Origin: Candidatus Nanoarchaeia archaeon
GTDB lineage: Archaea; Nanobdellota; Nanobdellia; Woesearchaeales; JANQNE01
Direction: 5' to 3'
Assembly: GCA_028279725.1 (NCBI GenBank)
Contig: JANQNE010000001.1
Coordinates: 62,001-126,000 of the forward strand
Length of the DNA: 64,000 nt
The notes beneath the pieces are model-generated. The model worked only from the letters and a program-made list of their open reading frames with translations, ran no database searches and was not told where the DNA came from. The translations under genes were made by a program, and so were the position numbers. Of this stretch, positions 1-64,000 are shown piece by piece (the first letter of the stretch is position 1; each line of letters opens with the position of its first letter).

Positions 1-225
1 TTTTGCAGCCTCAACAACCCCTTCGCATAACACCATCACAGGCTCAGCAAAACCTATACACCCGCGAAGCTCTCCATTCTTAGTGAGAGTTACAAATACT
101 CCTTGCTTATCTCCAAAATCCTTCTTAACATTCCCATCAACATTCAATTTCTCGTCGGTAAAATGAGAAGAAATAGTGTCTCTAGCAAGCTTGATCAACT
201 TCTCACCTTGCTTAAGATTAAACAT
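1..225 (-). CDS. AMMECR1-domain protein (C-terminus beyond window)
   Basis: This is a partial gene: the start codon (225) and about 75 N-terminal residues are present and the rest lies left of base 1. The readable part has the AMMECR1 signature, a GVFVTL strand followed by LRGCIGFAEP. The family (AMMECR1/AmmeMemoRadiSam protein A) is conserved in archaea and eukaryotes, its biochemical role is poorly defined, and members are usually near 200 residues. The gene lies 21 nt downstream of rpoL on the same strand, so the two are probably co-transcribed. The family call is firm; function is unknown. Confidence 0.8.
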   Translation of the reverse strand, partial: MFNLKQGEKLIKLARDTISSHFTDEKLNVDGNVKKDFGDKQGVFVTLTKNGELRGCIGFAEPVMVLCEGVVEAAK

Positions 226-246
226 TTTATAATAAGTAAAGCAGCA

Positions 247-525
247 TTATTTTGCTACTTTCAAAAAATCAGATTTGAATTTCTCAGCTTTCTTTCCCAA
301 TCTCTTAGCAGCTTCATTCAGAGCTTTGATAGCATCTTCACTTCCATCAGTCTCAACGATCATCTGCGGCTTTGAAACAAGAGGATGTTCAATTCCGTAT
401 GTTGCGATCTTCACATGGCTGTCATTCAAAAGCTCTTGTTTCAGCACATTGCAAAAACTGTGATCTTCACCACCAAGTTCAAACTTGATCCTGTTTTTCT
501 TTTGTTCTAGAACATTTATATCCAT
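247..525 (-). CDS. rpoL: DNA-directed RNA polymerase subunit L (Rpo11)
   Basis: A 92-residue protein with the RpoL/Rpb11/AC19 pattern: an N-terminal strand with KNRIKFELGGEDHSF, then LKQELL, then YGIEHPLVSKPQMIVET, and a C-terminal helix. In archaeal RNA polymerase this subunit pairs with subunit D to form the assembly platform. Length matches the family. An AGAGGG ribosome-binding-like sequence precedes the ATG, and a TATA-like CTATATAAAC lies near 562-571. AMMECR1 follows closely downstream. Confidence 0.93.
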   Translation of the reverse strand: MDINVLEQKKNRIKFELGGEDHSFCNVLKQELLNDSHVKIATYGIEHPLVSKPQMIVETDGSEDAIKALNEAAKRLGKKAEKFKSDFLKVAK

Positions 526-614
526 TGTAAATCCCTCTTCTGTCTGGAAACTTTATCCAGTTTATATAGTTTTTGTTTTTATTCCCATTCTTATTTTCTC
601 GTCGACAAATCACT

Positions 615-632
615 CATTCCCAGCTGGGAATG
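615..632. promoter_or_regulatory. Perfect 18-bp palindrome built on CATTCCCA
   Basis: CATTCCCAGC meets its own reverse complement between rpoL and the methylase gene. A near copy lies at 1528-1546 and many TCCCA half-sites lie at 2041-2237, just upstream of the winged-helix gene at 2281. It is likely a protein-binding site; the binding protein is not known. Confidence 0.5.
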
Positions 633-667
633 ATGCTGGGAACAACAAATATCAACCAATCATCCCA

Positions 668-1303
668 TTAAATTTTCTCAAGTCTGAAACAGCTAACATC
701 AATCCTGTGTATTTTTCTTGTATGAAATTTAGCTGTCTGTTTCAGCATAAAATCAAACTTCCAGACATCTGTAATCTTAAATCCATGATCTTTTCCAAGT
801 GCAGAAACAAAATCAGCACTTTCAGATTTATGGAATGAATAGACTATTTTACCGACGTCAAAAGCCTTTTCTAAGAACCATTTATCAGCATGTTTTTTCT
901 TGATCCCAAAAGGAGGATTCTGGATTACCACGTCGACAGCATTATCAAAATTCTTAATATCATCATTGATAATAACACATCTATCCTTAACATCAAAACC
1001 TAATTCCTCGTCGACAAATTTGATATTTTCTTTCAAGATCTCAAGAGATTTTTCACTTATATCGACGAAGAAAACCTTTTTTGCTCCCAACATAAGAGCC
1101 CCTAATCCTAAAAAACCCGGACCACATGCAGCATCTAAAATAACTTTATCTTCAATTTCTCGTCGATAAAATGCATTCCAGAGCACTTCTGCAGCAATTT
1201 CAGACGGTGTGCTGTACTGTTCTAGCTCCACAACAGTCTTCTCGAAATCCTTCATCCTCGATAAAACGATTGCAAGCCCTGATTTTGACCTAATTTCTCC
1301 CAT
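668..1303 (-). CDS. SAM-dependent RNA methylase, METTL5-like (COG2263 type)
   Basis: A 211-residue class I methyltransferase. Motif I is seen as DAACGPGFLGLGA near residue 59, an acidic ribose-binding residue in FVDIS near 80, and the amino-methylase motif NPPFG near 128. The NPPF motif and size match the COG2263/METTL5 family, which methylates adenine N6 in RNA; human METTL5 acts on 18S rRNA. Exact substrate here is inference. The ATG is preceded by a GAGG motif. It stands alone, separated from rpoL by an intergenic palindrome. Confidence 0.8.
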   Translation of the reverse strand: MGEIRSKSGLAIVLSRMKDFEKTVVELEQYSTPSEIAAEVLWNAFYRREIEDKVILDAACGPGFLGLGALMLGAKKVFFVDISEKSLEILKENIKFVDEELGFDVKDRCVIINDDIKNFDNAVDVVIQNPPFGIKKKHADKWFLEKAFDVGKIVYSFHKSESADFVSALGKDHGFKITDVWKFDFMLKQTAKFHTRKIHRIDVSCFRLEKI

Positions 1304-1442
1304 GAATCCTCACTTTACTCATTTACTATACATAAAACACTGATTTTAGCGCTCTAAAGCCCCATACCCCTCACTTTGCACATATTCCTTACTTATTCAT
1401 ATAACTTTTTATTTCAGCCATACTTGGTCTCACCCTTTAACT

Positions 1443-1845
1443 CTCACTTTTACCTTTGAAGTACCTTTATCAGGTCTTATATCCTAATTTCCCCCCCCTC
1501 ATTCCCATATACCTCCCATCAACCCCTCATTCCCAGCCTGGGAATATACTCTCAAAACCCTCACTTTTACCCTTCAGAAGCCCTAAAGTGCCATATTTTC
1601 GCTATTTTGATCCTATCAACCCCTATTCTAACCCTCACTTTTACCCCAATTTAGGCCTAAAATCCCTAAATTCTCATATTTCACCCTCAAATTACCCTCA
1701 CTTTTACCCCTATTCTCACTCAGGGTCTCATATTTTGCCTATTTTTGACCTTTTCTCACTTATCTAAACCCTCACTTTTACCTAAATATGCTGGAAAACC
1801 CCCTAAAATGCCCATTTTACTCACTTTCTAACCCTCACTTTTACC
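1443..1845 (+). repeat. Six direct copies of CTCACTTTTACC, iteron-like
   Basis: Exact 12-mers start at 1443, 1560, 1634, 1697, 1771 and 1834, giving spacings of 117, 74, 63, 74 and 63. Degenerate copies (CTCACTTTACTC, CTCACTTTGCAC) lie near 1309 and 1370, and TCACTTTT-type words recur in both orientations between 5.1 and 6.1 kb. The alternating spacing is unlike random low complexity. Iterons of this type mark replication origins or operator arrays; which applies here is unknown. Confidence 0.65.
1528..1546. promoter_or_regulatory. Second CATTCCCA palindrome
   Basis: CATTCCCAGCC followed by TGGGAATA is an almost perfect copy of the palindrome at 615-632, lying just before the second CTCACTTTTACC repeat. 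Confidence 0.45.
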
Positions 1846-2040
1846 ATCAAAACCTCCATTTTCTATTTATTTTCTATATTCTAAATAATTATTTTCCACC
1901 TTCTGATCAACCTACCTTATTTTTTCAAATTTTTCAATTTTTCAAAAAATCTGAAGAAATGAAAAATGATTTTTTGATCATTTTTTCTAAAAATTTTGTT
2001 ACAAAAACCCTGCCTTTTTCATCAAAATATACTATTTTTT

Positions 2041-2237
2041 ACATTCCCACCTTCATTCCCAAATCATTCCCAAAACAGTCCTGAGACAATCCCAATACAT
2101 TCCCAACAAAAAACAAAATAACAAAAAATAAACTATTAAAAGTAAAGAAAAATGACACTACATTCCCAAAAACATTCCCACAATAGTCCCAATAATAACC
2201 TGGAACGGTCCCACAATAGTCCCAAAACAGTCCCATT
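2041..2237 (+). repeat. Array of CATTCCCA / AGTCCCA half-sites
   Basis: About a dozen copies of a TCCCA-core word, mostly CATTCCCA at the left and AGTCCCA or GGTCCCA at the right, lie within 200 bp directly upstream of the promoter of the gene at 2281. They share the half-site of the palindromes at 615 and 1528. An autoregulatory operator or origin array is plausible. Confidence 0.55.
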
Positions 2238-2280
2238 TTGAGAAAAATTTATATATTTCAGTTGATTTTCTATCAAAATC

Positions 2281-2934
2281 ATGGGGTTTTTTTCAAAAAA
2301 AGATGATCAGGCAAGAGAAGAGTTGTCGACGATAAGATCAACTCTGCAGTTCAACTTCTTCGACGTCAAAAGCAAGATTAGCAGCCTTTTTCAGTGGATA
2401 ACCTACTTCTACAACAAGGAAAAAGAGCAGGATTCTCGTCTAGAAAAGCTCGAATTACACCTCTCTCAGATCCCTTCAACAAAGGAGCAGATTAAGCAGA
2501 TTATCGACGAGCATTACTCTCAGCAGGAAGTTTTAGACAAAATTGCAGCTGTTGAAAGAAAGCTTAATCACCTTTATTTTTCAAATCAAGGACAAAATCT
2601 ACCTGTAGAAGAGATAAAAGAGAGAATAAACGCTCTAGAAAAGAAAAAAGATAACATAAAGAGCACATTAAGAGAAAAGATGCTTAAAAAGATTACTAGA
2701 AACTCAAAAGAATACATAAAAACCACTGTTTTGTCCATTTTAAGGAAATATAACAGGATTTCAGCATTCAGATTGAAAGAGATGATTGTCGAGGAGCAAG
2801 GCCTTTGCTCAAAGAGCTCATTCTACAGAATCCTCGACGAGATAGAGCGTGAAGGAGAGTTTGGATCTACCAGAGAAGGCAAAGAAAAGATCTTTTTTTC
2901 CAAAGGTATCGACGAGAAACAAATCATAGAATAG
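2281..2934 (+). CDS. Coiled-coil protein with C-terminal winged-helix-like domain
   Basis: A 217-residue protein of unrecognised family. Residues 1-60 are mixed, about 60-145 are heptad-like coiled coil, and about 150-205 look like a winged helix (TTVLSILRKYNRISAFRLKEM, then a recognition-like helix SKSSFYRILDEI). The start fits a leaderless mRNA from a TATA box near 2250. Its upstream region is packed with TCCCA repeats, so it may bind them as an autoregulator or initiator (inference). The next gene (2990) has the same coiled-coil plus helix-turn-helix plan. Confidence 0.6.
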   Translation: MGFFSKKDDQAREELSTIRSTLQFNFFDVKSKISSLFQWITYFYNKEKEQDSRLEKLELHLSQIPSTKEQIKQIIDEHYSQQEVLDKIAAVERKLNHLYFSNQGQNLPVEEIKERINALEKKKDNIKSTLREKMLKKITRNSKEYIKTTVLSILRKYNRISAFRLKEMIVEEQGLCSKSSFYRILDEIEREGEFGSTREGKEKIFFSKGIDEKQIIE

Positions 2935-2989
2935 AAAAGTTTTTAAACAGAAGTTGATTGGATTTTTTTCTAACGTTCGGGGGCTTTAG

Positions 2990-3544
2990 ATGGCATTCAC
3001 GATATTTGGGAAAAAGAAGGAAAAAACACTTTCAGATGTACAAAAGGAGATTAATTCTGAGATTAACCAGACAAAAGAAGAGTTAGAAGACCACCTAGAG
3101 GCTATAAACGAGAATACTGGCGAGATTCAGTCAAATTACAACCATTTATGTGAGGTAGAAGCGAAAATAGACAAGCTTAACCAGAGAATTGATGAAACTC
3201 AGCTTTTGCTGAAAAATCTGTCAAAATCAAAGGAATTTGTCGTCGACAATCCTAATTTTTCACATCCTCTTACTGTACCAGAAAGGGAGATCTTTTTGGT
3301 CCTTTACACCTCAGAAAGCAACACTTTGAGCTACAGAGAGATTGCAGAGAGGCTTTCTTTCACAGAATCTATCGTAAAACAACTTGTTTCTAACCTGATA
3401 GAGAGAGGAATTCCAATCATTAAAGAATATAAGCACGGAAAAGCCTTTATTAAGCTTGATAAAGCATTTAAAGAGCTTCAAACCAAAGAAAACGTGTTAA
3501 AAATCGACCAAACTACTCTTCAAAAGTTTCAGTTTGTCGATTAA
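2990..3544 (+). CDS. Coiled-coil helix-turn-helix protein
   Basis: A 184-residue protein of unknown role. Residues 10-85 form an acidic coiled coil; residues about 97-165 fit a winged helix (VPEREIFLVLYTSE, LSYREIAERLSF, ESIVKQLVSNLIERGIPI). The N-terminal FGKKKEKT resembles FSKKDDQ of the preceding protein, so the two may be distant paralogues. A TATA-like TTTTTAAAC lies at 2940-2948. Its 3' end overlaps the convergent gene by 32 nt. Confidence 0.6.
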   Translation: MAFTIFGKKKEKTLSDVQKEINSEINQTKEELEDHLEAINENTGEIQSNYNHLCEVEAKIDKLNQRIDETQLLLKNLSKSKEFVVDNPNFSHPLTVPEREIFLVLYTSESNTLSYREIAERLSFTESIVKQLVSNLIERGIPIIKEYKHGKAFIKLDKAFKELQTKENVLKIDQTTLQKFQFVD

Positions 3545-3998
3545 GCTTTAATTTCTCCTTTTTAACCTCACTCTGCAGTTCTTTAACCATTTCTATGCTC
3601 TGTTCAACATGTCCATTGATTATAACCTCTGCTTTCCTGAAAGTATTCTCTAAGTTACTTCCATTTAGCTCATAACCTGTTGTAACAGCTCCATTTTGCA
3701 CAAAAGTAGTCTTTTTCAACACCTGCAGCATCAGCCATCTTTTCAGATAATCGTAAACTGTCTGTCTCTTGATCCCTGCAAAGATTCCCATCTCTTCCAC
3801 AGTCATTACAGCTAATTCTGGCTTTTTTTCCTTGTTTGATAGCTTTTTTCTTTCATATAACTCAAGAATAAGCCTATGAAATCCTGCTTTTGCATCTTTC
3901 TTACGCGGAATAAGCCCGAATCGTGCTAAAACAACCTTTGATAGCTCCTCACTATCAGCTCCCGGACCAGGATTCATATGTTTCAGCTCAATTTTCAT
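3513..3998 (-). CDS. Helix-turn-helix domain protein of unknown role
   Basis: A 161-residue protein. Residues about 45-105 look like a DNA-binding helix-turn-helix (VMTVEEMGIFAGIKRQTVYDYLKRW). A C-terminal helix rich in Glu and Lys follows. I prefer the start at 3998 because a TATA-like AATTTAAATAAG lies about 28 nt upstream; an in-frame ATG at 4010 is the alternative. A TAATCCCGAC word at 4038-4047 sits just upstream of the TATA box and recurs to the right of the neighbouring gene. The gene converges on 2990-3544 with a 32-nt overlap. Confidence 0.6.
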   Translation of the reverse strand: MKIELKHMNPGPGADSEELSKVVLARFGLIPRKKDAKAGFHRLILELYERKKLSNKEKKPELAVMTVEEMGIFAGIKRQTVYDYLKRWLMLQVLKKTTFVQNGAVTTGYELNGSNLENTFRKAEVIINGHVEQSIEMVKELQSEVKKEKLKLNRQTETFEE

Positions 3999-4037
3999 GC
4001 TAAAACCCATATGAAAACTCTTATTTAAATTTTCTTA

Positions 4038-4047
4038 TAATCCCGAC
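4038..4047 (+). promoter_or_regulatory. TAATCCCGAC motif upstream of the 3998 promoter
   Basis: An exact copy of the word repeated at 4766-4969. It lies directly upstream of the TATA-like box of the minus-strand helix-turn-helix gene, a position suited to an operator or activator site. The CG-containing core stands out in AT-rich intergenic sequence. Confidence 0.4.
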
Positions 4048-4284
4048 TATATTAAAATTTTTAAGCAAAGACAGAAACATTTAACAAATAAAAACAACTA
4101 AAACTTTTAATTAAAAAACAAAAAATATACATAAATAACCATTTTAACCAAAACTTTTATAAATAAACCCTTATTTACATCTTTAAATTGCTTTAAAGAA
4201 TTGTTTTCGTTATTTGCACACAATTCTAAGGTTTTTTAAACGATCAAAACCAGAATTAAGCACATTTAGGAGGTTTTATCTCAA

Positions 4285-4698
4285 ATGGGAGAAAAAAATA
4301 CAAAAACTACAGAGATAGCAAGCCTAGATTCACATCCAGACGTACTCGCTCAAGAAGGCCTTAAGGTAATAAAAGAAAAAGATTACTATTTTGTTGACGT
4401 CGCTGTTGGCATAGAAGATGGCCTAAATATGGATCCAATCAAAGAGATATATGACCAGACAGCTGAATATAAACATGAAGTCGAAATAACAAACAATTTG
4501 ACCCGGATGGTTGGATATTCTGATAGTCTATTCAGTTTAGCTGTTTTAGAAGCATCAAAAGGAACACCATTAACCCTGAAATCCAAGGATAAAGACGCTC
4601 TAAAGGCAGTTTACAACATAATTAACAATCCAAAACCACAGGATGCCACAGCAAAGATAAGGGCAGATTACATCAAAAACCAATACAGCAAAAATTAG
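4285..4698 (+). CDS. Small protein of unknown function, possible HPr-like fold
   Basis: A 137-residue soluble protein preceded by a clear GGAGG ribosome-binding site (4270-4274) and a TATA-like GTTTTTTAAAC near 4231. The stretch from about residue 60 to 120 (an ITNNL strand, FSLAVLEASKGTPLTLKSK, then DALKAVYNIINN) resembles the order of elements in HPr-type proteins, but no phosphorylatable His is placed as in true HPr, so the resemblance is only a hint. It stands isolated between two long AT-rich tracts. Confidence 0.5.
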   Translation: MGEKNTKTTEIASLDSHPDVLAQEGLKVIKEKDYYFVDVAVGIEDGLNMDPIKEIYDQTAEYKHEVEITNNLTRMVGYSDSLFSLAVLEASKGTPLTLKSKDKDALKAVYNIINNPKPQDATAKIRADYIKNQYSKN

Positions 4699-6210
4699 CC
4701 AAAATAAGCCCAATTTTTCTTATTTTTTTAACACTTTTTCTCGACGTAAAAACACCAATTTCTAATAATCCCGACAATATCAAAAAACTATCCAAAATCA
4801 TACACTTTTGCCCAATCTCCATCCATCAACCCCCCTTCCTGGGTAAACACCCCTCCATCTATTTTGTCGGAATAAATCCATAAAATACACCACTTTCCCA
4901 CACCTTAGTCGGGATTTTCCCATTAAAACCACTTTTTCAACTCCTACTTCATTTTCAAATAATCCCGACAAATCAGCTTTTTAGGCCAAATTTAAGGAAA
5001 ATCTAGAAAAAAAGCCCATTTTAGAGGTATCAACTATTGCCTCGACTCAAAAAGTGCCAAAATTCAGCCTTATTTTAGCTCAGAGCCCATTTTAACATCT
5101 TTTCTAACTCTCATTTTAGACACCTTCAACTATCTCAGCCACCAAGATCTGGATTTTCAATTTTGCTAACTCTCACTTTTTGAAATTAAATAAAGTTTAC
5201 AAAATATATTTTAAAGAACAATATAGAACTAAAACATATATTTTATAAAACATACAAAATTAAGAAATTTTTTCAAAAATCTGCAATTTTCAAAATCCAA
5301 AATTCTCAATTCTTTCATCAATTTTCAGCCACATTTTTTGATTAATTTTTCATTTTTAACTCCAAACGAAATAATAAATAGAAACACATAATATGGCTTA
5401 ATACTGCCTTATAATAAGATTAAAGACATTATTAAAAGTATGAAAAATAACCTTAATTTCTACTCCAAAATCACGAAAAATACACTCTATAGTTTATCTA
5501 AATATTATTATTTATGACTAAAACTTATTATATTTAATTAAAGTATACTTAATAAAATATATAAAAAGGAATATAATTTACAATATTAAAAATAATTAAT
5601 ATATTACAATATAGAAAATAATAAAAAAATATATTAAAAAATTTCAGACAAAAAAAGTGAAAGTGAGAGCTAGAACATAGAAATAAGAAAAAAAGAAAAA
5701 AGATGAGAGATACAAGCTTAGAAAAGGAGAAAAAAGAAAAATACCATTACAGGCTTTCTAGAGCCAGAATTTGAGATTTTCCGATATTTTGAATAAATCA
5801 CATAAGATCAACCATACTAAAATAAGCAAAAAACCACTAAAAAACAGACTATTTTCTCAAAAAATCTTAAATCTACTCAAAACCTCATTTTTTCATCCAA
5901 AAATCATAAAATGAGCTACTTTTCATATAATCCGCCCAAAAATCTATCAAAAATAGCTATTTTCTCAAAAGTGATAGGAAGCACACATATTTCACAAAAA
6001 ACCCATATCAAAAATACATCATTCCAACAACCAAAATCTGAAAGTGAGTGTTCTGAGTATAGATCAACAAAAATATCGAGAAAAAGAAGTGATTTCAAAA
6101 GAAAATAAGTAAAAAGTGAGTGAAAAAATCCAAGTTAGGCACCATAAGATTAGTTTCTAAAATTGCCTCACAAGCTCTGTAACACTAAAATTCAGCCATT
6201 TCAGGATTTT
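4699..6210. other. 1.5-kb non-coding AT-rich tract
   Basis: No gene is supported here; two short open frames near 5.9-6.1 kb overlap in antisense and lack conserved features. The left part carries TAATCCCGAC repeats; 5.2-5.6 kb is extremely AT-rich; the right part carries AAAGTGAG words, the complement of the CTCACTTTT motif at 1.3-1.9 kb. In a compact genome this is unusual and could be a replication origin or the decayed edge of an integrated element. Confidence 0.6.
4766..4969. repeat. TAATCCCGAC motif cluster
   Basis: Copies lie at 4766-4775 and 4960-4969 on the plus strand and at 4908-4916 in reverse (GTCGGGATT), with a weaker one at 4866 (GTCGGAAT). With the copy at 4038 they flank the gene at 4285. 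A binding-site cluster is likely; the binder is unknown. Confidence 0.5.
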
Positions 6211-6918
6211 TTAACCAACGTAACTGAGCTTTTTCTTCTCACTCACATCAGTCATCTGCTTGCTCTTTTCCATGATTCCTTTGAGTTTCTCCTCAAATTT
6301 CTCTGCCTGAGTTAGCAATGGCTTATAATCTACCTTCAATCCCATATATTTGTCGATAACTTCTATGATCTTCGCAGCTGCTTTGCTGTCTGGAAGATTA
6401 GTTTCAGTCTCAGCAAACACACATGATGAAGGTGTTTTCTCAGATCTCAACAATATAGAACCAGTAACACCCATGATTATACCTTCTTCTAATTTTTTAC
6501 AGCCAGATTTTTCTAACTTTTTTCCATTTTTGTCGTCGGAAGCATAATAGAATGTCTTTGAATCTCCTTTATCTCCTCCACCAACACCTTCTAAAGAGAT
6601 TATCTCTTTAGCATTAAGCTGTTTTGCAAGATTAACAATCTCTTCTGTAATAACCCATTCACTTCCAGATGCTGAATTAACAGCATGCACAATAACAATA
6701 TTATTTTTCTTATTATAGAATATTCCGATCGGCTCAACAATCTCTCCACCATGTATCGCTATCACAGCAGGCATTCCATCCAATAGTATTCTGCCGATCT
6801 GTTTTGTCTTAAGATGATCAATCAAGAATTCAGTTGAAATTGTTCCAACAAGACCAAAGCCAGGAAATCCAACGATTATCGTCGGGTTTTTTGGTTTTTC
6901 TGTTATTTTTATCGTCAT
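6211..6918 (-). CDS. PAC2 family protein (proteasome assembly chaperone-like)
   Basis: A 235-residue protein with the PAC2 pattern: N-terminal IIVGFPGFGLVG, then EFLIDHL, a central ISLEGVGG strand-loop, and IIMGVTGSILL. Archaeal PAC2 proteins are related to eukaryotic 20S proteasome assembly chaperones; their role in archaea is not well defined. A second PAC2 protein is encoded at 56411-57211, so the genome carries at least two. The start at 6918 gives the usual family N-terminus. Confidence 0.82.
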   Translation of the reverse strand: MTIKITEKPKNPTIIVGFPGFGLVGTISTEFLIDHLKTKQIGRILLDGMPAVIAIHGGEIVEPIGIFYNKKNNIVIVHAVNSASGSEWVITEEIVNLAKQLNAKEIISLEGVGGGDKGDSKTFYYASDDKNGKKLEKSGCKKLEEGIIMGVTGSILLRSEKTPSSCVFAETETNLPDSKAAAKIIEVIDKYMGLKVDYKPLLTQAEKFEEKLKGIMEKSKQMTDVSEKKKLSYVG

Positions 6919-7037
6919 GAAAATTACCTCTTATTTTTTTGATATCATCATTTTCAAACACTCTGTACTATAATAATATTTCGGTTTTTTTCATAAATAA
7001 AAAATTTTATAAACTCAACCAAACTCCTTTTCCCACT

Positions 7038-7229
7038 ATGAGCGTACACATTAAGAAAAGGACCAGAGTCATTAGGGGCGGAAGAAAAAGAGCTCCAAGG
7101 CCAAAGACATTCAAGACAGAGGAAGCTGCAAAGAAATATGCAGAATCAAACAAGATAGCTAACTATACTCTTGTCAACATGAAGAGCGAATCTTCAAAAG
7201 ATAAGAAGATCAAGATAGTTTCCAAATGA
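7038..7229 (+). CDS. Small basic protein, possibly ribosome- or nucleic-acid-associated
   Basis: A 63-residue, very basic protein. The N-terminus SVHIKKRTRVIRGGRKR is rich in Lys and Arg, followed by KTFKTEEAAKKYAES, a helix, and a basic tail. The overall look is that of a small ribosomal or RNA-binding protein, but I do not recognise the family. The start at 7038 is chosen because a TATA-like TTTATAAAC lies about 27 nt upstream, implying a leaderless transcript; an upstream extension would be AT-rich and un-protein-like. Its stop overlaps the start of the next gene by ATGA. Confidence 0.6.
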   Translation: MSVHIKKRTRVIRGGRKRAPRPKTFKTEEAAKKYAESNKIANYTLVNMKSESSKDKKIKIVSK

Positions 7230-7564
7230 TCGATTCCTATACTTTCGGAACTTTTGTCGTCGATGGTAAGAAGCTTGATTCTAATATTGTTCTGATAAAC
7301 AACATTGTTAAGCCAGCACGCTATCTTGAAGGCCATCTTCTGAGGGAATCTGATTTTGATGAACTCATATCAGCAAAGCCAGAGATAATAATCATAGGAA
7401 CTGGAGCATCAGGAGTTGTACAGGTCCAGGAAGAGATAAAACAACTCATAGAAAGCAACAACATCAGATTAATAATAGAAAAAACAGGAGAGGCATGCAA
7501 CACTTACAACGATCTGATAAAAAAACAGAAGAAAGTATGTGCATTCCTCCATAATACTTGTTAA
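7226..7564 (+). CDS. Mth938-like domain protein (DUF498 family)
   Basis: A 112-residue protein matching the Mth938/NDUFAF3-like fold: YTFGTFVVDGK near the N-terminus, then a strand EIIIIGTGASG and the helix-strand VRLIIEKTGEACNTYNDL-type ending. Family members are small; the archaeal role is undefined, though the eukaryotic relative NDUFAF3 assists complex I assembly. It is translationally coupled to the basic protein (4-nt overlap) and its stop overlaps the convergent gene by 4 nt. Confidence 0.78.
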   Translation: MIDSYTFGTFVVDGKKLDSNIVLINNIVKPARYLEGHLLRESDFDELISAKPEIIIIGTGASGVVQVQEEIKQLIESNNIRLIIEKTGEACNTYNDLIKKQKKVCAFLHNTC

Positions 7565-8598
7565 GCAGCTAACTTCTCATTTTTATGATAGCCAATCATC
7601 CTCTCTAACTTAGCCATCTCTGCATCTATTATCTTGAAAGCCTTATCTAGATGCTTATGTATCAGCCATTCCTTTCTCATCTCATCACTAAGATCCCAAA
7701 CAGCCTTCTCCAATCTGCTTTCCCACTCAACATCCTTTGTATTATGTTCATGAGCCATCATCTTCATCTCTAATCTTTCTAACCAGGTTGTATCTTCTCC
7801 TTCTAATTTTTGCCTCACAGGATTGACAAAATTCTTTCTCAAATACGTAACAAGATCTTTTCTCTCCTTCATAGACATGCTCATCTCATTTATCCCCTCT
7901 ATTTTCTTCATAAGATGTTTTTCCCATATATTCCTGATTTGCTCATGCTTCAATATTCCCAGATGCTTCCTTGTATGCACGATTATCCAGTTAAGCTCCT
8001 TAAAATGCTTTACAGTAAGCTTGCTGTTCTTCTCAACCCTGGCAAATCCTTTCTTATCTTTCAGTATTGCATTCTCTTCCTTTAACCTATCATCAAACAG
8101 CTTAAACAGATCTTCCATCTCATCCTGCATCATCATTATCTTGCTCTCTAAAGCATGCAGCTGATTCATAACAACTCCTTTCTTCTTCAGCTCTTCTTCA
8201 TCAGCCTTAAGCAACCCACTTACCTCTTTCATCTCTTCAATATCCTTTTTCTTCTCTTCCATAAGTTTCTCGTCGAGATTCTGCAGTTTTTTATTCAACT
8301 CTCTAAGTCCTTCTTTTCCAAATATCATATCCATAATCTTCTCTGAAGCATATATCTGCGATGTCTCAGTAACACTCTTCAGCTCATCAGAAAGATTTTT
8401 TATGATCTCTTTCTTCCTGGCCAATAGCTCTCCAACTTTCTTCTCCTCTAGTTCCTCTTCTCTTTCTCTTTCATCTAGTTCAGCTTCCTCCTCCTCCAAT
8501 GTCTTGTTTTTCTTCGAAAATAAAGTTGTAAACAGATCTAAGATTATGAAAATCGCTCCTCCTATTTCCAGCATCCATTCTTTGATCTTATTTATCAT
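7561..8598 (-). CDS. N-terminally membrane-anchored coiled-coil protein
   Basis: A 345-residue protein with no recognised family. One hydrophobic segment (about residues 13-30) is followed by a charged coiled coil (about 35-185, very rich in Glu and Lys) and a C-terminal helical domain with several His and Trp residues (185-345). Topology suggests a membrane anchor with a cytoplasmic rod. It overlaps the upstream ribbon-helix-helix gene by 11 nt, so the two form an operon. The composition resembles the coiled-coil proteins at 16.5-21 kb, with which it may work. Confidence 0.65.
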   Translation of the reverse strand: MINKIKEWMLEIGGAIFIILDLFTTLFSKKNKTLEEEEAELDEREREEELEEKKVGELLARKKEIIKNLSDELKSVTETSQIYASEKIMDMIFGKEGLRELNKKLQNLDEKLMEEKKKDIEEMKEVSGLLKADEEELKKKGVVMNQLHALESKIMMMQDEMEDLFKLFDDRLKEENAILKDKKGFARVEKNSKLTVKHFKELNWIIVHTRKHLGILKHEQIRNIWEKHLMKKIEGINEMSMSMKERKDLVTYLRKNFVNPVRQKLEGEDTTWLERLEMKMMAHEHNTKDVEWESRLEKAVWDLSDEMRKEWLIHKHLDKAFKIIDAEMAKLERMIGYHKNEKLAA

Positions 8599-8749
8599 TC
8601 TCTTTCATTTTCCTATACTTCAGAATTAGATCTCTGATCGCTTCCCTGGTTATCTCAGCCTGATTATCGAAGATACCTTCATCTATCAGCTTCTGTAATT
8701 CTTTCTTCAAACCTTTCCCTATCCTTATATGCAGTAAATCTCCAGGCAT
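8588..8749 (-). CDS. Ribbon-helix-helix (CopG/Arc-like) DNA-binding protein
   Basis: A 53-residue protein. A short strand (LLHIRIGKGL) is followed by helix A (KKELQKLIDEG), a turn (IFDNQAEITREAI) and helix B (RDLILKYRKM), the classic ribbon-helix-helix order. I place the start at 8749 because a TATA box (8773-8782, preceded by CGAAAG) lies about 27 nt upstream; an in-frame ATG at 8767 is too close to that box. It overlaps the downstream coiled-coil gene. The palindrome ATACC-N4-GGTAT lies beside its promoter, so it is probably the regulator of that site (inference). Confidence 0.72.
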   Translation of the reverse strand: MPGDLLHIRIGKGLKKELQKLIDEGIFDNQAEITREAIRDLILKYRKMKENDK

Positions 8750-8772
8750 TATATCAATCTGATACATCTACA

Positions 8773-8787
8773 TTTATAAACCTTTCG
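8773..8787 (-). promoter_or_regulatory. Promoter of the ribbon-helix-helix gene: CGAAAG BRE plus TATA
   Basis: On the minus strand the sequence reads CGAAAGG then TTTATAAA, a BRE-like element followed by a TATA box. The same CGAAAG plus TATA combination occurs at 23959-23972 and 24061-24076 upstream of the large operon. Confidence 0.55.
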
Positions 8788-8816
8788 TAATATTAGAGCA
8801 TAAATATATCATTCCT

Positions 8817-8830
8817 ATACCTAATGGTAT
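8817..8830. promoter_or_regulatory. Operator palindrome ATACC-TAAT-GGTAT
   Basis: A perfect inverted repeat between the divergent promoters of the ribbon-helix-helix gene and the membrane protein gene at 8884. Variants of the same palindrome occur five more times at 23775-24055. A second palindrome (ATATCTTAAGAGATAT) overlaps the TATA region of the rightward gene near 8857-8872. Confidence 0.6.
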
Positions 8831-8883
8831 ATCATATTGATATATTAGAAACTTTTAAATATCTTAAGAGATATCATTAAATC

Positions 8884-9339
8884 ATGGCAGAGACAATAAT
8901 CATAAGCCCGCTTATAACAAACCTTTTAGCGATCGGCATTGTAATCTTAGTTGTTTCAACACTTCTGCTTCCAAGGATGATAAGACACCTAGTTCACAGC
9001 ATCATCCTGATTGCTTTTGGCATCATCCCGATCTTACACAGTTACAAAATGATCGGTTTCAACATCCCTTCATGGCCTATTGTTGGCTATGCGTTAACAG
9101 TCATCATAATTTTATCAGGAAGAACTCTTATCGTAGACGGATTTAAAGAGGAAAACAGAGCACTTAAATTCCTCACTATAGCAGCGGGCTTTGTCATAAT
9201 TTTAGTGGTCACAATCCCGACATTGTATAATCTGGGAGCAATAACATTCAACTTAACATACCCCCCTATAATAAACAACATACTCTACATGTCAGCAGGA
9301 GTTCTGCTTCTTATAGGTACTATGATTCTAAAGAATTAG
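8884..9339 (+). CDS. Small polytopic membrane protein (about five TM helices)
   Basis: A 151-residue, almost entirely hydrophobic protein with predicted membrane spans near residues 8-28, 35-52, 63-83, 94-113 and 126-148. The motif AFGIIPILH resembles AFGALPILH in the convergent neighbour (9361-9759), suggesting distant paralogues. The start fits a leaderless mRNA from the TATA-like CTTTTAAATATC near 8851-8862. It is divergent from the ribbon-helix-helix gene across a shared operator. Function unknown. Confidence 0.62.
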   Translation: MAETIIISPLITNLLAIGIVILVVSTLLLPRMIRHLVHSIILIAFGIIPILHSYKMIGFNIPSWPIVGYALTVIIILSGRTLIVDGFKEENRALKFLTIAAGFVIILVVTIPTLYNLGAITFNLTYPPIINNILYMSAGVLLLIGTMILKN

Positions 9340-9360
9340 AAAAAAAAAGAAAATAAAAAA

Positions 9361-9759
9361 TTACATCTCCATTGCGAATGTTGCAATCATCAGGAAGATT
9401 CCTTCCACAATAAAGATGATCTGATACACGATTGCCTTAATGAATTCTAGCTTGAAAATTGCAGGCAATATATCAAATCTGGCCAGTATCTGCAGTACTC
9501 CTGTCAGCACGATTGCTGCTGCCAGAAGAAACGAAAACCAACCGATCGGATTGCTGTTAGTAATCTCAATAAATGAGTTTATTATCAGATAGAAACCGAT
9601 AGCTGCCATGATATAGGCGAATATTCCTATAGGAACACTCTTATCAAAGGCAAAGAATGCCGGTCCTATTCCGAACTGATTGTGCAGTATAGGCAGTGCA
9701 CCGAAAGCTGCAACAATAGCTCCAACAAAGAAGCTTACCCAATCTTTCATCTCCATCAT
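9361..9759 (-). CDS. Small polytopic membrane protein (about four TM helices)
   Basis: A 132-residue hydrophobic protein with spans near residues 10-27, 43-62, 73-92 and 108-130. It shares the FGxxPILH motif with the protein at 8884-9339. A GAGGTG ribosome-binding site precedes the start. It is the last gene of the minus-strand series that begins at 23.8 kb and follows the 318-residue protein gene after 18 nt. No known family recognised. Confidence 0.6.
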   Translation of the reverse strand: MMEMKDWVSFFVGAIVAAFGALPILHNQFGIGPAFFAFDKSVPIGIFAYIMAAIGFYLIINSFIEITNSNPIGWFSFLLAAAIVLTGVLQILARFDILPAIFKLEFIKAIVYQIIFIVEGIFLMIATFAMEM

Positions 9760-9777
9760 TGTAAAACACCTCTTTTA

Positions 9778-10734
9778 TTATGTTGCTTCAGCTAATGCTG
9801 CTTCTGTTTCTTTCTCTTTAGCTATAAGCTGATTTAACATCAATTGCTCATTCTTCAATAAACCGTATATCTCATTAAGATTTTTCCTTTCTTCAACACT
9901 CAATCCTTCTCCCATATTCTTTGGGATTATATGCTTTGCAATTGCTTTATCATTTACTGCAATTATTGTCAGGAAAGGATCGATAACTTCCTTAACATGC
10001 ACAAATATGTGCTCAGCTATATACAGTAGATTCTTGATATCTTTCTCGATTAGGTCAGGAAGATTTTCCAGAGCATCAAAGAATTTCTTCTTAAGTACAG
10101 GAATCTGCTTGTTTACAGCAGCACTTTTGCTGCCAAATGCATTCAAAGCTTTCTCAACAATCTCAAACACCTGCTCAATCTTCCTTTCTTCTCTCACCAT
10201 ATCTCTGATATCTCTTCTTACTACAAACTTCTCAACCATATCTGGTGGTGGAGATTTAAACATCAGCTTTGCATTAAAAGCTCCTTTTGTAGCCTGCTCT
10301 AATCCAAATATTTCACTAAGTAATTTCCTAAGTGTTGCAAGCTCATGACCTTGTTTTGCAAGTATATTCTTAGCAAGGTCCTTCAGCCTGTGGAATTCTA
10401 CATCACTGTGAGCTTCCTTAAACATCTTTTCTCCTTTTAGGATGCCTTCTCCGATCTTCTCGCAGATCTCTAGCTCGTTCTTCGCCATAAGCAGTGTGTT
10501 GAATATCGCTTTAGAATAATACACTCCAAACTTATGTCCGTCAGAGATCATAAGTTTCTGCACTTTTTCCTCATTCTCAAGATCATATCTCTTAAGATTC
10601 TCAAGCGCATCCTGCAGCCCTCTCTTTACCTTACTTCTGCTGGTCAGTGTCTTTTTATAATCTGAGTAAGTAGGTATACTGTAACCTAATGCCAGTTTTT
10701 TGTTCTTTAATCCTAAAATGTGCTCTCCAGCCAT
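9778..10734 (-). CDS. Soluble alpha-helical protein of unknown function
   Basis: A 318-residue protein with no signal peptide or membrane span, predicted almost wholly helical. It has a conserved-looking block FKSPPPDMVEKFVVRRDIRD near residues 163-182 and a Glu/Lys/Ala-rich C-terminal helix. A GAGGTG ribosome-binding site precedes the ATG. It sits between the 570-residue membrane-anchored protein upstream (129 nt apart, containing a hairpin) and a small membrane protein downstream, so it is likely the cytoplasmic partner of an envelope complex (inference from context). Confidence 0.6.
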   Translation of the reverse strand: MAGEHILGLKNKKLALGYSIPTYSDYKKTLTSRSKVKRGLQDALENLKRYDLENEEKVQKLMISDGHKFGVYYSKAIFNTLLMAKNELEICEKIGEGILKGEKMFKEAHSDVEFHRLKDLAKNILAKQGHELATLRKLLSEIFGLEQATKGAFNAKLMFKSPPPDMVEKFVVRRDIRDMVREERKIEQVFEIVEKALNAFGSKSAAVNKQIPVLKKKFFDALENLPDLIEKDIKNLLYIAEHIFVHVKEVIDPFLTIIAVNDKAIAKHIIPKNMGEGLSVEERKNLNEIYGLLKNEQLMLNQLIAKEKETEAALAEAT

Positions 10735-10763
10735 CTTTTTTCACCTCAAAATTTTAATTTTGT

Positions 10764-10790
10764 GGTGCCAGAAACTTGTTTCTCAGCACC
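10764..10790. repeat. Intergenic hairpin of the CCAGAAA/TTTCTCAG type
   Basis: GGTGC-CAGAAAC-TTG-TTTCTCA-GCACC forms a hairpin between two minus-strand genes. A relative with the same CCAGAAA and TTTCTCAG core but a different outer stem lies at 34514-34547. The preserved core with changed stems points to a structured RNA element or processing site. Confidence 0.5.
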
Positions 10791-10862
10791 TCAACTTTTT
10801 GTTCGCCTCTTTTTGATTTTTATCCTCTGATTTATTTAAACCTTTTGCAAGATTCATGAACA

Positions 10863-12572
10863 TTACAATCCTTCTTTTTCAGCCCATTGATCCAAGACCT
10901 TTTTCTCATTTTTCTTTTTCTTTTTCTCTTCTTGTGCCTTTTTGATGCTTTCTGCAGCCTCTCCACCAGCCTGCTTTAATTTCTCAGCTGCATCGCTTAA
11001 CATCCCCTTTCCTTTATCTAGAGCTGACTTCGCTCCTTTATTATCTCCTTTTCCTGCTTTTGCTTTGCTTGCTTCATGCCATGCTTTTATTTTTCCTAAC
11101 TGATCCCATATCCTTCTAGCAAACGGAATCTTGTCCCAGTTGCTTCTAACTATCCTTTCTATGGCTCTTAAAAAGTTCTCTTCTTTCTCAACTTCTGCAA
11201 ATATCTGGGTCATCTCTTGCATGTCTTCTAATTCAACATATATCTCCTTAGGCTTCATAGTCGGAAGATCATCCTCTACAGATCTCATATCTTTCATCAG
11301 TTCACCAAGATCCACCTTGCTGTCTTTAAGGAATTTAGCAGCATTATATTCTATGTTAAGCAGATTATTCATCCTTTTGTTCAATATCTCTATCTTACCT
11401 TTTTCTTGCTCAACATTCTTTGAATTAAGCCTGCTGATCAAGAGAAGGAATGCATTCACGATCTTATCTTCATTCTCGATAGTCTTCTTCAGATTATATA
11501 CTTGTGGTCTAACATCTCCATAATATTTAATCAGCTTTATCAGTGCCTGCCCTATTTCACTATCTTTATCAATCACTTTCTTAAGTTCTTCATCTAATCT
11601 TCTTACTTTACCCAAATCCTGAAGACCAGTCTGCAATGTCAGTATTCTTCTTAACCTCTCTTCAAAATTCTTTATCTCCATGACTTTCTTATTCTCTGCA
11701 TTCAGTAAGACTTTTATCTCTTCTACCTGTTCATTAGATTTCTTAAGGTTCTTATCAGCTGATCTTGATAACAGTTCATTATATGATTTTATCTTGTTCA
11801 GATTATCCCCTAGTTTGGTCTTTTGAGGATCTTTATTCAATAATGCCTTAAGCAATTCAACTTCCTCATCACTTAATCCCAATTCTTCCTTAAATTTACC
11901 AACAGTCTCCTCAAATTTCTTAGCATCCCCTGTTTTATAAAGATCTAAAAGCGCACCTTTCAGCTTTCCTTCTGCACTCTTGATCATCTCAGATAGATTA
12001 GCTGCTTCTTCTGTATTGCTTGCTGCGATTTCTTTCTTCTTCTCTATCAGAGCGATCATATCATCCACTCTAGGACCCTTCTTGATCATATCCAATACTC
12101 TGTCAGCATCTCTTTTAACATCAAACTTAGCCTTCCCTTTTCCACCTATTTTATAGGTTATAAGTCCAGTACCGCTAATGGCTAAAACAACTATCGCTAT
12201 CGTCCAGATAGGGAAACCTTTCCCATCATCTGCTGGTGCTTCTTCTCCAGCAGGAGATACTTTCAATGAATCAGTGACCTGCCAGATATATGGCTGGAGA
12301 CTGATCATCCTTTCTTCAGCTCTGGTTATCTTTTCTTTTGTCTCGTCTGTTACAGAATCTGTCCCATAAGCTTTCTGCATCTTTGTCCCAACTTCCTGGA
12401 TTGAGATATAATGCAATACATCATCAGCGATTTGTATTGAATCAGCCTCTTTCTGAAGAAATTGATTTAGTTTAGCCTTCTTCTCTTCACTCAGCTCTTC
12501 TTCACCTATTGCTGAAAAGCTAAAGACTATCAAGATCATCATACAGATTCCGATCAAAACATTTCTTCTCAT
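10863..12572 (-). CDS. Membrane protein with exported N-domain and long cytoplasmic helical domain
   Basis: A 569-residue protein starting at 12572, one base after the upstream stop. Residues 1-22 look like a signal or first membrane span (ICMMILIVFSFSA). A small external domain follows, then a second span at about 120-140 (WTIAIVVLAISGTGLI). The remaining 430 residues are highly charged and helical and end in a Lys-rich tail. No family recognised. Signal and span architecture closely parallels the protein at 17477-19285, suggesting that the block uses several bitopic rods. Confidence 0.65.
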   Translation of the reverse strand: MRRNVLIGICMMILIVFSFSAIGEEELSEEKKAKLNQFLQKEADSIQIADDVLHYISIQEVGTKMQKAYGTDSVTDETKEKITRAEERMISLQPYIWQVTDSLKVSPAGEEAPADDGKGFPIWTIAIVVLAISGTGLITYKIGGKGKAKFDVKRDADRVLDMIKKGPRVDDMIALIEKKKEIAASNTEEAANLSEMIKSAEGKLKGALLDLYKTGDAKKFEETVGKFKEELGLSDEEVELLKALLNKDPQKTKLGDNLNKIKSYNELLSRSADKNLKKSNEQVEEIKVLLNAENKKVMEIKNFEERLRRILTLQTGLQDLGKVRRLDEELKKVIDKDSEIGQALIKLIKYYGDVRPQVYNLKKTIENEDKIVNAFLLLISRLNSKNVEQEKGKIEILNKRMNNLLNIEYNAAKFLKDSKVDLGELMKDMRSVEDDLPTMKPKEIYVELEDMQEMTQIFAEVEKEENFLRAIERIVRSNWDKIPFARRIWDQLGKIKAWHEASKAKAGKGDNKGAKSALDKGKGMLSDAAEKLKQAGGEAAESIKKAQEEKKKKKNEKKVLDQWAEKEGL

Positions 12573-12573
12573 T

Positions 12574-14814
12574 TTATGGTATTGAATTAAAGGCAACATA
12601 ACCTTCAACTACAGTCTTAACAGCCTCAAAATTCTGGACTATGTTATCTTTTGTAACACCTCTATCTAAGATTTCCTTAGCTTGATCACCGCTAGGTTTA
12701 GTGGAATAGAAGGTAAGAGCTTCTTCAATCAATTCCTTGGTTTTACTGTCTAAGATTCCGCTGTCTTTGACCTCAGGTTTCCACTCCTTAAGCAAATTCT
12801 GCAGCTCTTTTATCTTTGGATCACCTTGAGGTGCAGCTGTAACTACCTCCTTCATAACACTACTCAACTTACTAACTGCACTGCATTTAGTCAGATGTAT
12901 TGTATCTCCGCTTCTAACTCTTGCCCTCTTAGCGCTTGCAGGTATTCCAGCAGGAAGATCCTTGAAATAATAATCAGCCCCTGTCTTAACTAATTCAAAA
13001 CACTTCCCTGTAACCTCAAACCTGTACTTCTTACCATTGATCTCAACATTACCCAATGCACTAGGGACACTCTTGTACGTTATCCATATAGGGCTCTTTC
13101 CATTAACTTCTCTTATATTCTGTATCCTGTGATTAGCATTTGCAAGATGCACTTTTCCATTTCCATCTATACAGGATTCTGTAGCATGAGGGCATCCGTC
13201 TTGTGTAGGTTCTGGAGCAGCTTCTCCTTTCTCGATATGGAAATTCCTTAGGCTATCTTCAGATGGTGTTGTAATCTCTTCTTCACTTGTTTTATAGCCT
13301 GTTTTAGACAATGTAATTGTTATTTTTTGATCAGATACTATATTTTCAAGCTTATAGACTCCTTCTGCATTGGTTGTAGCATCTCTAATTACGCTTCCAT
13401 CTCTTTTTGCAACTAGCTTAACACCTTCAAGAGGCTTGCTAACTCCAGCTCCCTCATATACAACTCCAGAAACACTGATAACCTTCTGTGAAGTATCTTC
13501 CTCTTTCTTAAGTATAAATGTCTCTTCCTCAGGCTCATATCCAGCTTTGACCTGTCCTACAGCTGTTGCAAAATGAGGCTTGAAATATATCGGATCTTTC
13601 TCAGGACTCTTTATACTGGATATCTCATCTTCTCTTATGATTACAGGAACCTTTACAGTAACTTCATATACTTTTTCAGGAAGCACAGAATAATCAAAAG
13701 TTGTCTTTCCAGTACTTGTTTTTCTATCAAACCTAAGGTCTCCGTCAAAATCCCACTGATACTCTCCAACAACTTCATAATAATCCCAGAACCCATCATC
13801 AATATCTGCTGTAAATGCGATCTGATTTCCTTCTTCTGGTTTAATCACCAGTTCATGATCAGGATATGACCTGAATATCTTCCATACACTCTCTCCAACA
13901 TTGCTTATCTCCCAGGTTTCAGTAGTTGGGTTGATAACACCGCTGACACTAACAGTCACAGTGCATCCATCCTTCTGATCACATTTATCCATAAGATATG
14001 AATTGCTTATCTCACTGATACCTTCTCCATTAAAGCTCCAGTCATATTTAACATCTCTATTCTCGTTATCAACAATAACCTTGAACTCCTGCGATTCATC
14101 TGTAAACAGCTGTATATTTCTCTCTTCTGGAAGATATCTTACAACTTTTGCCTGAGGTATCACAACTCCTCCAACCTGTATTGTCCAAGTAAAATTAGCT
14201 ATACTCTCTCCAACACAAATATCCTTTCTGCCTCTCAATACCTTTAACTTCAGTTCATATATCCCTTCTTTTGGCTTGTGGAACAATCTAAAGTTAGCGT
14301 TCTCTGCTTTCTGCTGCCCTTCATCTTCCCAGCAGAATGTTATATCTTTCTCATACTCTCCTTCAACCTGCCCTAATTTCTGCACAATAGCCTCAAATCT
14401 CATATCTTCTTCAATTCCAAGATAATGTGTAGTTCCATCTTCAGGTATAGGTGTAACGTACAATAACCTCTCTGCATTCAATGTTGTCTCTCCTGGTAAT
14501 TTCTCCTTGATCAGTTTCCATGTTTTAGGAGCATCTTTATACTGTATATCTCTATCGATCAGCTTCTTCTTGAAATTCAGCAAAGTTCTTATTCCACTTT
14601 CATCAAGATCCTTTCCCAAAGCTTCGATCCTCTTGCTCATCTCATTATCTATTATCTCTAGAGCTATCTTCTTCAGTTCATCTTTCTCTTGAGCACTCAT
14701 CTGATCAACATCTTTTCCTTTAAGCTCATCAAATTTACCAAGATCTATAGCTCCACACACACTTGAAACTAACATGATCATCATACACATTCCGATTATA
14801 ATACTCTTTCTCAT
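12574..14814 (-). CDS. Large exported protein with PKD-like, carboxypeptidase-regulatory-like and possible PG-binding-like domains
   Basis: A 746-residue protein with a signal peptide (residues 1-22, IIIGMCMMIMLVSSVCGA). The middle contains two PKD-like Ig folds (VKYDWSFNGEG; VGEYQWDFDGDLRFD), then a carboxypeptidase-regulatory-like beta sandwich (residues about 460-535, SGVVYEGAG through KTGYKTSEEEI). A Cys-containing domain follows, then a C-terminal segment (KIKELQNLLKEW, SGILDSKTKELIEEAL) resembling small peptidoglycan-binding-like helical domains. No catalytic motif is visible, so a structural or adhesive surface role is likely. It overlaps the upstream gene by ATGA. Confidence 0.68.
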   Translation of the reverse strand: MRKSIIIGMCMMIMLVSSVCGAIDLGKFDELKGKDVDQMSAQEKDELKKIALEIIDNEMSKRIEALGKDLDESGIRTLLNFKKKLIDRDIQYKDAPKTWKLIKEKLPGETTLNAERLLYVTPIPEDGTTHYLGIEEDMRFEAIVQKLGQVEGEYEKDITFCWEDEGQQKAENANFRLFHKPKEGIYELKLKVLRGRKDICVGESIANFTWTIQVGGVVIPQAKVVRYLPEERNIQLFTDESQEFKVIVDNENRDVKYDWSFNGEGISEISNSYLMDKCDQKDGCTVTVSVSGVINPTTETWEISNVGESVWKIFRSYPDHELVIKPEEGNQIAFTADIDDGFWDYYEVVGEYQWDFDGDLRFDRKTSTGKTTFDYSVLPEKVYEVTVKVPVIIREDEISSIKSPEKDPIYFKPHFATAVGQVKAGYEPEEETFILKKEEDTSQKVISVSGVVYEGAGVSKPLEGVKLVAKRDGSVIRDATTNAEGVYKLENIVSDQKITITLSKTGYKTSEEEITTPSEDSLRNFHIEKGEAAPEPTQDGCPHATESCIDGNGKVHLANANHRIQNIREVNGKSPIWITYKSVPSALGNVEINGKKYRFEVTGKCFELVKTGADYYFKDLPAGIPASAKRARVRSGDTIHLTKCSAVSKLSSVMKEVVTAAPQGDPKIKELQNLLKEWKPEVKDSGILDSKTKELIEEALTFYSTKPSGDQAKEILDRGVTKDNIVQNFEAVKTVVEGYVAFNSIP

Positions 14815-15872
14815 TTGTTCAGTTTATCAAAAGCATCTAATGCTTCTTTCAATAAGTCTCTTTCAGCAGGAGGTTTTTCTCCTTCCTCTCCAACATCTTC
14901 AGTTGGTTGTGTAGGTTGAGTAATCACTTCACCACCAGGTGTTATAACTTCTCCTGAAACACTGGTTGTCTGTCTTCCACATTCAGCCTGTAATTTTATC
15001 CTATCTTCTTCCAGCTCTTTTATTCCATCATCAGCACCAAATCCACCTTCAATTACTTTCTTCAATGAATTTACATAACCTTTCAATTCTGCTGCCTTAG
15101 GCTGGTCTTTATCTCTAAACCTTCCTTTAGTCGGAGGATATTTCTCGACTATCTTATTGTTCATATCATTAACAGTAACATCAGTTACATCCTTCCAAGT
15201 AAAATCACTAGTGACAACTTCTGGAATCTCCTGGTTCAGTTTAGTTATCAGCTGCTTAGCTTCAGCCAACTTACTCTGTATCTTATTATTCACCAAAGCA
15301 AGCTTCTCATTACATTCTAGCTCTTCTTTTGTAACTCCTGAAGCAAGATCTGTTCCAAGTGTAGAATCTCCCAGCTTCACAAAGAAGAAGAACAACAGCA
15401 ATGTAGTTGGCACTGCTAAAGCAAATGACCATCCAGCTTTCATTCCAAACAGCCTATTATATACGAAGAATACAGCTATAACTACCCCAAACACAACTAG
15501 ATTCTTTACAAATGGTATAAAGAATGAAACACCCATTCCTGCTCTCATAGCAGCGATCGCTAATGCAGCAGCCAGAGCTATTGCTATTCCTTTTGCAGCT
15601 CCGCCACCTTCTTTCATCTGCTTCTTCAATCCAAGTGCTGCAGATCCTAAGAACAGCAGGAAGAATATAAAAAAGTCAATCACAGCAGCATTGTTATCAT
15701 ACCATGCCATTCCTGTATTTTCCCTAACTTCAACATCTTTCTTGCTGAACATACCAAGTATCTTGTCTAATGCACCACCAGCCTTACTTCCTAATGATGC
15801 ATCAACTGACACAGCCACCATACTGACTAGGAAGATCGTCAACAATCCTAATACAACTAATCTTTTTCTCAT
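14811..15872 (-). CDS. Signal-peptide polytopic membrane protein
   Basis: A 353-residue protein with an N-terminal signal (1-26) and four or five hydrophobic segments between residues about 60 and 175, including an Ala-rich pair, followed by a soluble helical region and a Pro/Thr/Glu-rich tail. It is reminiscent of inner-membrane channel components of secretion machines, but I cannot assign a family. Its start overlaps the stop of the winged-helix gene (ATGA), and its stop overlaps the start of the 746-residue gene, so all three are translated from one message. Confidence 0.62.
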
Positions 15873-16216
15873 ATGTATTCTCCTTTATTTTTCTTGACCA
15901 ATTCCTTGATCTCTTTCAAGACTTCTTCACTAGCATTCAAGCTAACTTTCTTTCCTATTGAAGGTATAATAATAAAAACAGGACCTTGATCAAGACTATA
16001 CTCTGTAAATGGCCTTCCCCTTCCTTTCTTGATCTTCTTTGTTTTCTTTACAATACCAAGATCCATCAGTCTGGACATAAAATTATCAATATTAGCTACA
16101 CTCATATCAAATTTCTTAGCAAGTTCTGTCGGAGTAGCATTGCCTTTGCTAAGTTCATCTAGAATTAACCAAACTGTATCCTTTCCTAATGTTTTCAGCA
16201 CTCTTTCCATATCCAT
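15869..16216 (-). CDS. Winged-helix transcriptional regulator (ArsR/MarR-like)
   Basis: A 115-residue protein with a typical winged helix: [21 protein letters not shown], then a recognition helix [18 protein letters not shown] and a wing with [13 protein letters not shown]. Upstream lies a 300-bp array of near-identical AT-rich words (16217-16521), which is probably its operator. It is the first gene of the second half of the minus-strand block and overlaps the following membrane protein gene, so it likely autoregulates this transcription unit (inference). Confidence 0.75.
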
Positions 16217-16521
16217 AATTACTCAATTTATTAAATTAATAAATTGACTATTTAAATGTTTCTATTAGTTAACTAAATTAATCAATTGAATAATTAAATA
16301 TAACTATCCACATAATATTTAATAAAATAATTAATTGAATAATTAACTTAACTCCTCAAAAACTAATAAAAACATCTAATAATTAAATTAATAACTTTAA
16401 TAATTAAATAATTAACTAAATACACAGATACTATTTAATGAATTAAACAATTTAATAATTAACTAATTTAATAATTACACTAGGATTATTAATAAATTAA
16501 TTAACTGAATAATTAAATAAA
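16217..16521. promoter_or_regulatory. AT-rich operator-like array (ATTGAATAATTAA family)
   Basis: Almost 300 bp with hardly any G or C, composed of overlapping words. AATTGAATAATTAA-type copies lie near 16283-16297, 16332-16345 and, as AACTGAATAATTAA, 16502-16515; AATAATTAA and its relatives fill the rest. It separates two parts of the minus-strand gene block and lies directly upstream of the winged-helix gene. No gene is seen in it. The best reading is an extended regulator-binding promoter region. Confidence 0.6.
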
Positions 16522-17493
16522 TCAAGCAGCCATAGAATATTCTTTCTCTTCTAATTTCAAAGTAAGTGAATCCTTGATCAATTCAACATCTGCTTTAGTA
16601 AATCCTGGCCATTTTGGCAATGTCTCCAGGAATTTTTTTATCTTTTCAGAAGGCAACGCCTCCAACTGCACCAGACTTTTGATTCCATACGGCTTAGCTT
16701 TCTCAAGTTTAGCCAGCACATGCTCATTCCTATATCCACTTAAAACTTCAACAGCCCTATCTAAAGCAGCAGCAGTCGCAGGTATCCACCCATGTACAAA
16801 CTTGTTATCTGCTCTTATTATAAGATGGAACTTCATATCTCTAAAATCATATATCTTTGCCTGATACTTCTTATGTTTCAGCACCTTATTTTTGAAGAAC
16901 TTCTGCAGCTCTTCCTCACTCATTATCTCCTTGATCATCTTAAGCGCATCTTCAACCTCAATTCCATCTTTTCCAGTGATATGATGTTCCATCGCTTTCT
17001 TAAGATCCTCAACCCTTACATTTCCAACTTCTTCTATAGATATGACTCCATCATTATAATCCAATATCTTCATACTATGCCCTTTGAACTTTAATGTCTT
17101 ATCGATAACACCTAAAATAATCTCCTCATCATCTCCTTTATTGAATTCCAGGAATACAAGCAGGTCCCCTAGCTTGATAACATTTCCTTCAACCTTCTTA
17201 GCCATCTTCTCTTTCCTTTCTTCATACTCTTCAATATCTTCTGCTTTCTTTCCGAGATCACCCATCTCATTTATCATGCCATTTGCAAACTTATACTCTT
17301 CTGTAGCCTTTACAACAAGCTCCTTCCTATTCTTCTCAACCAGTTCACCATCTCCTTTCTTAAGGCCAGCTTCCATCTCATCAAGATTCTTTTCCATCCC
17401 TTCTATCCTTTCTATAAATCTGTCAGTCTTCAATATAGCTTTATCTATCAGCCCAACTACATATTCTCTTATCTTCTCAATCCTCGGATTCAT
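16522..17493 (-). CDS. Soluble helical protein of unknown function
   Basis: A 323-residue protein without membrane spans. Residues 1-110 are coiled coil; 115-180 look like a small alpha/beta domain (ILGVIDKTLKFKGHSMKIL); the C-terminal third is helical with a Trp-Pro-Gly loop. I choose the start at 17493 because GGAGG lies five bases upstream; it then overlaps the preceding gene by 17 nt, implying translational coupling. It ends just before the AT-rich operator array. Cytoplasmic member of the envelope block, function unknown. Confidence 0.6.
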   Translation of the reverse strand: MNPRIEKIREYVVGLIDKAILKTDRFIERIEGMEKNLDEMEAGLKKGDGELVEKNRKELVVKATEEYKFANGMINEMGDLGKKAEDIEEYEERKEKMAKKVEGNVIKLGDLLVFLEFNKGDDEEIILGVIDKTLKFKGHSMKILDYNDGVISIEEVGNVRVEDLKKAMEHHITGKDGIEVEDALKMIKEIMSEEELQKFFKNKVLKHKKYQAKIYDFRDMKFHLIIRADNKFVHGWIPATAAALDRAVEVLSGYRNEHVLAKLEKAKPYGIKSLVQLEALPSEKIKKFLETLPKWPGFTKADVELIKDSLTLKLEEKEYSMAA

Positions 17494-19285
17494 TCTTTCC
17501 TCCATCCTTAGGGCTCTCTATCCTCTTAGGTTCTTCAACTGCCGGTTCTTCTTTAGTCCTAATCTCTCTTAATTCTTCCTCAACATTCTTTATCTCTTCA
17601 TCAATAAATTTCAACTCTTTCTGATATTGTTCCCCATTCATTCTACTAGCTCCCCTTCTATAATCTCTGATAAATCTCTTCTTTCTTTCATTAAGGCTCT
17701 TAAGATCCTCTTCAAGATCCTCTGCCTCGCTCTTTTTCTCTCCCCTCATATCTCTTTCTAGTTCTTCTATCCTCTCATTATAATCCTTAACAACTTCTTT
17801 TGCATCACTATAACCAGATGCATCTCCACCTTCTACTTTTTCAGTGGACTTTTTGATAAATTCAGCTCTTTTCCTTTTTAATTCCTCAAGCTCAATTATT
17901 TTCTCCTTCTCTTCTCTTGCTATCTTTTTTATCTTCTCCTCTTCCTTAGCAAAATCCTCTGGTGATATCTCCTTTCTTTCTAATTTCTTCTGGAGTTCAA
18001 CATAATCCTGTGCAGCTTTCATCACTCTTTCATTTTCTTCAAATAATTCAACTAATCTTTCTTTGTCCGCTTTATTTTTAGCTGCCAAATCTTTTTTCTG
18101 CTTTTTTATCAGAGCTTTGTTGTTCTTAACTCTCTCTTTTATCAGCTTTTTCTGTTCCTTTGGAGGAAGCTTTTTCTCTTCATCAGTCAGGAATACACTT
18201 TTTTTCAACTCCCTCCCTTTCAGATAAAAAAGACCATTCTTGAAAGCGATAGCTCTCCCCTTTAAAAATCTCAATATAGTCCTTCCTCTTTTGACCTTTA
18301 CATCGGTATCGACTTTTTCGCTAAACAACTTGATGATCGCAAGGAACAGATTCCTTATTATAACCCAGGGCATTGTAAGCAATCCCAATATTATGCCTTT
18401 AATGGGCAGTTTCCCCCATAGTTTCTTTATACCTTCTTTAGCAGGCCACCATATCGGCTTTGTCAAACCTTTCCCGACCTTAAAGGCAATTGCAACTGGC
18501 TTAAATATCATAGACAGGATAAATATAACCATTGCGATCAAGAACAGTATCCCTCCCCATTTAATCCAAGTCCCATATTTCTTTAATTTCTTTACTGTCT
18601 TAGCTCCTTCATCAATAGCATCAGCTTCTTCCTTATTTCCCAGGAATCTCATTATTCCTGTATATTTCTGGACTTCATCATCAACATCTTTTACTTTATC
18701 TTTTTCCTCACCAGTCAATGTAATATCTATCAACGGCTCAATCTCTTTCTCATCATATTTTGAAAAAAAGATAGTATCTTTTTCTCCATCAACAACCTGA
18801 TCTCTTTCATCAGCTCTCTTGAACTCAGTGATATAGTCCAGAACTTTTGTTGCCTGCTCTTTTACTTTCTCAGCTTCAGCATGCATACCATAATATCCTA
18901 CAATCTCGTTCTTATCTCCTTCCTCTATAAAGCTTGCAAGTATAAGGCTCTTATCTTTTATACTCCTCACAAGATTGATCTTCTCGTCATAGAATTTGGT
19001 AAAATCCTTTCCTACTTCAGGACTCTTGTATAGGTTATAACTGACTATAAGATCCTTTAGTTCATTATAATCATTGTTTGCCTTCTGATATCCGGTGGCT
19101 GTAGAAGGTTTCGAAACCGTTTTCTTAACTTCTCCAGCAGCCTTTCCTCCTGCTTCTTTCAGTTTTTCCAGTCCTTCTGCAGCTTTCTCTCTCAATTCTT
19201 TCAGGCTTATCCCTTCAGCAGCATAGCTAACTGCACCCAACAGAACGACGATTACAAGTATCCATACGATGATCTTTTTATCCAT
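17477..19285 (-). CDS. Bitopic membrane protein with long cytoplasmic coiled coil
   Basis: A 602-residue protein. The start at 19285 gives a good N-terminal signal or anchor (KKIIVWILVIVVLLGAVSYA); an upstream in-frame ATG at 19333 would place 16 charged residues before it. A GAGG motif precedes 19285. Residues about 25-230 form an external helical domain, two hydrophobic segments lie near 245-270 and 300-330, and the final 270 residues are an extremely charged coiled coil. No family recognised. It overlaps both neighbours, so it is coupled within the operon. Confidence 0.65.
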   Translation of the reverse strand: MDKKIIVWILVIVVLLGAVSYAAEGISLKELREKAAEGLEKLKEAGGKAAGEVKKTVSKPSTATGYQKANNDYNELKDLIVSYNLYKSPEVGKDFTKFYDEKINLVRSIKDKSLILASFIEEGDKNEIVGYYGMHAEAEKVKEQATKVLDYITEFKRADERDQVVDGEKDTIFFSKYDEKEIEPLIDITLTGEEKDKVKDVDDEVQKYTGIMRFLGNKEEADAIDEGAKTVKKLKKYGTWIKWGGILFLIAMVIFILSMIFKPVAIAFKVGKGLTKPIWWPAKEGIKKLWGKLPIKGIILGLLTMPWVIIRNLFLAIIKLFSEKVDTDVKVKRGRTILRFLKGRAIAFKNGLFYLKGRELKKSVFLTDEEKKLPPKEQKKLIKERVKNNKALIKKQKKDLAAKNKADKERLVELFEENERVMKAAQDYVELQKKLERKEISPEDFAKEEEKIKKIAREEKEKIIELEELKRKRAEFIKKSTEKVEGGDASGYSDAKEVVKDYNERIEELERDMRGEKKSEAEDLEEDLKSLNERKKRFIRDYRRGASRMNGEQYQKELKFIDEEIKNVEEELREIRTKEEPAVEEPKRIESPKDGGKNESED

Positions 19286-20939
19286 AAACCTCTCCCTTAG
19301 CTTTTTCTTCAGATCTTTCCACAACCCCTTCATGGATTACATCAACCTTTTTCTTGAATTCCTTATCTTCTCTTATTATACCCAGCCTATTTCTGATCTC
19401 TTTATACTTCTCCTGAACCTTTCCTTTTCCATAATACTCTTTTTTCAGGAGATCATCTATCTTTAGCCATCTTTCAAATATCTCTTTCACATCTTTGATT
19501 ATTACTCCCTGTCTCTCAAGTAACAAGGAGATATCGATCCTTCTCCTCCTTATCTTGTCCTGCATGATATAAATCTGGGTTATCTCTTCTCTGGAGAAAG
19601 GCCTTCTTTCCATATCTTTTAGATGTACCAGAAGTTCTTCTGATTCAGCTTTATCTTCTTTTATCATCCTATCATAATTGTCTCTTATACTTTTCAGCTC
19701 TTCAATATATCTGTTAACAATTTCATTCTCTTCCCTGCTTCCAAACATCTCATTAATCAGGCCCTGTGCTGGTGTAGTGACAGCGATAAACTCTTCTCTT
19801 CCTTTCCACCACTCTTCAACCAGCTTCTTCTTCCTGTCTATAAGAACATCAGTAAATTGTTTCTTCACTTTCGCCTTTACCTTCTCTAATTCTTTTATCC
19901 TTTTATCCAGAATATCTTTCAACCTTCTCTTTGCTTTTGCTCTTGCGACTGAAAGCTCTTTCCTCCTCTCCTCTAATATCCCATCTAATGCTGTTATCGC
20001 TTCTTTCTCTACTAAAGATGAATATTCATTGCTCTTCTCCATATTATTTATCCAGCCAGCCAAAACCAGAAGTATCTTTTCTCTGTTTTCATGGAAATTC
20101 TTCCACTGTTCTATTATTTTAGCCCCTCTAAGATCCCCATATCTTTCTTCAAATATCTTTGCATATCTATCCAGATTTGGAATAAGCTTTTTCCTGAAGA
20201 AATTCCAGTTATTATCATCTATCTCTATCTGCGTCTTTAGGTTCTGCACTGCTTTCTTCTCTTCTTCAAATCTTAATGCATGCCTTACAAGATGGCTTTT
20301 ATTCAATCTCTTTGTTAGGATCTTATCGTTTTCTTTCTCAAGATAATCAACATACTCTCTCAACTTTCCTATAAATTCTCTGAAATCAACACCTTCTAAC
20401 TTATCTACATGCCCTTTCACTTCATCCAGTTTTTTGCCTTCTTCATCTGTTATTATCCTCTTTAATCCATTGACTTTCTTAGCAGTTTCTTTATCACCTA
20501 ATTCTTCAATATAATTTACATATTTGCTAAAATTATCGACAAAGTGCTTGAATGATGTAGAATCAACATCTCCCAAAAGGAATTTTATTATTTCCCTCAG
20601 ATAGTTCTCTTCTTTCTGATCATGCAGATCGATCTTCTCCTTAACTTTTCTTATCTCATCAGCACCCCCCTTATCTATTTCATCAAGCAACTTAAGATGG
20701 CCATTCAATCTACCATCCACAAAAGCATGTATGTCTAGGTTTCCATGCATAAGATCATCATAGGTATTCCTCAGTTCAACTATGGCCTTTCCTTTATTTG
20801 TTTCTTTCAAGAAAGTTTCAGCAGGTCTTCTCCTGTTCTCAGAAGCGAAGAATCCATTCATATTTACTACATCCTCAACTACTTCAGTGTGGACTCTCAC
20901 ACTTTCAAAATATCTTGATTTTATATCTTCAATTTTCAT
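19278..20939 (-). CDS. Cytoplasmic coiled-coil protein
   Basis: A 553-residue protein with no signal peptide or membrane span, predicted helical throughout with long heptad-rich stretches. It carries paired tracts (LKDILDKRIKELEKVK and FTDVLIDRKKKLVEEW) that look like an internal duplication. Probably a structural rod or scaffold at the cytoplasmic face of the complex encoded by the block. Its start overlaps the stop of the polytopic protein gene by ATGA and its end overlaps the next gene by 8 nt. Confidence 0.6.
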   Translation of the reverse strand: MKIEDIKSRYFESVRVHTEVVEDVVNMNGFFASENRRRPAETFLKETNKGKAIVELRNTYDDLMHGNLDIHAFVDGRLNGHLKLLDEIDKGGADEIRKVKEKIDLHDQKEENYLREIIKFLLGDVDSTSFKHFVDNFSKYVNYIEELGDKETAKKVNGLKRIITDEEGKKLDEVKGHVDKLEGVDFREFIGKLREYVDYLEKENDKILTKRLNKSHLVRHALRFEEEKKAVQNLKTQIEIDDNNWNFFRKKLIPNLDRYAKIFEERYGDLRGAKIIEQWKNFHENREKILLVLAGWINNMEKSNEYSSLVEKEAITALDGILEERRKELSVARAKAKRRLKDILDKRIKELEKVKAKVKKQFTDVLIDRKKKLVEEWWKGREEFIAVTTPAQGLINEMFGSREENEIVNRYIEELKSIRDNYDRMIKEDKAESEELLVHLKDMERRPFSREEITQIYIMQDKIRRRRIDISLLLERQGVIIKDVKEIFERWLKIDDLLKKEYYGKGKVQEKYKEIRNRLGIIREDKEFKKKVDVIHEGVVERSEEKAKGEVYG

Positions 20940-22696
20940 TCTACGTAATAATTCTCCATCTTCCTTTGTTCACTCTCGATTTCAACTCCAAGGTTCTGCA
21001 ATATCCCGTTCACTGACTTGTTGAATGTAGGACTAGAACCGTCATAAGTGGGATTATCAGGACTTGGATCATTCTTCCTTGAATATACAAATTTATCTTT
21101 CCTCTCCTGCAGTTTTCTCAGTTCAATCTTGACATCATCTACTCTTCCTTGATTTTCATTCTGCATAGCTTCACTTAATTCCTTCAACAATACATCTTCC
21201 TTAGCCATTATTTCTCCTTTCATATCTTTTATAGTCCTGCTTCTTAGATTCCCTGACCCCCATGTAATTCCATCTATCATCTTCTGATCATCTTCAGTAA
21301 TGTCCTTCTTTCTCATCAACTCAATTCTTTGATTATTTTCTTTAGAAAGCAGCTTTGCTTCTTCACCAAACTGTTTTATCTCACCGCCGATTCTGCTTCT
21401 ATATTTTTTAAAGGCCCCTTTAGCTCCCCAACCCAGAAGATATGGTCCAACCCAGGCAGGTGATGTGGCCCATTTTAACAAAGACCCTTTCTTCTCCCAG
21501 GTCTTATCTGCTGCCTTATCTCTGACGTTGGCCATCCTTTTGCCAAAAAAAGAATTCTGACCTCCTTTGAACATACCAATCATAATTCCAAATACGAATC
21601 CAAATATGAAATTTGAGATAAAATCTCCAGTCTGAGGGAACATCGGCAGTCCAAGACCATATTGTCTAAATGTTGTAGTCGCCATCGTATGGACTACTCC
21701 AAAAGACAGTCCCCATGCCATACCTTCTCCTGTTTTATCTCCCTGCCCCGTCTGCTTTACAAATGTCTTATACAACAAGAACAACAGCACCCAATATGCC
21801 ATACCCAAAAATTGTGCTTTTCCAAGATTTGACTGCGCTGTATTTGCAGCAAACATTATAGTTAGAGCAACTCTTGCAGTCTTATCAAGATTAGGGCTAA
21901 CTATCTTAAACAGCAAGAAATATATCAGCAAAGACCCTATCAGTATAAACAGCCTCCCTCCTCTTAATATACCCCATCCTAAAAGAGGATTCTCCTCACT
22001 TGGAGAGGTATTATCAGGTCTCTCTGCTTTTGGTAGTTTGCTTGCAGCAGTATAACAGAACTTTTTGCTGTTAGCTGCATCTTTCTCAACAACTTCTATC
22101 TTTTTATCATACGATGCCACAACACCTTCTGCACTATCAACTAATTTAGTACCAAGTGGAATCTTTCTCAATCCCCCCCTTATCAGACCTTCTTCTATTG
22201 CATCACTATCATATACTTCAACTTCCTTACCTTCAATAACTGTCTTTTCTTTCTTTAGGTAACTGTTTCTAGCATCAACTAATCCATCTATCTCTGCCTG
22301 TCTCAGATCATACTCACAGTTCTTATCTCCCAAAAAATATAGAGAAGCACTTCTCACACCTTCCTTTTCCCATAAGAATTCAGTAGGCCCGATGAACTGT
22401 ATAGAAATAACTAAAGCAAATACAGCCATACCAATAAGCACTAACTTAGAATCCTTTCCAGAATAAGAAGTTCCCTTAAACTTATCAAATATCCTCACCC
22501 CTATAAATATCAGGAAGAACACACAGATTGTATTGATCAAAATTTTAACAGTAAAAAACTTCTGCCTCCATTCTTTCAGCTTCGCAGCCTGTCCTTTGGC
22601 CTTATCAGCCAATGAAGCTGCAACTACAGAACTAGTTAGCAACACAACTATCAGAATCATGATTGCAATGATCCAAAACTTCTTATTCAGCTTCAA
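20936..22696 (-). CDS. Large polytopic membrane protein, possible channel
   Basis: A 586-residue protein. An N-terminal signal or anchor (1-27) is followed by a second span (about 46-70) and a third (86-105), an external domain of about 125 residues containing several Cys, then a cluster of five or six spans (about 245-385) and a long charged cytoplasmic C-terminus. The organisation resembles VirB6/TrbL-type inner-membrane channel proteins, but I see no diagnostic motif, so this is only an analogy. It is coupled to the AAA+ ATPase gene upstream by an ATGA overlap. Confidence 0.62.
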   Translation of the reverse strand: MKLNKKFWIIAIMILIVVLLTSSVVAASLADKAKGQAAKLKEWRQKFFTVKILINTICVFFLIFIGVRIFDKFKGTSYSGKDSKLVLIGMAVFALVISIQFIGPTEFLWEKEGVRSASLYFLGDKNCEYDLRQAEIDGLVDARNSYLKKEKTVIEGKEVEVYDSDAIEEGLIRGGLRKIPLGTKLVDSAEGVVASYDKKIEVVEKDAANSKKFCYTAASKLPKAERPDNTSPSEENPLLGWGILRGGRLFILIGSLLIYFLLFKIVSPNLDKTARVALTIMFAANTAQSNLGKAQFLGMAYWVLLFLLYKTFVKQTGQGDKTGEGMAWGLSFGVVHTMATTTFRQYGLGLPMFPQTGDFISNFIFGFVFGIMIGMFKGGQNSFFGKRMANVRDKAADKTWEKKGSLLKWATSPAWVGPYLLGWGAKGAFKKYRSRIGGEIKQFGEEAKLLSKENNQRIELMRKKDITEDDQKMIDGITWGSGNLRSRTIKDMKGEIMAKEDVLLKELSEAMQNENQGRVDDVKIELRKLQERKDKFVYSRKNDPSPDNPTYDGSSPTFNKSVNGILQNLGVEIESEQRKMENYYVE

Positions 22697-23772
22697 ATTT
22701 CTTCCTCCGGATTTTCATTGATATCTCCATAGCATATCTTCTCGACAAAATATCTCAATAGCTTATTCTTGAAAGAATACACATTCCCTTCTTTAACAAT
22801 CAAATCAACAGCAACTAACCTTGAAAGAAGATTTTTGGTTACAGCACTGCTCCTGTACACAGATCTTGCAACCTCATTAAGCTTCATCTCTTTCCTGCTC
22901 AGCTTCTTAAGAATAACCCAAAGCAAAGACTTTCCTCTTGCTCTCCCTAAACTTTCATTAAGATGATCATTGAAATAATTATACAACACCCCTTTCTCAT
23001 CCAGAATCTCTTTGATAAATGAATCTCTAACATCTCCATCATATTTTTCGACCAAAACAGAAGCAGCATAAGGTATCCCAGCACTCAGCTTATAGATAAG
23101 ATCAACATCCTTTTCATTGATCCCCATACATAACTCCTTAACATCTCTTTTATCAAAGGCCCCAACTTCCTCAACTTTTATCTCCAGCCTCTTAGCGATA
23201 CCTTTCATCAGTTCTACTGCACTTCCAGCTAAAAAATAGTTGATGTATGAATGAGCTGAAGAGGAGGACTTGAATAGGGAGATGACATCATCGATCTTAG
23301 AAAAATTATTTAGATCCAATATTCTCCAAAACTCATCCATACACACTACTACTTTTCCACCAATCTTTTCCCCAATTATTTCTGGAAATTTAAACGCAAG
23401 CTCAACAAGCAATCTTTGGTCAGGACTTATCTTTTCTAATTCATTCTTTACTTTCTCAACAACTTCTTTTCCTTTCCCAAGCTTATCTTTTATCTTCTCT
23501 AAGTATCCTAATTCTAGATAATCACCAAGATTCCCCCCAAACATACCATAACACAAAGAACCGATAAACTCGATGCAGAAATCCTCCGGACTTAAGCTGA
23601 TCTTCTCAAAATCAACATAGACAGCATTCTTTTTCTTAGATATAAACTCCTTAAGAATTCTTGTTTTTCCTATGCCTTTATCGCCGACAAGACAAAGGTT
23701 CCCCATAGTTCTGTCTAACAGATTTAGCTGACTATCTCTTCCTATGATTACTGTTTTCTTTTTTTTGCCCAT
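22693..23772 (-). CDS. Archaeal-type AAA+ ATPase (STAND/MNS-like)
   Basis: A 359-residue ATPase. Walker A is GDKGIGKTRIL near residue 30, a Walker B-like strand is VVVCMDEFWRIL near 140, and a sensor-like strand follows (NYFLAGSAVELM). The C-terminal 100 residues form a winged-helix-like domain (LLWVILKKLSRKEMKLNEVARSV). This is the plan of the ATPases largely restricted to archaea (PF01637-like). The start is set at ATG 23772, not the TTG nine bases upstream. It is the first gene of the long operon and its promoter holds several ATACC-N4-GGTAT operators. Confidence 0.78.
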   Translation of the reverse strand: MGKKKKTVIIGRDSQLNLLDRTMGNLCLVGDKGIGKTRILKEFISKKKNAVYVDFEKISLSPEDFCIEFIGSLCYGMFGGNLGDYLELGYLEKIKDKLGKGKEVVEKVKNELEKISPDQRLLVELAFKFPEIIGEKIGGKVVVCMDEFWRILDLNNFSKIDDVISLFKSSSSAHSYINYFLAGSAVELMKGIAKRLEIKVEEVGAFDKRDVKELCMGINEKDVDLIYKLSAGIPYAASVLVEKYDGDVRDSFIKEILDEKGVLYNYFNDHLNESLGRARGKSLLWVILKKLSRKEMKLNEVARSVYRSSAVTKNLLSRLVAVDLIVKEGNVYSFKNKLLRYFVEKICYGDINENPEEEI

Positions 23773-23774
23773 AT

Positions 23775-23820
23775 TAACCAATTGGTATACATACCATATG
23801 GTATATTATTATTTAAACCT
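23775..23820 (-). promoter_or_regulatory. Proximal promoter and two operators of the large operon
   Basis: On the minus strand a TATA-like GGTTTAAAT (23811-23819) is followed by the perfect palindrome ATACC-ATAT-GGTAT (23791-23804) and a close variant (23775-23788), placed between the TATA box and the start codon at 23772. That position suits a repressor blocking initiation. The motif matches the one beside the ribbon-helix-helix gene at 8817. Confidence 0.6.
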
Positions 23821-23839
23821 TGTGATTTTGGATCATTAA

Positions 23840-23911
23840 GGTGCCTTTAGTCGTGCTCGTCTACGTTGGGGGTGTAGAGAATTCCTAACACGACCAAAGG
23901 ACACATGCACC
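23840..23911 (-). ncRNA. Candidate 72-nt structured RNA in the operator region
   Basis: GGTGC and GCACC form the ends; inside, CCTTT-a-GTCGTG pairs with CACGAC-c-AAAGG, giving a long stem with one mismatch. A GC-rich loop region including GTTGGGGGT and a TCTAC/GTAGA pair fills the centre. The GC content stands out in this AT-rich region. On the minus strand it lies about 50 nt downstream of a CGAAAG-plus-TATA promoter (23959-23972), so transcription in that direction is likely. It lacks the T-loop signature, so it is not a tRNA. On the plus strand an ACA follows the stem, which weakly recalls H/ACA RNA. Confidence 0.4.
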
Positions 23912-23938
23912 ATTTGGTATAATAACCAAATGATTAAT

Positions 23939-24076
23939 ATACCAAACAGTATACTTATATTTAAACCTTTCGTTTTATAGAATTATCGTCTAAAACAACA
24001 AAAAACAACAAAAACACACACTACTATACCCTTTTGTATATCTACCATAAGGTATAGATAATATAAAAATCTTTCG
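23939..24076 (-). promoter_or_regulatory. Two upstream promoter-operator modules of the large operon
   Basis: Module 2 reads, on the minus strand, CGAAAGG-TTTAAATATAAG (23958-23972) followed by an ATACC-AAAC-AGTAT palindrome variant (23939-23952). Module 3 reads CGAAAG-ATTTTTATAT (24061-24076) followed by ATACC-type palindromes at 24042-24055 and 24026-24039. With the proximal promoter there are three tandem TATA boxes, each followed by operator sites. This triplication suggests tight or graded control. Confidence 0.55.
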
Positions 24077-24148
24077 TTAATAACAATCCAAAAATCCACT
24101 CGACAAAAAGAAAAACTTTTTAAACCAATCATGATTCTCCTCGTAGCT

Positions 24149-24406
24149 ATGGATGCTACAATTGTTAATTTCAGATTAGGAAGACATACACAGACACCTA
24201 ATCAGATGATCATTCTTCCTAAAGGTATTTCCGTCAAAGAAAAAGCAGCAGAATTAGTAGGAAAAAAAGTAGTTTGGAAATCTCCAGCAGGAAAAGAATT
24301 AGTAGGAAAAATATCAGCTGCACATGGCTCAAAAGGCGCTGTAAGGGCTATTTTTGAGACAGGCATGCCTGGCCAGAGCATTGGCCAAAAGGTAATCATA
24401 GAATAA
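24149..24406 (+). CDS. Ribosomal protein L35Ae (eL33)
   Basis: An 85-residue protein beginning MDATIVNFRLGRH, with QMIILPKGISVKEKA, WKSPAGKELVGKI, AHGSKGAVRAIFETGMPGQ and a terminal strand. This order is the L35Ae family signature. The family binds the large ribosomal subunit. I choose ATG 24149 because a TATA-like CTTTTTAAACC lies about 29 nt upstream, which fits a leaderless message; the in-frame ATG at 24131 is too near that box. Confidence 0.85.
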   Translation: MDATIVNFRLGRHTQTPNQMIILPKGISVKEKAAELVGKKVVWKSPAGKELVGKISAAHGSKGAVRAIFETGMPGQSIGQKVIIE

Positions 24407-24441
24407 CACTCACAATATTTTTAAAACGAGGTGGTTTAAAA

Positions 24442-24696
24442 ATGGCAGGAAAAGTGCTACACAAATGTGGGATAAAAAGAGAAGCTGGATATCTATATTT
24501 TGTAGATAAGAAGGGAAACGCAGCTAGAGTCCAGATGGCTAGAGCTGGAAAAAAGACATCTAAAAAGCAGGAAACTGTTTGCAAGTGCGGAATAAAGAGA
24601 GAAAAAGGATTCCTATACTTCATAGATAAGAAAGGAAACTGCGCTTGTGCTAAGATGGCAAGAGGCGGAAAAAAGAAATCCAAAAAGAAGAAGTAG
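24442..24696 (+). CDS. Mini-protein made of two tandem KCGIKRE repeats
   Basis: An 84-residue, very basic protein composed of two copies of a unit of about 33 residues: residues about 6-38 and 46-78. Each contains CGIKRE, G(Y/F)LYF(V/I)DKKGN and MAR-GGKK or MARAGKK. Each unit has a Cys pair or single Cys near its start and the second has more Cys, suggesting possible metal binding. The high charge and position next to a ribosomal protein gene suggest nucleic-acid or ribosome association (inference). Good GAGGTGG site before the ATG. Family not recognised. Confidence 0.65.
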   Translation: MAGKVLHKCGIKREAGYLYFVDKKGNAARVQMARAGKKTSKKQETVCKCGIKREKGFLYFIDKKGNCACAKMARGGKKKSKKKK

Positions 24697-24720
24697 TTCT
24701 TCTTTTTCTTTTATTTTTTT
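24686..24720 (+). terminator. Hairpin plus T-rich tract after the tandem-repeat gene
   Basis: AGAAGAA and TTCTTCT form a short hairpin around the stop codon, followed by a long T-rich run. T-rich tracts terminate archaeal transcription; the hairpin may contribute. It also separates this gene from the convergent thiL. Confidence 0.4.
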
Positions 24721-24735
24721 ATTCTTCTATAATTC

Positions 24736-25683
24736 TCAACTACTAAAATGATCAAATCCTTTCTTTGTTATTTTTCTTTCTTTTCCTTTCTGGTACAACA
24801 TAACACCTTTCTTCTTTGTTATCCTGCCGACAACAAATCCTTTTACTTTTCCTAAATTCTTCTCAGAAACAGTATAAACTAGCTCAAAATCTTCCCCACC
24901 ATAAAGAGCATAATCTAATGCATCATCCCCTAGGCATTCAGCAGCTCTTCTAACCTCCCCTTTGATAGGGACAGTATCTGCATATATCACAGCTCCAACT
25001 TTGCTCTGCTCACATATCCTTGTAACATCAGAAGCCAATCCATCAGAAACATCGATCATAGCATTTATATTTTTCAAAAATCCGCTGACTTTCTCATACT
25101 TCGCTTTCGGTTCTACATGACTCTTCTTAACTGAACTAAATGCTCTTTTCTTTTTCAAAAACAGTTCTAATCCAGCTTTCGATCCTCCAAGATACCCGCT
25201 AACTAATATAAAATCTCCAGCCTTAGCATCTTTCCTTAAACACAACTTCTCCCTTTCAACTTCACCAATCATATCAACACTAACGACAACTTGTTTTCCA
25301 TGAGTCATATTTCCGCCGATAATCTCAACACCATGTTTTTTTCCGCTTTTCCGAAGACCTTTATACAATTCATCAACAAATTCAACAGTTGCATCTCTCC
25401 TTAAAACTAAGGATACTAAAGCATACTTTGGCTTAGCCCCCATAGCTCCGACATCGCTCGCATTAACCTCAATAGCTTTCATCCCAACCCACTCAGGAGA
25501 AAACCATTTCAGAGAAAAATGATCATCTTCAACTAATGCATCAGTTGTCATAACAACTAACTTTCCATTAAAATCAAGAACAGCAGCATCATCACCTATC
25601 CCCACCTTAACACCTTTACTTTTAATTTTCTTAGAAATCCTTTTAATCAAAGCAAACTCTCCACCAATATCTTTGATCTTCAT
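24736..25683 (-). CDS. thiL: Thiamine-monophosphate kinase
   Basis: A 315-residue protein of the PurM/ThiL superfamily. Visible motifs are VGIGDDAAVLDF near residue 28, VMTTDALVEDDHFSL near 44, NASDVGAMGAKPKYALVSL near 73, IIGGNMTHG near 120, ILVSGYLGGSKAG near 155, and MIDVSDGLASD near 210. It phosphorylates thiamine monophosphate to the active cofactor thiamine diphosphate. The start overlaps the stop of thiE (ATGA), so both are translated from one message. Length matches the family. Confidence 0.92.
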   Translation of the reverse strand: MKIKDIGGEFALIKRISKKIKSKGVKVGIGDDAAVLDFNGKLVVMTTDALVEDDHFSLKWFSPEWVGMKAIEVNASDVGAMGAKPKYALVSLVLRRDATVEFVDELYKGLRKSGKKHGVEIIGGNMTHGKQVVVSVDMIGEVEREKLCLRKDAKAGDFILVSGYLGGSKAGLELFLKKKRAFSSVKKSHVEPKAKYEKVSGFLKNINAMIDVSDGLASDVTRICEQSKVGAVIYADTVPIKGEVRRAAECLGDDALDYALYGGEDFELVYTVSEKNLGKVKGFVVGRITKKKGVMLYQKGKERKITKKGFDHFSS

Positions 25684-26318
25684 CTTGAATAATCCCTTAT
25701 CTGCCTTACATATTTTCTAACTTCATGTTCTACATGTTCACTTCCTATAATCTCAGATATCATCGCTATCTTGCTTGCCCCAGCTTTAAGCACATTCTCT
25801 ATATTGTAGTCATGTATCCCTCCTATCACGACAATAGGGATCTTTATCTTCTTATTAGCTTCTTTTATCCCATTCAACCCAATCGCTTCAGCAGCATCTT
25901 TCTTTGTATCAGTTGGAAATATAGGGCCCAATCCAACATAATTTGCTCCTTCTCTTTCCGCCTTCAGAGCTTCTTCAATCGTACTTGCACTGACACCTAC
26001 TATCTTGTTATATCCTAATTTTGCTCTTGCAACATCATAACTTTCATCTTTCTGTCCGACATGAACTCCATCAGCATCAGATGCCAAAGCAACTTCAATG
26101 CTATCATTAACGATAAACAACACATCTTCCCCGCACAATTCCTTTATCTGCTTCGCTTTCTGGACCATCTCATCTACACTTTTATTCTTCTCCCTATACT
26201 GCACTACCTTAACTCCGCCCCTGATAGCAGCCTTTACATCTTCAATTACATCATTTTTAGTCAGATTGCTGTCTGTTATAAAATACAGATCAATATCATT
26301 CAGGATTTCCTTCTTCAT
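25680..26318 (-). CDS. thiE: Thiamine-phosphate synthase
   Basis: A 212-residue TIM-barrel protein with ThiE motifs: LYFITDSNL, VVQYREKNK (pyrophosphate and pyrimidine binding), LFIVNDSIEVALASDADGVHVGQ, VGVSASTIEEA, YVGLGPIFPTDTKKDA, and IPIVVIGGI. It joins the hydroxymethyl-pyrimidine and thiazole phosphates. The start at 26318 gives the normal length; the open frame continues 72 codons upstream without homology-like sequence. With thiL it supplies the last two steps of thiamine diphosphate synthesis. The HMP and thiazole branches are not in the window, so precursors may be salvaged. Confidence 0.92.
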   Translation of the reverse strand: MKKEILNDIDLYFITDSNLTKNDVIEDVKAAIRGGVKVVQYREKNKSVDEMVQKAKQIKELCGEDVLFIVNDSIEVALASDADGVHVGQKDESYDVARAKLGYNKIVGVSASTIEEALKAEREGANYVGLGPIFPTDTKKDAAEAIGLNGIKEANKKIKIPIVVIGGIHDYNIENVLKAGASKIAMISEIIGSEHVEHEVRKYVRQIRDYSR

Positions 26319-26356
26319 GATCAAAACAATTCCCCATCTATTTAATAATCTTACTA

Positions 26357-27634
26357 TTAAAGCAGAAAATATAGTATCACAGGCATTAGCAGACAACCCA
26401 TGGCATGATTCCTTCCAACTCCTTTCAGAGCAGGAATGATCCCTATCGCTGTGCTTACAAGCAAAACAAATATCCCAGTCCAGCCGGAAAAGAAGAAGAC
26501 CATACCACTTACAAATATTATCACAGAGCTGCACACAAGTTTATAGTTAACTTTCCCAATAACATTACAAAAAACTCTAGTTATCAAAAAAGCAAGAAAT
26601 GTAGCAACTCCTCCGGCAACCAAAGCGACTCCCAATAAAACAATCAGCCCATTAAGATCTATCCCTTTAACAATTTCCAGCACGACCAATACAGCTCCAT
26701 TCCTCGCTTTCTCCAGCATATACAAGGTAACAAGACTAAATAAAAAATTCACAGTATTTATCCCACCCACTAAAACCATAAACGCATGATGCCCCATCCT
26801 TCCGACGATCTCTCTTCCGATTATAGCAGCCTGTGCAGCACCTAATCCCGGAAATATTCCGGTCAAGCTCCCAGAAAAAACAGCAGCACCCAATGCCTTT
26901 CCCAACTCACTCTTCGGAACTTTAATGCTCTCACTGATAACTTGCTTTGGAATCTTTACATTATTTGACAAAGATGTAACTAAAGTGCTTATCCCAAACA
27001 TCCCAGAAAGCATAGGAAATAAAGGCTGCTCAAGATTAGGCATACTCAAGACAATTATTCCTAAAAGCCCGGATATAAAAAATACAAAAAAGCTCCAAAA
27101 AACTTTCTTCTCTTTCAGAACCATAAATGAAACGATAGCCAGCAATATCCACCCCATGTAACCCTTCACAGAATTGTATATGATTGGAACAAAAGGCATC
27201 AACACAGGGATCAAGATAACAGTCAAAACCAAAGCCAACAAACTTCCAATCACTGTCAACTTAACAGCCTCATAACCTTTCCCTTCTAACAATAATCTAT
27301 GCCCTGGCAAAACATTCAATGCCTGATCAGCATCAGGAGCTCCCAAAAACACAGATGGAATACTGTCCAAAAAAGTATGAACAACAGCCATCGATATTAT
27401 AAAACATGCCAGCACAATCGGAGAAGTAACACCCAACAGATAACCAGAAACACTAAGCAACAATAGACTAACTAAATTAATATGCACTCCAGGAATAAGG
27501 CCTGTGAATACCCCGGAGAGCACACCAATCCCTACAGCAAGTATGATTTGCGAAAACAATGGTCTCAGCCTTTTCGTATGCCAGCGGGAATCCAACTTAA
27601 ACAATGTATTAAGGTGTACTTTACCTTTTGGCAC
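26357..27634 (-). CDS. TctA/DUF112-family polytopic membrane protein
   Basis: A 425-residue protein with about ten hydrophobic spans. It has the duplicated signature of the archaeal TctA-like family: GVFTGLIPGVHIN near residue 39 and GSLTGIFPGLGAAQAA near 254. The GTG start at 27634 fits a leaderless message from a TATA box near 27661-27668. An inverted repeat GGTGTAC/GTACACC (27613-27619 and 27639-27645) overlaps the start and could be an operator. It lies 38 nt upstream of thiE, so a link to thiamine or precursor transport is possible but unproven. A homologous fragment lies at 30179-30310. Confidence 0.75.
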   Translation of the reverse strand: MPKGKVHLNTLFKLDSRWHTKRLRPLFSQIILAVGIGVLSGVFTGLIPGVHINLVSLLLLSVSGYLLGVTSPIVLACFIISMAVVHTFLDSIPSVFLGAPDADQALNVLPGHRLLLEGKGYEAVKLTVIGSLLALVLTVILIPVLMPFVPIIYNSVKGYMGWILLAIVSFMVLKEKKVFWSFFVFFISGLLGIIVLSMPNLEQPLFPMLSGMFGISTLVTSLSNNVKIPKQVISESIKVPKSELGKALGAAVFSGSLTGIFPGLGAAQAAIIGREIVGRMGHHAFMVLVGGINTVNFLFSLVTLYMLEKARNGAVLVVLEIVKGIDLNGLIVLLGVALVAGGVATFLAFLITRVFCNVIGKVNYKLVCSSVIIFVSGMVFFFSGWTGIFVLLVSTAIGIIPALKGVGRNHAMGCLLMPVILYFLL

Positions 27635-27840
27635 ATCAGTACACCAATGCCTTTATGTTATATAAATATTTCTGGTTTGATATGCACTCCGGGTTTAATT
27701 TATCAGAAAAAGAGCACATTAGGATGTTTTTGGCATGAAAATAGTAAAAATATATCCTTATTTGAGAAAATAAAATAATAAAGAAAAGGTTCCTATTTTT
27801 TAATTTTATATAATAAATTAGTATAAATTTATTATTTCTT

Positions 27841-27867
27841 TGTTTCGCAACATAGAAACATTTATAT
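27841..27867 (+). promoter_or_regulatory. Operator and TATA box of the ArsR-like gene
   Basis: TGTTTC-N8-GAAACA is a perfect inverted repeat directly abutting a TATA box (TTTATATA, 27861-27867). The ATG at 27892 is about 28 nt downstream, so the message is probably leaderless. The site is well placed for autoregulation by the ArsR-like product. Confidence 0.6.
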
Positions 27868-27891
27868 AGTCTTTGTTACGGTAATTAGAGT

Positions 27892-28176
27892 ATGCCGGAT
27901 GAAAAGCTTGCAAGAGCCTTGGGATCTAGGATAAGAAGGAATATTCTTCATTCACTAATAAAAAAAGAGCTATCCGTGCATAAAATAGCAGAACAATTTA
28001 GTTTGTCCGAAGTAAATTCTTCAAAACACCTAAAAAAACTTTATGATTTAGGATTACTTAATACAAGAACAGAAGGAAGAGAAAGATTCTATTCTTTAAA
28101 GATTCCAGAGATAAGACTACTCATTAAGGAATATGATAAGGTAGTTGAAGTTTTAGGAAAAAATAAAATGGTGTAA
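27892..28176 (+). CDS. ArsR-family winged-helix regulator
   Basis: A 94-residue protein with ArsR-type winged helix: LGSRIRRNILHSLIKK, LSVHKIAEQFSL, recognition helix VNSSKHLKKLYDLGLL, and a wing TEGRERFYSL. No Cys pair typical of metal-sensing ArsR proteins is present, so the signal is unknown. It heads a three-gene plus-strand operon with a zinc-finger mini-protein and a monovalent cation antiporter. Codon use here is more AT-rich than in the neighbouring thiamine and ribosomal genes, hinting at transfer. Confidence 0.8.
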   Translation: MPDEKLARALGSRIRRNILHSLIKKELSVHKIAEQFSLSEVNSSKHLKKLYDLGLLNTRTEGRERFYSLKIPEIRLLIKEYDKVVEVLGKNKMV

Positions 28177-28190
28177 GGAGGAGATGAAAT

Positions 28191-28334
28191 ATGAAATGTC
28201 CACGTTGTAAAAATGAAGTATTAAAAAAAGCAAGGATTCATGATTTAGAGGTGGATTATTGTTCAAAATGTCATGGGATCTGGCTTGACAAAGATGAACT
28301 AGATCAGATTTGTGGAAACACAAATGAAGATTAA
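28191..28334 (+). CDS. TFIIB-type zinc-ribbon mini-protein
   Basis: A 47-residue protein with two Cys pairs (CPRC near residue 3 and CSKC near 24) and the GIWLDKDEL ending typical of short zf-TFIIB domain proteins found in bacteria and archaea. A strong AGGAGG site precedes the ATG by seven bases. It lies 14 nt after the ArsR-like gene and 9 nt before the antiporter gene, so it belongs to that operon. Its role in the family is not established. Confidence 0.75.
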   Translation: MKCPRCKNEVLKKARIHDLEVDYCSKCHGIWLDKDELDQICGNTNED

Positions 28335-28343
28335 GCATAACAA

Positions 28344-30062
28344 ATGAACCCAGCTATATTTAATGAATTAAGTATCATTCTTCTTATAACAGTAGTTGTA
28401 ACCGGATTTATTAAAATATTAAAACAGCCTGCAATCATTGGATATATTCTAAGTGGAATCTTAGCAGGTCCATTTGTTTTCAATATAATAGATTCACATG
28501 AGACCTTAACAGCATTTTCTCATATAGGTATTGCTCTTCTTCTTTTTTTAGTAGGACTTAACTTGAACCCAAAGGTTATCAAAGATGTTGGAAAAATATC
28601 CTTGATAACAGGACTTGGACAAGTAATCTTTACAACATCAATAGGTTTTGTTATAGTTAAGGCTTTTGGATTCTCAAACATCACCTCATTATATATTGCA
28701 ATTGCATTAGCATTTAGTAGCACAATAATCATAATGAAATTATTGTCTGACAAGAGAGATTTAGAATCCCTTTATGGGAGAATATCTATTGGATTTCTTA
28801 TAGTGCAAGATTTTATAGCTATAGTGATACTTCTTGTCATTTCAACATTTAATAATGGAGTAAATATTGCCTCCATGGCTTTTGAAACTATTTTAAAAGG
28901 GGCAGGAGGGATATTAGTTTTATTTTTATTGACAATATATCTTTTGCCTAAATTGACAGAAATAATTGCAAAATCTCAGGAATTTTTACTCCTTTTCTCA
29001 CTTAGTTGGTGCTTTGTCATAGCATCTGCTTTTCATTATCTAAATTTTTCTATAGAAGCAGGAGCATTGCTTGCAGGTATAACATTATCTATGTCACCTT
29101 ATCATTTTGAGATAAGTTCTAGATTAAGGCCACTTAGAGATTTCTTTCTGATATTATTTTTTATAATTCTTGGTTCAGAGATGATGTTTTCTAATATATT
29201 TGTAAATTTACCAGCAATCTTAGTATTGTCTTTTTTTGTTTTGATAGGAAATCCACTGATAGTTATGATCTTAATGGGGTTATTAGGTTATACTAAAAGA
29301 AACAGCTTTTTGTGTGGTCTTACTGTTGCTCAAATAAGTGAATTTTCGCTCATATTGATCACTATGGGTGTTTCTGTAGGTCATCTAGGAAGTAACATAT
29401 TATCTTTTGTTACAGCAGTTGGTTTAATAACATTTGCAGGATCAACCTATATGATAATTTATTCTCATAAGATTTATCCCAAAATATCTAAGTTTTTATC
29501 TATATTTGAAAGGAGGGGCAGAAAAGTCGATGAGCATAAGTATCATGAGAAAGATGACCACCATATAATCATATTTGGATATGACCATATTGGATTGGAT
29601 GTTATGGAGTCTCTTAAAAAAATAAAAAAGAAATTCCTTATAATAGATTATGATCCAGATGTTATCACAAAACTTTCTAAAGAAGGTTATGATTGCAGGT
29701 ATGGGGACGCTAATGATTCTGAACTATTAGATGAGCTTAATCTTTCTAGAGCTAAGATGATAATATCTACAATTCCTGAAATTGAAACCAACTTACTTAT
29801 TATGAAAAAAGTTAAATTAGTTAATAAAAAAGCAATTATAGTGGTTGTATCTCATCAAATTGAAGAAGCTGAAAGAATGTATGAAGAAGGGGCAACTTAC
29901 GTAATCTTGCCTGATTTCTTAGGTGGAAAACATTTCTCTACATTGCTTGAAAGAAATAAACTTAAAATGCATAAATTCGTGGAGGAGAAGATTGCTCACA
30001 TAGAACATATAAAAAATAGAAAAAATTTGAGTCACAAACACATTTCTCGTTATCATAAATAA
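28344..30062 (+). CDS. CPA2-type cation:proton antiporter with RCK_N domain (KefB-like)
   Basis: A 572-residue protein. Residues 1-380 hold about twelve membrane spans of the Na+/H+ or K+/H+ exchanger type, with GYILSGILAGPF, LLLFLVGLNLNP and LAFSSTIIIMKLLSD among the family blocks. Residues about 405-530 form a Rossmann RCK_N/TrkA-N domain (IIIFGYDHIGLDVMESL, then LIIDYD, then GDANDSELLDEL). It likely exchanges K+ or Na+ for protons at the cell membrane, gated by nucleotide binding. The preceding ArsR-like protein is a candidate regulator. Confidence 0.85.
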   Translation: MNPAIFNELSIILLITVVVTGFIKILKQPAIIGYILSGILAGPFVFNIIDSHETLTAFSHIGIALLLFLVGLNLNPKVIKDVGKISLITGLGQVIFTTSIGFVIVKAFGFSNITSLYIAIALAFSSTIIIMKLLSDKRDLESLYGRISIGFLIVQDFIAIVILLVISTFNNGVNIASMAFETILKGAGGILVLFLLTIYLLPKLTEIIAKSQEFLLLFSLSWCFVIASAFHYLNFSIEAGALLAGITLSMSPYHFEISSRLRPLRDFFLILFFIILGSEMMFSNIFVNLPAILVLSFFVLIGNPLIVMILMGLLGYTKRNSFLCGLTVAQISEFSLILITMGVSVGHLGSNILSFVTAVGLITFAGSTYMIIYSHKIYPKISKFLSIFERRGRKVDEHKYHEKDDHHIIIFGYDHIGLDVMESLKKIKKKFLIIDYDPDVITKLSKEGYDCRYGDANDSELLDELNLSRAKMIISTIPEIETNLLIMKKVKLVNKKAIIVVVSHQIEEAERMYEEGATYVILPDFLGGKHFSTLLERNKLKMHKFVEEKIAHIEHIKNRKNLSHKHISRYHK

Positions 30063-30394
30063 TTATAGATTTTAGAAAGAAATCTAAATTATTATCTAAG
30101 ACTCAAAATATCTTTTTGGTAGCTTTATCAAAATCAACATTAAGGGGAGTAAAAACCAAACAAACCGCCATTTATTTATCAAACAATTTTCTGTAATGCT
30201 TTTGTCATACAACTGGATTTTACATAAGAATTAACATTCCCTAAGCCTGTAAAAACTCCACTAACTATTCCAAGCAGAACTGCAAGCATTATCTCAGCAA
30301 ACATACTCATATAGATTTCTTTCTTCTTATTATACTTTTCTCCCTTGTCAGTATATAAAAAAGAATTATAAAATTCCAGATAAGAATAAATAAA
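30063..30394. other. Intergenic region with a decayed gene fragment
   Basis: This stretch contains the minus-strand TctA-like fragment at 30179-30310 and the promoter of the gene at 30395. Apart from these I see no gene; the left 100 bases contain a weak AT-rich hairpin (AGATTT near 30067 with AAATCT near 30084). Confidence 0.5.
30179..30310 (-). pseudogene. N-terminal fragment of a TctA/DUF112-like membrane protein
   Basis: A 43-codon open frame whose first half, with LAVLLGIVSGVFTGL, matches the N-terminus of the full-length protein at 26357-27634 (LAVGIGVLSGVFTGL). The similarity is lost after about 25 residues and a stop follows. It is best explained as the remnant of a duplicate copy, perhaps broken during insertion of the antiporter operon between the two copies. 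A functional micro-protein is less likely. Confidence 0.5.
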
Positions 30395-31468
30395 ATGAAA
30401 TTATCAAACCTATTAGTCATCTTCCTGATATTTATTCTTATGATGATATCTTTTTTAGCGTACAACGGAATCATATCTGACAGAAGGATCCAGGATAACT
30501 CCAACTCACTTATAGGGTTTAACAAAGTTTCAGGTATAATGAAAGACCTGCAGATCTATACACTATTACTTAAGACAACAGATAATATGGGAGAATTTAA
30601 TTCAATCTCAATATTGATGGATTCTGTCAAATTAGAATTTGAAGATAAGTTTAAGATAAAAACGCCTGACTGTATAGAGAGGGAAGAATTAAATTCAATA
30701 ATCTCAGATTTTGAAGAACTAAGCAAAATAAGCGATGAAATCAAAGAACTACAGAAAGAAAAGATAGAAAATAGAGAGATATTCGACAGCAAGCGGGATC
30801 CAGAAAGAAATATGAGACATGCTATCAGAGACATAGCCTACACTTATGAAGATATAGAACTTACAAAAAGAGTAAGTAAGCTTATCTATTACAGCAAAGA
30901 AGCACTTTTCCAGTATAAAAATAAAAAAAAGGTAGACTCATGGCTTGATTCAATAGAGAATCTAAAGAACAGATTAGATGAAATTCAGACAGATCCATCG
31001 ACTATCGATCATCTTCTTAATAATATTTCAGGATATACTTCAGTCGCAAAGGAGATGGGAGATATAGTGATAAGGGAATCTAATATCTTGGTTCTTGAGG
31101 ATGAAAAAGTAAGATCATTAAACCAGATAATAGAAAAACAAGGTCTGATGGGAGAAAAAAGGCAGAAAAGATCAGATGATCTTGCCAGCTCATTAAACAA
31201 TACATCTCAGGAATCCTCTTCAAACCTAATAATGGCACTCTTCGTGGTGATGTTTGTATTGATATCTATGATTTTCTTCCTGTTTGTCTCAGTTGACAGG
31301 CCTCTGCATGAATTGACCCATACCATCAATGAAGTAAGTAAAGGAAATTTCGATGTAACGATCGATAAAAAAAGCTATATTTCAGAGATAAGAGATATAA
31401 AAGAATCATTGGGTAAGATCCTTACAAGCATGAAACTATATGTTCTAAGATCAAAGAAGAAGAGATAG
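30395..31468 (+). CDS. Two-TM coiled-coil protein with C-terminal HAMP domain
   Basis: A 357-residue protein. One span at about 4-26, an extracytoplasmic helical region of about 250 residues, a second span near 277-300 (LIMALFVVMFVLISMIFFLF) and a HAMP-like linker (DRPLHELTHTINEVSKGNF) to the end. This is the sensor half of a chemoreceptor or sensor kinase with no signalling domain after HAMP. It may signal through a separate partner or be a reduced receptor. No partner is seen nearby. Confidence 0.72.
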   Translation: MKLSNLLVIFLIFILMMISFLAYNGIISDRRIQDNSNSLIGFNKVSGIMKDLQIYTLLLKTTDNMGEFNSISILMDSVKLEFEDKFKIKTPDCIEREELNSIISDFEELSKISDEIKELQKEKIENREIFDSKRDPERNMRHAIRDIAYTYEDIELTKRVSKLIYYSKEALFQYKNKKKVDSWLDSIENLKNRLDEIQTDPSTIDHLLNNISGYTSVAKEMGDIVIRESNILVLEDEKVRSLNQIIEKQGLMGEKRQKRSDDLASSLNNTSQESSSNLIMALFVVMFVLISMIFFLFVSVDRPLHELTHTINEVSKGNFDVTIDKKSYISEIRDIKESLGKILTSMKLYVLRSKKKR

Positions 31469-31470
31469 AT

Positions 31471-31815
31471 TCAATCTTTCCTTATCTCATCTGCAATGAT
31501 CTCTAATTTTCCTTCAAACTCTTCTACAGTTCCTTCAATATAGACAAAATCTCCTTCATCTACATTAACATCCCCATCCTTGAACAAAACAACAGTTATT
31601 GCCTTAGGCTGAGAAACACTTAATATTGCTATCTTTTCAAGGTCATTCACCTTCTCAACAACTCCCCTGATCTTAACATCCTTTTCAATATCCATGGCAG
31701 TTATCTTCTCGATAACCTTCTCTTCAACAACAATCTGCTCAGAGAAATAGAACAATACAACTAATCCAACGATAGCGCAACAAAGAGCTATTTTTAATAA
31801 AGTAGTTTCTTTCAT
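31471..31815 (-). CDS. Membrane-anchored OB-fold protein
   Basis: A 114-residue protein. One span (residues 7-24) is followed by an OB-fold-like barrel: KVIEKITAMDIEKDVKIRG, VEKVNDLEKIAILSVS, ITVVLFKDGDVNVDEGDFV, and VEEFEGKLEIIADEI. The pattern is that of small nucleic-acid-binding OB domains tethered outside the membrane, seen in archaea and some bacterial nucleases. Substrate unknown. It converges with the HAMP gene. Confidence 0.65.
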   Translation of the reverse strand: MKETTLLKIALCCAIVGLVVLFYFSEQIVVEEKVIEKITAMDIEKDVKIRGVVEKVNDLEKIAILSVSQPKAITVVLFKDGDVNVDEGDFVYIEGTVEEFEGKLEIIADEIRKD

Positions 31816-31892
31816 CCCTTAACAACATAATATAAACAGCTTAATAAATATTACCGAAAACTTTAATAATATCAAGAATCAACAAAATTATC

Positions 31893-32042
31893 ATGGAAAG
31901 GACAAACAATCCAAAGCAAAATGCATGTTGTTCTGGCTGCATAATGTGGAACAACCACCAGCACAAATGCTGGTATTATTGGGAATACAAGAAAGCCTGC
32001 ACTCAGTTTTTAGGAGAACAACAACCTCCCATTAACAAATAG
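31893..32042 (+). CDS. Cysteine- and aromatic-rich micro-protein
   Basis: A 49-residue protein with a CCSGC cluster near residue 14, further Cys near 28 and 38, and His and Trp residues between. The arrangement could bind a metal ion. The start lies 48 nt before the LonB TATA box, and no strong ribosome-binding site is seen. I recognise no family; coding status rests on the Cys/Trp composition, unusual for random AT-rich sequence. Confidence 0.5.
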   Translation: MERTNNPKQNACCSGCIMWNNHQHKCWYYWEYKKACTQFLGEQQPPINK

Positions 32043-32090
32043 ATTTCTAAATTAGTAAGATTTTTAAATACTTGATATTTGGTGTACACT

Positions 32091-34004
32091 ATGGCAAAAA
32101 AAGGGGTTAAGGAGCTGAAATTTAAGTCTACAAAAGAGATTTCAGTCTCAAAAAAGATTTCTGAACAGGTTATAGGCCAGGATAATGCAGTTGAAGTCAT
32201 AAAAAAAGCTGCAAAACAGAGAAGGCATGTTATGCTTATCGGAGAGCCTGGAACTGGCAAATCTATGCTTGGCCTTGCACTAGCAGAACTGTTGCCAAAA
32301 GAAAAACTAGTGGATATTATCTCTTTCTTCAATCCAAACGACGAAAACACACCGCTGATAAGAACCCTTCCAGCAGGAAAAGCAAGAGAAACGATCGGAA
32401 AAGCAAAATTAGAATCATTAAACATGTTCAAGAACCAGAATCTGCTCATGTTCGTCTTAGTATTGTTGGCCATGTTCACACCTTGGTGGGCTCGTTCACA
32501 TTACTTAAAAACAGACGGACCGACAGCAGCAAACATAATCTTCGCAGCATTATTCTTAGGAGGTATGCTGTTCCTTGCAGCATTTGTGATGTTCACAAGT
32601 ATAGGGGCAAGGATGGGAGCTCAAAAAAAAGTTTACGTTCCAAAAATAATCGTTGACAATTTTGCAAAAAAACAGGTTCCGTTCTATGATGCAACAGGAG
32701 CACATGCTGGAGCACTGTTAGGGGATGTATTACACGACCCATTCCAGTCAGGAGGATTAGGAACACCTTCTCATGAAAGAGTTGTAGCTGGAATGATACA
32801 CAAAGCAAATATGGGGGTATTATTTGTTGATGAGATTGCAACATTAAACCCAGCAACACAGCAGGAATTACTAACTGCACTTCAGGAAGGAAAGTATTCA
32901 ATAACAGGCCAGTCGGAGCGTTCAGCAGGAGCCATGGTAAGGACCGAAGCAGTTCCTTGTAAGTTCGTATTAGTTGCAGCTGGAAACATAGAGACAATAA
33001 GGCATATGCATCCTGCGCTAAGGTCAAGGATCAGAGGATATGGTTATGAAGTTTACATGAACGAAACAGTAAAAGACAATGTTGAAAACAGAAATAATAT
33101 AGCTGTATTTGTTGCACAAGAAGTTACAAAAGATGAAAAGATCCCTCATTTCTCAAAAGAAGCTGTCGATGCTATGATAGAAGAAGCAAGAAGGATGGCA
33201 AACAGAAAAGGCCATCTAACTTTAAGATTTAGAGAGCTTGGAGGATTGATCAGAGCAGCAGGGGATGTTGCAAAACAGAACAATTCCAAACTAGTAGAGA
33301 AAGAACACATAAAAGAGGCAAAGAAGATAGCGAGAACACTAGAGCAGCAGATCGCTGATAAGATCATAGAAAGGAAGAAGGAATATGAAGTTATTATAAC
33401 AACAGGAAAAACAGTAGGAAGAGTAAATGGATTGGCAGTCATGGGAGATGGCAACTCATTCTCCGGAATAATCCTTCCTATTGAATCAGAAGTGACACCT
33501 GGAGGAAAAGAGTCAGAGATAATAGCTACAGGAAAGCTTGGAGAGATCGCAAAAGAAGCTATAAAGAATGTTTCCGCAATAATCAAAAAATATTTCGGAG
33601 AAGACATCAAAGAAACTTATGACTTATACGTACAATTCTTACAGACATACGAAGGTGTTGAAGGAGATTCAGCTTCCATAGCTGTCGCTACTTCAATCAT
33701 TTCAGCATTAAAGAAGATTCCAGTAAAACAGGATATAGCGATGACAGGATCATTATCTGTAAGAGGAGAAGTCCTACCTATCGGCGGAGTTTCATACAAG
33801 ATAGAAGCTGCCATAGAAGCAGGTATAAAGAAAGTTATTGTTCCAAAACCAAATCTACAAGACATAATAGTTGATAAAGAAAAACTGAAAAATATACAGA
33901 TAATCCCAGTTGAAAGGATCTCAGAAGTTTTGAAAGAAGCATTAGACTGGAAAGGAAAAGAAAGCATACTCAAAAAGATCGTAAAAGCTAACGGAGGAAA
34001 ATGA
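32091..34004 (+). CDS. lonB: LonB membrane-associated ATP-dependent protease
   Basis: A 637-residue archaeal LonB. Walker [12 protein letters not shown] near residue 45, two inserted membrane spans (about 115-135 and 145-170), Walker [13 protein letters not shown] near 240, and a C-terminal protease domain with the catalytic Ser in [11 protein letters not shown] and Lys in [14 protein letters not shown]. It degrades misfolded and regulatory proteins at the membrane. The ATG at 32091 is preceded by a TATA-like TTTTTAAATA near 32060, so it is likely leaderless; a TTG four codons upstream is discounted. Confidence 0.95.
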
Positions 34005-34171
34005 TGAAACTGAGCGAAATAGAACAATGCCCTCAGTGCGGCAGTTCAAACGTAGTTTATAGTGAGAAAAAAGATGAGATCATATGCAAGGATTGCGGCG
34101 CTATAACATCAGAGCTTACACCTGAGATGCAGAAAAAGCTTGAAAAGGCAAGTGAAGTTTTGAAGAATTAA
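34001..34171 (+). CDS. TFIIB-type zinc-ribbon mini-protein
   Basis: A 56-residue protein with CPQC near residue 11 and CKDC near 31 in a zinc-ribbon arrangement ([19 protein letters not shown]) resembling the N-terminal ribbon of TFB, followed by a Lys-rich helix. Its ATG overlaps the lonB stop (ATGA), so it is coupled to the protease. Whether it modulates transcription is unknown. Confidence 0.72.
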
Positions 34172-34488
34172 TCTATCTTAAACTCAAAACTTTCTTCCAT
34201 GTCTTCTTCATGTCTTGTTATAGTTAAACTCACCGCTTCTTTAGGGTTCTTGGTCTTTAGTTTCTTCTTAAGTTCTTGAGTAAGGTCATAGTTCCATACA
34301 GACCATATCCTATCTACTTCTTCCCCATTCTCTTCAATAACATCAGAAGTCATCAATGCTTCAGTCATAGGATTCTTTGTAAAATCCCAATTCTTTATCT
34401 TCAGTTTTTTTGTTTCATTACCTTCAAATCTTAGATAGGTATCATAGCTGCTTTTCTTTTTCTCTACTTGATATTTCCATTTTGCCAT
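34168..34488 (-). CDS. Hypothetical small acidic/basic protein
   Basis: A 106-residue protein with a strand-rich N-terminal half (KWKYQVEKKKSSYDTYLRFEG) and a central ENGEEVDRIWSVWNYDL block. No signal peptide, membrane span or known motif. It converges with the zinc-ribbon gene with a 4-nt overlap. Function unknown. Confidence 0.5.
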   Translation of the reverse strand: MAKWKYQVEKKKSSYDTYLRFEGNETKKLKIKNWDFTKNPMTEALMTSDVIEENGEEVDRIWSVWNYDLTQELKKKLKTKNPKEAVSLTITRHEEDMEESFEFKID

Positions 34489-34513
34489 TTTATTCTCTCC
34501 GAGCTTTGCGAGT

Positions 34514-34547
34514 GAGACACCAGAAATCTCTGATTTCTCAGTGTCTC
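34514..34547. repeat. Intergenic hairpin related to 10764-10790
   Basis: GAGACAC-CAGAAATC-TCT-GATTTCTCA-GTGTCTC forms a strong hairpin between two minus-strand genes and overlaps the last codons of kae1. The CCAGAAA and TTTCTCAG core is shared with the hairpin at 10764-10790. Confidence 0.5.
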
Positions 34548-35515
34548 CATATTACTTCTATATCATCTGTTCTTTCATACGGCTTTATAATAGTATCTGT
34601 TTTAACACCAGCATTATGTTCAATAATTCCAAGCCATGCGATCATAGCAGCATTATCAACTAAAAATTGGTTCTCAGGGATAAAACTTTCCCCTCCAAAT
34701 TCTTTGCACATTATATCAGACATCTCCTGTAATCTTTTATTGCAGGCAACTCCCCCACCAAGCAATAACTCTTTCTTACCGCAATGTGCCATCGCTCTCT
34801 CACTTACTTCCAAAAGCATAGCAAATACAGTTTCCTGAACAGAATAACAAAGATCTTCAACCTTATATTTTCCAGAATCATATTTCTGTTTCAAATTTGT
34901 CAATAATCCACCAAAACTGACATCCATTCCTTTCACAGAATAAGGCAGTTCGATAAACTCTTTCCCTTTCAAAGCTAACTCATATATCTTTGGGCCTCCG
35001 GGAAATCCTAATCCAATATACCTTGCAAAACTGTCTAAGAAATTACCGATTCCAATATCCAATGTCTCTCCAAAGATCCTATACTTTCCACCATCATAAG
35101 CAATTACTTGTGTATTTGCTCCAGAAGCATACAATAACACAGGATCTTTTGATTTTGTCTTTATCCTTCCTATCTCAAGATGTGCAATACAGTGATTAAC
35201 ACCGATAACTGGCTTCTTCAGCAACAGTCCTAAAGCTCTTGCAGAAAACGCTCCGATCCTCAAACAATGCCCTATCCCCGGACTTTGTGAAAAAGCGATC
35301 AGGTCGATATCTTTTATTTTCTTCCCAGCTTTATCCAAAGCTCTCTTGATAACATCATCACAGATTGAAACATGATGGTCAGCAACCTGGGCAGGGATCA
35401 TCCCGCCGCTTTCAGTACTGACAGCATCCTTTTCATTAGAATAAACATTACCTTTATCATCAACTACACTAACACCAAAAGTATGCGCAGTTGATTCTAT
35501 TCCAAGGCATAACAT
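34538..35515 (-). CDS. kae1: tRNA N6-threonylcarbamoyladenosine transferase Kae1
   Basis: A 325-residue ASKHA-fold protein beginning MLCLGIESTAHTFGVS, with the metal-binding HHVSICD and HCIAHLE motifs (the His pair of the family), GIGNFLDSFARYIGLGFPGGPKI, and GGGVACNKRL near the C-terminus. Kae1 of the KEOPS complex transfers threonylcarbamoyl to A37 of tRNAs reading ANN codons. The start at 35515 removes a 19-residue non-homologous extension. It is not fused to Bud32. The A37 in the tRNA-Ile of this window is a likely target (inference). Confidence 0.94.
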   Translation of the reverse strand: MLCLGIESTAHTFGVSVVDDKGNVYSNEKDAVSTESGGMIPAQVADHHVSICDDVIKRALDKAGKKIKDIDLIAFSQSPGIGHCLRIGAFSARALGLLLKKPVIGVNHCIAHLEIGRIKTKSKDPVLLYASGANTQVIAYDGGKYRIFGETLDIGIGNFLDSFARYIGLGFPGGPKIYELALKGKEFIELPYSVKGMDVSFGGLLTNLKQKYDSGKYKVEDLCYSVQETVFAMLLEVSERAMAHCGKKELLLGGGVACNKRLQEMSDIMCKEFGGESFIPENQFLVDNAAMIAWLGIIEHNAGVKTDTIIKPYERTDDIEVIWRH

Positions 35516-35516
35516 T

Positions 35517-36320
35517 TTATCTTGCAGGCTCTGGAACAGGATTTTCCATTCTTTTGTAGAGTTCTTTTTCAAATCCTTTGAACAGTCTTGTTATCTCTGA
35601 TGAAATCTTGTCCTTATGTCCTTCAGGAACAATTACAACAGCATGATGCACATCTCCTCCACTCATAGGTAAAGGGCATTCAACATGTTCTAGTTCGATT
35701 TCATAAGGTGTGTTTGAATAGACTCCGATGCCAGAACAATATTTATTTCCATTAGCTGGATCCATCTCTATTTCTGAGAATTTAATTCCTCCATCACACC
35801 AAATATTTATCATTGAACAGATATCACTTAGTCTGTTTCCGATAGCAGCAACATGGGTCTCTCTTATTTCATATCCTTCTTTCATGATTACTGGCTCATG
35901 CCTAAGGTCACTAAGACTCTTTGACTCATGCAAATATATGACTGGTCCGTCAGAATTTAATGAAAATGCCCCAGATTTAGGTATCACTATTCTTCCATAT
36001 CTTTCAGCTGTCTGCTCTATGATCCTTCTGCTCCCATTTTCTGAATCATTATATCCTATTTTTAACTTCCCGTCGATTACAGTTATTTCATCATGGCCTT
36101 TTGATTCTGATGTAAAATCTCCTTCAGGAAATCTCCAATACATAGGATTTGGATCTCTCCCCTGATCTAACTCCCATCCTGCAACAGTCCCTTTCCTAAG
36201 CTCATGGACCTCTGCTGGATCTTTAAATTCTCCGTCAAATATATGGCATACACCTGGATTTCCCTTCTTCAGTTCCTTTGTATCTGGTTTTTTCCTTACG
36301 AAATCTTCAAGACTTATCAT
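35517..36320 (-). CDS. Conserved-looking protein of unknown function
   Basis: A 267-residue soluble protein, probably mixed alpha/beta, with several His, Cys and Trp residues (VCHIFDGEFKDPAEVHEL near the start, INIWCDGGIKFSEIEMDP in the middle, GGDVHHAVVIVPEGHKDKI near the end). No membrane span. The start at 36320 follows GGGGG by five bases; ATGs 5 and 6 codons upstream also exist. It directly precedes kae1 (1 nt gap), so the two are co-expressed. Family not recognised. Confidence 0.55.
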   Translation of the reverse strand: MISLEDFVRKKPDTKELKKGNPGVCHIFDGEFKDPAEVHELRKGTVAGWELDQGRDPNPMYWRFPEGDFTSESKGHDEITVIDGKLKIGYNDSENGSRRIIEQTAERYGRIVIPKSGAFSLNSDGPVIYLHESKSLSDLRHEPVIMKEGYEIRETHVAAIGNRLSDICSMINIWCDGGIKFSEIEMDPANGNKYCSGIGVYSNTPYEIELEHVECPLPMSGGDVHHAVVIVPEGHKDKISSEITRLFKGFEKELYKRMENPVPEPAR

Positions 36321-36414
36321 TTTATCCCCCATCACCCTCTGTAAAGCTGTAAATTATAGCCCATTTTTAAGTCTTTTGGGTAAATTTATATATAACAGAT
36401 GATTGGTTGTAGTT

Positions 36415-37173
36415 ATGATTAATGAAAGGGATATAGAAGATGACATAACGTTTTTGAATGATTTTAAGAATAATGTTGTTCGTTCTATGAACCTTAGGCT
36501 AAATATTTCTAAAAAAAGAATCGAAGCCATTAGATTGCTTGAAGAAAATCATCTGGATCCTGAGGGGATTAAACTGCTGAGAGGATGTATCAGGAATGAG
36601 AGAAGGTTTTTGAAAATTATTGAAAGTGGGCTGAAAGAATCAAGAGATAAATTATTGAATATTTATGCCTGGACTGATGGAAACATAAAAGATAAGGAAT
36701 TTAAAAGAAAAACTAAAAGATTGATGGATGTAGTTGAGATATTTTATTCTAAAATTATATCTATTGGGCACAGACTGCAGTTAGAAGAGAAGTTTATCAA
36801 TAAACAGGATAAGAAATCATTCAAGGAATTTGTAAAAATGTGGAATAAAGAGATCAAGTTAAACAGGAAATTACTTAAAAAGATAGTAGATGGTGGAGAT
36901 TTAGCTGGCTATTTCAGAAAAATAAGGATTATAGCAAAAAAAGTCTTAAAAGCAGGAGCAATTGGTGGAGTTCTAGGAGCATTCATCAAAAAGTTTTATT
37001 TTGTTCCTGAATTTACAAAACAGATTCCTGAAAACCAGCAAATATTGATCTCAGCAGCAGTTTTTGCTTTCATGGCAGCCGCTGCAACAACTCTTACAAC
37101 ATTGGAAAATATAGAACAGCAGATAGAAATCATTAACACCGCTGAATTGGAAAAAGCAAAGAGGAGCATTTAA
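36415..37173 (+). CDS. Helical protein with C-terminal membrane-associated region
   Basis: A 252-residue protein, helical and very basic for the first 175 residues, with two weaker hydrophobic segments near 180-195 (AGAIGGVLGAFI) and 212-235 (ILISAAVFAFMAAAATTL). It may be peripherally or doubly anchored. ATG 36415 is preceded by a TATA-like TTTATATATAAC at 36386-36396, about 25 nt upstream. A 6-nt gap separates it from the next gene. Function unknown. Confidence 0.5.
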   Translation: MINERDIEDDITFLNDFKNNVVRSMNLRLNISKKRIEAIRLLEENHLDPEGIKLLRGCIRNERRFLKIIESGLKESRDKLLNIYAWTDGNIKDKEFKRKTKRLMDVVEIFYSKIISIGHRLQLEEKFINKQDKKSFKEFVKMWNKEIKLNRKLLKKIVDGGDLAGYFRKIRIIAKKVLKAGAIGGVLGAFIKKFYFVPEFTKQIPENQQILISAAVFAFMAAAATTLTTLENIEQQIEIINTAELEKAKRSI

Positions 37174-37179
37174 TTTAAT

Positions 37180-37614
37180 ATGAAAAAATCATTAGCATTA
37201 CTTTCAATCCTGGCACTAGTTCTAATCCTTGTCGCATACACAACAGAAAAAGAGACTACAACATTAACACCAGGAGAGATAAACAAGATGGCATTATCTT
37301 ACATAGACTCAAAATATAATTCTCCTTCAGACATAACAATGGGGAACTCAACATACCACAATAACTTTGCAGGAAAAGAAGATGTAACAATAGTTCCGAT
37401 AAACTTCAACTATAATCCTGAAAGAAGCACAGTTGAAAAAAAAGCAATCCAAGAAGAAGTAAGACAATCACTTCTTACAGGCCTCGCAGTAATAGACAGC
37501 TTAGATCCAAACAAGCAACTAAAACGTTCAGATTGCGTAACAGTCACAGGACAACTCATCATCACAAAAGATGAAAAAGTAATTCCAATGACTTATCATA
37601 AGGTGTGTGAATAA
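37180..37614 (+). CDS. Exported small protein
   Basis: A 144-residue protein with a signal peptide (residues 1-20, LALLSILALVLILVAY) and a secreted domain carrying two Cys (near 122 and 143) that could form a disulphide. It follows the preceding membrane protein by 6 nt, so the two form an operon. No known family. Confidence 0.55.
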   Translation: MKKSLALLSILALVLILVAYTTEKETTTLTPGEINKMALSYIDSKYNSPSDITMGNSTYHNNFAGKEDVTIVPINFNYNPERSTVEKKAIQEEVRQSLLTGLAVIDSLDPNKQLKRSDCVTVTGQLIITKDEKVIPMTYHKVCE

Positions 37615-38010
37615 CTATTTCTCTTTCCATTTCTTAAAGAAATTATAAGGAGTTTCCTTTTCTAGATTTCTCATAAACAAGAATATCTTTCCCATCAACA
37701 GATCCAATTCTTTAAAATAATCCAAATAAACATCTTCTTTGATGTATCCAAGATCCTTACATAAAGAAAGTAAAACATCCAATTCCTTAGCAGAACCATA
37801 CGCAGTATTCACATAATTTAGAAAATCCTTCTTACTTCTTTTACTAGAACCTTCAGCAATATTTAACGGAATACTAACAGCTGTTCTTCTCATCTGCGGG
37901 ATTATGTTGTCACTCTCTTCCTTTGGGATTTTGTCTAATAATTTATATACTTTCAAAGCAAAACTATAACCTAATTTCCAGATCTCGATATTCTTGTGTA
38001 ATCTCGCCAT
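37615..38010 (-). CDS. Four-helix-bundle protein of the S23/IVP family
   Basis: A 131-residue protein of the four-helix-bundle type called 23S rRNA-intervening-sequence protein in bacteria: IEIWKLGYSFALKVYKLLDKIP, then PQMRRTAVSIPLNIAEGSS, and YVNTAYGSAKELDVLLSLC. The NIAEG motif in the second helix is diagnostic. Bacterial members are encoded inside or beside intervening sequences in 23S rRNA. Here the gene ends 140 nt from the mature 3' end of the 23S gene on the same strand. The stop abuts the convergent gene (37614). Transfer from bacteria is possible. Confidence 0.85.
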   Translation of the reverse strand: MARLHKNIEIWKLGYSFALKVYKLLDKIPKEESDNIIPQMRRTAVSIPLNIAEGSSKRSKKDFLNYVNTAYGSAKELDVLLSLCKDLGYIKEDVYLDYFKELDLLMGKIFLFMRNLEKETPYNFFKKWKEK

Positions 38011-38122
38011 TAAAAGAGGGAATCAAAACAAAAATAAAAGTTTTTCTATGGTTCAGAACACTACTGGTTTGATAATAAAGCTCACACTAATTCTAGTTTT
38101 TTCCAAAGAAAAATAAATGAAA

Positions 38123-38149
38123 AAACCATGCATAGACTTTGAAATGAAA
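38123..38149 (-). other. 23S rRNA processing stem, 3' strand
   Basis: AAACCATG-CATAGAC (38123-38137) and GAAATGAAA (38141-38149) are exactly complementary to 41052-41066 and 41038-41046. The two helices, separated by short unequal bulges, form the pre-rRNA stem bracketing the 23S sequence. Confidence 0.8.
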
Positions 38150-41040
38150 ACGAACGTTTGGAAATTGCATGCTGAATTTCTCGCCGAAGCTTGAAACTTA
38201 CACACCAATCCCATCAAACGAGTCTTTTTCTCGAGTTCTAAATGTCTCTTTTCTAGGTATGTTTCGTGCTTAGATGCTTTCAGCACTTATCACTTAACGC
38301 GTAGCTGCTCTGCGTGCCCTGTCGGACAACAGATAGACCAGTGGCGTCGAGACTCAGTTCCTCTCGTACTATGAGTTCCTTCCTATCAGACATTAAAACA
38401 TTTCCAGTAGATATCAAACAAACTGCCTCACAGCGTTCTGAACCCAGCTCACGATCCCTTTTAATGGGTGAACACCCCCACCCTTGCACGCTTCTGCACG
38501 CGCAGGATAGGAAGAGCCGACATCGATGTAGCAAGCCCCGCCGTCGATATGAGCTCTCGGGCGGGACAACTCTGTTATCCCCGGAGTAACTTTTCGGTCA
38601 TCTCTAGCCCCCATCAATGAGGACTTAGAGGTTCGCTAGGCCACAATTTCTTGTTTGGATCCGATCGTATTACGAACCCAATCAGGCTGACTTTTGCCCT
38701 TGCACTCTACTGCCGATTTCTGACCGGCGTGAGTCAACCATTGGGCCCTATTGATACATTTTCAACAGGGTGCCACCCCAACCAAACTGTCCACATGCTG
38801 ATGTCCTTACAAGAAGTAAGTAAGCGACGTAAGTTTTGGAGGGTAGTGTTTCATTTTCGTCTAAACTTAATCCGGAAATCAAGCATCAAACAACTACTAC
38901 CTACACTAAGCACCAAGGCTCACATCGCAACAACAAGCTACAGTAAAGTTTCACGGGGTCTTCGCTTCCCACTGGAAATCTCTGGCTTTTGCACCAGAAA
39001 AGAGTGTTCGGTGGATTCCGTCTAGGGACAGTGATGATCTCGTTGCGACATTCATGCAGGCCGTCAATCAAACGGCAAGGCATTTCGTTACCTTAAGAGA
39101 GTTATAGTTACCCCCGCCGTTTACCAGCTCTTAGCTCAGTTGAAACCGAGTTTCAAGTACTGGCACTGGGCAGACGTCACCTCCTATACACACCTTTGCA
39201 GGCTCGCAGGAAGTTACGTTTTTGTTAAACAGTCGGACCATCTTTGTCACTGCGTCCTGAAATCGCACCCATACGGATACAATTCCAGGAACCCCTTATA
39301 CCGAAGATACGGGGCTAATTTGCCGAATTCCCTTAGTCGGATTATTCCATCACACCTTAGGCTTCTCACCTAGGGGCACCTGTGCCGGTTCTGGGTATAG
39401 ATAAATGAGATTTTTCTTAATTCCCTTTTCACGGAATCCAGACATCAGCCAAACACTCCATAGGAATGCTCATCTCAAATTTAATCAAATTCTCGCCATT
39501 ACAGCACTCCTTTGATTTATTTTGATTGAATGAAATGACAGTTTCATTTGACCTAGTCCGAAATGTCAGAAATTAAGCTTGCGTCGCCGCACATACTCAA
39601 ATAGTACAGGAATATTAACCTGTTTCCCTTTCCCATCATTCGATTTACGAAGTTGGTTAGGACTAACTTACCCTTGACTGATTTGCATTGTCAAGGAACC
39701 CTTGCCCTTTCGGTGGTAGAGATTCTCACTCTACTCAGTTCTTACTCTCACCAGGATTCTCTTCTCCGTAAGGTCCACATCTGTTCGCACAAATGCTTCT
39801 ACCCTACCGGAGAGCCTACCTACCACTCAGATTTTGTCTGGTCTATGGTATCGGTTACTGATTTAACCCCGTCCATTTTAGACACCTATAACCTTGACAA
39901 GTAAGCTGTTACGCACTTATTATAGGATGGCTGCTTCTGAGCCAACCTCCTCGCTGTCTTAGGCTATAGACAATCTTCACCCGTTAATACTTAATCAGTA
40001 ATTTGGGACCTTAACCATAGTCTGGGTTGTTCCCCTATAGGATCCGTACCTTACGTACGAACCCCGTTTCCCGGAATCTAAGATGCTAAAACATTTAGAG
40101 TTGGACAGGAAACCGACCGGTTTCCCAGCCTAAATCCCCTATCCGTAGCTTTACCATTTTAGCAATCTCCTCCGAGACCTGACTGCGGCCAGTTTCGGTA
40201 GGAACCAGCTATCACCGCTCTCGATTGGCTTTTCACCCCTAGCCCCAAGTTAGAAGAACACTTGCACGTAGCACCTCTTCAGGCCTCCACGAGATCTTAC
40301 TCCCGCTTCACCTTACTCAGGGTTAGATCGAGCGGCTTCGGGTCGTGCCCAAGTGACTTTAAGGCGCTTTCACACCTCGTCCCTCGTAAACTGCGGACTT
40401 TTGGTTTCCCTTCGAGTACTCCGTTAAAGATTACTCTTGCCACTTAAGCACACTCCCTGGCACGTTATTCAAAACGAACGACACAACCCCTAAGGGCCGT
40501 GTCAATCTATCACTATTAGGTTTCAGGCTCTTTTAGTTCCCTGTTAAGGGTTCTTTTCAGCTTTCCATCACTGTACTTGTACGCTATCGGACTCAAAACA
40601 TATTTAGGGTTGGAAGTTGATGCCTTCCATTCTCACTTAATATCCGATAAGTGATACTCTAGATACTCACAAACCTTTCAGATTTAATTTACGGGACTAT
40701 AACCCTCTATGGTATATCATTCCAGATAACTTCAAATCATCTGATTAAGGTGAAAAGTGAGTCTGCAACACCACATCTCTAAACAACTTTCATTGCCAGA
40801 TTCAGTTTGCCCTTTGCTGTTTTCGATCGCCTTTACTCACAGCATCTCAATTGATTTCTTTTCCTGCGGTTACTAAGACGTTTCAATTCACCGCGTTCCC
40901 CATCCTTTCGGATTTATAGAGAAGTCTCATTCGGAAATCTCCGGTTCAATGCATACATGCTGCTCGCCGGAGCATATCGTAGCTTGTCACGTCCTTCATC
41001 AGATTTTGAGCCAAGCCATTCACCTAATAGTACACTCTTT
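38150..41040 (-). rRNA. 23S ribosomal RNA
   Basis: The minus strand carries the large-subunit rRNA of about 2.9 kb. Recognisable parts include the sarcin-ricin region near the 3' end (complement seen as CTCTCGTACTATGAG near 38355), the peptidyl-transferase centre and domain V stems, and the conserved 3' helix near 38270. Ends are estimated from the flanking processing stem, so they are uncertain by some bases. No intron-sized insertion is obvious. It lies downstream of 16S and tRNA-Ala; no 5S gene follows in the window. Confidence 0.93.
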
Positions 41041-41066
41041 CATTTCCAATTGTCTATGCATGGTTT
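41038..41066 (-). other. 23S rRNA processing stem, 5' strand
   Basis: TTTCATTTC (41038-41046) and the 15-base run 41052-41066 pair with 38123-38149, closing the 23S precursor stem. Confidence 0.8.
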
Positions 41067-41234
41067 CATCAACATGAGATATGTCAGAGAAAAACTTTGA
41101 AAGTTTTTCTTGAAAATCTTCAAAAACTTCTCCACATCGAAAGAAACTTAGTGGATTATTTTTGAAATGTCTTACACCCTTCATTCACAAATTTTAACTT
41201 GTGAATTGCAATTAATGATTAGTTAATTATGAAA

Positions 41235-41390
41235 TGGACCCGTCGGGACTTTCATGTCCAAATAGGAATCCATTTGGAATTTTGAACCCGAAATCTCCGC
41301 CTCTCATGATGCAAAAATCATGAGCTCAAAAAAAGCTCGCTTTTTTTACATGTGCAAGGGCGGCGCAATACCAGATTATGCAACAGGCCC
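41235..41390 (-). tRNA. tRNA-Ala(UGC) with two introns, in the 16S-23S spacer
   Basis: The acceptor GGGCCTG pairs with CGGGTCC and includes the G3:U70 wobble that defines tRNA-Ala. Anticodon stem CCGCC/GGCGG, anticodon UGC (41354-41356), T-stem TCGGG/CCCGA. Intron 1 (41303-41352, 50 nt) lies after position 37; its bulges are CAC and AGA around an imperfect CUUG/CAUG helix, and the intron has a nine-pair helix next to the bulge. Intron 2 (41249-41280, 32 nt) lies at 59/60 in the T-loop with a perfect bulge-helix-bulge: UUCA/UGAA flanked by AAA and AGU. Spliced T-loop: UUCAAAU. CCA is not encoded. Confidence 0.85.
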
Positions 41391-41405
41391 ATTATGAAAA
41401 TAAAA

Positions 41406-41421
41406 GGTTGTAAGTTTGGTA
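41406..41421 (-). other. 16S rRNA processing stem, 3' strand
   Basis: A 16-base run exactly complementary to 43030-43045, forming the precursor stem that brackets 16S rRNA. Confidence 0.75.
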
Positions 41422-41477
41422 AACACACATGAAAATTAAGGTTAATTTTCGAATTATTCCATTTAATTAAAAATGAA

Positions 41478-42950
<1,473 letters not shown>

Positions 42951-43029
42951 TGTCTAAAAGAAATCCTATGATTATTAAAGCATGTTTGCGCTGTTTGAAA
43001 CTTAAAAAAATTTGGGTTAAAAATTTTAC

Positions 43030-43045
43030 TACCAAACTTACAACC
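43030..43045 (-). other. 16S rRNA processing stem, 5' strand
   Basis: The 16-base partner of 41406-41421, about 80 nt upstream of the mature 16S 5' end on the minus strand. Confidence 0.75.
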
Positions 43046-43144
43046 ATACTTGACTGTTAAATCAAGTACAAATGAAAAATATGATAACACATTTTTTCTG
43101 TGCACTTAGCACATTTAGCCTATATGTGTTTTAGAACTCTTTGT

Positions 43145-43206
43145 TTCTAATATATAGCACTTTGGTGGCGATAAGGAATTTTAGGAATTTGAGGTTATTT
43201 ATAAAG
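43145..43206 (-). promoter_or_regulatory. Probable rRNA operon promoter region
   Basis: On the minus strand, TATA-like boxes occur as TTTATAAATA (near 43198-43206) and GCTATATATTAG (near 43150-43161), about 100-160 nt before the 16S processing stem. Either could drive the operon. No other promoter-like element is obvious between here and the rRNA. Confidence 0.4.
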
Positions 43207-43213
43207 CTTTTGT

Positions 43214-43276
43214 TTAGCTCTTACTTCTCTTTCTCTTTTCTTTCTTCATTCTTTTTCTTTGCCATTTCCATCTCAT
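43214..43276 (-). CDS. Candidate ribosomal protein eL41
   Basis: A 20-residue open frame beginning MRWKWQRKRMKK and ending with KRSKS. Eukaryotic and archaeal eL41 proteins are about 25 residues with the same MRxKWxxKRM start and Lys/Arg-only body, so the match is striking for its size. A longer in-frame ATG at 43315 would give 33 residues. eL41 bridges the two ribosomal subunits. It lies directly upstream of the rRNA operon. Coding is inferred from sequence likeness alone. Confidence 0.55.
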   Translation of the reverse strand: MRWKWQRKRMKKEKRKRSKS

Positions 43277-43417
43277 CTGGCCTTTTTTCTTCCATCGTCT
43301 TGAACTTCTTTTCATCAAATTCTTCGGGATTGATTCTCCCTACTTAACCTCGGTTTTATTGTTTTTTTATTGGTATTTTGTGTTTCTTTTTAAATTTATG
43401 TGTGTTAAAATAAAGTA

Positions 43418-43492
43418 TGCCCCGTCCGGGATTCGAACCCGAGTCCTCGGATCGAAAATCCGAGATGATTGGCCGGACTACACCAACGGGGC
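43418..43492 (-). tRNA. tRNA-Glu(UUC)
   Basis: Acceptor GCCCCGT/ACGGGGC, anticodon stem-loop TCGGA-TTTTCGA-TCCGA with anticodon UUC, T-arm CGGG-TTCGAAT-CCCG. The discriminator is A; CCA is not encoded and no intron is present. Confidence 0.95.
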
Positions 43493-43542
43493 GTATTAAT
43501 ATTCAAAGTTATTGTCTTATTTTTAAAAGTTTTGAAAAATGA

Positions 43543-43645
43543 TGGGCCTGAGGGGATTTGAACCCCCGACCACTGCTTGACTTAAAGCATGTATGAAACG
43601 TACCCATATAAGAGCAGCGCTCCAACCAGACTAAGCAACAGGCCC
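43543..43645 (-). tRNA. tRNA-Ile(UAU) with one intron
   Basis: Acceptor GGGCCTG/CAGGCCC with discriminator A, T-arm GGGGG-TTCAAAT-CCCCT, D-arm with GTCTGG. The anticodon stem CTGCT/AGCAG encloses a 28-nt intron (43579-43606) at the canonical 37/38 site. The splice motif is perfect: a four-pair CUUA/UAAG helix flanked by three-base bulges UAU and UCA. Removal leaves loop CU-UAU-A-A, anticodon UAU (43608-43610) with A37. A UAU anticodon reads AUA directly, unusual in archaea, which generally use tRNA-Ile with a modified CAU anticodon. Confidence 0.85.
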
Positions 43646-43735
43646 ATGCCTGTGAGAGGATTAAAATCTTTATTTAAAGCTTTCTAAAAAACACTGACCA
43701 TAAATTTTATATAAATGACTGAATCTTGCTTATCC

Positions 43736-44149
43736 ATGGAAAATAAAGACCATCCCTGGATCGGCATCGATGCTATTATTCTGAGTGAAGATAATAAGAA
43801 AATCCTCCTCATCAAGAGAGGATCTAAGGCGTTTCATGGGATGTGGGGACTTATATCCGGCAAAGTAGATTGGGGAGAAGAAATCAAGGAAACAGTAATT
43901 CGTGAAGCTAAAGAAGAATTAAATTTAGATATAGAAATTATAAGGTTTGTCGGAAGATATTATGATAAAAAAGGAAGACATCCGACAAAAACAATGATCT
44001 GCCTGCCTCATATCTGTAGGGTAATTGGAGGACAGCTAAAAGCTAGTTCTGATGCTTTGGACGCAAAGTGGGTTCCTCTGGAAGAGGTCAAAGATATGGA
44101 TCTTGCTTTTGACCATAAACAGATGCTTATTGACGAAGGATTGATATGA
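43736..44149 (+). CDS. NUDIX hydrolase
   Basis: A 137-residue NUDIX protein. The Nudix box is seen as GKVDWGEEIKETVIREAKEE, matching G-x5-E-x7-REVXEE, with Asn in place of the usual final Gly. Family members hydrolyse nucleoside diphosphates linked to other groups; the substrate is not predictable. ATG 43736 is chosen because a TATA-like TTTTATATAAA lies at 43704-43714, too close to the alternative ATG at 43715. It lies between two tRNA genes. Confidence 0.88.
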   Translation: MENKDHPWIGIDAIILSEDNKKILLIKRGSKAFHGMWGLISGKVDWGEEIKETVIREAKEELNLDIEIIRFVGRYYDKKGRHPTKTMICLPHICRVIGGQLKASSDALDAKWVPLEEVKDMDLAFDHKQMLIDEGLI

Positions 44150-44196
44150 TAAAACAATAAGCTTTTTATATCAAATAAAAATTCTATAGGTTCAAT

Positions 44197-44353
44197 GGGC
44201 TCATGGTCTAGTGGCTATGACAGTGCCCTTACAAGGTGGCGAGGAACGAGTTCCTGAACCTTTCTTCGTCATACTCAGAAAGGCATTGATCCCCGGTTCG
44301 AGTCGCGTTAAATCCTGAAAAGGATTTTTGGCGGGAAAATCCGGGTGGGCCCA
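44197..44353 (+). tRNA. tRNA-Val(UAC) with two introns
   Basis: Acceptor GGGCTCA/TGGGCCC, followed by ACCA, so CCA is encoded (to 44356). Anticodon stem GTGCC/GGCAT with anticodon UAC (44230-44232). Intron 1 (about 44234-44280, 47 nt) interrupts the anticodon loop after A37; its splice motif is relaxed and its ends could shift by a base or two. Intron 2 (44303-44339, 37 nt) is in the T-loop at 59/60: three-base bulges AGU and AAU flank a UUCG/GGAA helix with one mismatch. T-stem CCCGG/CCGGG. Spliced T-loop: UUCGAGU. Confidence 0.85.
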
Positions 44354-44370
44354 CCATTTTTATTTATTCT

Positions 44371-44441
44371 GCGCCGGTGGTTGAGTGGTACAATACGACG
44401 TTGCCAACGTTGTGGCCGGGGTTCAATTCCCCGTCGGCGCA
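44371..44441 (+). tRNA. tRNA-Gly(GCC)
   Basis: Acceptor GCGCCGG/TCGGCGC, anticodon stem CGACG/CGTTG with loop TTGCCAA giving anticodon GCC, T-arm CGGGG-TTCAATT-CCCCG. No intron; CCA not encoded. Confidence 0.95.
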
Positions 44442-44451
44442 TTCTTATTCT

Positions 44452-44498
44452 GAGCGTAGCGAAGACTGTTTTGATCAAACTTTTTAGAAAAGTTTGGT
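44452..44498. repeat. CAAA-hairpin repeat, copy 1
   Basis: GAGCGTAGCGAAG, then a hairpin CAAACTTTT-TAG-AAAAGTTTG and GGT. A second copy with the same order and changed, still pairing bases lies at 61605-61657. Compensating changes in the stem suggest a structured element. Confidence 0.55.
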
Positions 44499-44567
44499 GG
44501 TATTCTACGTCAGCAGCATTCTAATCTCAACACAACAGATATAAAACACCTGTAATTTCCACCTTCC

Positions 44568-44876
44568 ATGAACCAGCAAGAATTATATTCAGAGATGGCA
44601 AAATATGAAATTGGATGGTGGAAAGCCCACCACAGGAAAGACAAAGAAGGGATGATACATAACATGGCAGAACTTCAAGCACTACAGTCTTCTTCAAATA
44701 TGAGATATATCTCATACGAAGAGGCAAGGAAAGCTGTCGTGAAGAAGATGGAAGCTACAAAAGAACATGACTTAGCAGAATTACTAGAAGATAAAGGCAA
44801 GCAGAAAGAAGCAGATAAGCACTGGAAAAAAGCAGAAAGACTGCTTGCAAAACACTTCTCCCTTCTATATATTTAG
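44568..44876 (+). CDS. Small helical protein of unknown function
   Basis: A 102-residue soluble protein, helical and rich in Lys, Glu and His, with a WWKAHHRKDKEG motif near residue 17 and RYISYEEARKAVVKK near 46. No known family or membrane span. It lies between tRNA-Gly and scpA on the same strand, 36 nt upstream of scpA. Confidence 0.55.
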   Translation: MNQQELYSEMAKYEIGWWKAHHRKDKEGMIHNMAELQALQSSSNMRYISYEEARKAVVKKMEATKEHDLAELLEDKGKQKEADKHWKKAERLLAKHFSLLYI

Positions 44877-44912
44877 GCAAACTTTTTATACTCTTATACT
44901 ATAATTACTCTC

Positions 44913-45689
44913 ATGGAAGAGAAAATATACAGCCTTCTTACAGGAAAAGACGAAGTCAGCTGGCAGTCCACTTTGATGGACTTAGTAAAATCAGAAGGTA
45001 TGGACCCATGGGACATCGATATTTCTCAGTTAGCTCAGAAATTTGTAGATAGGGTCAGAGAGATGAAACAGATGGACCTAAGAGTTTCTGGAAAGATGGT
45101 TCTAGCAACAGCCATATTATTGAAGATAAAATCCAAAAGATTAGTGGGAGCAGACCTTGACGCATTAGACAAATTATTCGCACAGTCAGAAGAACAGGAG
45201 GATGAAGATCTATTATTCGAAGAGGAAGGAACATTCATCCCAGGAATAACAGACTATGATCCTAAAAAACTTATTCCAAGAACACCGCAGCCAAGAAAAA
45301 GAAAGATCTCTATCTATGATCTAGTCGGTGCATTGCAGAAAGCAATGGACGTCAAGAAAAGAAAAGTTATGAGAGAGATCCCCCATATGGCATTTACAGT
45401 TCCGGAGAAAAAAAGAGACATCGGCCAGGTCATCAAAGACATTTACGGAAGGATAAAATTATTCTTCACAAGCTACAGCGGAGCAAAACTAACTTTCAAA
45501 AAACTTGTCCCAGAAAACCCATCAAAAGAAGACAAAGTATTCACTTTCATCCCACTTCTACACTTAACAAATCACAGGAAGATTGATCTCCACCAGGAGC
45601 AGCACTTCGGAGACATTGAAGTAAGGATGCTCCAAAAGCAGGCAGAACAGGAGATCGCAAAAGAACTTGAAGAACAGGCAGCTTCTTAG
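44913..45689 (+). CDS. scpA: Segregation and condensation protein A (kleisin)
   Basis: A 258-residue ScpA-like kleisin. The N-terminal domain shows DPWDIDISQLAQKFVDRV followed by a helix with MVLATAILLKIKSKRL; an acidic linker follows, and a C-terminal winged helix (VFTFIPLLHLTNHRKIDLHQEQHFGDI) ends the protein. ScpA bridges the heads of the SMC dimer in chromosome organisation. No smc or scpB gene is in the window. A TATA-like CTTTTTATAC lies just upstream. Confidence 0.88.
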   Translation: MEEKIYSLLTGKDEVSWQSTLMDLVKSEGMDPWDIDISQLAQKFVDRVREMKQMDLRVSGKMVLATAILLKIKSKRLVGADLDALDKLFAQSEEQEDEDLLFEEEGTFIPGITDYDPKKLIPRTPQPRKRKISIYDLVGALQKAMDVKKRKVMREIPHMAFTVPEKKRDIGQVIKDIYGRIKLFFTSYSGAKLTFKKLVPENPSKEDKVFTFIPLLHLTNHRKIDLHQEQHFGDIEVRMLQKQAEQEIAKELEEQAAS

Positions 45690-45725
45690 AAACTTATTTA
45701 AATCAACCACAACCAACTACATTCT

Positions 45726-46397
45726 ATGCACTTACTAAAAGCAAATTTTAACGGAAATCCGAATGTAGGATTATATGGCTTTGCAACAGATAGCTATTGC
45801 CTTCTAAGCAAAGAAGTAAACAAAAAACTTGTAAAACAGATAGAAGAAGTACTGAAAGTTCCAGTGCATCAGATAGATATCTGCGGAACTTCTTTGATAG
45901 GTGCATTTCTTGCAGGAAACTCAAACTCATTGCTAGTTCCATCAATAGCTTTTGATTCTGAACTGGAACAGCTAAAAAAACTAAAGATTCCATTCACAGT
46001 TATAGACACAAAACACACTGCACTAGGAAATAACATACTTTGCAACGACAACGGCTGTCTATTAAGCACAGACTTCAAGAAAGAAGAAGTAGAAGCTATC
46101 CAAAAAGTATTAGTTGTTCCGACAGAGAGAGGAAACATAGCAGACCTAAGAATAGTAGGAGCATGTGGAACATCAAACACAAAAGGATGCGTATTGCACA
46201 GAGATGCATCTGATGAAGATGTAAAACTTATTGAATCACTGTTAAAAGTTAGATGTGAGACTGGTACAGTTAATCTTGCAAACCCTTACATCAAATCAGC
46301 AATCATAGCAAACTCTAACGGATTTATCATAGGCGACCTAAGCGGTGGTCCTGAGATAAACCATATTGACGAAGTTCTCGGCTTTTTGAAAGGATAA
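45726..46397 (+). CDS. Translation initiation factor aIF6
   Basis: A 223-residue protein of the aIF6/eIF6 pentein fold: repeated NPNVGLYGFATDS-type modules, VPVHQIDICGTSLIGAFLAGNS, VPTERGNIADLRIVGACGTSN, and VRCETGTVNLANPYI. It binds the large ribosomal subunit and prevents premature joining. In many archaea aIF6 is clustered with ribosomal proteins, prefoldin and ftsY; here prefoldin and ftsY follow, but L31e/L39e are absent. The stop codon overlaps repeat copy A. Confidence 0.95.
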   Translation: MHLLKANFNGNPNVGLYGFATDSYCLLSKEVNKKLVKQIEEVLKVPVHQIDICGTSLIGAFLAGNSNSLLVPSIAFDSELEQLKKLKIPFTVIDTKHTALGNNILCNDNGCLLSTDFKKEEVEAIQKVLVVPTERGNIADLRIVGACGTSNTKGCVLHRDASDEDVKLIESLLKVRCETGTVNLANPYIKSAIIANSNGFIIGDLSGGPEINHIDEVLGFLKG

Positions 46398-46494
46398 AAC
46401 ATAGTGCCAAGCGAAGTGATCTAAATATCAAGCGAGAACAAATAAATCTGACGAAAGAATCAGTTAAAGAATATGACGAAGCGCACTATGTTTT
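46396..46494. repeat. Inverted-repeat element, copy A
   Basis: AAAACATAGTGC and GCACTATGTTTT are perfect 12-bp inverted ends. The interior has CCAAGCGAAGT near the left end and ACAAATAAATCTGACGAA in the middle, shared with copy B (59297-59390), and GACGAAGCG before the right end, shared in form with copy C (57233-57324). Confidence 0.6.
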
Positions 46495-46547
46495 AAGGGA
46501 TAACTTTAAAAAGGAATAGTTTTTAACCGACTTCAGGAGTGATTATT

Positions 46548-46712
46548 ATGACATTCGACAAAAATGAGCTTTTATTGATCAAGACTCTTGTAAAAAAAGA
46601 GCTTGAAAACTTCGAAAAAGAGGAAGCAGAATTTGTCCCTTCAATTCAATTATTGGAACTAGAGACAAAATATGACCTTTTTTTGAAAGGACTGTTAAAA
46701 AAACTTGAGTGA
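46548..46712 (+). CDS. Small acidic helical protein upstream of prefoldin
   Basis: A 54-residue protein, two predicted helices rich in Glu, Lys and Leu (LLLIKTLVKKELENFEKEE, then LLELETKYDLFLKGLL). CAGGAGTG precedes the start. It is followed by the prefoldin gene after 4 nt, so the pair is co-translated. No family recognised; the amphipathic helices could suit a coiled-coil partner. Confidence 0.55.
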   Translation: MTFDKNELLLIKTLVKKELENFEKEEAEFVPSIQLLELETKYDLFLKGLLKKLE

Positions 46713-46716
46713 TAAT

Positions 46717-47133
46717 ATGGACCAGGAAGCACAAAAAGAACTGCAGCAGAAATATTTTCAGCTTCAGATGATTGACGGTCAGATACAGCAGCTTCAGAAA
46801 AACCATAAGCTGCTTGACGACCAGATTGCAGATCTGATAAGCACAAAAGAGAACTTAGAGAACATTTCAAAGACAAAGGCAGATTCAGAGATATTAACAC
46901 CTGTAGCTCCGGGAATATTCGTAAAAGCATCATTAAAAGAAGCTTCAGAAGTTGTAGTCAATGCAGGATCAAATGTAGCTGTAAAGAAAAAGATCCCTGC
47001 TGCTAAAGAGATGTTAGATAAGCAGCTTAACGATATCAAAGAAGCTCAGACAAAGATACTGTTCGAGCTTACACAGATGAGTAATCAGGCAATGCAGCTT
47101 GAAAAAGAGATAAACAAAGTAGCTGTAGAATAA
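46717..47133 (+). CDS. pfdA: Prefoldin alpha subunit
   Basis: A 138-residue protein with a coiled coil at each end and a central beta hairpin (TPVAPGIFVKASLKEASEVVVN), the plan of archaeal prefoldin alpha. Two alpha and four beta subunits form a jellyfish-shaped hexamer that passes unfolded proteins to the thermosome. I choose ATG 46717; a TTG at 46705 would overlap the previous gene. ftsY follows after 12 nt. Confidence 0.9.
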   Translation: MDQEAQKELQQKYFQLQMIDGQIQQLQKNHKLLDDQIADLISTKENLENISKTKADSEILTPVAPGIFVKASLKEASEVVVNAGSNVAVKKKIPAAKEMLDKQLNDIKEAQTKILFELTQMSNQAMQLEKEINKVAVE

Positions 47134-47145
47134 GAGGTGTTTTTT

Positions 47146-48984
47146 TTGTTCAAGTTTTTAAAAGAAAAACTGAAGAATACTGTATCCGGAATTTCTGAAA
47201 AGATAGAGAAAGAAGCAGAAGAGGCTGAAGAAGAAGTACAGGTAGAAGAAAAACCAGAAGAACAGAAAACCGAACCTCAGCCTGAAGAAAAGAAAGAAGA
47301 TATTCCTCCTGAAGAAGACGAAGTAGAAAAAGAACTGGAACTTGAAGAAAAAGAAGAAGTAAAGAAAGAGGAAGCACCAGTTGAAGAGAAAAAAGAAGAA
47401 CCAGAAGAAAAAAAAGGATTTCTAGGCAAGATCAAAGGATTATTTAAGCATAAAGAAGAGCATCTTTCTGAAGAAGACCAGCAAAAGCTTAAAGATCAGT
47501 TAGAAGGAAAACCCCCTGCTCCAAAAGAAGAAGAAAAGAAAGAAGAGCCAGAAGGCATAAAGGTTGCACCAACTCCAAAAGAGATGTCACCTCCTCCTAC
47601 TCCAAAAGAAGATAAGAAAGAAGAGAAAGGATTCTTCGAAAAGATAAAAGAAAAGATAACTCATAAAGATCATGAAGAAGAAGGTTTTGAAGAACACAAG
47701 TTAGAAGAAAAGAAAGAAGAAGAGAAAAAACCAGAAGTCGTCAAGAAAGTTGCATCTATCAACGTAAAGGAAAAAGTAGAGAACGGAAAAACACCTTCAA
47801 TACAGGAACTGATGGAAAGAAAAGGAGGTTATGATAAAAAACTAAAACCTCCTGCTCCAAAAGAAGAATCTCCAGCTGAAGAGAAAAAAGAAGAACCTTC
47901 TGTTCAGGACATTGCTTTTGGAAGATCAAAACCAGTGACCCAAAAGTCTGACTCTGCACAAGAAAAGAAAGAAGAACCTTCTATACAAGACATAGCTGCA
48001 GGAAAGACAGCAGTCCCAGAGATTGAAAAGTTCAAGAAAGAAGAACCTGAGTTAAAAAAAAAGACTATAGAAACTGAAGAGACTTCTTCTGAGGAACCAA
48101 AAGAAGAGAAAAAAGGATTTCTTGCTAAGATAAAAGAAAAGATAGTCACAAAAAAGATTTCTGAAAAGCAGTTTGATGAGATATTCTGGGATCTAGAAGT
48201 TGCACTATTAGAAAACAACATAGCTGTTGAAGTTATTGAAAAGATTAAACTAGATCTGAAAACTAATCTCGTAGACAAGCCAATCCCTAGAGGAAAAGTA
48301 ACAGATACTGTCCTTAGCTCATTAAAAGATTCATTAAGCGGACTATTTGACGTTCCAGAACTTAATATATTCGAGCGTATGGAAAAAAAGAAACCACTGG
48401 TCATCTGTTTCTTGGGTGTTAACGGAAGCGGAAAGACAACAACCATAGCAAAGATTGCATCATTGATCCAAAAATATGATTTCTCATGCGTTATGGCAGC
48501 AGCAGACACATTCAGGGCAGCTGCAATAGATCAGCTGGAACAGCATGCAAAAGCCTTAAACATAAAGATGATCAAGCACGACTATGGTTCAGATCCTGCT
48601 GCAGTAGCTTTTGATGCAGTAAAATACGCGAAAGCAAAAGAGATAAACGCAGTTCTTATAGACACAGCAGGAAGACTACACTCAAACACCAACCTTATGG
48701 ATGAGATGAAGAAGATCATAAAAGTAGCAAATCCAGATCTTAAATTATTCATAGGAGAATCCATAACAGGAAACGACTGTGTTGAACAGGCAAAGAAATT
48801 CGACGAACTTGTAGGAATAGATGGAATAATCCTTTCAAAAGCTGATGTTGATGAAAAAGGAGGAGCAGCTATCTCAGTATCATATGTAACAAAAAAACCA
48901 ATTCTTTATCTTGGCGTTGGCCAAAGGTATGAAGACATAGAAGAATTTGATGCAGAGAAACTTCTTTCTAGTCTGGGTCTTTAA
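47146..48984 (+). CDS. ftsY: Signal recognition particle receptor FtsY
   Basis: A 612-residue FtsY. The C-terminal NG domain has P-loop FLGVNGSGKTTTIAKIA, DTFRAAAIDQLE, IDTAGRLH and SKADVDEKGGAAIS. The N-terminal about 330 residues are a highly acidic, Glu/Lys/Pro-rich disordered region with repeated KKEEPSxQDIA units and three copies of a KGFLxKIKxKI-type helix. Archaeal FtsY usually has a much shorter A domain. The start is TTG 47146 because GAGGTG lies seven bases upstream. FtsY docks ribosome-SRP complexes at the membrane. Confidence 0.95.
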   Translation: MFKFLKEKLKNTVSGISEKIEKEAEEAEEEVQVEEKPEEQKTEPQPEEKKEDIPPEEDEVEKELELEEKEEVKKEEAPVEEKKEEPEEKKGFLGKIKGLFKHKEEHLSEEDQQKLKDQLEGKPPAPKEEEKKEEPEGIKVAPTPKEMSPPPTPKEDKKEEKGFFEKIKEKITHKDHEEEGFEEHKLEEKKEEEKKPEVVKKVASINVKEKVENGKTPSIQELMERKGGYDKKLKPPAPKEESPAEEKKEEPSVQDIAFGRSKPVTQKSDSAQEKKEEPSIQDIAAGKTAVPEIEKFKKEEPELKKKTIETEETSSEEPKEEKKGFLAKIKEKIVTKKISEKQFDEIFWDLEVALLENNIAVEVIEKIKLDLKTNLVDKPIPRGKVTDTVLSSLKDSLSGLFDVPELNIFERMEKKKPLVICFLGVNGSGKTTTIAKIASLIQKYDFSCVMAAADTFRAAAIDQLEQHAKALNIKMIKHDYGSDPAAVAFDAVKYAKAKEINAVLIDTAGRLHSNTNLMDEMKKIIKVANPDLKLFIGESITGNDCVEQAKKFDELVGIDGIILSKADVDEKGGAAISVSYVTKKPILYLGVGQRYEDIEEFDAEKLLSSLGL

Positions 48985-49089
48985 GCATATTGCCAAGCGT
49001 GGTTCTCAGTATAACAAAACTCAATAGATCTGATTTAAGTAGTAGTTTATTAACAACTTTTTTATACTATTTCTTTTTTATTTTAATTT

Positions 49090-50481
49090 ATGATCACTGG
49101 AACAGAGCTCTACAACTACACTCAGTGTCCTGCCAGAGTATATCTCAATCTTTTCGGAGATCAGTCAAAAAAACAGCCTATTTCTGATTTTATGCAGCAG
49201 CAGTTCGAAAAGGGAAGAGATCATGAATCAAAGATAGTTTCAGAGATAGAATTTGAAGAGCCAGAATACCCAGCCAAAGACTTCAAAGAAGGGTTTAAGC
49301 AAACCTTAAACTTGATGAAAAAAGGAGCTGACATCATCTACCAAGGGATCCTACTTCACGACAATCTTCTAGGCATCCCTGACTTATTAGAAAAAAAGAA
49401 AGGAATATCAAAGCTTGGAGATTACTATTACACGATCAAAGACATAAAATTAGGCCTCTCTATGAAGAATGAATACATTGCACAGCTTATGCTCTACTCT
49501 CATCTTTTAGAAAAGATACAAGGAGTTATGCCTGAGAAAGCATTCGTGATCTTTGGAGACTTCAAGCAGGGAGAATTCAATACATCAGAGCGCAAAGAAG
49601 AGTTCAAAGATATCTTATCCTCTATCAAGAGCATAGCAGGAGGAAAAAAACAGAAACCAAGCATATGCAGGTATTGCCCGCAATGTGTCTGGCAGAACTA
49701 CTGCCATGATTGGTGCGTAAAGCATGATGACTTATCATTGATCTACAGGATGACAAAGAAGACAAAACAGCTTCTGATAGAAAACAAGATCCGCTCTATA
49801 TCAGAAGCATCAAAGATGGATGCAGAAAAACTTTCAGAAGTCAAAGGGCTTGGTATAGCTTCCCTAAAAATAATCAAAAATCAGGCATTAGCCATGAAAA
49901 AAAACCAGCCGATCATATTAAAGGAACCAGAATTCCCAAGATCAAAACTTGAGATATACTTTGATATAGAAGGAGAGACCAACTTAGATGTAGAATATCT
50001 ATGGGGAATCTTGATAAAACAGAACAACAAAGAAAAATACAGAGCTTTCCTTGCAAATCACCCGAGAGATGAAGAAAAGACATGGAAAGAATTCCTGAAC
50101 TTCTTCAAGGATAAAGAAGATTTCACGATATATCACTATCATGACTATGAAAAAAGAGCTATGAAAAAGATGCTCAGCAAATACGGAGGAAACAACAAGA
50201 TTTATGGAAAGATAACAAAAAACATGGTAGACCTATTCAAAGTTATAACAAAAAGTGTAATCCTTCCTCTGGAATCATATTCCATAAAGCATATAGCAAA
50301 ATACTTAAACTTCAGATGGTCTTCAGAAAAAGCAGGAGGAGCTCAGTCAATGGTATGGTATAATGAGTTCATGAAAGATCCTCTAGCAAATCTTGCAAAA
50401 CTAGACCTTATCCTGCAATATAATGAAGAAGACTGCAAGGCAACAGAAATAGTAAAAAACTTCCTTGAAAAGCTAAAATGA
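49090..50481 (+). CDS. TM0106-like RecB-family nuclease with RNase H-like domain
   Basis: A 463-residue protein. The N-terminal half is a RecB-like nuclease domain: YTQCPARVYLNLFG, IYQGILLHDNLLGIPDLL, a catalytic-type IKDIKLG strand, and a Cys cluster CRYCPQC-x-x-x-x-YCHDWC likely to hold an iron-sulphur cluster as in Cas4 or AddB. A helix-hairpin-helix (LSEVKGLGIASLKII) follows. The C-terminal half is RNase H-like (LEIYFDIEGE, then FTIYHYHDYEKRAMKKM, and YNEEDCKA). The family's role is unclear, probably DNA or RNA repair. Its stop overlaps the next gene by 4 nt. Confidence 0.85.
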   Translation: MITGTELYNYTQCPARVYLNLFGDQSKKQPISDFMQQQFEKGRDHESKIVSEIEFEEPEYPAKDFKEGFKQTLNLMKKGADIIYQGILLHDNLLGIPDLLEKKKGISKLGDYYYTIKDIKLGLSMKNEYIAQLMLYSHLLEKIQGVMPEKAFVIFGDFKQGEFNTSERKEEFKDILSSIKSIAGGKKQKPSICRYCPQCVWQNYCHDWCVKHDDLSLIYRMTKKTKQLLIENKIRSISEASKMDAEKLSEVKGLGIASLKIIKNQALAMKKNQPIILKEPEFPRSKLEIYFDIEGETNLDVEYLWGILIKQNNKEKYRAFLANHPRDEEKTWKEFLNFFKDKEDFTIYHYHDYEKRAMKKMLSKYGGNNKIYGKITKNMVDLFKVITKSVILPLESYSIKHIAKYLNFRWSSEKAGGAQSMVWYNEFMKDPLANLAKLDLILQYNEEDCKATEIVKNFLEKLK

Positions 50482-50897
50482 AAACAGCACTAATGATCTT
50501 AACATTGATCATCATCTCAGGATGCACATTCATAGACCAGAAAGGAGGAGAATATTCAGTAACTTCAGAAAAAAACAAGCTAAAAGACAATCTGATAATA
50601 GACAAATGTTCAGTTCCTACAGGCTTTGCATGCATAGACTACTCAGCAACAACAGAAAATATTAAAGTAACAATAAAAAACTCAATACCGACAGACATGG
50701 AGAAGTTTTACATTGCAGTCTACTGCGGAAAAAGCGAATCAACAACAATGCCAAATGGGGCTATGAAACAGTTCACAATACCATGCACATTAGAAAAAGA
50801 TACACAGTTTGAATCTGAACTATACATCCTATACAAAGACAAATACAGCGGATTAACACACAGAAAACAGGGAACTCTGAAGACTATAGTCAAATAG
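50478..50897 (+). CDS. Putative lipoprotein
   Basis: A 139-residue protein with signal peptide and lipobox-like LIIISGC near residue 16, followed by a beta-rich extracellular domain with further Cys residues. It overlaps the nuclease gene by four bases. No family recognised. The lipobox suggests attachment to the outer face of the membrane. Confidence 0.6.
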   Translation: MKTALMILTLIIISGCTFIDQKGGEYSVTSEKNKLKDNLIIDKCSVPTGFACIDYSATTENIKVTIKNSIPTDMEKFYIAVYCGKSESTTMPNGAMKQFTIPCTLEKDTQFESELYILYKDKYSGLTHRKQGTLKTIVK

Positions 50898-50947
50898 ATA
50901 ACTTTAAATATCATTAATCACACATTATACTCAGGGAGGTGGTAGTA

Positions 50948-51187
50948 TTGGCTGAAAAGATAATAGCTCTAAGAAAACCTTTGTTTCAGAAGGTAAATGA
51001 CAAGAAATTCTCGGAAGAATACTCTAAAAAGATGGGTAAGCTTAAGGCTGAATATGATTTCAAGAAAGAGATAAATAAAGAAGAGCTGCCTTTCAAGATT
51101 CTTAAAAATGTTATTATCGGAATCCTATTTGCATTATTCATCCTTTTCACTGTGTATGTAGTAAAAAAGTTGATTACAGGAGTATAA
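50948..51187 (+). CDS. Tail-anchored small membrane protein
   Basis: A 79-residue protein with a basic, soluble N-terminal half and a single C-terminal span (FKILKNVIIGILFALFILF, about residues 50-73). Start is TTG 50948, with GGAGGTGG seven bases upstream. It abuts the flavodoxin gene, so the two are co-transcribed. Unknown function; possible membrane partner. Confidence 0.6.
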   Translation: MAEKIIALRKPLFQKVNDKKFSEEYSKKMGKLKAEYDFKKEINKEELPFKILKNVIIGILFALFILFTVYVVKKLITGV

Positions 51188-51655
51188 ATGATACAGAACA
51201 ACCTGATTCTTTTCTTTTCTTTTACTGGTACATGCAAAAGAGCAGCAGCTCTGATGTCACACGAGATAGGTGGTGATATTATAAGTGTAAAGACAAAAGG
51301 CATAGGTCCTTTCAAGATCTTTTCTCATATTAGAAGATTGAAAAAAGATAAGCCAATAGTTATCTTGCCAGAAGACCTAGACTTAAAGAAATATGACACT
51401 ATATGCATCGGCGGTCCTGTATGGTATGAAAAACCAGCTCCAGCTTTGGAAGACATGGTAAAACAGCTTGACCTAAAAGGAAAAAAAGTCATCTTATTCC
51501 TGATAGGAAGTGAATGGGGTGCATCAATCCTCATGCTGAAAGAGATGGTAAAGAAGAAAGGGGCAAAGATCCTCTCTATGATGACATTCAAATCATCTGA
51601 TTCCAATAATGCAATGACAGAGATTATAAGAAATCATGTAAAGATGATGCAATAA
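51188..51655 (+). CDS. Flavodoxin-like protein
   Basis: A 155-residue protein with the flavodoxin fold: phosphate-binding loop SFTGTCKRAA near residue 11, YDTICIGGPVWYEKPAPAL near 72 (isoalloxazine-side loop), and VILFLIGSEWGASIL. It probably binds FMN and acts as a one-electron carrier or small oxidoreductase. Adjacent to the tail-anchored protein gene. Confidence 0.82.
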   Translation: MIQNNLILFFSFTGTCKRAAALMSHEIGGDIISVKTKGIGPFKIFSHIRRLKKDKPIVILPEDLDLKKYDTICIGGPVWYEKPAPALEDMVKQLDLKGKKVILFLIGSEWGASILMLKEMVKKKGAKILSMMTFKSSDSNNAMTEIIRNHVKMMQ

Positions 51656-51937
51656 TTATTTACACTTATTCTTGTTTGTATCTACAACAACATCATAATA
51701 TTTTCCATCATACTTGATCATACTTCTCTTATTTCCGCAGGAATCAGTATAAAGAAGATTATCTACATCATTAAGTATATCATCAGGAACATTTGCAAAA
51801 TGATAAGGATCTGCTTTCCTTATTGGGTGGTTTGGATCATTCACAGGTTTATACATCTGCTTAGAAGAACCACAGCCTGCCATATACATAAATGCAAAAA
51901 ATACAAGACTATCTCTGATTATTTTTTCTAAACGCAT
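51656..51937 (-). CDS. Putative lipoprotein
   Basis: A 93-residue protein with a signal peptide ending at a lipobox-like YMAGCGSS and a secreted domain with two more Cys. Converges with the flavodoxin gene with no gap. Unknown function. Confidence 0.58.
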   Translation of the reverse strand: MRLEKIIRDSLVFFAFMYMAGCGSSKQMYKPVNDPNHPIRKADPYHFANVPDDILNDVDNLLYTDSCGNKRSMIKYDGKYYDVVVDTNKNKCK

Positions 51938-51999
51938 AACATCCCCCTAAACTTGTAAATCTCAATTATTCTATAAATGTTTCCAATTTCATTTATAAA

Positions 52000-52656
52000 T
52001 TAGAACTCAACTTCATTATCACAAATAACACCTTTATGCAGCTCTACGGGCCTCCATTTGTCCTCTATAAGCTCAGAATCAAGCCATTCTGCCAACTCTT
52101 CTGGATTTCCTATAGTTGCACTCAGCCCAATCAATTGCACCTTAGGAAGCAGCTGTCTTAACACAGTAATCAACACTTCTAGTGTAGGACCTCTTCCAGG
52201 ATCATTCATAAGATGTATCTCATCAACTATAACAGTCTTTATCTGCTTAAGCCAAGGACTATGATGCCTTATCAAAGAATCTAATTTTTCAGCTGTAGCT
52301 ATTATAAGATCAAATCTTTCAAGATTCTCTTTCTTATCAAGATCACCTATCGAAAGATTGACATTGCATAATTTCTCATATTTATTATTAAAATCCTTAT
52401 ACTTCTCAGTTGCCAGTGCTTTCAATGGAACAATATAGACAGCCTTCCCTTCTCCTTCCAATATATTCTTCATCGCAGCCATCTCAGCTATCAATGTCTT
52501 TCCAGAAGCAGTTGGAGTACAAACAAGCAAACTTTTTCCTTTCAGCAACCCTTTCTTAACAGCTTTTCCCTGAGCAGGCCTTAGCTCTTTTATATCTTTA
52601 GAAAGAATACCATACACTTCCTTTGGAAGATCTTTCTTAAGCTCTGAGAATTTCAT
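52000..52656 (-). CDS. Truncated Hel308/Ski2-type helicase, first RecA domain only
   Basis: A 218-residue protein with Q motif RPAQGKAV, motif I TPTASGKT, Ia VPLKALA, II DEIHLM and III LSATIGNPEELAEW, all as in Hel308. Motifs IV-VI, the winged helix and ratchet domain are missing: the frame stops after residue 218, while the family is about 700 residues. Only about 60 nt separate its stop from the next gene, so the rest is absent rather than frameshifted. A stand-alone ATPase domain or a recent pseudogene are possible. It overlaps the gpmI stop by ATGA. Confidence 0.7.
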   Translation of the reverse strand: MKFSELKKDLPKEVYGILSKDIKELRPAQGKAVKKGLLKGKSLLVCTPTASGKTLIAEMAAMKNILEGEGKAVYIVPLKALATEKYKDFNNKYEKLCNVNLSIGDLDKKENLERFDLIIATAEKLDSLIRHHSPWLKQIKTVIVDEIHLMNDPGRGPTLEVLITVLRQLLPKVQLIGLSATIGNPEELAEWLDSELIEDKWRPVELHKGVICDNEVEF

Positions 52657-54167
52657 CTTTCGATCAAACTATTTCCAGTCATATCCTCAGGCTTATCAAT
52701 ACCCATAACATCCAAAATTGTCGGTGCAATATCAGCCAGAATTCCGTCTTTTAGTTTAACATCCTTCATATCATCTGAAACTAAAATAAATGGCACATCG
52801 TTTACTGTATGCGCTGTCATAACATCATCTCTTACATAATCCATCATCTGCTCACAGTTTCCATGATCTGCTGTAATCAGAGCAACTCCTTTTTTCTCCT
52901 TAACAAACAGGTCAACTATCTTTCCGACACATTTATCTACAGCCTCAACAGCCTTTACAGCAGCATCCATCTTACCAGTATGTCCGACCATATCTCCGTT
53001 AGCAAAATTCAATATAATAAGCCCATACTTATCTTCTTCAATTTTCTCCAATAAAGCATTTGTAACTTCATAAGCACTCATCTCTGGCTGAAGATCATAA
53101 GTAGCAACATTAGGGCTTTTTATCAGAACTCTAACTTCATTCTTGAAAGGAGTTTCACTCTGTCCGTTAAAGAAAAATGTTACATGAGCGTACTTCTCAG
53201 TCTCAGCAATCCTCAGTTGATTTATCCCGGAACTACTAATAACTTCTCCAAGGAGATTCTTATTTGTCAAAGGAGGGAATGCGATCTCAGCATCCATCCC
53301 ATCATAATAGTTTGTAAATGCAACATAACATACATCTCTTTTCTCCCTATCAAACTTATCAAATTTCTCCTCAGTAAAAGCATGGGTCATCTGTCTTGCT
53401 CTATCCAGCCTATAATTAAAAAATATCACACTGTCTTTATCCTGTATTCCATCAAAATCAAAAACTCTTGGCTTGATAAACTCATCACTCTCATCATTAT
53501 CATAAGCATCCTTTAGTGCATCTTTCCAGCTGTCCAGCTTCTTCCCTTCACCTTTCACCAAAGCATTATACGCTAACTCAATCCTGTCCCATCTGTTATC
53601 TCTGTCCATAGCATAATACCTTCCCATAACAGATGCAATCCTTCCTACACCCATATTATTTATCGCATCCTGCAAAGGTCTCAGATAATTCTCAGCTGAT
53701 TTAGGAGGAGTATCTCTTCCGTCTGTAAAAGCATGCACATAAACATTCTCAACACCTTTCTTCTTAGCTAACTCCAATAAAGAGATACAATGCCTTGTAA
53801 CAGCATGAACTCCCTGATCCTGCACCAATCCCATAAGATGCAAAGAGGAACTATTTTTCTTGCAGTTCTCTATAGCATCTAAAAATGCCTCATTCTCAAA
53901 GAAATCTCCCTCTTCAATAGACTTATCGATCCTGGTTAAGCTCTGATAGACTACTCTTCCGGCTCCTATATTAAGGTGCCCAACTTCACTATTCCCCTGA
54001 GTTCCTGCTGGCAATCCAACATATTCTCCATGACACTTTAGAACACACCTAGGATAATCTTTCTCATAACTGTCAGAGTTTGGAGTCTTTCCTAATAAGA
54101 CAGCATTGCCGTCTTTCTTAGGATTTATACCCCATCCATCTCTGATAATTAAGATAACCTTCTTCAT
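52653..54167 (-). CDS. gpmI: 2,3-bisphosphoglycerate-independent phosphoglycerate mutase (GpmI type)
   Basis: A 504-residue bacterial-type iPGM. The start IIRDGWGINP holds the first metal Asp, followed by the catalytic Ser in GNSEVGH, VHAFTDGRDTPP, VMGRYYAMDRDNRW, and the C-terminal metal ligands ITADHGNCEQMMD and TAHTVN. It interconverts 3- and 2-phosphoglycerate. Most archaea carry the distinct ApgM form, so this full-length GpmI suggests acquisition from bacteria. Enolase is nearby, completing two consecutive glycolytic steps. Confidence 0.94.
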   Translation of the reverse strand: MKKVILIIRDGWGINPKKDGNAVLLGKTPNSDSYEKDYPRCVLKCHGEYVGLPAGTQGNSEVGHLNIGAGRVVYQSLTRIDKSIEEGDFFENEAFLDAIENCKKNSSSLHLMGLVQDQGVHAVTRHCISLLELAKKKGVENVYVHAFTDGRDTPPKSAENYLRPLQDAINNMGVGRIASVMGRYYAMDRDNRWDRIELAYNALVKGEGKKLDSWKDALKDAYDNDESDEFIKPRVFDFDGIQDKDSVIFFNYRLDRARQMTHAFTEEKFDKFDREKRDVCYVAFTNYYDGMDAEIAFPPLTNKNLLGEVISSSGINQLRIAETEKYAHVTFFFNGQSETPFKNEVRVLIKSPNVATYDLQPEMSAYEVTNALLEKIEEDKYGLIILNFANGDMVGHTGKMDAAVKAVEAVDKCVGKIVDLFVKEKKGVALITADHGNCEQMMDYVRDDVMTAHTVNDVPFILVSDDMKDVKLKDGILADIAPTILDVMGIDKPEDMTGNSLIER

Positions 54168-54577
54168 TGTTCAGCCGGTGCTTGTAGTTGCCCACACATC
54201 TGAGGCATTATCAGATCAACTGTAACACTCTGATTGCTCTGATCTATTGTGTTAAAGCTGAACTTTCCTTCCTGATTCAGCTGAGCTACTATGCTTCCGA
54301 TAAATGTCCTTTCCATTATCAGCGGAACTGTAACACTCTGATTCTCTGAAACAGGAACTGTTATTGCAGTTGCTCCCTGTGTATTCAGGTCAGCCATTAT
54401 CTGGTTCATTATAAGCTGATTAGCTCTTGCAGCTCCAGCATTATAACCTTGGGCATATATGCTGTCTAGCTTCTCCTGTCTTCCTTCAAGATATTTATCT
54501 CCAACAATATATCCTAGAGCCAGTACAAGCAATACAATAAGTGCTATTACTGTTGGACTTTTCTTTTCTTTAAACAT
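54164..54577 (-). CDS. Membrane-anchored protein with internal repeats
   Basis: A 137-residue protein with one N-terminal span (residues 9-26, TVIALIVLLVLALGYIVG) and an external domain of about 110 residues containing two QSVTV-LIM repeats near residues 79 and 114, suggesting a duplicated beta hairpin. It overlaps the gpmI start by 4 nt. Unknown family. Confidence 0.55.
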   Translation of the reverse strand: MFKEKKSPTVIALIVLLVLALGYIVGDKYLEGRQEKLDSIYAQGYNAGAARANQLIMNQIMADLNTQGATAITVPVSENQSVTVPLIMERTFIGSIVAQLNQEGKFSFNTIDQSNQSVTVDLIMPQMCGQLQAPAEQ

Positions 54578-54595
54578 TTTCTCTACCCCCTTAGT

Positions 54596-55105
54596 TTATT
54601 TTGACAATAATTCAACTATCTTCTTTCCAAATTCAGTTGCAGCCCCTGGCCCGTTAGCAGTTACGATATTTCCGTCAACTGTAACATCCTCTCCAGTATA
54701 TTCTGCTCCTTTTTCCTTAAGATTTCCTTCTTCACTTTCAAAAGCAGTTGCTTTCTTTCCTTCTAAGATCCCTGTATTCGCAAATATTGATGGTGCAATA
54801 CATATAGCTCCGATAACAATTCCCTGTTCAATCCCTTCTCTGACGATTGAATGTGCTGTCTCGTCGTCAAAATACACAGTAGTCCCAGGGCCTCCGACAA
54901 AAACGATAGCTTCATAATCCTGAGCCAAAACTTCATCAATGTCATAATCAACTTCAACAACAGCCCCAAGCTTTCCTTTCGACTCTTTTACTTTCTTTGA
55001 AGCGATCTTTACAACAAACTCATTCTCTTCAAAAACTTTCTTAGGCTCCAGAAGCTCTTCATCTCTGAATCCCTCTGGAGCAACTATCATCAGTATGTTT
55101 GTCAT
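54596..55105 (-). CDS. DJ-1/PfpI family protein
   Basis: A 169-residue protein with the DJ-1/PfpI fold: start LMIVAPEGFRDEELLEP, then VFVGGPGTTVYFDD, and the nucleophile elbow GAICIAPSIFAN with the conserved Cys; the family's catalytic triad is not otherwise certain. Members are proteases, chaperones or deglycases. The start at 55105 removes 20 non-homologous residues that would overlap enolase. Confidence 0.85.
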   Translation of the reverse strand: MTNILMIVAPEGFRDEELLEPKKVFEENEFVVKIASKKVKESKGKLGAVVEVDYDIDEVLAQDYEAIVFVGGPGTTVYFDDETAHSIVREGIEQGIVIGAICIAPSIFANTGILEGKKATAFESEEGNLKEKGAEYTGEDVTVDGNIVTANGPGAATEFGKKIVELLSK

Positions 55106-55106
55106 T

Positions 55107-56399
55107 TTATGGTTTCCTGAAGTTATCTCCAGCATATCTTGCTTTATCTCCAAGCTCTTCCTCAATCCTTAACAGCTGATTATACTTTGCTAATCTTTCA
55201 GATCTGCATGGTGCTCCTGTCTTTATCTGACCTGTCTTTAACCCAACAACAAGATCAGCGATAAAGCTGTCTTCTGTCTCCCCGCTTCTATGGCTTGTCA
55301 TAACTCCCCATCCAGCTTCCTGAGACATCTTACAAGCTTTAATACTTTCAGTTATGCTTCCGATCTGATTAACCTTAAGCAGCAAAGCGCTTACAGCTTT
55401 CAAACCAATAGCTTTCTCGATCCTTTTTGGATTCGTTACAAGCAGATCATCTCCAACAATCTGTGTTGTTTCCATCACATCAGCAGTAAGCTTTGGATAT
55501 GCATCCCAGTCATCCTGATCAAATGGATCTTCTATAGAAACAACCCCATAGTCTTTGACAAATCCTTTATACATCTCATTCATCTCATCTCCAGTTTTTA
55601 GTTCAGGAGTATCTCCCTTGAAATTCAGATCATACTTTCCGTCTTTATAGAACTCAGAAGCTGCCACATCCATTCCGATATGCACTTTTCCAGTATATCC
55701 TGACTTCTCGATAGCTTCTTTCAACAGCTCAAGTCCTTCTTTATTGTCCTGGATATTTGGTGCAAATCCACCTTCATCTCCTACATTAACAGCATCAGTC
55801 CCATATCTCTTCTTTATTACACTCTTAAGATTATGATATATCTCTGATCCCATCCTTAGAGCTTCATGAAAATTCTTAGCCCCTGTAGGCAGCAGCATAA
55901 ATTCCTGCATTGCTAATTTATTTCCAGCATGCATTCCTCCATTCAGAACATTAAAGCTTGGAACAGGCATAACAAATTCATCAACACCGGCCAAGTCAGC
56001 TATGTGCTTATACAGTGGAACTCCTTTTGCTAACGCACCGGCTTTACATACAGCCATACTTACAGCAAGTATTGCATTTGCTCCAAAATTACTTTTATTC
56101 TCAGTTCCGTCTGTTTCCATCATCTTATTGTCGATCTCTTCCTGCTTTGTTGGATCCATTCCAACAACAACTTTGGAAATTTTCTCATTAACATTAGCTA
56201 CAGCCTTTAGCACACCCTTTCCCAAATATCTTCCTTTATCTCCATCTCTAAGCTCAAGAGCTTCATGTACTCCTGTTGATGCTCCGCTTGGCACCATAGC
56301 TCTTACCATTCCATCGTCTGTAAAAAGGTCTACTTCAACTGTTGGGTTTCCCCTGGAATCCATCACTTCTCTTGCATGTACTTTTTTTATTTCGCTCAT
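55107..56399 (-). CDS. eno: Enolase
   Basis: A 430-residue enolase with [48 protein letters not shown], the metal ligand motif [20 protein letters not shown] and the terminal [15 protein letters not shown]. It dehydrates 2-phosphoglycerate to phosphoenolpyruvate. With GpmI it forms the lower-glycolysis part of this cluster. PfpI follows one base after its stop. Confidence 0.97.
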
Positions 56400-56410
56400 T
56401 TCTTAGCACC

Positions 56411-57211
56411 TCATCCAATATAAGCAACATCTTTTCCAAACTTGCCTTTCATCTTTTTGATAGCAGTCTGTTTTGAAACATTTGACAGCTCTCCTGTCTT
56501 TTTCATCACTTCCATCTCAATATTCTTGATCTCTTTATCAAGTTTCTTAAGATTAAGCTTTAATCCTATCTTTGTATTAAGGATCTTCAGTATCTCTCTT
56601 GCTCCTTTTATCCCAAGATACATAGGATGGCCATAAGTCTCAGCCAGTAAAGCAGCAGCATCTATATTCCTCTTAGAAGCTAATCCTAAAAGCAACCCAC
56701 TAACTCCTACAATAGGACCTACAACACCATAAAGTTTTGTATTAACTTTGCTTCCTTTTTTGAAGCTCTGTATAAACTTCTTATCATTTCCAGTACAGTA
56801 CACTTTAGGTTTTTTAGGAATCTGACTTAATCCAATCCCTCCTAAAGTTATTATCTCTTTTCCTTTGTAATCTTCCATCATATCAAGCATCTTATCAGAA
56901 AACTTATAGCTGCTGATCTCATCAATCGGCTGAACATCGCCGCTTATCAGCAGAAGATCCCTTCCTTTTGCCATCTTCTTATAGAAAACTTCTATCGTCG
57001 GCAGTTCAACAAGGTTCTGCTCATTTACAAAAACAGAGTGGGGAAATGTGTAAGAAAAAACATCATAAAGCTTCACAGCCCCAAGCTCTTCTATGATAAA
57101 ATCAACTGCAACCTTGCCTACATTGCCGATCCCAGGCAAACCTTCAATCATTATCGGCTTGTTCAGCTTAGGCTGTCTCTTTGGTACAAGATTAATTTTC
57201 CAAGTTCCCAC
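56411..57211 (-). CDS. PAC2 family protein (proteasome assembly chaperone-like)
   Basis: A 266-residue PAC2 protein with PIMIEGLPGIGNVGKVA, IITLGGIGLSQIPKKP, LYGVVGPIVGVSGLLLGLA and AETYGHPMYLG. It is a distant paralogue of the protein at 6211-6918. It starts with GTG at 57211 after AGGGGTG. In archaea this PAC2 gene is commonly linked with nop10 and aIF2alpha, as here. Role in proteasome assembly is inferred from eukaryotic relatives. Confidence 0.85.
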   Translation of the reverse strand: MGTWKINLVPKRQPKLNKPIMIEGLPGIGNVGKVAVDFIIEELGAVKLYDVFSYTFPHSVFVNEQNLVELPTIEVFYKKMAKGRDLLLISGDVQPIDEISSYKFSDKMLDMMEDYKGKEIITLGGIGLSQIPKKPKVYCTGNDKKFIQSFKKGSKVNTKLYGVVGPIVGVSGLLLGLASKRNIDAAALLAETYGHPMYLGIKGAREILKILNTKIGLKLNLKKLDKEIKNIEMEVMKKTGELSNVSKQTAIKKMKGKFGKDVAYIG

Positions 57212-57232
57212 TTTTTACACCCCTTGTGTGAT

Positions 57233-57324
57233 GCATAACACCAAGCGAAGTCCCCTATGTTCCATATCTCATGACTGAAATCTGCTTCTCCAAAGATGAA
57301 CACTTCGGACGTAGCGTGTTATGC
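57233..57324. repeat. Inverted-repeat element, copy C
   Basis: GCATAACAC and GTGTTATGC are perfect 9-bp inverted ends. Inside, CCAAGCGAAGT follows the left end, as in copy A, and GACGTAGCG precedes the right end. The middle differs from A and B. It lies in the gap between nop10 and the PAC2 gene. Confidence 0.55.
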
Positions 57325-57326
57325 TC

Positions 57327-57503
57327 TTATAATAATCCTTTTTTCTTGAACTCTTCTTTTTTTGCTTCTCTTCTGTATTTTCCATAACTGTCTTCTGGAC
57401 TGTATTTTGCCGGCTTTGGGTTTGTTGCTTCCCCTCCGCATTTTGGGCATTTTTCTTCCATTGTATACTGCCCGCACTTAACACATTTTAATATATGTTT
57501 CAT
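57327..57503 (-). CDS. nop10: H/ACA RNP protein Nop10
   Basis: A 58-residue protein with two Cys pairs (CVKC near residue 7 and CPKC near 19) forming a zinc ribbon, then NPKPAKYSPEDSYGKYRRE, the Nop10 signature. Nop10 joins Cbf5, Gar1 and L7Ae in box H/ACA RNPs that make pseudouridine. It overlaps the aIF2-alpha stop by 4 nt. Confidence 0.93.
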   Translation of the reverse strand: MKHILKCVKCGQYTMEEKCPKCGGEATNPKPAKYSPEDSYGKYRREAKKEEFKKKGLL

Positions 57504-58276
57504 TTCTTCTCTTCTCTGATAAACTCTCCTTCTCCGCCTTGCTTCTCTACATTCTTCAGTGCAACATCAATTCCTTCTTTCAATATCTTCTCAGCTGTCT
57601 TATAATCAGATGATTTAACTATAACCTTATACTTTCCTCCACCAGCATAAGTGATTGAAACTCCTTTCTCTTCAGCCTTCTTAAGCACATCTTTAACAAC
57701 TTCAACACCATCAGGAGCATAACTTGAAATCATAAGATCTCCTTTGATCTCAACTTCTGGCGGCTTTATCCTCTGCTTTACAACTTCTTCTATCTCTTTT
57801 GCTATCTTCTTATCAACACCTAATTTCTCAAGAGTTATATTTCCTGCGACAATATCCTGGAAGCATGAATTAAAACTGTCATATTTTGCAAATATTGGCT
57901 CACTAAGCTTATTGTACAGCGGCTCAACCTTCTCTCCGCCCTTCTTAGCGACCATCTCAACTATCTTCTCAGCTTTCTGCTCCTGTTTGATCCAGTCTAT
58001 CTTTCCTCTCCTCTGCATCTCACTTACTCTTCTCAGGCTAAGATCGATATGCCCTTTCTCAACATTCACACTTAAGATCTTACATACTATCTTTCTTCCT
58101 TCAGATACAAAATCCCTTATGTTCCTTATCCTTCCGGGACTGATCTCAGAGATATGTATCATCCCGCTCTTTCCGTATTCATCTAGATTAGTAAATACAG
58201 AATGGAACATAACCTTAGTTACAGTACATAGAACTAATTCTCCTTCCTCAGGCATTCCGCTCTTCCTAAATAGCAT
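57500..58276 (-). CDS. Translation initiation factor 2 subunit alpha (aIF2-alpha)
   Basis: A 258-residue protein with an N-terminal S1/OB domain (EGELVLCTVTKVMFHSVFTNL, MIHISEISPGRIRNIRDFV), a helical middle domain and a C-terminal alpha/beta domain (GVSITYAGGGKYKVIVKSS). It carries initiator Met-tRNA with the beta and gamma subunits. Part of the conserved S27e-aIF2alpha-Nop10 operon, with overlapping or abutting neighbours. Confidence 0.94.
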   Translation of the reverse strand: MLFRKSGMPEEGELVLCTVTKVMFHSVFTNLDEYGKSGMIHISEISPGRIRNIRDFVSEGRKIVCKILSVNVEKGHIDLSLRRVSEMQRRGKIDWIKQEQKAEKIVEMVAKKGGEKVEPLYNKLSEPIFAKYDSFNSCFQDIVAGNITLEKLGVDKKIAKEIEEVVKQRIKPPEVEIKGDLMISSYAPDGVEVVKDVLKKAEEKGVSITYAGGGKYKVIVKSSDYKTAEKILKEGIDVALKNVEKQGGEGEFIREEKK

Positions 58277-58462
58277 TTATTCCAATACCTCAAGTATTCT
58301 CGCCTTGACTTTAGCTTTTCCGCCTGTTGGCTCAGCCAGCACTTTCCCGCAGACTAAACATCCAACTACAGAACTTGCTTTTCCGAACATTATCTGCTCA
58401 TTCTTGCATTTAGGACATCTTACCTTTACAAATTTACTTACCGGTTCTTTAATTTCATCCAT
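58277..58462 (-). CDS. Ribosomal protein S27e
   Basis: A 61-residue protein with a Cys4 zinc ribbon (CPKC near residue 16 and CLVC near 35) and the [10 protein letters not shown] block typical of S27e. It belongs to the small ribosomal subunit. Its stop abuts the aIF2-alpha start. Confidence 0.94.
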
Positions 58463-58604
58463 AAAAATCCCCCTTAAACACTATTAAAACCTATTTATAC
58501 CGAGAATTAACCGCCCTTTTTAAATCTTTCCCATCCCTGTCGTCAATATTCACACCAAAAAAACAAACATAACCTTTTTAAATAACCGGCATACACTTCT
58601 ACTC

Positions 58605-59297
58605 ATGAAGGTATCTATCGTAATACCAACATATAATGAGAAAGATAACATAGAGACCTTGCTGAAAAAGATCTCTGATACATTCTTCCATGACATAAAG
58701 ACAGCGTACGAACTAATTTTCGTCGACGACAACTCACCAGACGGAACAGGAGAACTTCTTGAACAGCTAAAAAAAGATCATCCGATAAAGATCATCCACA
58801 GAAAAGGAAAATTAGGATTATCATCTGCAGTTATTGAAGGGTTCAGGCTTGCAGAAGGAGATATAATTGGAGTTATGGACGCAGACTTATCCCATCCTCC
58901 AGAATCAATCCCAGACATAATAAAGCCGATAATTGATGAAAGAGCAGACTTCACTATCGGAAGCAGATACATCAAAGGTGGTGGTGTAGAAGTATGGCCT
59001 ATCCACAGAAGACTAATCAGCTTCATAGCAACACTGATGGCCAAGCCATTAACCAAAGTAAAGGACCCCATGTCAGGCTTTTTCTTTTTCAAAAAAGACT
59101 TGATAGAACACCTAAAATTAGACTCAAAAGGCTACAAGATCTGCCTGGAACTACTTGTAAAGACAAAATTCACAAGAGTAAAAGAGGTCCCGTACACATT
59201 CAGGAACAGAGAAGTAGGCAAGAGCAAGCTGGGATTCAAAGAATATATCAGCTATATCAAAGATTTGTTGAAGTTAATAAAATACAAAATTTTCTGA
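58605..59297 (+). CDS. Dolichol-phosphate mannosyltransferase-like glycosyltransferase (GT2)
   Basis: A 230-residue GT2 enzyme with IVIPTYNEKDNIETLL, the acidic motif FVDDNSPDGTGELLE, a DXD-like MDADLSHPPE, FTIGSRYIKGGGVE and RNREVGKSKLG. It likely loads a sugar onto a dolichol-type lipid for protein or lipid glycosylation. There is no C-terminal membrane domain, so it is the soluble DPM1 form. It lies on the opposite strand between S27e and L44e genes, an interruption of their usual linkage. Leaderless from TATA near 58575. Confidence 0.9.
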   Translation: MKVSIVIPTYNEKDNIETLLKKISDTFFHDIKTAYELIFVDDNSPDGTGELLEQLKKDHPIKIIHRKGKLGLSSAVIEGFRLAEGDIIGVMDADLSHPPESIPDIIKPIIDERADFTIGSRYIKGGGVEVWPIHRRLISFIATLMAKPLTKVKDPMSGFFFFKKDLIEHLKLDSKGYKICLELLVKTKFTRVKEVPYTFRNREVGKSKLGFKEYISYIKDLLKLIKYKIF

Positions 59298-59390
59298 GCA
59301 TAACGCCTAGTGTAGCTCAAGGTGATTTCTAGAATACAAATAAATCTGACGAAAGAATTGATAAAAGAAGCTGGCGAAACGTGTTATGCT
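59297..59390. repeat. Inverted-repeat element, copy B
   Basis: AGCATAACGC at the left and GTGTTATGCT at the right form an imperfect inverted pair. The interior shares ACAAATAAATCTGACGAA and the following AAGAAT with copy A. It occupies exactly the gap between two convergent stop codons, so it may also work as a bidirectional terminator. Confidence 0.6.
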
Positions 59391-59698
59391 TATACAAACT
59401 CTACTCTCTTAGCTCTGATTCCAGACTTCTGCATGTGCTTTTTCTTGCATTCCTTACACTCATACCTTAAGTCTGTCTTCTTTGTAACTTTCTTACCGGT
59501 CATCTTAAACTTAGTTACAGCTGGCTTAGAATACCTTCCCTGGTTACCAGCTCCTCTGGCTTTTCCTCTTCTCTTAGCTCTAACCTTGCTTCCGTAGGTA
59601 AGACTACTTGCAGTCTTCTTCTTGTTCTGAGCTATCTTATGCTCTGTATGCTTCTTGCAGTGAGGACAAAGCCTTTTTGCTAGTTTTGGTAATTTCAT
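59390..59698 (-). CDS. Ribosomal protein L44e (eL42)
   Basis: A 102-residue protein with CPHCKKHTEHK near the start, then RRGKARGAGNQGRYSKPA, and CKECKKKHMQK, the two Cys pairs of the L44e zinc ribbon. It lies near the E site of the large subunit. The start at 59698 gives the usual MKLPK N-terminus; the longer frame to 59728 is discounted. It follows the GINS gene in the archaeal order. Confidence 0.93.
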   Translation of the reverse strand: MKLPKLAKRLCPHCKKHTEHKIAQNKKKTASSLTYGSKVRAKRRGKARGAGNQGRYSKPAVTKFKMTGKKVTKKTDLRYECKECKKKHMQKSGIRAKRVEFV

Positions 59699-59728
59699 AG
59701 TATCAATATCCGAGAAATCTGAGACCAT

Positions 59729-60505
59729 TTATAAGCTTTTCGCACTTTCCTGAGCAGGGTCAGTTTCTACAGCATCATGTATCTGAGCAGACTCTTCCTC
59801 TGATACTTGAACAGAACCAGCCTCTGTTATCTTGCTGATCTCTTCAGCTCTCCCTTTATTCAGCAGAACACCGACGATTTCGCTAGGCAACTCAACCTGA
59901 TCTCCTTCTTCAAAAGGACCATAAGTTTCAAGATTCTTTCCTACAAATTTTGGGATTGCATGCAGTATCTTTACACATTTTATTCCTTCTTTTACTTCAT
60001 CCCCTGAACATTCCTCTTTCTTCTCTTCACTTTCTTTAACTTCTTCTTTCTCTTCCTCTTTCTCAACATTCATGTTGTCAGTTTCCAGCACAGTCTCTTT
60101 TCCTTCTAATGTATTGAACAGTATCCCTTGCCTAAATCTGTCAAGAGTACTGACCAAAAATTCAAACATTAATTTCTCTTCAGTCAGCATAGTATTAGTA
60201 TTGATTATATTTGATTTGGTCCTGCTCTTGTTGATAGCCATCTCGATTATCTTCTTCTCCCTTCTGTCATAAATCTCTTTTATTATCCTCTTGATATTAT
60301 AGATTTGCTTCTCTGCTCTGTCTTTCTCACTGTCCATAAAATTATTCAGGCTTCCCTCTTGTCTTTTGAACAGATCAGTCTTTTCATTAACATACTTAAC
60401 TATATCGTCGAAGAATTTAGCATCTAGCTCCTGAAGTTCCTCTCTGCTCTTCTCCCTTCTTAACAAAGCAAAAAGAGTCTCATAAGTTATCTTAACTTCT
60501 GACAT
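59729..60505 (-). CDS. DNA replication factor GINS subunit (Gins51-like)
   Basis: A 258-residue protein with an N-terminal helical domain (ITYETLFALLRREKSREELQ, the GINS A domain), helices to about residue 140, an acidic linker, and a C-terminal B domain near 175-230 (VKILHAIPKFVG, GPFEEGDQVELPSEIVGVLLNKGRAEEI). GINS links the MCM helicase and Cdc45/GAN at the fork. The gene order GINS-L44e-S27e-aIF2alpha supports the call. Confidence 0.85.
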   Translation of the reverse strand: MSEVKITYETLFALLRREKSREELQELDAKFFDDIVKYVNEKTDLFKRQEGSLNNFMDSEKDRAEKQIYNIKRIIKEIYDRREKKIIEMAINKSRTKSNIINTNTMLTEEKLMFEFLVSTLDRFRQGILFNTLEGKETVLETDNMNVEKEEEKEEVKESEEKKEECSGDEVKEGIKCVKILHAIPKFVGKNLETYGPFEEGDQVELPSEIVGVLLNKGRAEEISKITEAGSVQVSEEESAQIHDAVETDPAQESAKSL

Positions 60506-60553
60506 TTAACCCCCCCAGAACAATACAAAACCATAATTCTTTATAAATTTTAT

Positions 60554-61543
60554 CTACTTTATAACTTCTGCAATATATAGATTATTCTTATTCTCAACAA
60601 TCTTTACCAAAGCACTTTTTCCGATCTCTTTATCACAATTATTGATAGTGATCGCTCTGTTTTCAGCAGCTCCGATCATCTGACCATTCAGCCAGCCTTT
60701 ACATTTTATTTCTGCCATAACTTTGTCTCCAACTTCAAAAACAGTCTCTAATCTTTTACATTTCTTTATATCCATATCCTCTTTCTTCAAAACTAGTTTA
60801 ACATCATATTCCTTCTCCCACTCTTCTAATCTTTTATAGAACTTCCACCAGTTCATCAGCTTAACTCCTTTTACTTTCCTGCTGTATTTATACACTTCAT
60901 ACTTTTGTATTCCTAGCTTCGCTCCAATCTTCTTTGCAAACTTTATGATATCTTTGATATCTTCATCATTGAATCCAGACATAAAAACAGGAGCAAGCAG
61001 CAACTCAATCTTGCTCTTAGCGATATATTCAGATATTTCCATGATCTTTCCAATATTATAACCAGAACATCCGCTAATCAGCTTAGCTTTCTCAATATCC
61101 AGGCTATTTATAGAAAGATTTATCCTGTTTACACCAGCTTTTTCAAGCTCATCAACATTTTCTTTACTCAAAAAAAATCCATTTGTTTGCATAGAAACAA
61201 CACCAACACCTTCAATATTCTTGATCTTTTTAACTAGTTCAACAAAACCAGGATAGCTCATAGCTTCCCCAACAGAATCTATATTAGCTTCAACTTCTCC
61301 TCCTTTAAATTTGACAACTTCCTCAATCCATTTGATCATATAATCCATATCTACGACAAAATCAGCCTGCCTTGTCTTGGTCTTCTCCCCAGAATCAACA
61401 CTGCAAAATATGCAGTTAAGCGGACATTTAGTAGTTGTCCTTATCTGCAGAAGATTAGTACCCCTGTCAACTATCCCGAACATTATAGTCCCGATCAAAG
61501 GGATTCCGCTCTCTTCATCAACAATAACAGTTTCTTTAGCCAT
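60554..61543 (-). CDS. Radical SAM protein with C-terminal TRAM-like domain
   Basis: A 329-residue protein with radical SAM cluster CPLNCIFCSVDSG near residue 40, GGEVEANIDSVGEAMSYP, VVSMQTNGFFLS and a barrel to about 240. The last 65 residues look like a TRAM domain (VFEVGDKVMAEIKCKGWLNGQMIG, then RAITINN). A TRAM domain suggests an RNA or tRNA substrate. Similar archaeal proteins are unassigned; modification chemistry is not predictable. Confidence 0.82.
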   Translation of the reverse strand: MAKETVIVDEESGIPLIGTIMFGIVDRGTNLLQIRTTTKCPLNCIFCSVDSGEKTKTRQADFVVDMDYMIKWIEEVVKFKGGEVEANIDSVGEAMSYPGFVELVKKIKNIEGVGVVSMQTNGFFLSKENVDELEKAGVNRINLSINSLDIEKAKLISGCSGYNIGKIMEISEYIAKSKIELLLAPVFMSGFNDEDIKDIIKFAKKIGAKLGIQKYEVYKYSRKVKGVKLMNWWKFYKRLEEWEKEYDVKLVLKKEDMDIKKCKRLETVFEVGDKVMAEIKCKGWLNGQMIGAAENRAITINNCDKEIGKSALVKIVENKNNLYIAEVIK

Positions 61544-61604
61544 AGAACTAGCTGTTAAAATTTCATATTTATAAAGTTTTATTAGAATTCCATCGTGGCA
61601 TTCC

Positions 61605-61657
61605 GAACGTAGTGAGGGATTCCACTATTTTAGTCAAATTTTTCTAAAAAATTTGGT
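61605..61657. repeat. CAAA-hairpin repeat, copy 2
   Basis: GAACGTAGTGAGG, a short hairpin GTGGCATTCC/GGATTCCAC in the same area (61595-61625), then CAAATTTTT-CTA-AAAAATTTG and GGT. Order and spacing match copy 1 at 44452-44498. It lies between the radical SAM and S-layer genes. Confidence 0.5.
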
Positions 61658-61695
61658 AGAAAAAGAAAAAAAGAAAGAAAAAAGGCTTTATAGCC

Positions 61696-64000
61696 TTATT
61701 CTGCACTTGGTATGCTTGCTGTTATTGAGCTTAGGCTTGTAACAGTCAAAGCAATCTCATCTGTAGCATCCATGAAGGTTGCTGAGTTTTTGTCGTATTG
61801 AGCGACAAACTGAGATGCTCCTCTTGTGTCCAAAGCTGTTGCTCCAGCAACTAGCATTGCAACGTTTCCGCTGTTTTCGTACAATTTGATCTTAGCTTTT
61901 CCAGCTTCAAATCCTTCAACACAGTTTTCAGGGTTGCCCATGATAACCTTTGCTGCAGAGTTTGCGCATGGTCCTCCAACCAAGATTAGATTGTTGCTAG
62001 TTTCTTCACCAGCTACTTCACTAGCTAGTACAGCTGCTCCAACATCTATCTTAACAACTTCGTCATAAGTGACTTCGCCACTTTCGCCTTCAGTCATTGT
62101 TGATGTTGTTGCTCCACTGGTAACAAATGCCTGTGCAACTTTCTGAGCACTAGGCCAGTCAATCTCCAATTTGTCAGGAGAGTTACTTATTGTTGTAAAT
62201 GTTACCAATGCACCATACTTTGTCAATGCTGTTTCTATGTCTGAATCATCTGGATCAGTTACTAGTGTAACACCAGTAGGTGAATTTAATCCGATTTCAT
62301 CAGCATCTCCACCATCAACAGTTGCATTTATAATTGTAGCATCTCCGCTTTCAAGCATGTTTCCAGCATCAGATTCCATTATACTGATGTTGATTGTTTC
62401 GTTTGTACCACCACTCTGGTAAGTATCACGTGTTTCGTCATCAGCTAGTGTTATCAATGCTTCTCCATCAGTTACAATCTGACCTGCAGTTGCTCCACCT
62501 GAAACGCTGATGTTAAAATCATCTGTTCCAGCTGCTGGGCTTGTTGTAGCAACAATTGAGAATTCTTCTCCACCTAGTGTTAGTGTTGAAGAGTTTGATC
62601 CGATGTTAAAGGATCTCTCTATAGTGTCTCCTGTAGCTAGGTTTTTGAATTTCAATGTAGCTGTAGCATCTCCGCTTGAACTATCTGCTCCTCTATACTG
62701 AAGCGCATAGGATTTTTCTCCTTCTGCTGTGATAGTTCCGCTTCCAGTTGTCAGTACAAAATACTGATCTTTTACAACGTTAGCTGTGCTTATGATCAGT
62801 CTGTTGTTCCTGTCTCCTAATCTCAATGTTGTCGCATTTTCTGAATAAGCCAATGGTATATCTACTTGACCATCTGATAGCTCAACAGCCAACACTAATT
62901 CATCGTCTCCGGATCCGCTTACTTCGATCATTTCAGATGAAGCTGAAGTTAGTCCTTCATACTTAACATCCCAATTGATGAAAGCTTGTGGTTCGTCTAC
63001 CTTATCTGAAAGCATTTCTCCTGCAGCCATCCAATAGTCATCATCTGCAGTATAGTTCAGTTGGATCATTTCAAGTAGGTAATCTCCACCACTCTCTGAT
63101 CCTCTTATACCAACTGCTACTTCGTCCATTGTTTCGTCTCCAACAGTCATTGTTCCACCATATGTGGTGTCTGTTGCATTTGTATCTTCCAGAACAACTT
63201 TGTCAGCTCCTAGATAGAATTCTACTTTGTCGCCACCAGCAGCTTCTCCAGCTTCGTTCTCCATGACATCTCTTATTCCGATATCAATTCCTGAAACAGT
63301 GTCAGTTTCTCCTTCTGCAAGAGATTTTGAAACTTCTCCATTTACAGTGAACTTACATGTGGATGTGCTTACGTAGTCTAGTGTAACTTCGTAGTCTTTT
63401 CCTTCAACTGTGAAAGTCTTTGTTTCTCCTTCTTCCATGATGTCATTTACTGCTCCGCCCATCAATGTCAGAGTCATTGAGTTTGACTCATAGTCGCAAT
63501 CTGTTATTGTATATTCAACTCCCAATAGTGAGATTGAAGCATCTTTGAAATCTTCTAGCTCATCTGGGCTTGTTGCTGTGTCAATATCAGATTCAGCAGC
63601 TGTTTTGAATGTCAGCCTGTATGTCATGATATTGTCGTTGTTGTCAACAGATAGGAAATCACTTACAACATCATTGTCTGTGTCTTCCTCATAAACAACA
63701 TCAATCTGACCTGTGAACCTTAGTTCTTGTTCATAGTCTGCTGTGTTCTTTGCTGCTAAGCTTCCATCACTTAGTGCAGCTAGATCGCCGTCTGTAATAG
63801 AAGTTTGTATGTCGTTTATTTGTTCTCCAAGTTCTAATTTCTTAGAGCTTGTTTCTGCTCTCCATGAATCTCCTTCAACAACTACTGTTGAAACTGATCC
63901 ACCGGTAGAAACAGTCTTTGTTGTCTTCAAACTGTATTGAAGACTCATTGCGATATCTGTAGCGCCGATAACGTCTTCAGCTTTAGCTTGGTCTCCTACA
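61696..64000 (-). CDS. S-layer protein (5' end beyond window)
   Basis: At least 768 residues; the reading frame stays open to base 64000, so the N-terminus lies outside. The readable beginning VGDQAKAEDVIGATDIA and the C-terminal block LILVGGPCANSAAKVIMG, then ALDTRGASQFVAQYD, match archaeal (methanogen-type) S-layer N- and C-domains. Composition is Asp/Glu/Thr/Ser-rich with very few Lys, as expected for a surface protein. The ATG at 63948 is internal, not the true start. The gene runs to the end of the window and lacks the signal peptide here. Confidence 0.88.
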   Translation of the reverse strand, partial: VGDQAKAEDVIGATDIAMSLQYSLKTTKTVSTGGSVSTVVVEGDSWRAETSSKKLELGEQINDIQTSITDGDLAALSDGSLAAKNTADYEQELRFTGQIDVVYEEDTDNDVVSDFLSVDNNDNIMTYRLTFKTAAESDIDTATSPDELEDFKDASISLLGVEYTITDCDYESNSMTLTLMGGAVNDIMEEGETKTFTVEGKDYEVTLDYVSTSTCKFTVNGEVSKSLAEGETDTVSGIDIGIRDVMENEAGEAAGGDKVEFYLGADKVVLEDTNATDTTYGGTMTVGDETMDEVAVGIRGSESGGDYLLEMIQLNYTADDDYWMAAGEMLSDKVDEPQAFINWDVKYEGLTSASSEMIEVSGSGDDELVLAVELSDGQVDIPLAYSENATTLRLGDRNNRLIISTANVVKDQYFVLTTGSGTITAEGEKSYALQYRGADSSSGDATATLKFKNLATGDTIERSFNIGSNSSTLTLGGEEFSIVATTSPAAGTDDFNISVSGGATAGQIVTDGEALITLADDETRDTYQSGGTNETINISIMESDAGNMLESGDATIINATVDGGDADEIGLNSPTGVTLVTDPDDSDIETALTKYGALVTFTTISNSPDKLEIDWPSAQKVAQAFVTSGATTSTMTEGESGEVTYDEVVKIDVGAAVLASEVAGEETSNNLILVGGPCANSAAKVIMGNPENCVEGFEAGKAKIKLYENSGNVAMLVAGATALDTRGASQFVAQYDKNSATFMDATDEIALTVTSLSSITASIPSAE

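Follow-up and report, generated by a model that had tools for sequence, protein, structure and literature searches.

The 64,000-nucleotide stretch analysed here (the window), which is part of contig 8 of a 1.42-Mb genome, carries thirteen genes encoding an ATPase together with membrane, coiled-coil and exported proteins. The question raised by this locus is whether these genes specify a surface machine of their own, driven by that ATPase, or belong to something that is already partly described. The first-pass annotation had proposed the former, an undescribed envelope-spanning machine. The comparisons reported here indicate that the cluster is real and inherited among very small, host-associated archaea, not private to this genome, and that it probably represents an expanded and relocated portion of a little-known apparatus of the cell surface or of cell contact.

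Organization of the gene block

The block lies between a PAC2-family gene and the gene for ribosomal protein L35Ae (rpl35Ae), and all thirteen open-reading frames were confirmed at the annotated positions (Table 1), twelve on the minus strand and one, m151, on the plus strand, as had been described. The overlapping or abutting gene ends reported previously were found within two tight minus-strand operons, operon A (16522-23781; ATPase-g586-g553-g618-g327) and operon B (10863-16216; wHTH-g353-g746-g581), in which genes overlap by 4-56 bp, but a gap of 305 bp separates one operon from the other. The genes h318, m132, m151 and cc345 come after operon B. The end coordinate previously given for the block, 23772, is the first ATG of the ATPase reading frame and its probable start.

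Table 1 Genes of the block and its two borders, in window coordinates
Gene	Position	Strand	Description	Evidence
PAC2-family gene	6211..6918	-	One border of the slot; also borders other loci	Pfam PF09754, 1.7e-37
cc345	7561..8598	-	Single-TM or signal coiled-coil protein	TM at 9; heptad z 5.2; no family
m151	8884..9339	+	Small 5-TM protein	Relatives L162 (4e-8) and L165 (2e-10), both near rpl35Ae
m132	9361..9759	-	Small 4-TM protein	Relatives in g353-type loci: L143 (E 3e-33), L147 (E 5e-25)
h318	9778..10734	-	Soluble helical protein	Heptad z 5.6
g581	10863..12608	-	Signal, ~100-residue acidic ectodomain, TM near 132, long coiled-coil tail	
g746	12574..14814	-	Large exported protein, CarboxypepD_reg-like domain; lineage-specific	Pfam PF13620, 5.5e-8
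g353	14811..15872	-	Signal and four spans, acidic C-terminal tail predicted outside	Founding member of 5/6-TM family (alignment A4)
wHTH	15869..16216	-	ArsR/MarR-like winged-helix regulator, operon B gene 1	Pfam HTH_5, 2.4e-7
g327	16522..17505	-	Soluble helical protein, end of operon A	Heptad z 4.7; no family
g618	17477..19333	-	Signal/TM, ~220-residue acidic ectodomain, TM near 262 and 314, long basic coiled-coil tail	Hydropathy, charge, heptads
g553	19278..20939	-	Soluble coiled-coil protein, third core gene of operon A	Heptad z 5.4
g586	20936..22696	-	Polytopic membrane protein, core family; ~8 span-length helices; acidic outside loop, basic inside tail	AlphaFold
ATPase	22693..23781	-	ATPase_2-like P-loop protein with C-terminal winged helix, operon A gene 1	Pfam AAA_14 4.8e-6, ATPase_2 1e-4
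rpl35Ae	24131..24406	+	Ribosomal protein L35Ae; other border of the slot; also borders other loci	Pfam PF01247, 2.1e-15

Elsewhere in the window, archaeal 23S and 16S rRNA genes lie on the minus strand at 38140-41047 and 41479-42950 and account for a GC peak and a stretch without long open-reading frames; the 16S gene could place the organism exactly. A 103-base tRNA at 43543-43645 (minus strand), found by Rfam and not reported by ARAGORN, probably bears an intron. An S-layer-like protein with an S_layer_C domain (E 1.1e-8), a possible surface partner, is encoded at 61696-63948 (minus strand).

Conservation and synteny across Woesearchaeales

A profile of the ATPase matched 40 of 353 genomes of the order, in single copy as a rule with extra or fragmented matches in a few, and in a sample of the whole phylum the protein was confined to this order. 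A scan of a genome collection added 29 ATPase loci labelled Woesearchaeota, Nanoarchaeota or related archaea, with the exception of one contig from an Omnitrophica bin, and relatives found by name were nearly all labelled Candidatus Woesearchaeota or Nanoarchaeota. On the Omnitrophica-filed contig (L062), the ATPase and a g586 relative occur with peptidase M17 and oxidoreductase genes, the result of either mis-binning or transfer. A search for g586 relatives gave matches in 16 of the 288 genomes sampled from the order, with the ATPase adjoining in the loci fetched, and a g586 relative follows the ATPase directly in all distinct loci (35/35), usually with a 4-bp overlap. The earlier proposal hinged on gene order being conserved in relatives, and this pairing shows that it is. 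A wHTH gene is also found directly upstream of g353 in five other loci (L027, L030, L031, L040 and L067), and loci that diverge more in one of ATPase, g586 and g353 tend to diverge more in the others as well (pairwise distances, r 0.69-0.89, Mantel p ≤ 0.002).

The chromosomal setting recurs as well. At least one of rpl35Ae and PAC2 was present in the fetched stretch of 6 of 16 ATPase-type loci and of 11 of the 20 simpler g353-type loci, compared to an estimated expectation of ~2 percent, and both borders are present in the window, L147, L160, L162 and L163. When the rpl35Ae neighbourhoods of 17 genomes without an ATPase match were inspected, further family members were found there in L159, L160, L162 and L163. 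We read the loci in this slot, including those that lack the ATPase, as a single ancient locus that has been passed on vertically while its gene inventory changed fast.

Uncharacterised proteins encoded close together on one strand, some of them lineage-specific, could also suggest an integrated mobile element or viral remnant, an origin that we consider highly improbable given that the GC content of the block equals that of its surroundings (0.366 versus 0.370) and that the slot is conserved. None of the viral contigs searched carried a relative of the ATPase, the structure search gave no viral fold match with E ≤ 0.001, and no viral structural or replication family was matched apart from two weak PHROG hits (~1e-3) in coiled-coil proteins; a viral origin was rejected on these grounds.

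Two related polytopic membrane proteins

AlphaFold models of g586 and g353 were both of moderate confidence (pLDDT 66 and 69, respectively). The polytopic protein of about eight spans in the previous description is g586, for which about eight span-length helices were modelled, and the signal-bearing multi-span protein, g353, can now be specified as a signal followed by four spans. The N-terminal membrane domains of the two proteins are related (hhalign, 1.2e-8), and the g353 profile, when searched against the genome itself, finds g586 at 9e-6. Based on charge, the tail of g586 is predicted to lie inside, and the tail of g353 and the ectodomains of g581 and g618 outside. Matches to the g353 profile were obtained in 66 of the order's 353 genomes; many of these genomes lack the ATPase, and the matches are often tandem pairs. 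A broader g353 profile gave matches in 128 of 299 genomes of the phylum sample, the weak ones among which are unsafe.

Neither AlphaFold model had a PDB match with E below 0.8 in the structure search, profiles searched against PDB sequences returned membrane matches at chance level only, and no biochemical function was obtained from structure or sequence matches. The core proteins of the block likewise gave no useful match to Pfam, NCBIfam, PADLOC or PDB families. This, with the conserved ATPase-g586 pairing, bears out the earlier claim of a multi-protein membrane and coiled-coil apparatus without a known family, and the apparatus is conserved. An anti-phage defence system was also rejected, as PADLOC models gave no match. 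Type IV secretion (VirB/TrbC) was set aside, with a TrbC match of the g353 consensus at E 0.14.

OmpA-family domains, unusual for archaea, are present on the predicted outside tails of two g353 relatives, L028:9927-11324 and L030:2420-3631, which suggests that these tails may contact an envelope layer, and a further weak OmpA domain occurs in a large protein, L035:13775-17875. In three other members of the family (L136:8997-10409, L139:9960-12257 and L189:9666-12002), collagen-like Gly-Pro repeats begin straight after the last span.

Coiled-coil and exported proteins of the block

Heptad periodicity above that of shuffled sequences was measured in g553, g618, g327, g581, h318 and cc345 (z 4.4-7.8), in agreement with the coiled-coil proteins described previously, and was not above shuffles in full-length g586. 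Using hhalign, g553 matched a group of 10 sequences at the same position in other loci (1.2e-10) and a second group (2.8e-7). No recognisable counterparts of g581, g618, g327, h318 and cc345 were found in other loci. Two-TM proteins of the g581 layout follow g353 in several loci with a sequence link to g581 that is not significant (hhalign), and soluble helical proteins of h318-like size adjoin PAC2 in other genomes, a positional likeness only.

The large exported protein, g746, had been described as having PKD-like and carboxypeptidase-regulatory-like domains, of which the CarboxypepD_reg domain was recovered and the PKD-like domain was unconfirmed by Pfam at E ≤ 0.1. As large surface proteins of DPANN archaea with a proposed contact function, the SPEARE proteins of nanohaloarchaea (PMC6642349) are comparable, but the block proteins have no protease, laminin-G, adhesion or restriction-enzyme domain (Pfam, E ≤ 0.1), and an identity with SPEARE was rejected because the domains are wrong.

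The ATPase-winged helix protein is probably a switch

The first gene of operon A encodes a P-loop ATPase fold, as had been predicted and as Pfam confirms, and both its Walker A (GDKGIGKT) and Walker B (VVCMDE) motifs are intact. This AAA-like P-loop core, with a winged helix at the C-terminal end of the protein, is the arrangement of the archaeal ATPase_2 family (PF01637; PDB 2fna, 2qen), although the PF01637 match of the window protein (E 1e-4) is below the curated cut-off. The best PDB match of the ATPase profile was 2fna (1.6e-6), an uncharacterised hypothetical protein and not a secretion motor, and Pfam gave no PF00437 (T2SSE/VirB11-type) match for this protein and no VirB4 match in the block. 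Unlike the ATPase_2 family at large, the block-type proteins form a separate subfamily in obligate operon with g586, with a Walker B motif that is degenerate in many members and a wHTH that is the most conserved part. Among 31 distinct homologues, the Walker A GK[ST] is kept in 25 and altered in 6, while the Walker B acidic pair is present in 8 and absent from 23, most of which show DN. Mean identity over the same 31 rises from 0.37 in the AAA core to 0.55 in the C-terminal wHTH region and 0.72 in the putative recognition stretch.

The frequent absence of the Walker B pair and the strong conservation of the wHTH suggest that the block ATPase probably binds nucleotide as a switch or regulator instead of serving as a motor, contrary to the earlier view that it powers the machine. 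The window's own copy may hydrolyse ATP, since both of its Walker motifs are kept. These results also revise the two DNA-binding proteins of the first-pass annotation: one wHTH protein was confirmed, and the alignment indicates that the second DNA-binding domain is probably the C-terminal wHTH of the ATPase itself.

A surface or secretion machine complete in itself, with its own ATPase as the power source, g586 and g353 as a channel and the coiled-coil proteins as rods, would fit the strict ATPase-g586 operon pairing, the intact Walker motifs of the window protein and the many loci that contain, or lie next to, genes for exported and surface-type proteins. We nevertheless regard such a machine as unlikely, as 23 of 31 homologues lack the acidic pair and 6 of 31 have an altered Walker A, the membrane pair is kept without the ATPase in many genomes, and the closest structure, 2fna, points to no secretion motor.

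Linkage of the g353 family to type IV pilus genes in sister orders

The A4 profile, built from 37 sequences, reaches the sister orders of the class. In noise controls, locally shuffled family members reached 2e-9 and reversed sequences 1e-5, and matches of the broad g353 profile with E above about 1e-9 were left out of use; the pilus-linked members, at ~7e-12 or better in the genome search, are above this noise. Judged by coordinates, 8 of the 20 sister-order genomes tested encode a CpaF/FlaI-type ATPase (~760-830 residues) no more than about 5 kb from a member of the g353 family, and no such linkage was seen in the other 12. The g353-family proteins there have a signal, 5-6 spans and often a long coiled coil, with heptad periodicity in their C-terminal parts. 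In L185, L186, L189 and L192, a family member is found beside a CpaF/FlaI-type ATPase and a 9-10-span protein of ~710-740 residues, which is TadC/FlaJ-like by position and layout and without a Pfam match; L186, L189 and L192 also contain arrays of single-span pilin-like proteins. A conserved tandem triplet of small 5-span proteins, the middle one weakly g353-family-like, occurs in L201:1473-3237, L203:7926-9667 and L205:9037-10875, and also beside pilus genes in L186, L189 and L192.

This setting is that of the type IV pilus-like loci described by Hamm et al. (2024; PMC11291902), who found, across cluster-2 DPANN, two loci that combine CpaF and TadC with coiled-coil proteins (CCPs), and proposed a role in cell-cell interaction. 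The membrane-proximal coiled-coil proteins of those loci have a CpaF/TadC setting, and relatives of g353 take that position in the four sister-order loci. Predicted coiled-coil domains are a feature of CCP loci, and heptad periodicity is seen in six proteins of the window and, among g353 relatives, in the C-terminal parts. The earlier view of the block as something apart from pili is not supported, given this linkage. The window genes differ from CCP loci in sitting in the rpl35Ae-PAC2 slot, away from pilus genes, and in adding the ATPase-wHTH protein, the g586-g353 pair, regulators and extra coiled-coil proteins. In its own order, the block does not adjoin pilus genes: CpaF and TadC are absent beside the coiled-coil genes of the window, and the block has no T2SSE ATPase, TadC/FlaJ platform or pilin family match. 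The genome does have a CpaF/FlaI-TadC/FlaJ-like pair of the kind found in archaeal type IV pili, Tad systems and archaella, but on another contig (contig 3; L200 10143-14625), and this pair is homologous to the one linked to g353 relatives in sister orders. A functional link between the block and this pair may still exist.

The same evidence bears on a cytoskeleton that would organise cell shape or the membrane, with anchors and cytoplasmic coiled-coil scaffolds holding the S-layer to the cytoplasm and with no relation to pili or partner contact. Coiled-coil periodicity, single copy number with vertical synteny, and OmpA domains, which are envelope anchors in bacteria, on the outside tails of g353 relatives are consistent with such a role. 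Against it stands the proximity, in sister orders, of g353-family genes to CpaF-TadC-like genes and pilin-like arrays, and the rapid divergence and varying exported proteins point to an interaction with the cell's exterior; we consider this role doubtful, if less so than an ATPase-driven machine.

A proposed apparatus and its significance

Given the above, our preferred reading, to which we assign a probability of about one half, is that the block is a lineage-specific, enlarged version of a class-wide DPANN membrane and coiled-coil apparatus, by descent a partner of CpaF-TadC, to which an ATPase-wHTH switch has been joined. The related polytopic proteins g586 and g353 would form its core. The g586 tail would face the cytoplasm, where g553 and probably g618, g327 and g581 would assemble into a rod-like scaffold beneath the membrane; outward would face the exported g746 and the tail of g353, tying this scaffold to the S-layer or to the surfaces of partner cells. 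With a type IV pilus-like CpaF-TadC machine as the ancestral partner, any mechanical work would more likely be done by CpaF. The P-loop/wHTH protein would act as a nucleotide-dependent switch over expression or assembly, and the small wHTH protein would regulate operon B. In a more specific form, which we put forward tentatively, the block may constitute a distinct Woesearchaeales cell-surface contact machine, an apparatus of its own derived from the CCP system, with a g586/g353 base, a cytoplasmic coiled-coil rod and an outward adhesin module, gated by the AAA-wHTH switch of the same operon.

The proposed apparatus would be a variant of a partly described kind, and the spanning of more than one membrane and the channel, both part of the original envelope-spanning machine, are unsupported. 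Its ATPase-bearing version does appear to be undescribed, as no description was found in the literature searched. Few candidate genes exist for the way in which DPANN archaea make contact with their hosts, stay attached and exchange material, a question that has long been open. The present work delimits a family of 5/6-span proteins with coiled-coil tails that occurs throughout the class and is tied to the pilus motor in sister orders, and indicates that one large order keeps such loci at a constant chromosomal position while the surface proteins encoded there vary. It also guards against an easy misinterpretation, in that the ATPase is probably a switch and not a motor, and offers ATPase-g586-g553 as a specific operon open to testing.
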